Source of the DNA: Micromonospora sp. ATA32 | GTDB lineage: Bacteria; Actinomycetota; Actinomycetes; Mycobacteriales; Micromonosporaceae | Direction of reading: 5' to 3' | Length of the DNA stretch: 33,227 bases | Assembly: GCA_016802835.1 (NCBI GenBank) | Contig: JAEVHO010000011.1 | Coordinates: forward strand, 1-33,227 | Part shown: piece after piece, positions 1 to 33,227 of the stretch | How the letters are laid out: each line of letters opens with the position of its first letter | Position numbering within the stretch: position 1 is the stretch's first letter | Notes under the pieces: generated by a model | The model's database searches: none | What the model was told of the DNA's origin: nothing | Seen by the model: only the letters and a program-made list of their open reading frames with translations | Program-made: the position numbers and the translations under genes

Positions 1-126
1 AACGTCCACCATGATCGTTCCCGACCGAAGACGCCGAGCGGGTACCGGCATGGTTCCCTCGCGGAACCATCGGTACGCGGTCTGTGGGTGCACCCCGTTG
101 CGGCGCGCCCACTCGGCAAGCTTCAT
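1..126 (-). CDS. IS607-family serine recombinase (TnpA), N-terminal part, runs off left edge
   Basis: Reading the minus strand from the ATG at 126 gives 42 uninterrupted codons to the window edge. They begin MKLAEWARRNGVHPQTAYRW, followed by FREGTMPVPARRL and SGTIMVDV. This is the MerR-like helix-turn-helix that opens IS607-type serine recombinases, in which the DNA-binding domain precedes the resolvase catalytic domain. The catalytic domain lies outside the window. The minus-strand gene faces outward, so the right end of the element should lie roughly between 127 and 185, just before the truncated host gene at 176. No terminal repeats are expected for IS607 elements and none were seen. The family assignment is by recognition of the HTH and its spacing; a stand-alone MerR-like excisionase is a less likely alternative. 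Confidence 0.8.
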   Translation of the reverse strand, partial: MKLAEWARRNGVHPQTAYRWFREGTMPVPARRLRSGTIMVDV

Positions 127-175
127 GAGACCGATACTAATACTCACGTATTCGTATGTCTGCTCACAGAAGCGA
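127..175. mobile_element. Probable right end of the IS607-type element
   Basis: This short AT-richer stretch separates the recombinase start from the first codons that look like the neighbouring host gene. It contains a small near-palindrome (TACGAATACGTGAGTA on the minus strand), which could be a recombinase binding site. The exact junction cannot be fixed without an uninterrupted homologue. Confidence 0.35.
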
Positions 176-698
176 GAACTGCTGACAACCCCCCGACCTC
201 CCCCGAGGGGTTGGTCGCCCGCTGGGTGCGCTGGGTGGCGGCGCACCGGGAGCCGGCGAACCCGATCAAGGACGGGTCGGGCCGGCACGCCGGGCACCAC
301 CAGCCCGAGGATGTCTGGTTCCTGGCGGGCACCTTCGGCGGCGGGGTGGCGCGCAACTGCATCGTGCCCGCCGGCCGGCCGCTCTTCTTCCCCGCGTTCA
401 CCGTCTGGCAGAGCCGGGCGAAGCCCGGCGAGCTGCCGGTGATCTCGAACGCCACCGGGCACGCCCAGCTGGACGGCGTGCCGCTGCCCCTGGCGACGAT
501 CGGCACGCGACCCCGTTCACGGTCCGGGGCTTCCTGAACAACGTCGTCACCGCGCTGCCGGTGCCGATCCCGGTCAGCTGCTGGGGGCTCTGGGCGAGCG
601 TCCCGCCGCCGGCGCCCGGAACGCATGAGCTGACCTTCGGCGGCAGCGACGGCGGCCGCTTCTGGGTGGAGGCGCAGTACCGGCTCACCGTCCGCTGA
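176..698 (+). pseudogene. Hypothetical protein, 5' truncated and frameshifted
   Basis: Codon usage and sense suggest a protein starting before NPPTSPEGLVARWVRW, then GRHAGHHQPEDVWFLAGTF, VPAGRPLFFPAF and DGVPLPLATIGT. Near 505-512 the frame must shift (one base missing) to continue as TPFTVRGFLNNV, PVSCWGLWASV and FWVEAQYRLTVR, ending at TGA 696-698. There is no ATG or GTG in the proper frame at the 5' end. The IS607-type element next door therefore probably removed the start. It resembles uncharacterised actinobacterial proteins of about 170-180 residues; I know no function. The shift could be a sequencing error, but the missing start is real on this sequence. Confidence 0.55.
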
Positions 699-756
699 CC
701 GCCGCCCGGCGCGCGGATCCGCCCGGCAGCAGGAGGGTGGGCGCGGGTCGGGTCCG

Positions 757-762
757 TAGACT
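757..762 (+). promoter_or_regulatory. -10 box of a probable leaderless promoter for the TetR gene
   Basis: TAGACT matches the actinobacterial -10 consensus TAnnnT and lies 10 bases before the ATG at 773, with no purine-rich ribosome site between. This spacing would place the transcript start at or next to the start codon. No convincing -35 hexamer is visible. Confidence 0.45.
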
Positions 763-772
763 TTCGACCATC

Positions 773-1372
773 ATGGGCGAGGTCAGGGATTCGGCGCGGC
801 AGCGGTTGCGGGACAGCATCGTCGACGCCGCCCGCGCGCAGACCGTCGCCGTGGGCTGGGACGGGGTACGGATGGGTGGCGTGGCCGCCGCCGCGGGGGT
901 CAGCCGGCAGACCGTCTACAACGAGTTCGCCAGCAAGGCGGGGCTGGCCGAGGCGCTGGCCCGGCGCGAGGTGGATCGGTTCGTCTCGGACGTCCGCGCC
1001 GCGCTGCGTGAGCACGGCCACGACATCCCGGCCGGCGCGTACGCGGCCATCGCGCACACCCTTGCCGAGGCGGCCGGCAATCCGCTGATCAAGGCGATCC
1101 TGACCAGCGCCCGGGGCGGCTCGGATGCGCTGCTGCCGTACCTGACCACCCGCTCCGAGCTGGTGCTCACCGAGGCGTCCGGCGCCCTGCTCGACTGGGC
1201 GCACGTGGTGCTGCCGAGCGCCGACCCGGCCGCGCTGGCGTTCGCCGCCGACACCATCGTACGCCTGGTGGTCAGCCACATCGTGATGCCCCAGGCCCCC
1301 GTCGAGCAGACCGCCCGGGCGCTCGCCGACCTTGCCGTCCACCTCTTCCTCGCCGCCGCCGAGGCCGGCTGA
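773..1372 (+). CDS. TetR/AcrR family transcriptional regulator
   Basis: This 199-residue protein has the TetR layout. An N-terminal helical DNA-binding domain carries the helix-turn-helix MGGVAAAAGVSRQTVYNEF at about residues 34-52 and the usual SKAGLAEAL after it. A hydrophobic alpha-helical ligand/dimerisation domain fills the rest. The ATG at 773 is preferred over an in-frame ATG at 737 because the family domain begins here and TAGACT sits 10 bases upstream. It is convergent with the amidohydrolase (stop codons 4 bases apart), so they are not co-transcribed. The ligand and targets are unknown; autoregulation is typical of the family but not shown here. Confidence 0.85.
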   Translation: MGEVRDSARQRLRDSIVDAARAQTVAVGWDGVRMGGVAAAAGVSRQTVYNEFASKAGLAEALARREVDRFVSDVRAALREHGHDIPAGAYAAIAHTLAEAAGNPLIKAILTSARGGSDALLPYLTTRSELVLTEASGALLDWAHVVLPSADPAALAFAADTIVRLVVSHIVMPQAPVEQTARALADLAVHLFLAAAEAG

Positions 1373-1376
1373 GCGG

Positions 1377-2454
1377 TCAGCGGACGACCCGGCCGCGCAG
1401 CACGATGCGGCCGGGGGTGCGGACCACGCCGAGGTCGGCGCGCGGGTCGGTGGGGTAGACCACCAGGTCGGCCAGGCCGCCCTCGACCAGGCCGGGGAAG
1501 CCGAGCCACTCCCGGCCCCGCCAGGAGGCGGCGGCGAGCACGTCCAGGGTGGACATGCCGGCCCGCTCGTGCAGCAGCAGCATCTCCTCGGCGGCCAGGC
1601 CGTGGTCGATGCCGCCGCCCGCGTCGGTCCCGACGTAGATCGGCACCCCCGCCTCGTACGCGGCCCGGACCACCTCCGGGAAGCGGTCCCGCAGGGCGAT
1701 CATGTGGTCGGCGTACCCGGGGAACCTCGCCCGGGCCTGCTCGGCGATCCCGCCGAAGGTCTCAATGTTGATCATCGTGGGGACCAGGGCGGTGCCCCGC
1801 CGGGCCATCTCATCGACCAGGTCCACGCTCAGCCCGGTGCCGTGCTCCACCGAGTCCACCCCGGCGCGCACCATGATCTCCACGGCCGACTCGGAGAAGG
1901 TGTGCACGGCGGCGCGTACCCCGGCGGCGTGCGCGGCCCGGACGGCGGCGGTCATGGTGTCGGCGTCCCAGGCCGGGGCCAGGTCGCCGACGCCCCGGTC
2001 GATCCAGTCGCCGACCAGCTTGACCCAGCCGTTGCCGGCCCGGGCCTGCTCGCCGACGGTCGCGGCCACCTCCGCCGCGCCGACCTCCACGCCGATGTCG
2101 CGCAGGTAGCGCTTCGGCTGGGCGATGTGCCGCCGCGCGGGCCAGTCGCGGCAGCTCCGGGTCGTCGTCAAGTTCGGGGTACGGGTACGGCGAGCCGGCG
2201 TCCCGGATCGCCAGGACCCCGGCGTCCCGGTCGGTGAACGCCAGCTCGCGGGCCTGCTCGCTGGAGGTGATCGGCGCGCCGCCCCGGGCGATGCCGATGT
2301 GGCAATGCGCGTCGATCAGGCCGGGCAGCACGAAGCCGCCGTCGGCGATCGTCTCCGCGCCGGGCACCCGTTCGAAGGTGACCCGGTCGCCGACCAGCCA
2401 CAGATCACGGACCTCGTCGTCGGGCAACACCACACCGCGTACGTGCCAGGCCAT
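1377..2454 (-). pseudogene. Amidohydrolase family (imidazolonepropionase-like) protein, one frameshift
   Basis: The first frame, from ATG 2454, reads the small beta-domain of metal-dependent amidohydrolases and the metal-binding LPGLIDAHCHIG, up to DDDPELPRLARA. The frame then breaks near 2135-2142, in the GC-rich run GCGCGGCGG. The second frame continues with RHIAQPKRYLRDIGVEV, GNGWVKLVGDW, AVHTFSESAV, DSVEHGTGLS and the metal ligand Asp in YVGTDAGGG, ending in the C-terminal beta-domain LRGRVVR. Removing one base gives 358 residues, a normal family length. A GGAGG ribosome site lies 5 bases before the ATG. The substrate cannot be told; this subgroup includes many uncharacterised cyclic-amide hydrolases and some dipeptidases. 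The break may be a real mutation or a sequence error. Confidence 0.75.
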
Positions 2455-2608
2455 TCGTCCTCCGTCTCAGTCGGTCGGGGCGGTCCGTAGGTCATTCTTC
2501 CCAACCGGCGGCACCGGGCACCGTCCGGGCCCACGCGGCCACCAGCGGCGGCCCCAGCCACCAGGCAAACCGGACGGTCACCACTCGACCACGGAGGGAG
2601 ACGAACGG

Positions 2609-2636
2609 TTGATTGACAAATTTCTTTATTTACACG
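2609..2636 (+). promoter_or_regulatory. Possible promoter upstream of the subtilase gene
   Basis: This is an unusually AT-rich stretch for this genome. It contains TTGATT (2609-2614) with a 16-base spacer to TACACG (2631-2636), and an overlapping perfect TTGACA at 2613-2618. The -10 match is weak. Confidence 0.3.
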
Positions 2637-2642
2637 TCTCTT

Positions 2643-2661
2643 GATGAAGGGATCCTTCATC
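2643..2661. promoter_or_regulatory. 19-bp inverted repeat, operator-like, upstream of the subtilase
   Basis: GATGAAGG and CCTTCATC form a perfect 8-bp inverted repeat around GAT. It sits just downstream of the AT-rich promoter-like stretch and about 73 bases before the GTG start. It could be a repressor site or a hairpin in the leader; it has no T-run and is not a typical terminator. Confidence 0.4.
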
Positions 2662-2733
2662 GCCAGGATGCTCCGAAAGTGCCCGTACATCTGGGCTTTC
2701 ACAGCCTCGCCTCACAGAAGGAGCGTCGAGACA

Positions 2734-5700
2734 GTGGCACCACGACGATGGCGCATGGCAGTAGTCGGTCTCGCGGCCGGCCTCACTCTCCCGATCGGCG
2801 CGGGCGTACCACCCGCCGCCGCCAGCCCGGACCAGACCACGGCGAAGGCGGTGGCCGCGAAGACCGACAAGAAGGTCATCGACCGGCTCGCCAAGGACGG
2901 CAAGTCCAGCTTCTGGGTCTTCCTCGACAGCAAGGCCGACCTGTCCGGGGTGGCCAAACTCCACCGCAAGGCCGACAAGGCCGCGCACGTCTACCGGACC
3001 AAGAGCGAGCACGCCAACCGCAGTCAGGCCGGCCTGCGCGCGATGCTCGCCAAGCGGGCCGCGGACTTCACCCCGTTCTGGCTGGCCAACACGATCAAGG
3101 TGACCGGCGACGCGGAGCTGCTCGGCGACATCGCCGCACGCCCCGAGGTGGCTGAGATCCTCGCCGACGACCCGGTGACCATCCCCGAGCCACTGCCCGG
3201 CGTGACCGTTCCCGCCGCCGACGCGGTCGAGTGGAACATCAACCGGATCAGCGCGCCGCAGGTCTGGACCGAGCTGGGTGTCCGTGGCGAGGGCATCGTG
3301 GTGGCCAACATCGACAGCGGCGTCGATGTCACCCACCCGGCCGTGGCGGCCAGCTACCGGGGCCGCAACGGCGACGGAACCCTCAACCACAACTACAGCT
3401 GGTTCGACCCGGCCGGGATCTGTCCGACCGCCGCGCCCTGCGACAACAACGACCATGGCACCCACACCATGGGCACCATGGTGGGTCTGGACGGCGCGAA
3501 CGTGATCGGTGTCGCCCCGGGCGCGAAGTGGATCGCCGCCAAGGGCTGTGAGACCACCAGCTGCTCACGCGCGTCGCTGCTCGCCTCCGGGCAGTGGATC
3601 GTCGCCCCCACCGACCTCAACGGCGCGAACCCGCGTCCCGACCTCGCCCCCGACGTGGTGAACAATTCCTGGGGCTCCACCGCCTACGACCCGTGGTACA
3701 CCGAGACCGTGTCGTCCTGGGTGGCCGCCGGCATCTTCCCGGCGTTCTCCAACGGCAACAGCGGTCCGAGCTGCAACACCTCGGGCAGCCCCGGCTCGTA
3801 CACGATCAGCTACAGCTCGGGCGCGTTCGACGTCAACAACGCGATCGCCAGCTTCTCCAGCCGGGGCGCCGGCGAGAACGGCGACATCAAGCCGAACATC
3901 GCCGCCCCGGGCGCCAACGTCCGATCGTCGGTGCCGGGCGGGTACGCGTCCTTCAGCGGCACCTCCATGGCCTCACCGCACACGGCCGCCACGGTGGCGC
4001 TGATGTGGTCGGCCTCCCCCGCCATCCAGGGTGACGTCGCCGCCACCCGGAGCATCCTCGACGACACCGCCATCGACGTCGACGCCACCACGTGCGGCGG
4101 CACCATCGACGACAACAACGTCTTCGGCGAGGGTCGGCTCGACGCGTACGCGGCGGTCAGCGCCACGCCACGCGGTGCGCTCGGTGCCCTCGCCGGCCAG
4201 GTCACCTCGGGCGGCGCCGCGCTGGCCGGGGCCACCGTGACGGTCACCGGCCCGATGAACCGCACCACCACCTCGGGGGCCGACGGGTCGTACGGGTTCG
4301 GCCGCCTGATGGTCGGCGACTACACCGTCACCGTCCGCAAGTTCGGCTACCTCGACGCCTCGGTCTCGTTGACGGTGACGGAGAACCAGACCGTGGACCG
4401 GGACATCGTGGTCGAGCAGGCGCCCTCGGCGACCCTCAGCGGCACGGTGACCACCTCGGCGGGGCCGGCGGCGGGCGCCACGGTCGCCGTGCTCAACACC
4501 CCGCTCACCGCCACCGCGGACGACCAGGGCCACTACCGCCTGACCGTGCCCCACGGCCAGTACGACGTCCGCTTCACCCACGCCTACCGCTGCGCCGACG
4601 AGGTGACCCGGACGGCCGCGATCGCCGCGGACACCGTCCTGGACGTCGCCATGCCGAGCCGAGTGGACGCCTTCGGCTACACGTGCGACGCCGCGGGCGG
4701 GGCGTACGTGCCGGGCACCGATCTGCTGGCGGACCTCACCGGCGACGACAAGACCGTGCCGGTGAACCTGCCGTTCGGCGTCCCGCTGTACGGCAAGACG
4801 TACCGGACCGGTTGGGTGAGCACGAACGGCGTGGTCGGCTTCGGCGCGCCGGCGACGTCGTACGGCAACACCTCGCTGCCCAACACCGCCGTGCCCAACC
4901 TGGCCCTGTACCCGTTCTGGGACGACCTGTACGTCGAGGCAGACTCGGCGGTGTACACCGCCACGGTCGGGGCCAAACCGCACCGCACGTTCGTGGTGGA
5001 GTGGCGCAACATCGCGATCCGTGCCGATCGCAGCCAGCGGCTGAGCTTCACCGCCGCCATCAGCGAGGATGGCTCCGTCGTCTACCGGTACAAGGACATC
5101 GACGGCACCGGCGCGGAGGCCGGCAACTCGGCCACCATCGGCGTGGAGAACGCCACCGGCACCGACGGGTTCCTGTACTCGTTCAACACCTCGGTGATCA
5201 GCACCGGCAGCGCCCTGGCGTTCCGCACCACGCGCAACGGCATGGCGATGGGTGTGGTCAGCGACGCCAACGACGGGCTGCCGGTGGCGGGTGCCACGGT
5301 GACCGCACAGGCAGGCGACCAGACGATCACGGACACCACCGGCGAAGACGGCTCGTACGCGATCCAGGCGCCGGCGGGCGACGCGACGATCACCATCAGC
5401 AAGGATGCCTACGAGACAAGCCAGGCACCGCTCGCCGTCGCCGCCGGCGGCGTCGTGGAGAAGTCGACAACGCTGCGCACCGCCCGGGTCAGCACCCCGG
5501 TCAGTGAGCTGGCCGTCGTCGCGCCGGCCGACCAGACCCGGGCCCGGACGGTCGGCCTGAGCAACACCGGGGGGCTCGGCACCGACTTCACGGTCACCGA
5601 GCTGAACGCAGACGGGGTGCCGCAGGACCTCGCCTGGCTGGACCTCTCCGGCGCCACGGGCACCCTGGCCAGCGGCGGCCGGCACACCGTCGGTGTGGCG

Positions 5701-6300
5701 ATCAGTACCGCCGGACTGACACCCGGGACGTACCACAGGGCCAAGCTGCGGATCGCCTCGGTCAGCGGCCGGCAGCCGGTCCTGGTCATCCCGGTCACCG
5801 TGGTGGTGCCGAGCTACGCGTTGGCGGCGGACGCCGGGGCGCAGGCGACGCACACCGACGTCGAGGGGCAGGGATGGTCGCCCGCCAAGGCCTACACCTC
5901 GGGCGGGGCCGGCTACCTCGGCAGCGCCAGCCGGTTCTCGACCAGCAAGGCGATCACCGGCACGAACGACCCGGCGCGGTTCGCCGACCAGCTCGAGGGC
6001 ATGTACGAGTACCGCGTCGACGGCCTGGCCGACGGCTACTACACGGTCGAACTGGACTTCGCCGAACTGAGCATCAAGGCCCCGAACAAGCGCGTCTTCG
6101 ACGTGCTGATAGAGGGTCAGGAGGTGCTGCCGTCGCTCGACGTCCCGGGTGAGGTCGGCAGCTTCGCCGCGCTGACCAAGACCTACACGGTGCAGGTCAC
6201 CGACGGCCAGCTCAACCTGCGGTTCGTGACGCACAAGGGCTTCGGTAAGCCGATGTTCAACGGGCTGCGGGTGATGAACCGCCCGGACCTCGTGTCCTGA
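2734..6300 (+). CDS. Secreted S8 (subtilisin-like) serine peptidase with C-terminal beta domains and a malectin-like domain
   Basis: This is a 1188-residue exported protease. GTG 2734 is chosen because AGAAGGAG lies 10 bases upstream and because a signal peptide starts there: RRW, a hydrophobic core and AAAS at about residue 30. A propeptide covers roughly 45-150. The catalytic domain shows the triad: Asp194 in ANIDSGVD, His241 in NDHGTHTMG and Ser411 in SGTSMASPH, with oxyanion Asn311 in VNNSWGS. Two carboxypeptidase-regulatory-like beta folds follow at about 495-660, then a larger beta region with FWDDLYVEADSAVY. A third regulatory-like repeat is near 875-930, an Ig-like stretch near 940-1025, and a malectin-type carbohydrate-binding domain lies at the C-terminus. 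This resembles bacillopeptidase F-like enzymes of actinomycetes. It probably digests external protein while binding wall or extracellular glycans. A separate in-frame ATG at 2641 lacks a ribosome site. Confidence 0.92.
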   Translation: MAPRRWRMAVVGLAAGLTLPIGAGVPPAAASPDQTTAKAVAAKTDKKVIDRLAKDGKSSFWVFLDSKADLSGVAKLHRKADKAAHVYRTKSEHANRSQAGLRAMLAKRAADFTPFWLANTIKVTGDAELLGDIAARPEVAEILADDPVTIPEPLPGVTVPAADAVEWNINRISAPQVWTELGVRGEGIVVANIDSGVDVTHPAVAASYRGRNGDGTLNHNYSWFDPAGICPTAAPCDNNDHGTHTMGTMVGLDGANVIGVAPGAKWIAAKGCETTSCSRASLLASGQWIVAPTDLNGANPRPDLAPDVVNNSWGSTAYDPWYTETVSSWVAAGIFPAFSNGNSGPSCNTSGSPGSYTISYSSGAFDVNNAIASFSSRGAGENGDIKPNIAAPGANVRSSVPGGYASFSGTSMASPHTAATVALMWSASPAIQGDVAATRSILDDTAIDVDATTCGGTIDDNNVFGEGRLDAYAAVSATPRGALGALAGQVTSGGAALAGATVTVTGPMNRTTTSGADGSYGFGRLMVGDYTVTVRKFGYLDASVSLTVTENQTVDRDIVVEQAPSATLSGTVTTSAGPAAGATVAVLNTPLTATADDQGHYRLTVPHGQYDVRFTHAYRCADEVTRTAAIAADTVLDVAMPSRVDAFGYTCDAAGGAYVPGTDLLADLTGDDKTVPVNLPFGVPLYGKTYRTGWVSTNGVVGFGAPATSYGNTSLPNTAVPNLALYPFWDDLYVEADSAVYTATVGAKPHRTFVVEWRNIAIRADRSQRLSFTAAISEDGSVVYRYKDIDGTGAEAGNSATIGVENATGTDGFLYSFNTSVISTGSALAFRTTRNGMAMGVVSDANDGLPVAGATVTAQAGDQTITDTTGEDGSYAIQAPAGDATITISKDAYETSQAPLAVAAGGVVEKSTTLRTARVSTPVSELAVVAPADQTRARTVGLSNTGGLGTDFTVTELNADGVPQDLAWLDLSGATGTLASGGRHTVGVAISTAGLTPGTYHRAKLRIASVSGRQPVLVIPVTVVVPSYALAADAGAQATHTDVEGQGWSPAKAYTSGGAGYLGSASRFSTSKAITGTNDPARFADQLEGMYEYRVDGLADGYYTVELDFAELSIKAPNKRVFDVLIEGQEVLPSLDVPGEVGSFAALTKTYTVQVTDGQLNLRFVTHKGFGKPMFNGLRVMNRPDLVS

Positions 6301-6315
6301 TTCAGGGGGGGTGGC

Positions 6316-6347
6316 GTGGGGCCCGGCCGTTTCCGGCCGGGCCCCAC
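6316..6347. terminator. Strong bidirectional terminator hairpin between subtilase and ffh
   Basis: A perfect 14-bp inverted repeat (GTGGGGCCCGGCCG at 6316-6329 and its complement at 6334-6347) surrounds a TTTC loop. It sits between two convergent genes. There is no long T-run, as is usual in high-GC actinobacteria. Confidence 0.8.
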
Positions 6348-6393
6348 GTCTGCCACCAGCGGTGCCGGGGCCGACATGCGTCGGCGACCCGCC

Positions 6394-7952
6394 TCAGCGG
6401 GGGCGGTTGTCGCCCTTGCCGAGCTTGTTGAAGTCGATCTTCGGCAGCTTGAAGCCCGGCGGCAGGCCCTGGCCTCCGCCGAGGTCGTTCGGGTCCATGC
6501 CCCGGCGGGAGCTGCGGCATGCCCCCCCGGGAAACCGCCCGGCAGCCCGGCGCCCGCACCGGTACGCGGCCGGCCGCCGCCCTTGGTGCCCTTGCGCTTG
6601 TTCTTCGGCGACTTGGTCGCCTTTCGCCGGCCGCCGCCGGGCAGGCCCATCATGCCGCCCATCTGCTTCATCATCTTCTGCGCGTCGGCGAAGCGGTTGA
6701 GCAGCTGGTTGACGTCCATGACGGTGACCCCGGAGCCGTTGGCGATCCGGGCCCGGCGGGAGCCGTTGATGATCTTCGGGGTGGTCCGCTCGCCCGGGGT
6801 CATGGAGCGGATGATCGCGGTGACCCGGTCGAAGTGGCTGTCGTCAAGCTCGGAGAGCTGGTCCTTCATCTGCCCCATGCCGGGCATCATGGCCAGCACG
6901 TTCGCGATCGGGCCCATCCGACGGACCGCGATGAGCTGGTCGAGGAAGTCCTCCAGGGTGAACTGCTCACCGCCCATCAGCTTGGCGGTCATCTTCTCCT
7001 TCTGATCGGTGTCGAAGGCCTGCTCGGCCTGCTCGATCAGAGTGAGGACGTCGCCCATGCCGAGGATCCGGCTGGCCATCCGGTCGGGGTGGAAGACGTC
7101 GAAGTCCTCCAGCTTCTCGCCGGTGGAGGCGAAGAGGATCGGCTGCCCGGTGACCTCCCGTACGGAGAGCGCGGCGCCACCGCGGGCGTCGCCGTCGAGC
7201 TTCGACAGCACCACGCCGGTGATGCCGACGCCGTCGCGGAACGCCTCGGCGGTCCGCACCGCGTCCTGACCGACCATCGCGTCGACGACGAAGATGACCT
7301 CGTCCGGGTCGACGGCGTCGCGGATGTCGGCGGCCTGCTGCATCATCTCGGCGTCGATACCGAGTCGGCCGGCGGTGTCGACGATGACGATGTCCCGGGC
7401 GGCCCGCTTGGCGTGCTCGATCGAGGCCCGGGCGACCTGCACCGGGTCGCCGACGCCATTGCCGGGCTCCGGGGCGTACACCTCGACGCCGGCGCGGCCA
7501 CCGAGCACCTGGAGCTGCCCGACGGCGTTGGGGCGCTGCAGGTCGGCGGCGACCAGCAGCGGTTGGTGGCCCTGGGCCTTGAGCCAGCGGGCCAGCTTGC
7601 CGGCGAGGGTGGTCTTACCGGAACCCTGGAGGCCGGCGAGCATGATCACGGTCGGCGGCTGCTTGGCGAACTGGAGCCGCCGCCCCTCGCCGCCGAGGAC
7701 GTTGACCAGCTCCTCGTTGACGATCTTGATGATCATCTGCGCGGGGTTGAGCGCCTGGGAGACCTCGGCCCCCCGCGCACGTTTCTTGAGGTTCGCGATG
7801 AAGCCCTTGACCACCGGCAGGGCGACGTCGGCCTCCAGCAGCGCCATCCGGATCTCGCGCGCGGTGGCGTCGATGTCGGCGTCGGTGAGCCGGCCCTTGC
7901 CGCGGAGCTTGGTGAAGATCCCGGACAGGCGGTCACTCAAGGTGTCAAACAC
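6394..7952 (-). CDS. ffh: Signal recognition particle protein Ffh (SRP54)
   Basis: This is the GTPase that binds signal sequences with the SRP RNA and delivers ribosomes to the membrane. From GTG 7952 the protein starts MFDTLSDRLSGIF. It shows the N domain, then the G domain with G1 GLQGSGKT (about 107-114), VDTAGR and SKLDGDARGG. The Met-rich M domain includes MKDQLSELDD and MTPGERTTPKII, and a basic Gly-rich tail follows. The tail reads GAGLPGGFPGG and then loses frame: a run of seven G near 6512-6518 and a run of four G near 6530 each contain one G too many. Correcting both restores MPQLPPGMDPNDLGG, PPGFKLPKIDFNKL and GDNRPR, with TGA at 6394-6396 (518 residues). Uncorrected, the frame runs on to 6183. 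Because the gene is essential, sequence error is the simplest explanation, though the tail itself may tolerate change. Confidence 0.93.
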
Positions 7953-8098
7953 ACGAACATCCCGTTTGTCAGTTTTTCGGCGGGTACAAGTCAGCTGGCG
8001 CGCACAAGGCCGGCCATCCGCAAGGGTAACCGTCCCACCTCGCCGATGCTTCCCGCCGGCCCAGCCGCGCCCGGCTAGCCACAGGACCGAGCGAACCG

Positions 8099-8211
8099 TC
8101 AACGGCCTCCGCCGACCAGGACCTCACGGATCGTCCGCAGAAAATCTTGAACTCGAGCCACAGCTGTGGCAGTTCGTCGAGCGAGGTGCGGCGCAGGAAT
8201 CGCCCGACCGG
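8099..8211 (-). pseudogene. Remnant of the C-terminus of a WcaJ-type sugar transferase
   Basis: The minus strand reads PVGRFLRRTSLDELPQLW, then jumps directly to LEFKIF and, after one missing base, RTIREVLVGGGR and TGA at 8099-8101. The intact transferase at 25213-26694 has PVGRFLRRSSLDELPQLW and DVKIVLRTIREVVVGGGR in the same positions, separated by about 75 residues that are absent here. The nucleotide match is also clear (the CTCCGCCGACCA start, GCGGCGCAGGAA). The internal deletion ends in short matching CTGTGG/CTCTGG words, consistent with slippage between micro-repeats. It is the left half of a wcaJ whose right half is at 19693-19816. Confidence 0.8.
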
Positions 8212-8240
8212 TATATGCCGCAGGATCGATGTCCGCGCAG

Positions 8241-8388
8241 CTAGTCGTCCGTGGGCGATTCGACACCGGCGGCTCGACAGATCCGCCGCACCGTCTCCCG
8301 GTTGTAACCAGTCACCTTGACGATCGTCGTCTGTCGCACGCCATCACGGGCGGCGCGGACGATGGCCTCCGCCAGCCGGCCCCGAGCC
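8241..8388 (-). pseudogene. C-terminal fragment of a small helix-turn-helix protein fused to the rmlC remnant
   Basis: The minus strand encodes GRLAEAIVRAARDGVRQTTI, then VKVTGYNRETVRRICRAAG and a TAG stop at 8241-8243. This is the C-terminal HTH seen in many small actinobacterial hypothetical proteins. Its own N-terminus is missing. The fragment begins exactly where the rmlC coding sequence breaks off (about 8382-8388), so it marks a recombination joint. In the frame of this fragment an ATG at 8456 precedes it, but those codons are rmlC sequence read out of frame. Confidence 0.55.
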
Positions 8389-8490
8389 GGTCGAAGCGGT
8401 ACCACTCCATGAACAGCCCGCGTGGGTCGCCGTGTTGCTGTGGGGTGATCTCCCAAGCTCCCCGTCGATGCTCAGCGGGCGGATCTTCAT
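8382..8490 (-). pseudogene. rmlC: rmlC remnant (dTDP-4-dehydrorhamnose 3,5-epimerase, first ~36 codons)
   Basis: ATG 8490 overlaps the rmlA stop codon in an ATGA. Translation begins [10 protein letters not shown], then shifts frame (GGGGAGCTTGG, one base missing or two added) to AWEITPQQHGDPRGLFMEWY and RFDRLG. This is the N-terminus of the RmlC cupin epimerase, including the conserved HGDPRG-F segment. The remaining ~165 residues, with the active-site His and Tyr, are gone. They are replaced by an unrelated HTH fragment. The gene cannot make an epimerase, so dTDP-rhamnose synthesis needs another rmlC elsewhere in the genome, if it occurs. Confidence 0.8.
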
Positions 8491-9376
8491 CGGCGCACGT
8501 TCCAGCCGTGCTGCTGCTCGGCGAGCAGGCCGAGCAGGTAGGTGCCGTATCCGCTTTTGGTCAGCGGCTCAGCCAACGTACGCAGTTGCTCGTCGTCGAT
8601 CAGGCCGGCCCGCCATACCACCTCTTCGATGCACCCGATCTTCATGCCTTGGCGTTCCTCGATGACCCGAACGAACTCGGCGGCCTGCATCATCGAGGTG
8701 AAGGTGCCGGTGTCCAGCCAGGCGGTGCCCCGGTCCAGCACCGCCACGGAAAGCTCGCCCCACTCGCGGTAAATCTCGTTGACCGCGGTGATCTCCAACT
8801 CCCCCCGGGCACTGGGGGTTAGCTTGCGGGCGATATCGACCACCCGGTTGTCGTAGAAGTACAGCCCGGGCACCGCGTACCGGGACTTGGGGCGGGCGGG
8901 CTTCTCCTCGATCGACAGCACCCGACCGGCCGCGTCGAAGTCGACCACGCCATACGCCTGCGGGTCGGCCACTGGGTACGCGAAAACCCGGCCACCGACA
9001 GGGTCGCCGTTGGCGGCGAGCTGCCGGCCGAGGCCGACGCCGTAGAAGATGTTGTCGCCGAGGATCAGTGCCACCGAATCGGCGCCGATAAAGTCCGCAC
9101 CCAGCAAGAACGCCTGCGCGATGCCCTCTGGGCGGCCTGCGTGATGTACTCCAACCGCAGGCCCCACTGGCTGCCATCACCAAGCAGCCGCTGGAACTGG
9201 GCCTGGTCCTCCGGCGTGGTGATCACCAGGATCTCCCGCACGCCCGCCATAACGAGGGTGGAGAGCGGGTAGTAGATCATTGGCTTGTCGAAGACCGGCA
9301 TCAGCTGCTTGGAGACCGCATGCGTGATCGGCCAGAGCCGGGAACCGGTGCCACCAGCAAGAAGGATTCCATGCAC
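8487..9376 (-). pseudogene. rmlA: Glucose-1-phosphate thymidylyltransferase RmlA, one frameshift
   Basis: RmlA makes dTDP-glucose from glucose-1-phosphate and dTTP. The GTG at 9376 opens [18 protein letters not shown] with the nucleotide-binding G-G-x-G-T-R signature, then [18 protein letters not shown]. After LEYITQA the frame breaks near 9131-9136 (GCCGCCC; one C missing). It resumes as [57 protein letters not shown] and a C-terminal helix ending HGWNVRR. Restoring one base gives 296 residues, the normal size. It overlaps rmlC' by ATGA and is divergent from rmlB. If the indel is real, the enzyme is cut to about 100 residues and dead; a sequence error is quite possible. Confidence 0.85.
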
Positions 9377-9382
9377 CCGGGG

Positions 9383-9388
9383 AGACTA
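9383..9388 (-). promoter_or_regulatory. -10 box of a probable leaderless rmlA promoter
   Basis: On the minus strand TAGTCT lies 6 bases before the GTG start of rmlA at 9376, with no ribosome site. This is the geometry of a leaderless transcript. Confidence 0.4.
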
Positions 9389-9447
9389 CCTGCACCGACG
9401 CGAGCCCGAGACCGCGGTCGTCTCTTCGGCTGTCCTGGCGCTTCGCG

Positions 9448-9453
9448 TACACT
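9448..9453 (+). promoter_or_regulatory. -10 box of a probable leaderless rmlB promoter
   Basis: TACACT lies 9 bases before the GTG of rmlB at 9463, with no Shine-Dalgarno sequence between. TTCGGC at 9425-9430 is a possible -35 with a 17-base spacer. It is back to back with the rmlA promoter in an 86-base gap. Confidence 0.4.
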
Positions 9454-9462
9454 CCTCGACCT

Positions 9463-10476
9463 GTGAGGATTCTCGTTACCGGCGGAGCCGGATTCATCGG
9501 GTCCGAGTACGTGCGCATGCTGTTGAAGGCGCCGGACAGCACCAGTCCGGGGGACCCGCAGCTCGAGCCGACCGCGATCACGGTGCTCGACAAGCTGACC
9601 TACTCCGGAAACCTGCAGAACCTCGCACCCGTGCGTGACGATCCACGGCTGCGGTTCATGCAGGGTGACATCTGCGACGCCGCCCTCGTCGATGAGGTGG
9701 TCCCCGGTCACGACGCGATCGTGCATTTCGCCGCCGAGTCTCACGTGGATCGCTCCATCGCCGGCGCGGCCCCGTTCGTCACCACGAACGTGCTCGGCAC
9801 CCAGACGCTGCTGGACGCTGCGCTGCGGCACGGAACGCACCGGTTCGTGCACGTCTCCACCGACGAGGTGTACGGGTCCATCGCCGAAGGCTCCTGGACA
9901 GAGGACTGGCCGCTGTCGCCGAACTCGCCGTACTCGGCCTCCAAGGCCGGCTCGGACCTGCTCGCACTGGCCTACCACCGCACCCACGGCATGGACGTCG
10001 TGGTCACCCGATGCTCGAACAACTACGGGCCCTACCAGTTCCCCGAGAAAGTCATCCCGCTGTTCGTCACCAACCTGCTCGACGGCGGCACCGTGCCGCT
10101 CTACGGCGACGGCGGCAACATCCGGGACTGGCTGCACGTGCACGACCACTGCCGGGGCATCGCGATGGTCCAGGAGAAAGGCCGCGCCGGCGAGGTCTAC
10201 AACATCGGCGGCGGCACCGAGCTGACCAACAAGGAGCTCACCGGCCGGCTGCTCGAGGCCTGCGACGCCGGGTGGGACAGGGTCGTGCCGGTCGCCGACC
10301 GCAAGGGCCACGACCGCCGCTACTCACTCGACATCAGCAAGATCAGCAGTGAGCTGGGGTACGCGCCGAGCATCGACCTGGAGCAGGGCCTCGCCGAGAC
10401 GGTGCAGTGGTACCGGGACAACCGGGCTTTGTGGGAGCCGCTGAAAGCACGTATCGCGCCGGCCGTCGCCGGATGA
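9463..10476 (+). CDS. rmlB: dTDP-glucose 4,6-dehydratase RmlB
   Basis: This is the second step of dTDP-rhamnose synthesis, an extended SDR enzyme using NAD. The 337-residue protein begins MRILVTGGAGFIGSEY with the Rossmann TGGAGFIG (6-13). It has FAAESHVDRS, the catalytic TDE in STDEVYG (132-138), the YxxxK pair Tyr157/Lys161 in YSASKAGSD, and NNYGPYQFPEK for substrate binding. Length and all key residues are normal, so this is the only rml gene here that looks fully intact. GTG 9463 is the start because TACACT is 9 bases upstream. The stop overlaps an ATG of the damaged rmlD (ATGATG). Confidence 0.95.
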   Translation: MRILVTGGAGFIGSEYVRMLLKAPDSTSPGDPQLEPTAITVLDKLTYSGNLQNLAPVRDDPRLRFMQGDICDAALVDEVVPGHDAIVHFAAESHVDRSIAGAAPFVTTNVLGTQTLLDAALRHGTHRFVHVSTDEVYGSIAEGSWTEDWPLSPNSPYSASKAGSDLLALAYHRTHGMDVVVTRCSNNYGPYQFPEKVIPLFVTNLLDGGTVPLYGDGGNIRDWLHVHDHCRGIAMVQEKGRAGEVYNIGGGTELTNKELTGRLLEACDAGWDRVVPVADRKGHDRRYSLDISKISSELGYAPSIDLEQGLAETVQWYRDNRALWEPLKARIAPAVAG

Positions 10477-10914
10477 TGCTGAGCCGGGACCTGCTGACCG
10501 TTCTGCACCCCCGAAGCGACCTGTCGGTGACGACCACGACACGCGCCGAACTCGGCATCACTGACCTGGACGCGGTGCGAGCCGCGGTCGCCGGGCACGA
10601 CGTCGTGATCAACACCGCCGCGTGGACCGACGTGGACGGGGCCGAGGCTCAGGAGGAGGCCGCCACAACCGTCAACGGGAACGCCGTCGGCCACCTGGCC
10701 CGAGCATGCGCCGCGGCCGGAGCGCGGATGATCCACATATCCACCGACTACGTCTTCCCCGGCAACGCCACCGAACCGTACCCGGCGGACGCCGCCACAT
10801 CCCCCGTCAACGCGTACGGGCGCAGCAAACTCGCCGGGGAACTCGCCGTGGCCGAGCTTCTCCCCCACACCGGTTACGTCGTGCGCACCGCCTGGCTCTA
10901 CGGTGAACACGAAC
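10473..10914 (+). pseudogene. rmlD: rmlD remnant (dTDP-4-dehydrorhamnose reductase), missing both ends
   Basis: From ATG 10473 the frame reads MMLSRDLLTVLHPRSDL, ITDLDAVRAAVAGHDVVINT, AAWTDVDGAEA, HISTDYVFPG, SPVNAYGRSKLAGE and VVRTAWLYGEH. This is RmlD with its TDYVF and YxxxK catalytic signatures. It lacks the first ~10 residues that carry the NADPH-binding GxxGxxG: the gene starts directly at the residues after that loop, at the rmlB stop codon. It also stops matching the family after LYGEH at about 10914, where an IS630-type fragment on the other strand begins. About half of the protein is therefore absent and it should be inactive. Confidence 0.85.
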
Positions 10915-11064
10915 GGCATTCGACGCGCCGCCCGCGCAGACCAGGACGATCCGCGCCCGCTCCACCTGTCTCGCTGACACCGATCCGCCAGCCCACCGCG
11001 ACAACTCGGCACGCTCCTCACCGGACAGAACGATCTCCCCAGCACGCGGACCAGAAGGCGACAT
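10915..11064 (-). pseudogene. IS630-family transposase fragment (first ~50 residues)
   Basis: ATG 11064 opens MSPSGPRAGEIVLSGEERAE, then LSRWAGGSVSARQVERARIV and LVCAGGASNA. This is the N-terminal helical domain typical of IS630-type transposases (ERARIVL...G.SN). The fragment ends at about 10915 where rmlD sequence starts, so the catalytic DDE domain is missing. It has joined to and truncated rmlD. A possible element end lies upstream of the ATG near 11101-11112 (CAGGACACTAG, next to a TA), but no matching opposite end remains. Confidence 0.7.
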
Positions 11065-11278
11065 GAAAACAGTCTACCTATTTAAGCTCGATATTTCAGG
11101 CGCAGGACACTAGGAGCCCCCGCCGCTTACTTCTTCGGTGTCGGCCACCGGCGTCAAATAGGACTACCGAGTGCCCGCGACGGAGACCGAGGAACCGCTC
11201 GAGGCGCTTCTGGATCCGTTGACGGGAGAGGCGCCGACGACGTACGGGCCATAAACATCGACATTGCGGCCAGCAGCA
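11065..11278. other. Unassigned stretch between the IS630 fragment and the GT operon end
   Basis: This holds the presumed upstream end of the IS630-type element and then about 165 bases. On the plus strand a reading frame gives DYRVPATETEEPLEALLDPL and GEAPTTYGP before a stop at 11251-11253. It looks like the tail of a coding sequence but I do not recognise it. No terminator was seen after the GT operon. Confidence 0.3.
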
Positions 11279-12112
11279 TCACGTTGCGGTGGGGATGCGG
11301 GTCGGCCCCACTTGTGATCCGATCAGAGCTGCCGCCCGGCGGTGCCGTCGGCCAGCCGGTGGCAGGCCCAGCAGGAATTCGGGGAACATCCGGTAAAAGG
11401 TCATGGCGCTCCTGACTTCCAAGGTGTGCGCCCTAGACCATCGAAACGAGTTGGTAGCGCGGGCCCAATGGTGCTTCCACTGGACGTCGCCGAGCAGTGC
11501 GACGGGGTGCCTCTGGCGCCAGGCGCGCAGGCCGAGCTCGTGGTCTTCGTAATAAAGAAAGAACCGCTCACTCCACGCGCCGAGTTCGATGAAGTCGTTT
11601 CTCCGCGCCGCAACCGCCGCGCCCATCACCCATGCAGTCCATATGGCCTCGCCAGGTTGAGCTGTCCGGCGATACGAGGCGTGTAGCCGCGACAGGGGCC
11701 AAAACTTCCGGTTTCCGAGCTTAGCGGTGGCGTACGGGAAGCCACGGCCGTTTGGCTGCAGTGCGCCCGTTGGAGACAGCAGCTGGGGGGCGACTAGCCC
11801 ACCGTGCACGTCCAGATGCGCCTGTAGCGCATCGAGGCCATCGTGTGCTACCTCGAGGTCCGGGTTGGCGAACAAGATGTACTCACTCGTCGAGTAGCGT
11901 AGTCCCACGTTATTCGCCCTAGAAAATCCGACGTTCGCCGGAAGGCGTACGACACGGGCGCCCAGCTCCTCCGCGACGTTCGGCGATGCATCGGTCGAGC
12001 AGTTGTCGACAACAATCCAGTCGTACGGCTTGGCCGAGTCGCTCCAGCACTGGCGCAACGTATTAGCAGAGTTGTACGTAACGGTCACGACACTCCACCG
12101 GCGTTCACTCAT
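11279..12112 (-). CDS. Glycosyltransferase family 2
   Basis: This 277-residue cytoplasmic GT-A enzyme starts at ATG 12112, overlapping the stop of the gene before it (ATGA). MSERRWSVVTVTYNSA opens the fold. VVDNCSTDASPNV binds the nucleotide-sugar, LFANPDLEV carries the DxD-like metal site, and FFLYYEDHELGLRAW holds the ED-containing catalytic segment. It resembles rhamnosyltransferase-like GT2 proteins of surface-polysaccharide clusters. The donor and linkage cannot be read from sequence. It is the last gene of the minus-strand operon. A longer reading frame to 12319 exists but lies inside the upstream gene. Confidence 0.85.
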   Translation of the reverse strand: MSERRWSVVTVTYNSANTLRQCWSDSAKPYDWIVVDNCSTDASPNVAEELGARVVRLPANVGFSRANNVGLRYSTSEYILFANPDLEVAHDGLDALQAHLDVHGGLVAPQLLSPTGALQPNGRGFPYATAKLGNRKFWPLSRLHASYRRTAQPGEAIWTAWVMGAAVAARRNDFIELGAWSERFFLYYEDHELGLRAWRQRHPVALLGDVQWKHHWARATNSFRWSRAHTLEVRSAMTFYRMFPEFLLGLPPAGRRHRRAAALIGSQVGPTRIPTAT

Positions 12113-13050
12113 AGTGGTCTCCGAACTCGCAGGTAGTCGATGAGGGATAAAATTCCAAAGCGTTTGCCCCGCCATTCTCGACGCGCCATCGGCCCTTCGA
12201 GCAGGCCGCGGCCAACGCCGCGGAGAAACGGACGTAACAGACCCTGACGTGCCCGCCGGATCGCTAAAAGGAAATGCGCAGCTGCAATGAACGTAGCCGA
12301 TACGAGCAGTAGCGGCCAAGAGAGCGTCCGGGCCGCCACAAGGATCCGGTTCCTGCCTAGCAGGAAGGCGCGAAAATCAAGAAGGCCGGTTTCGCTGTCG
12401 ACACTATGGCCTACCTTGTGGGGCAGTGCTAGGGCGAGGGTTCGTGTACGGATCCCGGATGCGTAGAGCCGGTAGGCCAAGTCCGCGTCCTCGCCCCACG
12501 CAAACAGATGGTCGTAGAATCCACCGAACTGGCGGAAGAGCCCGGTTGGAAAGACTGCCGCCCCTCCTGAGGGACCCAGCGGGCCGCGCGTTGCTTCGAC
12601 GGGCTGGTCGACAAAGAGACCGATCGGGCTTAGGTCAATGCCAACAAACTGGCGACCGTGCATGAAAAGGCCGACCGCGATCGGAACGTCAGGGGCATCG
12701 ATGATGGCGGCGTGGATTCTGACAAGAGAGTCCTCATTGAGCCACACATCCGGGTTCAAAAAAAGGACGTGACTAGTCGACGCCGCCGCAACAGCCATAT
12801 TGCAACTTGTGGCAAAACCAGGATTGGACGAATCTGGGATGTAGACGTAACGGTCCGCGTCGAGGCAACTTTCGATGAACTTTTCACAGCCGTCCCCTGG
12901 CCTGTTGTCGGCGAAGATGAATTTCACCGGCAGGTTATTGGCGCTGTGCACCCAGGTGGGCAGCGTCTCTGCGAGGATTTCGCTCGACCGGTATAGCACG
13001 GTGATGACGGTAAGGCCCGACACCGGCTGGCTTTTGGTTTCGTCATTCAC
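12109..13050 (-). CDS. Glycosyltransferase family 2, with C-terminal hydrophobic segment
   Basis: This is 313 residues. Family features are LTVITVLYRSSEIL, FADNRPGDG, NPGFATSCNMAV, VLFLNPDVWL (metal site), SGGAAVFPTGLF and AWGEDADLAYRLY (catalytic ED). A hydrophobic helix WPLLLVSATFIAAAHFLLA near residue 245 suggests membrane association, as in several GT2 enzymes acting on lipid-linked intermediates. It overlaps the upstream polymerase gene by 8 bases and the downstream GT2 by 4, so translation is probably coupled. Donor sugar unknown. The 11-13 kb region has somewhat lower GC than the flanks, compatible with acquisition from another lineage. Confidence 0.85.
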   Translation of the reverse strand: MNDETKSQPVSGLTVITVLYRSSEILAETLPTWVHSANNLPVKFIFADNRPGDGCEKFIESCLDADRYVYIPDSSNPGFATSCNMAVAAASTSHVLFLNPDVWLNEDSLVRIHAAIIDAPDVPIAVGLFMHGRQFVGIDLSPIGLFVDQPVEATRGPLGPSGGAAVFPTGLFRQFGGFYDHLFAWGEDADLAYRLYASGIRTRTLALALPHKVGHSVDSETGLLDFRAFLLGRNRILVAARTLSWPLLLVSATFIAAAHFLLAIRRARQGLLRPFLRGVGRGLLEGPMARREWRGKRFGILSLIDYLRVRRPL

Positions 13051-14392
13051 CTTTTGAGCCTCTCCCCAATCTGTGCAATACCCAGAGGCCGGGAATCAGA
13101 CTCAGCCACGTGGGATAGATGAACGGGTATAGCTCGTAGATACCGAAAGCGGCGAAATAGACGATAAGGCCGCGCGCTAGGTGCTGGGCTGGGCCCAACG
13201 TGAACTCAAGCCGACGTTCAGCAAGCCCGACACACAGGCCCAATATCACGAGAAAGATTGCAGCTCCGACCGGACCATAGTCGAGCAGGGGTATGGCCAC
13301 AAAGGTTGCTGTGTTCATGTAGTAGGGCCAACTGAGCTGCGATGTTATGCCATAGAGGTCGACGTCGCCGAACACCGGCTGAACAAGTGACCCCAGGAAT
13401 GTCAATGAATAGGCGCCATGCGCCCAGGCCAGGCTCTCACGTTGCGCCCAAAGTCTACCGAACGTCTCTCCAGAGGAGCTGAGCGACAGGTCCAAAGAAC
13501 CGGCGCTGGCAGTGAGGGCACTTCCGCCATACCGGGCGCGAAATTCGGTCTCAAATGCACCGGTACCCGCGAGCGTGCGTTGTCCCCCCAGAAACACGAT
13601 GGTGCCGATCACGGCGATGCCGACAAGGGTCACCACAGAACTCTTGGCGAACGACCTCGACGTGCGCCGTTGCGGGCGCCGGACCGACAAGGAGGCGATG
13701 AGCCCGGGCACGACGCCGACGAGTACCGAGTTCCTACTGCCGCCGAGCGCCGCACCAAGAATAAAGATGAAGGTGAAAGCGTAGTAGAGGGCCCGTCCCC
13801 GTCCGCCGAGCGTCAGGGCACGCAGCAACGAAATGGATACGCCTAGCGTCCACGCCTCAGACAGTAGGCCGACGAGGATGTTGGACTGCTCCCGCTGTGC
13901 TTGCCGCGCTACATCCGGATTCTCGGCAAAGAGCGCAGGAACCGAACCTCGGAACCGGATTACTGTTGCCAGCACGGCGACGGCTAGCAGTACTAGTAGA
14001 TACATCCTCAGTCGCTGATCTGAGGGCCAGCGCAATTCGGGTCGGGCTAGGGCAGAGGGAGCACCCGCCGCCCTTGCGAGTTGTCGGCCAAGTGCCCAAG
14101 CACCAAGGAAGGCGGCGGCGTAACCGGCTAGGACGGGAACTGCCGCCCTACCGGCCGACGAGTCGTAAGGGCCAGGAAAGACCAGCATGGCGATTAAGGC
14201 CAATGCCCAGACGGCTGCGCAGGCGGCCAGCCATCTCATACTTGCGTGCCAAGCGACCAAGGCCGCGACGGCTAAGCCGAGCGAGAGGCCGAGCGGCGCG
14301 TCCGAAGTGACGCTCCAACAAACGAGGATCAGGCATGCGCCACCGGAAATGAGCGTTGCGGTAGCCCAAAGTCGCTGCTCATTTCGTCTCAT
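13043..14392 (-). CDS. Wzy-like polysaccharide polymerase (O-antigen polymerase family)
   Basis: A 449-residue integral membrane protein with roughly 11-12 hydrophobic segments and a long central extracytoplasmic stretch (about residues 270-340, containing FETEFRARYGGSAL). It has the GGSRNSVLVG segment often seen in oligosaccharide repeat-unit polymerases. Start at ATG 14392 (MRRNEQRLWATATLI), overlapping the GT4 gene by 14 bases; an upstream ATG at 14536 lies deep in the GT4 gene and is not favoured. Its position between GT genes and the Wzx/Wzc-type genes supports the polymerase role. Wzy proteins are poorly conserved, so the call rests on topology and context. Confidence 0.75.
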   Translation of the reverse strand: MRRNEQRLWATATLISGGACLILVCWSVTSDAPLGLSLGLAVAALVAWHASMRWLAACAAVWALALIAMLVFPGPYDSSAGRAAVPVLAGYAAAFLGAWALGRQLARAAGAPSALARPELRWPSDQRLRMYLLVLLAVAVLATVIRFRGSVPALFAENPDVARQAQREQSNILVGLLSEAWTLGVSISLLRALTLGGRGRALYYAFTFIFILGAALGGSRNSVLVGVVPGLIASLSVRRPQRRTSRSFAKSSVVTLVGIAVIGTIVFLGGQRTLAGTGAFETEFRARYGGSALTASAGSLDLSLSSSGETFGRLWAQRESLAWAHGAYSLTFLGSLVQPVFGDVDLYGITSQLSWPYYMNTATFVAIPLLDYGPVGAAIFLVILGLCVGLAERRLEFTLGPAQHLARGLIVYFAAFGIYELYPFIYPTWLSLIPGLWVLHRLGRGSKGE

Positions 14393-15473
14393 AGCCGACT
14401 GACTGGTATAGTTCGCGCCAGCTCTGTACGCATCGAGCGAAGGAGAACTCCTCCGCGTATTCGCGGGCAACCCTGCGCCGCTGTTCGAGGGAAACCGGGC
14501 TCGAAGTCGCTCTCTCAATGGCCGCAGCCATTGCACCCGGAGTTAGCTCTGCCTGGTATGCGAGGGAGCCGTCACCTCGCCGCGTGACCTCTGGCAGGCC
14601 GCCGACGCCGGAATGCACGACGGGCACGCCCAGTGACATGGCCTCCAACGCGCTTCGACCAAACGCCTCTACCCGCGACGGCACGAGAAGGCAATCGACC
14701 TCCTGCAGGAAGGCCGCCGAGTCGACACGCCCGAGCAACCGCACATTCGGAAGGTTCGATACCGGCGTTGATCCGCTACCCGCGATCAAGAACTCGGCGT
14801 CGGGCAGTGCCGATGCGATCTCGGATAGGAGGTCAGCGCCTTTCTCCTTTTCGATCCGGCCTAGATAGCCCACGCGGACGGGGCTAGACGGAGACAAGCT
14901 GCGTCTGTCGTCGACTCTGGGCCATTTGGCGGGAAGCGGATTCGTGATGATGTGGACGTTCTCGACGCGCCCCCGCATTCGCAACTCCTCGGCTTCAAAC
15001 CCAGAAACCGCGACAGTCGCATGCGGCCGGAGCCGGCGAAGGACCAGGTCCGCCGTGATGTTGGCCTGCACTGCAGCCTTCTGCCGCAGCGACTCGGCCG
15101 CCTCCCGGTACTGCCACAGGCTGTTGTGCAGGGCGACCACCAGCGGCGTCCGGCGGCCCGCGACGCCGAGCCCCGCCCGGACGTGCATCGCGGCGGATAG
15201 CAGGTGTGCGCTGACTACGTCCGGACGCAATTCGTCGACGAGCCGCCGGATGTCGCGCGCATAGCTGAGGTCGATTCGCCGGTCCGCGCCGAGTGCGATC
15301 CACCGCACCCCCGACTCGCGAAGCGACGCCGCGACCTCGTCGTCCGGCGTGGCCGCGACCACGTCGACGCCTTGCTGCGCCAATGCCGGAAGCATTTCGA
15401 TGAGGAACCGTTCGGCGCCCCCGAGTTGCCGGCGCCCCGACCCGCCGGTGGTGCAGACGAACAGGACCCTCAT
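14379..15473 (-). CDS. Glycosyltransferase family 4
   Basis: A 364-residue GT-B enzyme. Start ATG 15473 overlaps the previous stop codon (ATGA) and reads MRVLFVCTTGGSGRRQLGG, then GAERFLIEMLPAL of the acceptor half. The C-terminal donor half shows VRVGYLGRIEKEKGADLL, LIAGSGS and the retaining-GT motif EAFGRSALEAMSLGVPVV (E-x7-E). It acts in the cytoplasm on lipid-linked glycan using a nucleotide sugar; which sugar cannot be said. It is fully embedded in the operon. Confidence 0.88.
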   Translation of the reverse strand: MRVLFVCTTGGSGRRQLGGAERFLIEMLPALAQQGVDVVAATPDDEVAASLRESGVRWIALGADRRIDLSYARDIRRLVDELRPDVVSAHLLSAAMHVRAGLGVAGRRTPLVVALHNSLWQYREAAESLRQKAAVQANITADLVLRRLRPHATVAVSGFEAEELRMRGRVENVHIITNPLPAKWPRVDDRRSLSPSSPVRVGYLGRIEKEKGADLLSEIASALPDAEFLIAGSGSTPVSNLPNVRLLGRVDSAAFLQEVDCLLVPSRVEAFGRSALEAMSLGVPVVHSGVGGLPEVTRRGDGSLAYQAELTPGAMAAAIERATSSPVSLEQRRRVAREYAEEFSFARCVQSWRELYQSVGYETK

Positions 15474-16321
15474 CGGGCACTCATTCCTTCGAGGGCACCG
15501 CGCGCTACCGCCCGTCGGGTGACGCCGCCACCGACCGCAGCCCTCAGAAGCACCCCAAGGACATACGCCGAGCAGGCGATGTTTCCGCGCCAGCCGGCTA
15601 GTTCGCGGCTGGCGCGGATGAACTCGCGGGTTTGCCGGCGGGAAATTTCCTCCGCCGGCCATCGGCGCTTGGCGCTCGCGTCGTCCTCGTGCATTACCAC
15701 GGCTTCTGGCACGTAGGCGAGGCTCAGGCCTAGCTTGCGGACCGCCCAGCAGAGCCGCAGGTCCTCGGAGTAGAAGAACGAAGACTCGTCCACGCCGCCG
15801 ATCTTGTCCAGCGTCTCGCGACGGATCGCGACGAATGGCCCGGAGAGCCAGTCGCCCTGCTCCGGCGTCGACACGATCCTTAGCCGGGGAAACACCACGC
15901 TCAGACCGGTGGCGTGCACAATTCCGGTGCGCACCGTCAGAAACCGCCCAGCGGCGGTCTGGTCCGCCCCGGCCGCGTCCAAGACCCTCGGGAACGCCGC
16001 GCCCACCGCCGGATCATCGAGCCGCCCTAGCAACCGCTCGATGGCCTGCGGCTGCACGACGATGTCATTGTTCGACAGAATAACGCGCGACCGGGTGGCG
16101 TGCCGCACGCCGAGGTTCATGCCCTTGGCAAAGCCCAGGTTGACCTCGGACCGGACGTACCTTGCCCCTGTCTCGTGGCACATAGCGCGCAGTGCAGCAC
16201 TGATTTCCGCGGCGCTGCCATTGTCCACCACGATGACTTCCGCGCTGGCGGGCAGCGACCGCACGCAGCCGTTGGTTCGCTCGAAGTCTTCCCAGGCCAA
16301 TACGATGATTGAGATGTCCAC
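15470..16321 (-). CDS. Glycosyltransferase family 2 (rhamnosyltransferase-like)
   Basis: A 283-residue GT2. GTG 16321 follows the wzx TAG with no gap and begins MDISIIVLAWEDFERT. VIVVDNGSAAEIS and VNLGFAKGMNLGVRHA match the N-terminal nucleotide-binding half. ILSNNDIVVQP carries the metal-binding acidic residue and FFYSEDLRLCWAV the catalytic ED. The pattern is that of WbbL/rhamnosyl-type GT2 proteins. Nearby rml genes make dTDP-rhamnose a plausible donor, but that is inference. Confidence 0.85.
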   Translation of the reverse strand: MDISIIVLAWEDFERTNGCVRSLPASAEVIVVDNGSAAEISAALRAMCHETGARYVRSEVNLGFAKGMNLGVRHATRSRVILSNNDIVVQPQAIERLLGRLDDPAVGAAFPRVLDAAGADQTAAGRFLTVRTGIVHATGLSVVFPRLRIVSTPEQGDWLSGPFVAIRRETLDKIGGVDESSFFYSEDLRLCWAVRKLGLSLAYVPEAVVMHEDDASAKRRWPAEEISRRQTREFIRASRELAGWRGNIACSAYVLGVLLRAAVGGGVTRRAVARGALEGMSAR

Positions 16322-17550
16322 CTATGCCGTCCGATTGAGGAGAAGTTGTGGAGTGCGCTGCAGGCTCTGCTTGGTTCGGAACGCGTACACCCCGTACGCG
16401 ACCGACGCTGCTGCGGCCGAGCCGAACGCGCCAGCCAAAGGGATGAGGAGGAAGTACAGCGTGACCGACACCAACATGGTTATAAGGGCCACGGTCGTGG
16501 TTGCCTGCTCCCCGCTCCGCTTCAGCAGAGCGGCGCTCCAGATCTTGCCGGCCGACAGGGCGAGGGTCCCCGGCAGCAGGAGCAGGCCGAATATCCAGGC
16601 CTGGTTGTACTCGGGCGCCAGTACACCCAGTCCGGCCAGCCCGACAACGGCTAGGCTGGCCACCGGGAGTGCCGCCTTGACGACCGCGCCGCTCTCGTCC
16701 CGCAGCGTCTCGGGATCCCGCTCGGCGAGGATGCGCTGCGATTTCACCACGGCGCCAGCCTGGGCGAACTCTAACGCCGCCACTGCCAGGGCGTAGACGC
16801 CGAGCGTCCCGGCGCCGGCGAACCGGGCCACCAGGATTTGGCTCAGGCGGTACGTCAGCATCTGCGCGCAAACCCCGATGTGCAGCCGTCCCGCGGCGAC
16901 GAGGTCGGCGAGGTACTCCGAACGGCTGGCCGTCGCCGCTGGGATGGGCCGGGCCCGCCAAGCCCAGATCAACACGACGACGCTCAGGATCACGGCGGAT
17001 GCCACCTGGACGCCGAGCCACACCTCGCTCCAGAGGCTACCGTCCAACTGTCTGCGCAAGTAAAGGATGGCGTATCCGCGACCAGGACAGCGCCACCGGC
17101 CGCCCGCATCGAGTAGACGAGCCAGAACCTCTTGAGCCGCAGGGCGAGCGAGGAAAAGGCGTTGAAGACAGTCAGCCCGCATGCAGCCCCGACGCCGACG
17201 GCGTAGCTGCCGATGCCGGCCGCCGCGGTGAGTATCGCGGCCGCCGCAGTCGACAGGCCCAGGGCAGCGACGAGGATGCCGAGGGTCCAGAAGCGGCCTC
17301 GGGAAACGACCCAACCGGCTGGCCGGGACAGCAGGAAGGTGTCGATGGAGAGGCCGCCGAGAGCCGCGCCGAGCGTGGCGCTCACCATGTTGGCGGCGAG
17401 TTCGCCGCGCTCCGCCGCCGGCAGCGTGACCGAAACCAGCGCCGCAAACCCGGTCAGGCCGAGGGCAGCAATGTAAAGGCGTTCGGGCGAGGCGACCCGT
17501 CGGTCGCGAACTAGCACGGGAAGGTGCCTTGAGTTGTAACGCTTCGCCAC
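16322..17550 (-). pseudogene. Wzx-like polysaccharide flippase, one frameshift
   Basis: The N-terminal frame from GTG 17550 reads VAKRYNSRHLPVLVRDRR, then ERLYIAALGLTGFAALVSV, LAANMVSATLGAALGGLSID and further hydrophobic helices to MRAAGGAVLV. Near 17078-17084 the frame breaks (GTCGCGGATAC, one base missing). It continues as GYAILYLRRQLDGSLWSEVW, a string of hydrophobic helices and the end TPQLLLNRTA. With one base restored it is about 409 residues with about 12 membrane helices, the size of MATE/PST-family flippases that turn lipid-linked repeat units to the outside. Start GTG 17550 is 4 bases after the kinase stop. If the indel is real the cluster lacks its exporter, unless another flippase serves. 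Confidence 0.75.
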
Positions 17551-17554
17551 GACT

Positions 17555-18943
17555 TCATACCTTTGCGCGGGCACGGCGTGACGTAGGCGAAGCGTGGTAC
17601 TTCGAGTACGTCGTCTCCTTCGGCCGCTTAACGCGGTTCGCGACGACCCCGAGCACGGTTGCATTGACCGAGCGGAGGGTCTCGATGGCACTTGCGAGCT
17701 GGTCGGTCCGGGTTCGTCCGACGCGGGTGACCACCACGGCCCCATCCGTAGCTTGGGCAATAATGGCCGCATCAGTCACTGGAAGCAGCGGCGGCGAATC
17801 GAAGACAACAATCATCCCCGACGCCTGGAGGGATTCGATAATATTTTTCAACCGAGCAGATCCGAGTAGCTCGCTCGGGTTGGGTGGCTTCGGGCCAGCC
17901 GCGAGGATGTAAAGCGGCAGGTCTGGCCGCCAATGTTGTAGAGCGTTGTTGACCGGTACATCACCAAGCAATACGCTGGTCAACCCAAACGCGTTGGAAA
18001 GAGCGAAGGCATCAGCGACGCCGGGTACACGCAAGTCAGCGTCGATGAGTACGACGGGCTGACCGGATTGCGCCAGTGAGATGGCCAGGTTTGCCGCCGT
18101 CGTGGTCTTGCCCTCGTCTGGAAGAGACCCAGTCACGACAAAGCTGCGAAGCTGCCGGTCGACTGACAGGAAACGGATGCTCGTGCGCAGTTGCCGGAAC
18201 TCCTCAGCGCGCGCAGAGGGCAGTTCATCAATCATCAGCTTGCTGTTCAGCTTTGGCTCGTCAGCGATCGCACCAAGGACAGGCACTCCGGCGACCTCAG
18301 CGGCGACCTTCGTGCTCCGGATCGTTCGGTCAAAGGTATCCCGCAACAGGGCAGTGCCTGCACCGAGTGAGAAACCCATGAAAAGACCCAAGGCAACATT
18401 AAGGGTTCTTCGCGGCGACGCCGGCGTACTCGGCACGTCAGCCCATCGAGTAACTGTGAGCTTGACGGGTGACACGGTTGGCTTGCCAGCATTACCGGGC
18501 GGGCCCTCGATTGCATCGACAATCATGGGAAGCTGTCTAGCCACTTCATCGGCGATGGCGCGGGCGCGCTCCGGGGATGTGTCGGTCACTGTGATATCGA
18601 GAAGTACGGTGTTAAGCGGTGTTGCCGCAGTGATGTTTCTGCTTAGCGCGTCTGGCGTATATGGCAACTGCAGGCTATCCACTACAGCTTTAGTAACTAG
18701 CGTGCTATTTACAATATCCGCATAAGATCGGACGCGTTGCTGAGTAAATACTCCGCCCTGATTCAACTGCGCAAGGTCGTCTGCGCTGCTTGCGCGAATA
18801 GACACAAAGAGTTGGATATTCGCTTTGTAGGTCGGTGTCTGCGTCCAGGTATAGACGAGAGCCAGAAGTACCCCCGCCGCCGTAGCGACAAGTACAAGGA
18901 TCTTCCGTTCGCTAACTGCACGAAGATACTGCGTAAGCATCAT
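17555..18943 (-). CDS. Polysaccharide co-polymerase / BY-kinase (Wzz-Wzc or CpsC-CpsD fusion type)
   Basis: A 462-residue protein joining a chain-length-determinant domain to a bacterial tyrosine kinase. Membrane helix 1 is at about 14-33, helix 2 at about 183-203, with the external Wzz domain between. The cytoplasmic ATPase has Walker A GSLPDEGKTT (272-281), Walker A' VVLIDAD (297-303) and Walker B VVFDSPP (379-385). The C-terminus has only a few Tyr residues rather than a long Tyr cluster. It should control polymer length together with Wzy and be reversed by the phosphatase at 20166. It is the first gene of the operon; GGTGAGG lies about 10-15 bases before ATG 18943. A decayed copy of its ATPase is at 20739-20940. 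Confidence 0.92.
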   Translation of the reverse strand: MMLTQYLRAVSERKILVLVATAAGVLLALVYTWTQTPTYKANIQLFVSIRASSADDLAQLNQGGVFTQQRVRSYADIVNSTLVTKAVVDSLQLPYTPDALSRNITAATPLNTVLLDITVTDTSPERARAIADEVARQLPMIVDAIEGPPGNAGKPTVSPVKLTVTRWADVPSTPASPRRTLNVALGLFMGFSLGAGTALLRDTFDRTIRSTKVAAEVAGVPVLGAIADEPKLNSKLMIDELPSARAEEFRQLRTSIRFLSVDRQLRSFVVTGSLPDEGKTTTAANLAISLAQSGQPVVLIDADLRVPGVADAFALSNAFGLTSVLLGDVPVNNALQHWRPDLPLYILAAGPKPPNPSELLGSARLKNIIESLQASGMIVVFDSPPLLPVTDAAIIAQATDGAVVVTRVGRTRTDQLASAIETLRSVNATVLGVVANRVKRPKETTYSKYHASPTSRRARAKV

Positions 18944-19692
18944 CAGATGGACGCCTCACCGACCGGATAAGTGTGCCTGGCAAGGCGAGTGAGACTCTCG
19001 CCCGTTCCAGTTCTGCGCTTGCCGTAAGCACACCTTCCTCCGAGTATTCGCACTAGGCAGTTCTCCAGGCAATCATGTCGACCGGTTGAGGGTACCGAGC
19101 GGCTGGAACGATTCCAACGAGTGCAACGGGAAGGTACACAAGCACCTCTGGTCCTGTCCGATTGGGGTTCGGGCGTGGTCGATTCGACTAGCCTAGAGAG
19201 CACACGAAGATCGTGCATTGGCGAATCGCCGCTCCTAAGGCCGGCGCTACATTCCCGATACGGGCGGGGGGAGTGCACCCCGAATCCTCCAGTCCTAGCG
19301 GCTAACGCCCCACTCGTTCTGCCCTCAGCGCGTGAGTCAGCACACGACGATACCGCCGGTCGTCGGGCAGGGGCAGAGAGTCGCAAATTCGGAAAACCCT
19401 GTCAATAGTGGCGGAGGCCTCTCTTAAGAACTTTCAAATCCATCCAAAAAGGGCATAATGGCCCAGCTTGCTTGCTAATGTGTCGTGCTATATCCTTTTT
19501 GCGGGGTAACGGCAGGGCGAATCCGTGAGGCGAATAATGGCCGACCGGGCCTGCGATGACGGCCGACACGATGACCTTGGGTAGCCCGGCAGATGGGTGT
19601 CGACAGAAACTCGGTCAGCTCGGGGCGGCAGGCCTTGAGGAAGACTCCGAGTTGCCGGTTCGATGACCAGGTTTTCCGCTGTGCACGATCAA
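18944..19692. other. Long untranslated-looking leader region upstream of the polysaccharide operon
   Basis: About 750 bases with no convincing gene on either strand. It includes an AT-richer patch at 19405-19500 (AAAAAGGGCATAATGG and CTATATCCTTTTTG), unusual here. A promoter candidate for the operon is listed separately. A minus-strand frame of 147 codons (18943-19386) has no recognisable protein character. The right 190 bases before 19692 do not resemble the wcaJ repeat and are unassigned. Confidence 0.5.
19377..19405 (-). promoter_or_regulatory. Candidate promoter for the wzc-wzx-GT operon
   Basis: On the minus strand TTGACA (19400-19405) is followed after exactly 17 bases by GACTCT (19377-19382). 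It points toward the kinase gene and would give a leader of about 430 bases. The -35 is perfect; the -10 keeps only the A and final T of the consensus. Confidence 0.4.
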
Positions 19693-19816
19693 CCGGACGG
19701 CACCCAGAGTGCCGCCACCGTCACATGGGTCTGGGAACGGCGCCCCCGTTCCGCCAGTCGGCTGTCCTGGTTACGGCAGGCACGAACGCCAACGGGAGTT
19801 GCGACTTAGAGGTCAC
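19693..19816 (-). pseudogene. Remnant of the N-terminus of a second wcaJ
   Basis: From GTG 19816 the minus strand reads VTSKSQLPLAFVPAV, against VTSKSHLPSAFVPSV at the start of the intact WcaJ (GTG 26694). The preceding ribosome-site region CCGGAGACCGAAAA is also the same. The frame degenerates and meets a stop at 19721-19723, but nucleotide similarity (GGACGGCACCCAGAGT) persists to about 19693 and then ends abruptly. This is the right half of a broken wcaJ whose last codons are at 8099-8211. Confidence 0.75.
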
Positions 19817-20011
19817 TTTTCGGTCTCCGGGGGTGGTCGACGGTGTGGTGCCATCGGACGCGGAGTCTCGGCTTGCGGGTGCCGTGTCGGCACAGACCTT
19901 CGCGAGGCTCGAGAGGTAATCGTTCGCCCTGGTAGCGGCGCGAGCGCAACTCGTGACCGACGGTTCAGTGGGCGCGCGGGTCCCCACCCCTCCGTGGAAC
20001 GAGACAGATAC

Positions 20012-20039
20012 CTGACAGACTCACCGTGGCAGCTACTTT
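20012..20039 (+). promoter_or_regulatory. Candidate promoter for the phosphatase gene
   Basis: CTGACA (20012-20017), a 16-base spacer and TACTTT (20034-20039), within the conserved intergenic part of the repeat. The second copy has a perfect TTGACA at the equivalent place (26885-26890) but a poorer -10. Confidence 0.3.
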
Positions 20040-20165
20040 TAGCGATCACTCCACTACCGACGGAAGTGGGTCTGCGCCCGCCCACGAGGCGCGTCGACGG
20101 CCGTCTCACCGGCCGATGGGTATCCTTTCATCAGTTGACGGCGCAAATATGGGGGAAGATCTGCG

Positions 20166-20732
20166 GTGGGGGGCGTCCTGCACGTCTGCACGGGCAACCA
20201 GGCGCGGTCCCCTATTGCCGAACGGTTGATGGAGGCCAGCCTCTGGGACCGTTTCGGCGAGATAGCCGACTCCATTTTCGTGACGAGCGCCGGCACGCAG
20301 GGCCCGGCCGACCGACCGATACAGCCGCTGGCGGCGGCAGAGCTGAAACGCCGCGGCATCTCCTCAGACGGCTTCGTCTCCCAACTGCTCGACCTGAAGG
20401 CGGCGGAGCGCGCCCACCTCGTGCTCACCGCGACCCGGCAGCAACGGGACGAGATCGTCGCGCAATTGCCGTCCGCCCTGCGGCACACCTTCACCTTGCG
20501 GGAACTCGCCTGGCTGGTAGGCGGCCTACGACCCGATGAGGTGCCCGGCCGCTACCCGGTCGAGCGCCTTGCCAACCTGGCGCGAGTGACGAGGCGCCGG
20601 CGGGGCTACCTGCAACCGCTCGCTCCCGAGCAGTACGACGTAGCGGACCCCATGGGCGGCACGAGACAGGACTACCGCATCGCCGCTGCCCAGATCGAAG
20701 AGGCCACCGAGGCGATCCTAGGCGTCCTGTGA
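20166..20732 (+). CDS. Low-molecular-weight protein tyrosine phosphatase (Wzb/CpsB-like role)
   Basis: A 188-residue cytoplasmic phosphatase. The P-loop CTGNQARS gives catalytic Cys8 and Arg14 (C-x5-R-S) and YDVADPMGG the general acid Asp161. The segment SAGTQGP is also typical of LMW-PTPs. GTG 20166 is preceded by GGGGAAG, 7 bases away. In capsule systems such enzymes dephosphorylate the Wzc-like tyrosine kinase; the kinase gene lies 1.2 kb away on the other strand, which supports that partner. The sequence is longer than classic ~150-residue LMW-PTPs because of an insert between about 105 and 150. A decayed copy lies at 27018-27205. Confidence 0.9.
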   Translation: MGGVLHVCTGNQARSPIAERLMEASLWDRFGEIADSIFVTSAGTQGPADRPIQPLAAAELKRRGISSDGFVSQLLDLKAAERAHLVLTATRQQRDEIVAQLPSALRHTFTLRELAWLVGGLRPDEVPGRYPVERLANLARVTRRRRGYLQPLAPEQYDVADPMGGTRQDYRIAAAQIEEATEAILGVL

Positions 20733-20738
20733 GTCTAC

Positions 20739-20940
20739 AGCCGGACTCGGGTTAGGCGGCGTGGGACCGCCTGCAAGGACGTAGAGCGGTAGATCCGCCT
20801 CCCTTGCTGAGGTGCCCGATTCGCCTGCATCTCGCCGAGCAGCACACTCGTCAATCCACTCCCTTCGAAAGGGCGAAGACATCGGCGACCTCGGCCTTCG
20901 GAGATCGGCATCCGCCTCCGTCCCCGGCGATCTTGGTCAT
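20739..20940 (-). pseudogene. Remnant of a second Wzc-like kinase (ATPase segment)
   Basis: On the minus strand GLTSVLLGE matches GLTSVLLGD of the intact kinase (residues 320-328). Further on, in a shifted frame, GGPTPPNPS matches AGPKPPNPS (349-357). The plus-strand landmarks CTCGGGTT, AGAGCGGTAGATC and GGGCGAAGACATCGGCGAC line up with 17870-18020 in the same order and orientation. Several indels and stops make it non-functional. Similarity fades after about 20940. It lies tail-to-tail with the phosphatase. Confidence 0.7.
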
Positions 20941-21216
20941 ACCTCACTGGCGCACCGATTGAAAGAGACCAAGATGTGGCGCGCAGGGCGATGGCCGCTA
21001 CGGTCGAGGCGGTCTATTAGATGCGGTGACGTAGGCGTGTCAATCAGCGATCAATGATGCTCGAATTCGTACACATGAAAAGAAATAGGACGTATAGGCA
21101 GGGACGCCGAACCCCGAGCGATAGTTGCTAGTCTTTCCACCTTACAAACTGTTGCCGTAGCTGGGCCATGTCGACCGGGATGGGGCTCACGAAGCCCGGC
21201 GAGACTGAGGGACGAG
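20941..21216. other. Upstream region of the LCP gene
   Basis: 276 bases without a recognisable gene. It begins with sequence that may still be decayed kinase DNA and continues into an AT-richer stretch (21055-21110, ACATGAAAAGAAATAGG). TTGCTA (about 21125) followed by TTACAAACT might be part of a promoter, but spacing is poor. Confidence 0.35.
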
Positions 21217-22278
21217 ATGTCTTACGTGTCCACCACACCTGCGCCGGCCGCACCCAGAGATCATCGCGCCAGACGCTTCCGCTCGCTGCCAGGCTGGAAG
21301 AAGGCGCTCATAATCCTGCTCGCCCTAGTGCTGGTAGGCGGCATCTGCGGCGGCATCGGGGCGTTGGCGCTGGTCAACCGCTATGAGAGCAAGGCCCAGC
21401 ACGAGGACCTGCTCGGCCCGGCCGCCCAGCCCAAGGACGAGAAGCGCTGGAAGTCGGGGCCTCTTGACCTGTTGCTGCTTGGGTCCGACTCCCGGGAGGG
21501 TGAACCAGACGAGGGGAGACTCGCCGGTCAACGGTCGGACACGATCATGCTGGTGCACTTCAGCAAGAACCTTGATCACGCCACCATCGTCTCGATCCCG
21601 CGGGACAGCTACGTCTACGTGCCTGCCGCAGGGAGCTGGAACGGCGGCATGAACAAGCTCAACGCGGCATTCGCCTTCGGCGGTGCCCCGCACGCGGCGA
21701 AGACCATCACCCGCCTGACCGGCGTGAAGTTCGACGGCGCCCTGATCGCCAACTTCGCCAGCATCAACAAGATGGTCGACGCGGTCGACGGCGTGCGGGT
21801 CTGCATCCCCTACACCGTCAAGTCGACGTTCTCGGACAAGGTTTGGGAGAAGGGCTGTCACGAGTTCCACGGCGTGGAGGCCGAAGAGTTCATGCGCCAG
21901 CGCAAGGCCGTGCCCGGCGGCGACTTCGGGCGCATCCACGATCAGCAGCTGGTCGTCAAGGCCATCGCGGAGAAGGTGTCCGCCGATGGCATGCTGACGA
22001 ACCCGCTGGAGCTCGACAAGCTTCTGGTGACGGCCGCCGAGGCACTGACGATCGACAAGAGCCTCGATCTCAAGGAGTTGGCTCTGACTGCCAAGGGCAT
22101 CAAGCCCGCGAACATCAAGTTCGCCACCGTGCCGTACACGAGCGCCAGCCTGAAGACGCACGCCGGCTCGGCGGTCAAGCTCGATGACGCCAAGGCGAAG
22201 GAGATGTTCGCCGCCGTGCGCGACGACACCATCCAGGAGTGGCTGGCCGCCCACCCGCAGAAGGTGCCCGGTAGCTGA
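21217..22278 (+). CDS. LytR-CpsA-Psr (LCP) family glycopolymer ligase
   Basis: LCP proteins transfer lipid-linked glycopolymers onto peptidoglycan outside the membrane. This 353-residue protein has a basic cytoplasmic tail, a single helix at about 29-53 and an external LCP domain. Visible motifs are LLLLGSDSRE (85-94), QRSDTIMLVHF with the phosphate-binding Arg106 and Asp108, SIPRDSYVYVP (126-136), KLNAAFAFGG, the Arg-rich MRQRK and DFGRIHDQQ. All match the family. ATG 21217 follows GAGGGA. It is a natural last step for a polymer made by the wcaJ/wzx/wzy genes. No defect seen. Confidence 0.93.
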   Translation: MSYVSTTPAPAAPRDHRARRFRSLPGWKKALIILLALVLVGGICGGIGALALVNRYESKAQHEDLLGPAAQPKDEKRWKSGPLDLLLLGSDSREGEPDEGRLAGQRSDTIMLVHFSKNLDHATIVSIPRDSYVYVPAAGSWNGGMNKLNAAFAFGGAPHAAKTITRLTGVKFDGALIANFASINKMVDAVDGVRVCIPYTVKSTFSDKVWEKGCHEFHGVEAEEFMRQRKAVPGGDFGRIHDQQLVVKAIAEKVSADGMLTNPLELDKLLVTAAEALTIDKSLDLKELALTAKGIKPANIKFATVPYTSASLKTHAGSAVKLDDAKAKEMFAAVRDDTIQEWLAAHPQKVPGS

Positions 22279-22330
22279 GCCCGGCGCAGCCAGGTGACGT
22301 GCTCCCAAAGCGTCTGCGCGCCACCGAACG

Positions 22331-22370
22331 CGAAGCACCCCTCCCCGGTTACTTGGGGAGGGGCGCTTTC
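22331..22370. terminator. Terminator hairpin between the LCP gene and the DUF397 gene
   Basis: CCCCTCCCC (22338-22346) pairs with GGGGAGGGG (22355-22363) around GGTTACTT. The flanks GAAGC and GCTTT extend the stem past one mismatch. It separates two convergent genes and is followed by TTTC. Confidence 0.75.
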
Positions 22371-22386
22371 GTGCGTCTGCGGTCGG

Positions 22387-22578
22387 TCAGGCCCGCTCGG
22401 CGGCTTGGGCGACGAAGGTGCGCCACGCGGCCGGCGTGAAGGTCAGCACCGGGCCGGACGGGTCCTTCGAGTCCCGGACGCCGACCACTCCGGGGAGGTT
22501 GTCAGCGACTTCGACGCACGCCCCGCCGTTGGTAGAAGAGCGGGACGACTTCCGCCACTGAGCACCGGTCATGTCCAT
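22387..22578 (-). CDS. DUF397 domain protein
   Basis: A 63-residue protein of the DUF397 family: TGAQWRKSSRSSTNGGACVE, then VRDSKDPSGPVLTFTPAAW, the family hallmarks. It overlaps the stop of the XRE gene (ATG 22572 sits in ATGA; ATG 22578, six bases upstream, is taken as start because GGAAG lies about 10 bases before it). DUF397 genes are regularly paired with DUF5753/XRE regulators in Streptomyces and Micromonospora, as in whiJ/bld-type loci, where the pair affects development. A direct function is not established here. Confidence 0.9.
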   Translation of the reverse strand: MDMTGAQWRKSSRSSTNGGACVEVADNLPGVVGVRDSKDPSGPVLTFTPAAWRTFVAQAAERA

Positions 22579-23366
22579 GTCTTTGCCGCTTCCTGTAGTA
22601 CGTCGAGGGTTAGTCCGAGCGGAAGGGCCTCGCCCCGAACCGCGTCCCACGACAGTCCGAGGCTAGCAACCCCGTCGGGCTGCTCCACGATCTGCGCCGC
22701 TAGCTGATTGTCCACGTAACCCGCGCGGGAGCCGTCCGGCAGGTCCGCCAGGATGAACGCCCCGGCGAGACCCGAGTAAATGCCAGCGGACGTGGGAACG
22801 ATGTGCAACTGGATATGCGGCTGCTGAGCGCAGGCCATGAGGTGTTCGAGCTGTTCGGCCATCACATCCGAACCGCCGCAGGCGCGCCGGACGACCATCT
22901 CGTCCAGGACCACGAAGAGTTGCGGAGCAGGGTCGCGGGAGAGCACTGCCTGCCGTTCCATCCGTGCCGCGACCCGTTGGTCAAGCTGTGAGGTAGGCAC
23001 CCGGGCTGCGCGGAAGGTGGCACGGGCGTAGCCCTCGGTCTGCAGGAGGCCGGGGACGAAGGCGTGTTCGTACCATCGCAGCGCAATCGCCTCGCGCTCT
23101 ATCTCGATCCACTCCCGAAGCCACACCGGGGCGGCGTCACCCTTGACCAGCTCGTCCCAGAGAGTCGCAAAGTAGCCGTCCGTGGCCAACGCCTCATCGA
23201 CGGCTGTCAGGTAGGACAGGGTGGGTGGTTTGCACCCGGTCTCGATCGCGCTCACCTGCGAGTCCGAGCAGAAGACCCGCTCGCCGAGCTGGGCTTGCGT
23301 CAGCCCGGCGGCCGTACGGCGTCGCCGTAGCTCACGAAGAAGGTACTCAGACGGCGAGATTCCCAC
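22569..23366 (-). CDS. XRE-family helix-turn-helix regulator with DUF5753 (WhiJ-like)
   Basis: A 265-residue protein. The N-terminal lambda-repressor-type HTH reads LRRRRTAAGLTQAQLGERVF, then SDSQVSAIETGCKPP. The DUF5753 part shows VPGLLQTEGYARA, VLSRDPAPQLFVVLDEMVVR and IQLHIVPTSAGIYSGLAG. GTG 23366 is preferred because GGAAGGG is 10 bases upstream; an earlier ATG at 23441 and a GTG at 23375 are alternatives. It is translationally coupled to DUF397. Such regulators act with their DUF397 partner on genes of differentiation; the neighbouring small genes are divergent and may share its control region. Confidence 0.92.
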   Translation of the reverse strand: MGISPSEYLLRELRRRRTAAGLTQAQLGERVFCSDSQVSAIETGCKPPTLSYLTAVDEALATDGYFATLWDELVKGDAAPVWLREWIEIEREAIALRWYEHAFVPGLLQTEGYARATFRAARVPTSQLDQRVAARMERQAVLSRDPAPQLFVVLDEMVVRRACGGSDVMAEQLEHLMACAQQPHIQLHIVPTSAGIYSGLAGAFILADLPDGSRAGYVDNQLAAQIVEQPDGVASLGLSWDAVRGEALPLGLTLDVLQEAAKTWT

Positions 23367-23596
23367 GGCTTCCACGCCCTTCCACAACTGTCCCCCCGGT
23401 TCCCCACCGGCCCGGAACTGGCCCTTGCGCTCCGCAATCAACGAGTGGCTATTCCGACCCTATGGGGCCTGCGTCCAAGGTGGAAGGAGAGACGGCGCGG
23501 CTGGTGGAGGCACCCGAAGCCCGGCAGTTGCGCCAGTCGTGGGGCCGCTCGGCGGGATGGCTGGGCGGCCCCTTCCAGACAGCTGAGGAGGTCCAT

Positions 23597-23797
23597 GTGC
23601 GTTTCCTGTTCTGGCGCTGCAGGCCCGCTCCCACCCCGCCCCCGCTCCCGCGCCGACTGCCGCCGAACGAGCGCCCGAGCTGGGCGACCCAACCGACCGA
23701 GGTGTTCCCGACGAACGGTCCGGGCCGCGCCGGCAACCCGACCCCGGCGCAGCGCTGGCGAGCCGGCGGGTGGCGGAACAACGGAGGCCCGAGGTGA
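23597..23797 (+). CDS. Small hypothetical protein divergent from the XRE/DUF397 pair
   Basis: GTG 23597 with GAGGAGG 5 bases upstream begins a 66-residue frame: VRFLFWRCRPAPTPPPLPRR, then PPNERPSWATQPTEVF and GRAGNPTPAQRWRAGGW. Pro/Arg-rich proteins of this kind are common beside XRE/DUF397 pairs in Micromonosporaceae (from memory, no search). The stop overlaps the next start in GTGA, so the two are coupled. No domain is recognised. Confidence 0.6.
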   Translation: MRFLFWRCRPAPTPPPLPRRLPPNERPSWATQPTEVFPTNGPGRAGNPTPAQRWRAGGWRNNGGPR

Positions 23798-24042
23798 CCC
23801 GCGCATCCCGTCCGCACCTGCCGATGCGTCCGCTGTGGCGCTGCCGCGCGTGCGGCGCGGAGTGGCCCTGCCAGCCCGCCCGGCTGGCGCTGCTGGTCGA
23901 GTACCGCAACGACCGTACGGCCCTGCTGATCTATCTGGGCACGCTCATGGCCGAGGCCGGGGCGCAGCTCTCGCAGCTCAACGGACACGCTCGACCCGAG
24001 AACCTGACCGAGCGCTTCCTGACCTGGGCCCGCGCCCGATAG
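23794..24042 (+). CDS. Small hypothetical protein with a CxxC-x4-WPC segment
   Basis: GTG 23794 has ACGGAGG 6 bases upstream and overlaps the preceding stop. The 82 residues include PLWRCRACGAEWPCQPARL, three Cys that could bind a metal (Cys-x2-Cys-x4-Cys), then LALLVEYRNDRTALLIYLG and a C-terminal FLTWARAR. The PLWxCRxCGxxWPC pattern recurs in short proteins of Micromonosporaceae next to WhiJ-like regulators. Function unknown. It ends 9 bases before the convergent kinase-HTH gene. Confidence 0.65.
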   Translation: MTRASRPHLPMRPLWRCRACGAEWPCQPARLALLVEYRNDRTALLIYLGTLMAEAGAQLSQLNGHARPENLTERFLTWARAR

Positions 24043-24051
24043 TTGGCACCG

Positions 24052-24290
24052 TCACGAGGCCACCAGCCCCGACTGGTAGGCGAAGACCACCAGTTGGGCC
24101 CGGTCCCGGGCGCCCAGCTTCACCATCGCCCGGCTGACGTGGGTACGCGCGGTGGCCGGGCTCACCACCAGCCGGTCGGCGATCTCGACGTTGCTCAGCC
24201 CCTCGCCGACCAGCCCCACCACCTCCCGCTCGCGGTCGGTGAGCGTGCCCAGCCGGGGGGTGCGGTCGGGGCACCCGGGCCGGCCGGGCC
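24052..24290. repeat. Direct repeat with 32294-32525 (NarL HTH coding segment)
   Basis: About 240 bases match the 3' end of the intact response regulator gene closely, for example GCCACCAGCCCCGACTGGTA and CCACCAGTTGGGCCCGGTCC in both. The orientation is the same, so the two copies could recombine and remove the 8.2 kb between them. Confidence 0.85.
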
Positions 24291-25124
24291 AGCCGCTCGC
24301 GCAGCTGCGGGAGCTGGGCCAGCCCCGGAGCCGGCGACCGTTCGTCGGCGGCCTCGTCCCGCCGGACCACGGTGAGCGTGACCCGCAGCTCGTCCAGGGC
24401 CTCCTTGCTGGTCCGGCTGATCGCGGTCAACGCGGTCTCGGCCTGCTCCGGCCGCTTCGCCAGCAGGTGCAGGGCGATCTCCGCCTGCAGGTGGATGGCG
24501 GCGAGCCCGTGCCCGACCACGTCGTGCACCTCCCGGGCGACCCGCAGCCGTTCCGCGTCGGCCAGCCGGCGCGCCTCGTCCACCCGGCCGCGGGCCGCGC
24601 TCTCCCGGCCCAGCCGGACGTCGTCCCCCACCGCGAACGGCACCACCACCCAGGCGGCGGCGGGCATCGCGCCGAGCAGCCCGGGTGAGCGGACCCCGAC
24701 AACGTGCGCCAGCAGTGCCGCCAGCGCCACGCCGCAGGCCACCGCACCGGTCCGCAGCGGCAGGTACGCGGCGACCGTGTAGACCGCGACGACGAACGAC
24801 AGCAGGATCGGCCCGTACACGTACCCGAGCACCAGGTACGCGGTGGTGGCCGCCGTGACCGTCGCCAGCGTCGCCAGCGGCCACCGCCGCCGTACCGCCA
24901 GGGCCGCCGCCACGACCAGTGGGTAGGTCGCCCGACCGGTGCCGATTCCCGCGTTGGCACCGGCCGGCCCGGGTGCCGAGCAGCCCCGCCGCGACCAGCG
25001 CCAGGGCGACGAGGCCGTCGAAGACGTCGTCCCCCCACCCGGTCCGGTTCCGGTCCACGCCGTCCCCCGTCCCCGACGGTGGCCGCGACCCCCGGCGTGT
25101 CCGCCGAGCCGCCGCCAGGTTCAT
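24052..25124 (-). pseudogene. Sensor histidine kinase fused to a LuxR/NarL DNA-binding domain, two frameshifts
   Basis: From ATG 25124 the protein reads MNLAAARRTRRGS and a first helix, then shifts frame near 24960 (one base too many). It continues through further membrane helices (LATLATVTAATTAYLVLGYV, AAWVVVPFAVGDDVRLG) into the HisKA_3 dimerisation domain with the phosphoacceptor in VAREVHDVVGHGLAA. After LPQLRERLA the kinase stops: the HATPase domain is missing. The frame goes straight into RPARVPRPHP, which belongs to a response regulator linker. One extra base in six G at 24255-24260 then breaks it. Corrected, it continues as LGTLTDREREVVGLVGEG, the NarL HTH SNVEIADRLVVSPATARTHV and QSGLVAS. 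With both bases removed the frame is open for 356 residues. A receiver domain is absent. It is either a deletion pseudogene or an in-frame chimera; its parents match the system at 32294-33227. Confidence 0.75.
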
Positions 25125-25212
25125 GCCAGAAACCCTGCCGCCCGGCGGGTCCGCGCACGTCGCCGCGGAAGCGACTCCGGTCGTACGCCGCGGAACGTAC
25201 GCCGGGGCCCGG

Positions 25213-26694
25213 CTACCGGCCTCCGCCGACCACGACCTCGCGGATGGTCCGCAGGACGATCTTGACGTCGAGCCAGAGCGACCAGTTCTCGATGTAGTAG
25301 TTGTCGAAGCGCGCCCGATCGGCGATCGGCGTGTCCCCCCGTAGGCCGCTGACCTGGGCCAGTCCGGTCAGCCCGGCGGGGACGCGGTGCCGCCAGGCGT
25401 AGAGGTCGTGCTCGGCGGAGAAGAGCTCCACGAAGTGGGGGCGTTCCGGGCGGGGACCGACCAGCGTCATGTCGCCGTGCAGGATGTTCCACAGCTGCGG
25501 CAACTCGTCGAGGGAGCTGCGGCGCAGGAAACGGCCGACCGGCCCAACCCGGCTGTCGTTCGCCACCGACCAGGTGGTCTGCGACTCGGTCTCGTCGACC
25601 GGGCGCATCGAGCGGAACTTCAGGACGTTGAACAGCTTGCCGTTCCGGCCGACCCGCTGCTGCCGGAACAGCACCCCCGGCCCGCCCTCGAGCCGCACCG
25701 CCAGCGCGCAGACGGCGAGCACCGGGCTGAGCAGGATGAGCGCCAGGGCACTGAAGACGATATCGGCCGCGCGCTTGAGCGCCCACTGCCAGCCGCTCAG
25801 CCGGGGTGGACGGATCCGCATGACGGGAATCGCGCCGATGTGGTCGGGCCGCGGGACCTGGGTCTGGAACTGGTGCATCCGCGGTACGACCAACGTGTCA
25901 TAGGCCGACGCCATCGCCTGACGCAGGAGAGCGACGAACCGCGTCTCGGTGGTGTCCGGGTCGGCGACGATCAGCACGTCCGCGCCGCCGCGGGCCATCG
26001 CCTCGGTCAGGTGGTCCAGGTCGCCGAGGTAGGGCACGGTGTTGACGGCCGGGTCCGACCGCCGCGCGTTATCGACGAAGCCGACGACCCGCAGGCCGTA
26101 CTGCGGATAGCGGGCGAGGACATGGGCCAGGTCGGCCGCGACCCGGCCACTGCCCACCAGGATCGTCCGGTGGCCGACGATGTGCCGTCGGCGGCCGAAC
26201 ATGATCATCGATGTCGCGATGCCACGACCCATGATCAGCAGGACGAGCGCGATGGCGGCCGCCCGCAACAGGCTGTCGAAGTTGGCGAAGCTCTCGTGCC
26301 GGATAGCGGCGATGAACGCCACGATCGCCGCCGCGACCAGGAACCAGGCGACCAGCGCGGGCAACTCGTCGAGGATGGACAGGTGCAGCCGGGACCGGTA
26401 GAAGCCACCGGTCGCCAGGCACGCGATCGCCAGCACAGCCAGGACGGCGAGGCCACGCACATGGTTCGGGTTGAAGGGTACGGGCGCCAGCAGGGCGACG
26501 ACGTCCACCGGGAGCACGAGCATCCACGACCGGAGGCGGCTGGCCAAGCGCGGGGTTCGCCCCGCCGGGGCCGGCGGCGGAGCCACCGGTGAGGTCCCGG
26601 ACGGCACCCAGAGTCCTGGCCCCTCCCTTCCGGCAGTCGGCTGCTCCGGCACGGAGGGCACGAACGCCGACGGAAGGTGCGACTTAGAGGTCAC
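25213..26694 (-). CDS. WcaJ-type exopolysaccharide initiating sugar-phosphate transferase (PHPT)
   Basis: It transfers a sugar-1-phosphate to undecaprenyl phosphate, the first step of repeat-unit assembly. 493 residues from GTG 26694, with GGAG 8 bases upstream. A variable N-terminus is followed by about four membrane helices (SWMLVLPVDVVALLAPV to IALVLLIMGRGIATSMIMFG). A CoA-binding-like cytoplasmic domain (TILVGSGRVAADLAHVL, VVGFVDNARR) leads to the catalytic domain: KRAADIVFSALALILLSPVL, RQQRVGRNGKLFNVLKFRSM, SLDELPQLWNILHGDMTLVG and ending DVKIVLRTIREVVVGGGR. All PHPT hallmarks (KFRSM, DELPQ, GPRPE) are present. An ORF extension to 26823 is not conserved as coding. Its 5' end and promoter are duplicated at 19.7 kb. 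Confidence 0.93.
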   Translation of the reverse strand: MTSKSHLPSAFVPSVPEQPTAGREGPGLWVPSGTSPVAPPPAPAGRTPRLASRLRSWMLVLPVDVVALLAPVPFNPNHVRGLAVLAVLAIACLATGGFYRSRLHLSILDELPALVAWFLVAAAIVAFIAAIRHESFANFDSLLRAAAIALVLLIMGRGIATSMIMFGRRRHIVGHRTILVGSGRVAADLAHVLARYPQYGLRVVGFVDNARRSDPAVNTVPYLGDLDHLTEAMARGGADVLIVADPDTTETRFVALLRQAMASAYDTLVVPRMHQFQTQVPRPDHIGAIPVMRIRPPRLSGWQWALKRAADIVFSALALILLSPVLAVCALAVRLEGGPGVLFRQQRVGRNGKLFNVLKFRSMRPVDETESQTTWSVANDSRVGPVGRFLRRSSLDELPQLWNILHGDMTLVGPRPERPHFVELFSAEHDLYAWRHRVPAGLTGLAQVSGLRGDTPIADRARFDNYYIENWSLWLDVKIVLRTIREVVVGGGR

Positions 26695-27165
26695 TTTTCG
26701 GTCTCCGGGGGTCATCGGCAGTGTGATGCCAGTCGGACGAGGAGCCTCGGCTCGATGCGGCGTCGACACAGACCGTCGCGAGGCTCGGGAGGTGATCGTT
26801 CGCCCTGGTAGCGGCGCGAGCATAACTCGCTACAGACGGGTTCGTGGGGACCGGTCCCGCCGCCCCTTGACGCGAGACAATTAGTTGACAGACCCCACCG
26901 ACGGCAGCACGTTCAGCGATCAATCCACTACGGACAGAAGCGGGACATTGACCGCAAAACGCTTTTGAACGGTGGTTCTACTGGCAGATTGCGTGCAAGT
27001 CTGGGAGAAGATCTGCGGTCGGGAGGGTCCTGCATGTGGTGCACGGGCAACCACACCCCGTCACCTGTGGCCGAACGGTTGACAGAGGCCAGCCTTCAGG
27101 GCCATGCCGGCGAGATAGCCGACTCCATTTTCGTGACGAGCGCGGGCACCCAGGGGCCAGCCAGC
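26599..27165. repeat. Repeat copy 2: wcaJ start, divergent promoter region, decayed phosphatase start
   Basis: The same segment as 19693-20330, same orientation. Here the wcaJ side is intact and the phosphatase side decayed, the reverse of copy 1. The intergenic part (26695-27017) keeps CGTTCGCCCTGGTAGCGGCG and GCGATCAATCCACTACGGAC, and contains TTGACA at 26885-26890. Confidence 0.8.
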
Positions 27166-27205
27166 CAATCGAAGAGGCCATAGAGACGATTCCGACCGGC
27201 GCCGA
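27018..27205 (+). pseudogene. Decayed copy of the LMW tyrosine phosphatase
   Basis: Nucleotides 27018-27165 match the 5' part of the intact phosphatase gene. The start codon has become GTC. The readable stretch CTGNHTPSPVAERLTEASL and GEIADSIFVTSAGTQGPAS lacks the catalytic Arg of C-x5-R (Pro instead). After QGPAS the sequence jumps to CAATCGAAGAGGCCATAGAG, which matches the very end of the intact gene, so the middle ~360 bases are deleted. It is certainly non-functional. Confidence 0.8.
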
Positions 27206-27584
27206 ATCGCCCGACGGATATGGGCGCAGATTTCCCCAGGTAGAACGTCACCGCCCCGACCGGCAGCGCCGACTCAGTGCGCCGACTGGAGCGAGTACGA
27301 GGACATCCTCGTGACCTTGTTCAACGAGGTGTCTGTCCCCTGTCCCGGCGCGGTCCAGACGCCGGGTGACAACGGCGTGGATCTTCACCTCGCCGGCCCT
27401 GGTGCAACGCCTGGTCAGGTAGTGCATCTGCTGCCTGCCGGATCGGGAAAGACATCCATATTTGCGCAGCTTATGGCCCAGGCGCAGGGCTTTTCCGCTT
27501 CGGCCCGGACGCTGACACCCGCTGGCGTGAAAGCCGATGCCAGGAAGACGCGCGATCGGGGCCCACCAGCGCGCGAATCATCCC
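27206..27584. other. Unassigned stretch before the GH16 gene
   Basis: About 380 bases in which I see no gene. A plus-strand frame from 27311 gives short protein-like pieces but no recognisable domain and no ribosome site. There is no clear terminator for the GH16 gene. Confidence 0.4.
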
Positions 27585-28999
27585 CTACTGACGGTTTGTC
27601 GTGTTGATGTAGTTGATTCCGTTGCTGTAGAAGCCGTCCACGGCGCGTTGCACCTGCGCCGCGCTCACCGCCTTGCCGTCCACCGCGTAGATCCAGTCGA
27701 CCTGCATGTTCCAGGTTCGTTCGCCGGCGAAGGGCAGGTCAGTCAGCCAGGTGTTGAGGTGGATGCGCATGGGTTCGCGGGGGAAGGTCTTGCCGCCGCT
27801 ACTGAAGATCGGTTTGCCGTCGACGGAGTACGTGACCCTACCGTCGACCGCGGTGATCATCAGGGTGTGCCACCCGGCGAGGCTTCGATTCAGGGCGCGT
27901 GTGGTGCGGTCCCCCTGTGCGGCGCTACGCCAGCTGGTGGTGTCGAGCTTGGGACCGGGGGCGCCCCAGCCGCCGTTGGGCTGGTACTCGAAGTCGAGTT
28001 CGTTGTAGCGCTCTGAGGTCGACTCCGGCGAGATCGTGCAGAAGGATTCGATGACGTGGTCGCCGTTGCGACGCCGGCGGGTTTGTCGGTGAAGTGGATC
28101 CGGGCGGCGATGGTGCCGGTGAGGAAGGTGTTGTCGATGCCGATCAGCTCGGCTTGCCGGGTGCCTTCCCGGGTGCCGTCGGTGGTGACCTGCAACTGAA
28201 GTACTTGCCCGCCCTGCGCTTTTCGGTTGGCGGGGAAGCTGATGGCGTCCGCTGACCAGGTGCTGGCGATACCGGGCCCGCCGCCGCCGGTGCGGGCCTG
28301 CCAACCGTTGGCGGTCACTGCCGGATCGGCGACGTCGGTGTAGTGGAAGTTGTCGAAGAGAGTCCCGGTCGGCGCGTTCGAGGGACCTGGAGAGACTGCC
28401 GGTGGGGCGCCCTCGGGTTCCTCTCCCCAGAGGAGAACACCGTCGACATAGCCGGTCACGCGGGTCGAGGGCGCGTAGCTGGAGAGCGCCGGATCGAACG
28501 AGCGGTCGTCGGCCTGATCCAGGTTCTTGCGGTCGAGGCGGTACAGCTGCAGCCCGATGCCCTGGCTGGTCTGGCCAGGTGCCAGGGTGCCGGCCGCGGA
28601 GGTGAAGCCGACCCGCAGGTAGTGGGTGGCGGTGGTGGCCGGTTGCGGCATCGCACTGACGACCTGGGTGACGCTCGAGCAGCGGAGTGCCGTCTGCAGG
28701 CAGTTGGCCGCGTATCCGGCACCGCCGTCGTCGCTGAAGTAGTACCGGAGCGTCACTTTGTGCAGTTCCACCGGCTGGTCTGATGTGTTGATCACTTCCA
28801 GCCACGGCCGCCCGACCGGAGCAGTGGCCGGGGTGTCCGTCCGGTACCGGACGGTCAGCGGTGAACTTCCGTCAGCGGTCCGGGCAGCGTTCGTCGTCCG
28901 CCACACGCCGTAGAGCGCAACCCCGGCGCCGAGGACCACCACCATGACCATGAGCAGGCCGAGCCAACGGTGGGAGGAACGGGAACGCGACCGGCTCAT
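27585..28999 (-). pseudogene. Membrane-anchored CBM3-GH16-like glycan-binding/hydrolase protein, one frameshift
   Basis: ATG 28999 with AAGGAG 5 bases upstream begins MSRSRSRSSHRWLGLLMVMV, a basic tail and one helix that can act as signal anchor. Residues about 40-190 look like a family-3 carbohydrate-binding module (PWLEVINTSDQPVELHKVTL, RYYFSDDGG, SSYAPSTRVTGYVDGVLLW). A Pro/Ser linker leads to a beta-jelly-roll with GTLFDNFHY, NRKAQGGQVLQLQ and RQAELIGI. Near 28064-28072 the frame breaks (one base missing in GGCGTCGCAACG). It resumes with NGDHVIESFCTISPE, the GH16-type ExDxE in YNELDFEYQP, and WNMQVDWIYAVDG. Corrected length is 471 residues. It would face outward and bind or cut beta-glucan or cellulose-like polymer. 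It is divergent from a GT2 synthase, suggesting a paired role. No exact specificity can be given. Confidence 0.7.
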
Positions 29000-29201
29000 A
29001 CGTGCTCCTTGACGACTCGACGCCCGGCCGGGAAGTGCTGGCAGGGGGCGTCTAGACAAACGCGCGCGTCATCCTACCGACGCCGGCCTGTGTCGTGATC
29101 CCGCAAGACGGAAGACATGCCCGGCCGGCCTCGTGGGCGGTCCCTCCGCTGCCGATCAGCCAAACGGGCAGCTGAACTGGCCCGAAAGGAGGCCCATCGA
29201 G
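29000..29201. other. Divergent control region between the GH16-like gene and the GT2 synthase
   Basis: About 200 bases with no gene; it must hold both divergent promoters. No confident -35/-10 pairs were found. A strong AAAGGAGG at 29185-29192 belongs to the short frame annotated next. Confidence 0.4.
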
Positions 29202-29294
29202 TTGATCAGGTCGGCTATGTTTCTCCTGCTCCATGCCGCGACAGCCGGCGTGGGCAATGATCATCGAGCGGGGAACTCGTGTCACACAACATGA
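29202..29294 (+). CDS. Possible 30-codon leader peptide before the GT2 synthase
   Basis: TTG 29202 lies 9 bases after AAAGGAGG, the best ribosome site in the area. The frame reads LIRSAMFLLLHAATAGVG, then NDHRAGNSCHTT, and stops at TGA 29292-29294, overlapping the first codons of the GT2 gene (GTG 29279). The overlap would permit translational coupling. No homologue is recalled, and it may be chance. Confidence 0.3.
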   Translation: MIRSAMFLLLHAATAGVGNDHRAGNSCHTT

Positions 29295-30457
29295 TGGGCG
29301 AAGCGGGGCTTGAGAAGACCGCATTCCTGCAAGGTCTCCGCTGGAGACACCACGGCACTCCGAAGCCCAGCGGGCCGACGCTGCACGACATCGTCGCCAT
29401 CATCCCGGCGCGCAACGAGGAAGTCGGGATCCTCACCTCCCTGAACTCCCTGGCCCGGCAGACCTGGCGCCCCGACCGGATCGTCGTGGTCGTCAACAAC
29501 TCCACCGACCAGACGGAACACTTCGCCCGGCAGTTCGCCGCCGATCCGCGCACGCCGCGCACCGACGTCCTCCTGATGCGCGAGAACGAGCACAAGAAGG
29601 CCGGTGCCCTCAACTACGGCATCGCCTGGTTGAGCCAGCGGGTCGGCGGGCGGCTGGACCCGGTCCAGCACGTCCTGGTGATGGACGCCGACACGGAACT
29701 GCACCACAGTTTCATCGAACGGGCCCGCAAAGTGATCACCGCGGACCCCGAGATCGGCGGCGTCAGCGCCGTCTGTCTGGGCCGCACCGGGCTGTGGCGC
29801 AACCCCTGGCAGAGATTCCTGCTGGGCATGCAGATCATCGAGTACGGCCGCGCCGCCAACGCCCGTTTCCAGACCGACGTGCACACCATGTCGGGCGCCG
29901 GATCGTTCTACCGGGGCGTGGCCCTGCAATCGGTCATCGACAAGCGCGGCGCGGTGTTCTGGGAGGACCACCGCAACCTCGTCGAGGACTACGAGACGAC
30001 GCTGACGCTCAAGGAATGCGGCTGGAAGGTGACCGCGAACCAGCTGTGCATTGCCTACACCGACCTCATGCCCACGCTGCGTGAGCTGCTGCAACAGCGC
30101 CAGCGGTGGGTTCGTGGCACGGTGGACGCCCTGCGCGCCCGTGGCTGGACCAAGTTCACCTGGCACTCGATCGCGTCGATGATCCTCGGGCTTCTCGGCG
30201 TCGTGTACCTCATCGGCTGGGGGGCCACCCAACTGGCCACCGCCGTCGCGAACGGCTTCGCGCAACAGCCCATCTTCTGGGTGCTGTTCGCGTTCTGGGT
30301 CATCTACCCCGCGGTGATGGTACGCAACCTCGGCTGGAAGGCGATGCTGGTCGAGGCCCTGCTCATTCCCGAACTGGTCTACACGGTCGTACGCATGTAC
30401 TGGCTGCTGTCATCCCTCCTCAAGTCCTATTTCACGCCCGTGTCGACATGGAAGTAA
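29279..30457 (+). CDS. Processive glycosyltransferase family 2 (cellulose/hyaluronan synthase-like)
   Basis: A 392-residue membrane synthase. The cytoplasmic GT-A domain comes first (VAIIPARNEEVGILTSLNSL, VVVNNSTDQTE). It has the processive D, DxD, D, QxxRW set: Asp136/Asp138 in VMDADTE, SGAGSFYRG, Asp237 in VEDYETT and Q273-R-Q-R276-W277. Three to four helices follow at about 290-385. There is no N-terminal membrane helix, unlike BcsA. The family makes and extrudes beta-linked polymers such as cellulose, chitin or hyaluronan; the product here is unknown. The next small gene begins 13 bases downstream. The divergent CBM3-GH16 protein is a plausible partner acting on the extruded polymer. Confidence 0.9.
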   Translation: MSHNMMGEAGLEKTAFLQGLRWRHHGTPKPSGPTLHDIVAIIPARNEEVGILTSLNSLARQTWRPDRIVVVVNNSTDQTEHFARQFAADPRTPRTDVLLMRENEHKKAGALNYGIAWLSQRVGGRLDPVQHVLVMDADTELHHSFIERARKVITADPEIGGVSAVCLGRTGLWRNPWQRFLLGMQIIEYGRAANARFQTDVHTMSGAGSFYRGVALQSVIDKRGAVFWEDHRNLVEDYETTLTLKECGWKVTANQLCIAYTDLMPTLRELLQQRQRWVRGTVDALRARGWTKFTWHSIASMILGLLGVVYLIGWGATQLATAVANGFAQQPIFWVLFAFWVIYPAVMVRNLGWKAMLVEALLIPELVYTVVRMYWLLSSLLKSYFTPVSTWK

Positions 30458-30470
30458 GGCAGCGCCACAG

Positions 30471-30656
30471 GTGAACTCCCTCAAAGGCTTCGGAATCTGT
30501 TTCCTCTTGGCGGCGACCCTGGTCGCCATGCGCGAACTCGCACAGGTCGAATACGCCCTCCTCATCCTGACGGTCATCCTCATCTCCGGCTCCGTCGGCA
30601 TCTACGTGGCGTCGCGTCAGCGGTACCGTAGGGACCGCCGCATCGCCGGCGACTGA
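30471..30656 (+). CDS. Small two-helix membrane protein
   Basis: 61 residues from GTG 30471, 13 bases after the synthase stop and surely co-transcribed. It has two hydrophobic helices (GFGICFLLAATLVAM and YALLILTVILISGSVGIYV) and a strongly basic tail RQRYRRDRR. It is not recognised. The position suggests an accessory subunit of the synthase. Confidence 0.65.
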   Translation: MNSLKGFGICFLLAATLVAMRELAQVEYALLILTVILISGSVGIYVASRQRYRRDRRIAGD

Positions 30657-30723
30657 GCCGTCGCTGAGCACGCGCCGCCTCAACCGAGCGCTCCAGCTCC
30701 GGTGACGGCACTCGGCCTGCTGC

Positions 30724-30763
30724 GGCCCTCTGGTGGCACCCCGCAGGGTGCCACCAGAGGGCC
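30724..30763. terminator. Perfect 18-bp stem-loop after the synthase operon
   Basis: GGCCCTCTGGTGGCACCC (30724-30741) and its exact complement (30746-30763) enclose a CGCA loop. It lies 68 bases after the small membrane gene. There is no T-run, but the stem is very stable; a factor-independent terminator is the simplest reading. Confidence 0.75.
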
Positions 30764-31015
30764 AGTACCGTCCGAGACGCAGGCCGTGACGAGCGCGCGT
30801 CATTGAGCACCGGGATGCCTAACTGCGGCTGTACCCGGACGGGGGCGCGGGGCACCAACCAACCCGGTGGATCCGGCTGGTAGAACGGTGGGAGCATGGT
30901 CACCCGGTTCGAGATAGAGGGATGACGATGCCCGAGGTCCCGGATGACGACCATCAGGTTGATGATCAGCCAGCCATGATGAGGCTGCCCTTGCCGAATA
31001 TCTCGTCCGCGCAGG
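30764..31015. other. Unassigned stretch downstream of the terminator
   Basis: About 250 bases between the stem-loop and the IS remnant. Frames on the minus strand run through it but have no family resemblance that I can see. It probably represents further IS or host-gene debris. Confidence 0.3.
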
Positions 31016-31240
31016 TCATGCGGCATGCTGGTACTCGTGGAGGATGCCGCCGAGGCGGTCGCGTCTTCGTATGTTGAGACGGGCCATCTTGGCCGGATCG
31101 GCGATCTGCGTGGGCAGCGGGTGCAGCGGGCGTGCGTTGGCGATGGCCTGGTGTGGGCGGTGTCCGTTGTAGAAATGTGCGAACTCGTGGAGGGCATGCA
31201 ACAGGTGCTGCTGGTTCCAGATCAAGGTCTGAGGTTCCCT
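31016..31240 (-). pseudogene. C-terminal fragment of an IS481/IS3-type (rve) transposase
   Basis: The minus strand reads NQQHLLHALHEFAHFYNG, then HRPHQAIANARPLHPLPT and ARLNIRRRDRLGGILHEYQH, with TGA at 31016-31018. The LxxFxxFYNxxRPHQ pattern is the end of the rve integrase core. The first two catalytic Asp residues and everything before them are missing. It joins the ISL3 remnant at about 31240, the point where one element ends in the other. Confidence 0.75.
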
Positions 31241-32141
31241 CGATAGCGGAGCGGGTCAGCCGGTTACGGATCCGCCATTCCGGGTCGCTGCCGCGGCCAC
31301 GACGTCCGCGCTGGGTGAGGGTGACCCGGCGGCGGACCTCCGTGACGGCCCGGTTGGCCAGCTGCACGACGTGGAAGTGGTCCATGACCAGCAGCGCGTG
31401 TGGCAGCACTTGCCGGATTGCGGCCTTGAACACGTGCACATGTCGATCGCGACCGCCGTGACCTGCTCGCGCCAGGCGGGTGGGGCGAGCGGCCGGCCAG
31501 CCGGTGACCGCGGCGGTGGTGCGGCCGCCTTCGACCTGGGCCAGCAGCCCTTGGCCGCCGGACAGATCACAGAAGCCGACGTGCCACCGGTCCGCGGTCG
31601 TGGTCCACGAACCGGCCAGCTCATCCCAGCTCCAGCGGGGCTTGCCCCGGCGGACCTCGTCGATCCCGAGCACCGCGACCGGCTCGGGCTAGGCCGGCAA
31701 CACCGCGGTGGCGTGGGTGGTGAACGCGTTGGCCACGATCGGCCACGAGATGCCGTGGTCCCGGGCGGTCTGCACGATCGTGCGCCCGCCGTCGGCGACC
31801 GCCGCCCCGGCCGCCTGCCGCAGTCGTGTGGTCAGCCGTGAACGGGCCGGGACCTGGGCGACCTGCTCCGTGAACGACCTGCGCGGACAGGCCGGGGTCG
31901 AGCAGTACCAGCGTCGTTTGCGCCAGCGCAGCCGCACACGCCGACCGGCGACCGGCAGGTCCCGCGGCCGGGTCGTGGCCCACTGCTTCACCCGCACCGC
32001 CCGCTGCCCGCACTGCGGGCAGCATCGTGCCTGCTCACAACCGGTGGACAGGTCCACCACCGGGACACCGGTAGCGTCCAGCCCAACCCGCTCCACCACC
32101 AGGCCGTCCAGCCCCAGCAGCCGCGTCATATCGTTGACCAT
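31241..32141 (-). pseudogene. ISL3-family transposase, degenerate
   Basis: From ATG 32141: MVNDMTRLLGLDGLVVERV, the zinc-binding CCPQCGQRA, RVKQWATTRPRDLPVAGR and the second Cys cluster WYCSTPACPRRSFTE, then an HTH. An in-frame TAG at 31689-31691 interrupts VLPA-PEPVAVLGIDEVRRG. After the DDE-domain start (GIDE) two compensating frameshifts occur around APPAWREQVTAVAIDMCT (about 31440-31500). The original frame then continues as VFKAAIRQVLPHALLVMDHF to NRLTRSA, where it is cut off. The C-terminal third with the last catalytic Glu is missing. It is dead as a transposase. Confidence 0.8.
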
Positions 32142-32293
32142 GCTCGCGGCTCTTCACTTGTGACCATCCGAACTAGACACTCAGATGATCACCGACGGGC
32201 TGCGAGCCCTTCACGCTCGGGTCGCCTCAGCCGCTAACCACGCCCGGCGGCGTGATGGCGCACAACTCCAGCTGCAACCGTTCAACCAGACGA
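32142..32293. other. Gap between the ISL3 remnant and the response regulator
   Basis: About 150 bases containing the upstream end of the ISL3 element (GGCTCTTCACTTGTG near 32149) and unassigned sequence. A plus-strand frame ATGATCACCGACGGG at about 32182 is short and not recognised. Confidence 0.35.
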
Positions 32294-32525
32294 TCACCCC
32301 GCCACCAGCCCCGACTGGTACGCGAAGACCACCAGTTGGGCCCGGTCCCGGGCGCCCAGTTTGACCATCGCCCGGCTGACGTGGGTCCGGGCGGTGGCCG
32401 GGCTGACCACCAGCCGGTCGGCGATCTCGGAGTTGCTCAGCCCCTCGCCGACCAGCCCGACGACCTCCCGCTCCCGGTCGGTCAGCGCGCCGAGCCGGGG
32501 GTGCGGGCGGGGAATCCGGGCCGGC
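32294..32525. repeat. Direct repeat with 24052-24290
   Basis: The 3' end of the response regulator gene, closely similar to the HTH part of the kinase-HTH fusion. Differences are scattered single bases plus one length difference in a G run (five G here, six at 24255-24260). Confidence 0.85.
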
Positions 32526-32950
32526 CGGGTGGCGAACTCCCGGACCACCCGCCGGGTCACCGACGGCGACAGCAGCGCCTCCCCCTCCGCCACCAGCCGG
32601 ATCGCCCGCAGCAGCTCGGCCGGGCGGGTGTCCTTGGTGAGGAAACCGCTCGCCCCGTGCCGCAGCGCGTCGAAGACGTACTCGTCCAGCTCGAAGGTGG
32701 TCAGCACCACCACCCGGGTCCCGCTCAGCTCCGGATCGGCGACGATCCGCCGGGTCGCCTCGATGCCGTCGATGCCGGGCATCCGGACGTCCATCAGGAC
32801 CAGGTCGGGCCGCTCCCGGCGGGCCAGCTCGACCGCGGCCAGCCCGTCGGCCGCCTCGCCCGCCACCGCGAGGTCGTCCTCGCTCTCCACCAGGGCCCGC
32901 AGGCCGATCCGGACCAGGTCCTGGTCGTCGGCGATCAACACCCTGATCAT
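32294..32950 (-). CDS. NarL/FixJ-type response regulator
   Basis: A 218-residue transcription regulator. The receiver domain starts MIRVLIADDQDLVRIGLR with acidic Asp8/Asp9. The phosphoacceptor is Asp54 in LVLMDVRMPG, with Thr84 in VVVLTTFE and Lys106 in FLTKD completing the switch set. The linker RPARIPRPHPRLGALTD leads to the LuxR HTH: REREVVGLVGEGLSNSEIAD and VSPATARTHVSRAMVKLGA. ATG 32950 overlaps the kinase stop (ATGA), so the pair is co-translated. Targets are unknown. Only this copy of the duplicated system has a complete regulator in the window. Confidence 0.95.
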   Translation of the reverse strand: MIRVLIADDQDLVRIGLRALVESEDDLAVAGEAADGLAAVELARRERPDLVLMDVRMPGIDGIEATRRIVADPELSGTRVVVLTTFELDEYVFDALRHGASGFLTKDTRPAELLRAIRLVAEGEALLSPSVTRRVVREFATRPARIPRPHPRLGALTDREREVVGLVGEGLSNSEIADRLVVSPATARTHVSRAMVKLGARDRAQLVVFAYQSGLVAG

Positions 32951-33227
32951 GTGAGCTCCTCCAGTGGCAGCGTCGCGTACACCCGGAATCCCCCCGCCGG
33001 CCCGGGCCCGGCGGTGAAGGTCCCGCCCAGCGCGGTGACCCGCTCGCGCATCCCGGCCAGACCGTGCCCGCCGCCGGGCCCCGCCCCGGACCGGCCGCCG
33101 TCGGGGCCGGCGGTCGCCGCGCCGCGGCCGGTGTCGGTCACCTCCACGCTGACCTCGGTGGGCGCGTAACCGACCCGGACGGCGGCGGTGGCCCGGCCGG
33201 CGTGGCGCAGCACGTTGGTCAGCGACT
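32947..33227 (-). CDS. Sensor histidine kinase, C-terminal ATPase part, runs off right edge
   Basis: The last ~93 residues: the N box SLTNVLRHAGRATAAVRV, a G1-type DTGRGA, HGLAGMRERVTALGGTFT and the end TLPLEELT. This is the HATPase_c domain of NarX/DesK-type kinases. The sensor and HisKA_3 parts lie outside the window. The fusion at 24052-25124 has exactly the opposite set (membrane part and HisKA_3, no ATPase). Confidence 0.9.
   Translation of the reverse strand, partial: SLTNVLRHAGRATAAVRVGYAPTEVSVEVTDTGRGAATAGPDGGRSGAGPGGGHGLAGMRERVTALGGTFTAGPGPAGGFRVYATLPLEELT

Follow-up and report, generated by a model that had tools for sequence, protein, structure and literature searches.

Two decayed pieces of a predicted WcaJ-type transferase flank an apparently patchwork polysaccharide block in a soil Micromonospora

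Introduction

How do two pieces of an initiating sugar-phosphate transferase gene come to lie at opposite ends of a block of sugar genes? The question is raised by a stretch of 33,227 nucleotides from Micromonospora sp. ATA32, a soil strain, which was analysed at its whole length and is called the window here. Pathogens offer well-documented cases in which surface-polysaccharide loci are exchanged. In Klebsiella pneumoniae, recombination in the conserved genes on either side replaces the capsule locus, and where a single essential gene has become a pseudogene, the first steps (wbaP or wcaJ, followed by the transferases) are hit most commonly (PMC8259999).

The wcaJ Remnants and the Intact Copy

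Two decayed pieces of a predicted WcaJ-type initiating transferase were confirmed on the minus strand about 11.5 kb apart, at the left and right ends of the block, where the original prediction had placed them. They were recovered by tblastn with the intact protein against the window and by DNA searches against 1.8 kb around the intact gene. Codon 1 is the ATG at 26823 (protein P0001); the gene itself probably begins at codon 44, the GTG at 26694. The left scar (8102..8211) is a 3' part in which an internal deletion joins codons 428-445 to 520-536, fusing CTGTGG to CTCTGG, with a 1-nt gap after the junction. Its protein matches are 17/18 amino acids at 8211-8158 (E 3e-6) and 13/17 at 8152-8102 (E 0.015), its DNA matches to the region of the intact gene reach E 6e-15 and 5e-16, and the Pfam family Bac_transf scores at 8158-8226 (E 1.2e-5). 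About 150 bp away lies ffh (6390..7949, minus strand; Pfam SRP54, 232 bits), the conserved left anchor of the locus. The right scar (19693..19816) is a frameshifted 5' part of 124 bp with a GTG start. With tblastn, two reading frames match over 19944-19772, a stretch that begins upstream of the GTG (25/30 and 20/27 amino acids, E 2e-13), and the DNA match has an E of 2e-39. Counted from the GTG of the intact gene, roughly its first 33 codons are covered by this piece; 28 bp (19711-19738) are then unaligned, and an 18-nt exact match follows (19693-19710). Codons 77-427 are absent at the scar site.

The right scar adjoins a divergent ptp gene, and its homology to the region of the intact gene continues upstream across the intergenic region (19817..20165, of the distal-copy type by alignment) into ptp, to 20309. 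The ptp gene (20166..20732, plus strand) is intact and encodes a predicted low-molecular-weight protein tyrosine phosphatase (PF01451, 58.6 bits), in which CTGNQARS is presumably the CX5R motif. It is followed by the remnant of a second Wzz/BY-kinase gene (20730..20898, minus strand), found in three pieces of 61-68% amino acid identity by tblastn with Micromonospora thermarum wzz as query (E 5e-10), and by a lytR gene of the LCP family (21217..22278, plus strand), recognised by a profile match and by alignment to Micromonospora sicca.

The intact distal gene, copy B (25213..26694, minus strand), passes the curated cut-off of TIGR03025 for polyprenyl glycosylphosphotransferases (421.8 bits, cut-off 295.55) and stays below that of TIGR03023, the WcaJ equivalog for undecaprenyl-phosphate glucose phosphotransferase (387.6 bits, cut-off 410.75). 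The name wcaJ is used loosely here and implies no particular sugar. Beside it lies a truncated ptp (27002..27165, plus strand; alignment to relatives), and the region 25116-27192 is 96% identical in nucleotides to copy B of M. sicca. Two further Bac_transf genes are found in the same genome, on contigs C31 and C87.

The Same Slot in Related Genomes

The original prediction had called for a strain with a continuous wcaJ at this locus, between ffh and the phosphatase gene, and M. thermarum carries one. Its wcaJ-ptp-wzz island, which lies between ffh and glnD, shares site, flanks and module with the window, and the scars of the window are tied to the same two neighbours (ffh and ptp) as this intact wcaJ, which occupies their place. 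The centre differs, with other polymerase and flippase genes; the island has a single wcaJ and showed no scars, and no rmlB match was found in 21 kb around wcaJ. The order wzz-ptp-wcaJ was found in Planosporangium too. Among 129 genomes in which the distance between ffh and glnD could be measured on a single contig, it exceeds 10 kb in two, M. sicca and M. thermarum, and the island was seen in three genomes only.

In M. sicca 4G51, the closest relative found, the ffh-side wcaJ is a differently deleted remnant. It retains codons 97-131 and 419-427, which are missing from the scars of the window, and lacks codons 437-445 and 520-536, which those scars retain. The two loci have in common the flanks, an ffh-side remnant, lytR, and the intact distal copy B with its truncated ptp, whereas the centre of M. 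sicca holds a GDP-mannose dehydratase, a second epimerase, a GT4 and a Wzy_C polymerase, and its wzz is intact and adjoins ptp. The 11.5 kb block is absent from M. sicca; since the ffh-side wcaJ is broken there too, loss of this gene needs no cassette.

Alignment of the window with M. sicca reveals a variable centre between conserved flanks, the arrangement by which cassette exchange is recognised. The sequences are unlike or divergent from 8.10 to about 22.1 kb, while identity is 93-98% at the ffh end (94% over 6369-8099), 82-89% in the short region upstream of ffh, and 92-100% in the right flank. Within lytR, identity climbs from 0.71-0.90 to 0.92-1.00 at about 22055-22104. The initiating transferase had been predicted as a recombination hotspot with breakpoints on both sides, and this claim fails because the right edge against M. 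sicca lies inside lytR, which leaves just one edge at wcaJ.

The Block Between the Scars

The block had been described as the rhamnose and repeat-unit operon, but what it holds of a rhamnose operon is a truncated rml segment. At its left end lies an N-terminal rmlC fragment (8363..8461, minus strand; 33 of about 200 amino acids, by tblastn) with 82-85% amino acid identity to rmlC of the Micromonospora genomes G015 and G026, the former being a PF00908 protein. Profile and homologue matches then identify rmlA (8505..9376, minus strand; 1-nt frameshift at 9134), an intact rmlB (9463..10476, plus strand) and rmlD (10407..10910, plus strand), whose match stops at residue 178 of 311. A piece at 10807-11064, which we take to be the N-terminus of an IS630-like element, had no match in Pfam and NCBIfam.

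The core (11279..16321, minus strand) is defined by Pfam matches for four transferases and by colinearity with other Micromonospora loci, to which it is 71-73% identical in nucleotides. It comprises, all on the minus strand, two GT2 genes (11279-12319 and 12109-13050), a polymerase-like membrane protein (13043-14536), a GT4 (14379-15662) and a third GT2 (15470-16321). The polymerase-like protein had no match in a Pfam search, and it scores 24.7 bits against TIGR04370, below the cut-off of 40. At the flippase (wzx) position lies a membrane protein gene recognised from homologues (16325..17502, minus strand; 1-nt frameshift at 17077). The intact homologue in G015 had no Pfam match, and intact homologues have six to seven hydrophobic stretches, against nine in the M. 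thermarum Wzx used as control. An intact gene for a predicted Wzz/BY-kinase (chain length and tyrosine autokinase; 17555..18943, minus strand) comes next, with 40.7 bits for Wzz and 156.4 bits for TIGR01007 (cut-off 108.05); its protein is 61% identical to the M. thermarum copy and 58% to that of M. sicca. About 750 bp in which no gene was recognised separate its start from the right scar.

Among the Wzx/Wzy operon genes, rmlC and rmlD are thus truncated, and rmlA and the flippase-position gene are each shifted by 1 nt. These frameshifts may be assembly errors, since the rmlD on contig C20 of the same genome also shifts frame. The modules differ in their nearest relative (rml 87% to genome G031, core 73% to G015), and rml sits across the core from its usual side, so that the module order is rearranged. 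Because of the truncations, the differing affinities and the rearranged order, the 11.5 kb block is a patchwork, not one intact cassette that entered whole. It would be a mistake to take this operon for an intact rhamnose cassette. Single-copy transposition was considered, and no complete transposase was found in the block. The position of rml also raised the idea that a canonical cassette had been permuted through a circular intermediate; separate events are at least as likely, given that rmlC and rmlD are truncated and that the affinities of rml and core differ.

A Stepwise History and Its Alternatives

We propose, with a probability of about 60%, that the island was rebuilt stepwise and that its ffh-side wcaJ decayed beside copy B, with ends of wcaJ left as scars. 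A small group of Micromonospora carries a Wzx/Wzy-type surface-polysaccharide island between ffh and glnD, probably founded by a wcaJ-ptp-wzz module such as remains intact in M. thermarum, with wcaJ beside ffh. At the far end, a second pair of wcaJ and ptp (copy B) may later have arisen, before M. sicca and the window strain diverged. As copy B could start each sugar chain, the ffh-side wcaJ would have been free to decay, and it would have broken differently in the two lineages; the locus thus suggests that a spare initiating transferase permits decay of the original during rebuilding. In the window strain, the old wcaJ slot from ffh to ptp would then have become the patchwork, presumably built in steps from a broken rml segment, a glycosyltransferase/polymerase core common in Micromonospora loci and a Wzz/BY-kinase, with the wcaJ ends of this one slot persisting on either side. 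These events are undated in their order, and the takeover by copy B would precede the break.

The lineage of the scars bears on this history. By its 5' region the right scar belongs to the copy-B type and departs from the wcaJ genes found beside ffh in M. sicca and M. thermarum: the alignment to copy B extends from ptp as far as 19739 and that to the ffh-side copies stays near ptp, whereas these copies align mutually throughout the region (61%). The slot occupant may therefore have been exchanged before or together with the block. It is possible, though we hold it the less probable account, that no single gene was ever split, the left scar being the resident ffh-side gene while an incoming segment, derived from a copy-B-like locus and extending into lytR, brought the right scar, ptp and the Wzz remnant; it is in lytR that the segment differing from M. 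sicca ends. The ptp gene is only 73-75% identical in nucleotides to those of both relatives, against 93-98% identity to M. sicca at the ffh end; yet the two relatives differ as much from each other (74% in nucleotides, 68% in amino acids), and the window protein is nearer to each (71% and 73%) than they are mutually. Three amino acids of the left scar side with M. thermarum against copy B, but seven of its nucleotide sites favour copy B and four the reverse. The left scar offers too little sequence for its placement: its row, with too few columns, was excluded from the protein tree, and the DNA tree of this short fragment rejects neither the grouping with copy B (AU p 0.149) nor that with M. 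thermarum (AU p 0.357). Order, strand and neighbours are compatible with one gene. The right scar and the ptp beside it lean against the original prediction, which had both pieces from one wcaJ; this leaning is weakened by the 74% identity between the ptp genes of the two relatives and by the shortness of the left scar. A more speculative extension, which we offer tentatively, is that the scars represent two wcaJ lineages that successively held one slot and form a layered record of at least two polysaccharide-locus exchanges. New sugar operons would then have landed repeatedly next to the wcaJ-ptp intergenic region, which has the promoter and start site and perhaps drives them.

It is improbable that a single intact serotype-like cassette recombined within one wcaJ, entering or replacing the middle of that gene, and forms a working operon today. 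The block has the gene content of a cassette, scars flank it, and copy B is available for chain start; the continuous wcaJ of M. thermarum between the same anchors also gives the original interpretation partial support. However, the missing codons speak against a simple insertion, and the truncated rml genes, two frameshifts, mixed affinities, rearranged order, lytR edge and copy-B-type right scar against the rest. Still more remote is an artefact by which the draft joined unrelated pieces at one or both block edges. The assembly is fragmented (891 contigs), and frames shift here and in rmlD on C20, but the repeats formed by scars and copy B, which might misguide an assembler, are only 75-87% identical, the neighbours on either side agree with the relatives, the matches listed for the block in this genome are the window itself and C20 (rml, 83%), and a search for the M. 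sicca centre gave no long match on other contigs.

Relation to Known Loci

The locus illustrates a known process in good preservation: three actinomycete genomes can be aligned that show it in an intact, a half-decayed and an overwritten state. No description of this locus was recognised among the matches listed in literature searches, and passages of PMC13390465 and PMC12691653 had no bearing on it. Unlike the Klebsiella locus (PMC8259999), the one described here belongs to an actinomycete, sits between ffh and glnD and contains two copies of the initiating gene, and its exchange is seen between species. Nearer at hand is the common Micromonospora locus wcaJ-rmlDBAC-(unnamed gene)-core (G015, G026 and G031), whose core and rml are homologous to those of the window and colinear within each module. 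Its wcaJ is distant from that of the window (54-56% amino acid identity) and its rml lies between wcaJ and the core, whereas in the window both ends of the rml segment are truncated and the core separates it from that usual position. In G026 and G031, lytR precedes wcaJ.

Two wcaJ Remnants and Their Counterparts in Relatives

Two wcaJ scars, both on the minus strand, were found when the window was searched with its intact transferase. Codon numbering takes the ATG at 26823 as codon 1; translation probably begins at the GTG at 26694, which is codon 44. The left scar (8102–8211), beside ffh, retains codons 428–445 and 520–536, between which an internal deletion has joined CTGTGG to CTCTGG, and one base is missing after that. 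The right scar (19693–19816), beside the phosphatase gene ptp, begins at GTG and is alignable over the next 33 codons or so; it contains a 28 bp non-aligning stretch, and its final exact match to the intact gene is 18 nt. Its homology extends upstream across the intergenic region into the divergent ptp, as far as 20309. The two minus-strand remnants of the original prediction are thus confirmed by the protein search (E 2e-13 on the right; 3e-6 and 0.015 for the two left-hand pieces) and by a DNA search against a 1.8 kb region containing the intact wcaJ (2e-39 for the right, 6e-15 and 5e-16 for the left), and the left one was also scored independently by Pfam. Between the left scar and the rmlC fragment, a helix-turn-helix-like fragment (8241–8362) gave weak matches to Pfam and IS630 models, below cut-off.

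Among the 160 genomes searched, the nearest wcaJ genes are those of M. sicca 4G51 (97% nt) and M. thermarum HSS6-12 (81% nt). The locus of M. thermarum runs from ffh through an intact wcaJ, ptp, wzz, a Wzy_C polymerase, a Polysacc_synt-family flippase and further genes to glnD, so that a strain with a continuous wcaJ between ffh and ptp, as had been sought, does exist. In M. sicca, a wcaJ remnant adjoins ffh and is followed by ptp and wzz. This remnant retains codons 97–131 and 419–427, both absent from the window scars, and lacks codons 437–445 and 520–536, which the window retains. A second wcaJ of M. sicca, intact and accompanied by a truncated ptp, is placed before glnD, and the window strain carries the same gene (copy B, 25213–26694, minus strand), with 96% identity over 25116–27192. 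The wzz-ptp-wcaJ order is found in Planosporangium as well.

The ffh gene was present in 160 of 160 genomes of the genus and glnD in 157 (E 1e-100). The positions of both were compared in 140 genomes, where they share a contig in 129 and lie on different contigs in 11; the remaining 20, including that of the window, were left out. Among the 129, the median distance is 2.2 kb and only M. sicca and M. thermarum exceed 10 kb; the gap is 8.7–9.2 kb in two further genomes (G028, contig C151; G056, contig C1). The window contig ends before glnD is reached, and the end of contig C9 of the same strain corresponds to a position inside glnD of M. sicca.

One Split Gene or Two Successive Genes

A single cassette entering one wcaJ had been proposed, and the two scars and the continuous gene of M. 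thermarum agree with this, but the history has more layers. Between ptp and 19739, copy B of the window strain and of M. sicca can be aligned with the 5' region of the right scar. The wcaJ copies beside ffh in M. sicca and M. thermarum, by contrast, align with one another across the region (61%) but match the right scar near ptp only. The right scar therefore belongs to the distal-copy type. The left scar falls within the ptp-linked wcaJ clade (support 98/96); four nucleotide sites group it with M. thermarum rather than copy B and seven do the reverse, and both groupings are allowed by the AU test (p = 0.357 with M. thermarum, 0.149 with copy B). Three of its amino acids agree with M. thermarum, two of which may be ancestral since Planosporangium has both. 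The window ptp shows 73% and 75% nucleotide identity to its M. sicca and M. thermarum counterparts, values that alone say little because those two genes are just as diverged (74% nt, 68% aa); at the protein level the window sequence is 71% and 73% identical to the two, closer than they are to each other. The scars may derive from one split gene or from two successive genes.

A 35-nt run spanning the right scar's ribosome site and start codon (19800–19834) is identical to copy B, within surroundings of about 75% identity. The right-scar gene may have stayed functional during much of the period after the two copies separated, but ptp also contains an identical run, of 36 nt.

The Block Between the Scars

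The block had been regarded as the rhamnose and repeat-unit operon, but it does not form one intact operon: rmlC, between the left scar and rmlA, is a fragment of 33 residues, the rmlD match stops at residue 178 of 311, and one-base frameshifts occur in rmlA (9134) and in the gene at the flippase position (17077), while rmlB is whole. The frameshifts may be assembly errors, because contig C20 carries another rml set whose rmlD changes frame too; the assembly is a draft of 891 contigs. That rmlD is split across two frames (positions 2713–3622 of C20:11001–20000), which suggests either indel errors in the draft or a second broken rmlD.

The glycosyltransferase core (11314–17495) is colinear with other Micromonospora loci at 71–73% identity and, among the matches listed from 160 genomes, recurs as a single match of about 6.2 kb in at least seven. 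In three Micromonospora genomes (G015, G026 and G031), rml sits between the core and a distant wcaJ (54–56% aa), whereas in the window the core has rml on its opposite side. Identity is 87% between the rml segment and G031, and 73% between the core and G015. The simplest reading is a stepwise assembly of the block.

Pfam gave no match for the flippase-position gene or its intact G015 homologue; it is a putative wzx by position and by 6–7 hydrophobic stretches in homologues, the M. thermarum flippase, taken as a control, having nine. The putative wzy owes its name to its position, to nine hydrophobic stretches and to a family match that falls below cut-off. The Wzz/BY-kinase gene (17555–18943) is intact and 61% identical to the M. 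thermarum copy, and a further BY-kinase gene, in decay, is found to the right of ptp, in the place where this gene stands in M. thermarum and M. sicca.

Edges of the Exchange

On the left, the last 0.65 kb at the ffh start is 93–98% identical to M. sicca, and the short region upstream of ffh is 82–89% identical and alignable up to 8099. On the right, identity within lytR is 0.71–0.90 until about 22055 and 0.92–1.00 from 22104. These steps delimit a segment differing from M. sicca, from 8.10 to about 22.1 kb, which takes in the two scars, ptp and the greater part of lytR. A recombination hotspot at wcaJ would fit the left edge, but the idea is weakened because in this comparison the right edge lies in lytR. 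When the window strain's genome was searched with the centre of the M. sicca locus, eight matches were returned, of which those outside the window reach at most 252 bp.

The Initiating Transferase

Such an initiating enzyme loads the first sugar phosphate onto undecaprenyl phosphate, transferases then lengthen the unit, a flippase and a polymerase complete the polymer, and Wzz/BY-kinase with its phosphatase sets its length. Copy B matches the polyprenyl glycosylphosphotransferase family above cut-off and the glucose-specific WcaJ model below it. That copy B now serves as the working initiator is what we infer rather than observe, since a Bac_transf search of the assembly (92% complete) returned two genes in addition to copy B and the left scar, on contigs C87 (35% aa to copy B) and C31. 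In Klebsiella, the initiating transferase is among the most often inactivated genes and whole loci are swapped through their flanks (PMC8259999), so that the pattern in the window is of a known kind.

The Right Part of the Window

A 230-bp direct repeat (24059–24288 and 32301–32529, 92% identity) matches, with both copies, a single M. sicca stretch at about 36.7–36.9 kb, and the regulator/kinase region therefore seems to have been duplicated or rearranged in the window strain. At 25078–25116, about 1.7 kb present in M. sicca between the kinase and copy B is missing, including two genes which we take to be ABC transporter-like. GH16 and cellulose-binding (CBM_3) matches occupy two overlapping frames at 27585–29059, possibly one frameshifted glycosidase; at this place M. 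sicca passes directly to glnD. Close to the contig end, pieces of an ISL3-type transposase lie in separate ORFs (30966–32141).
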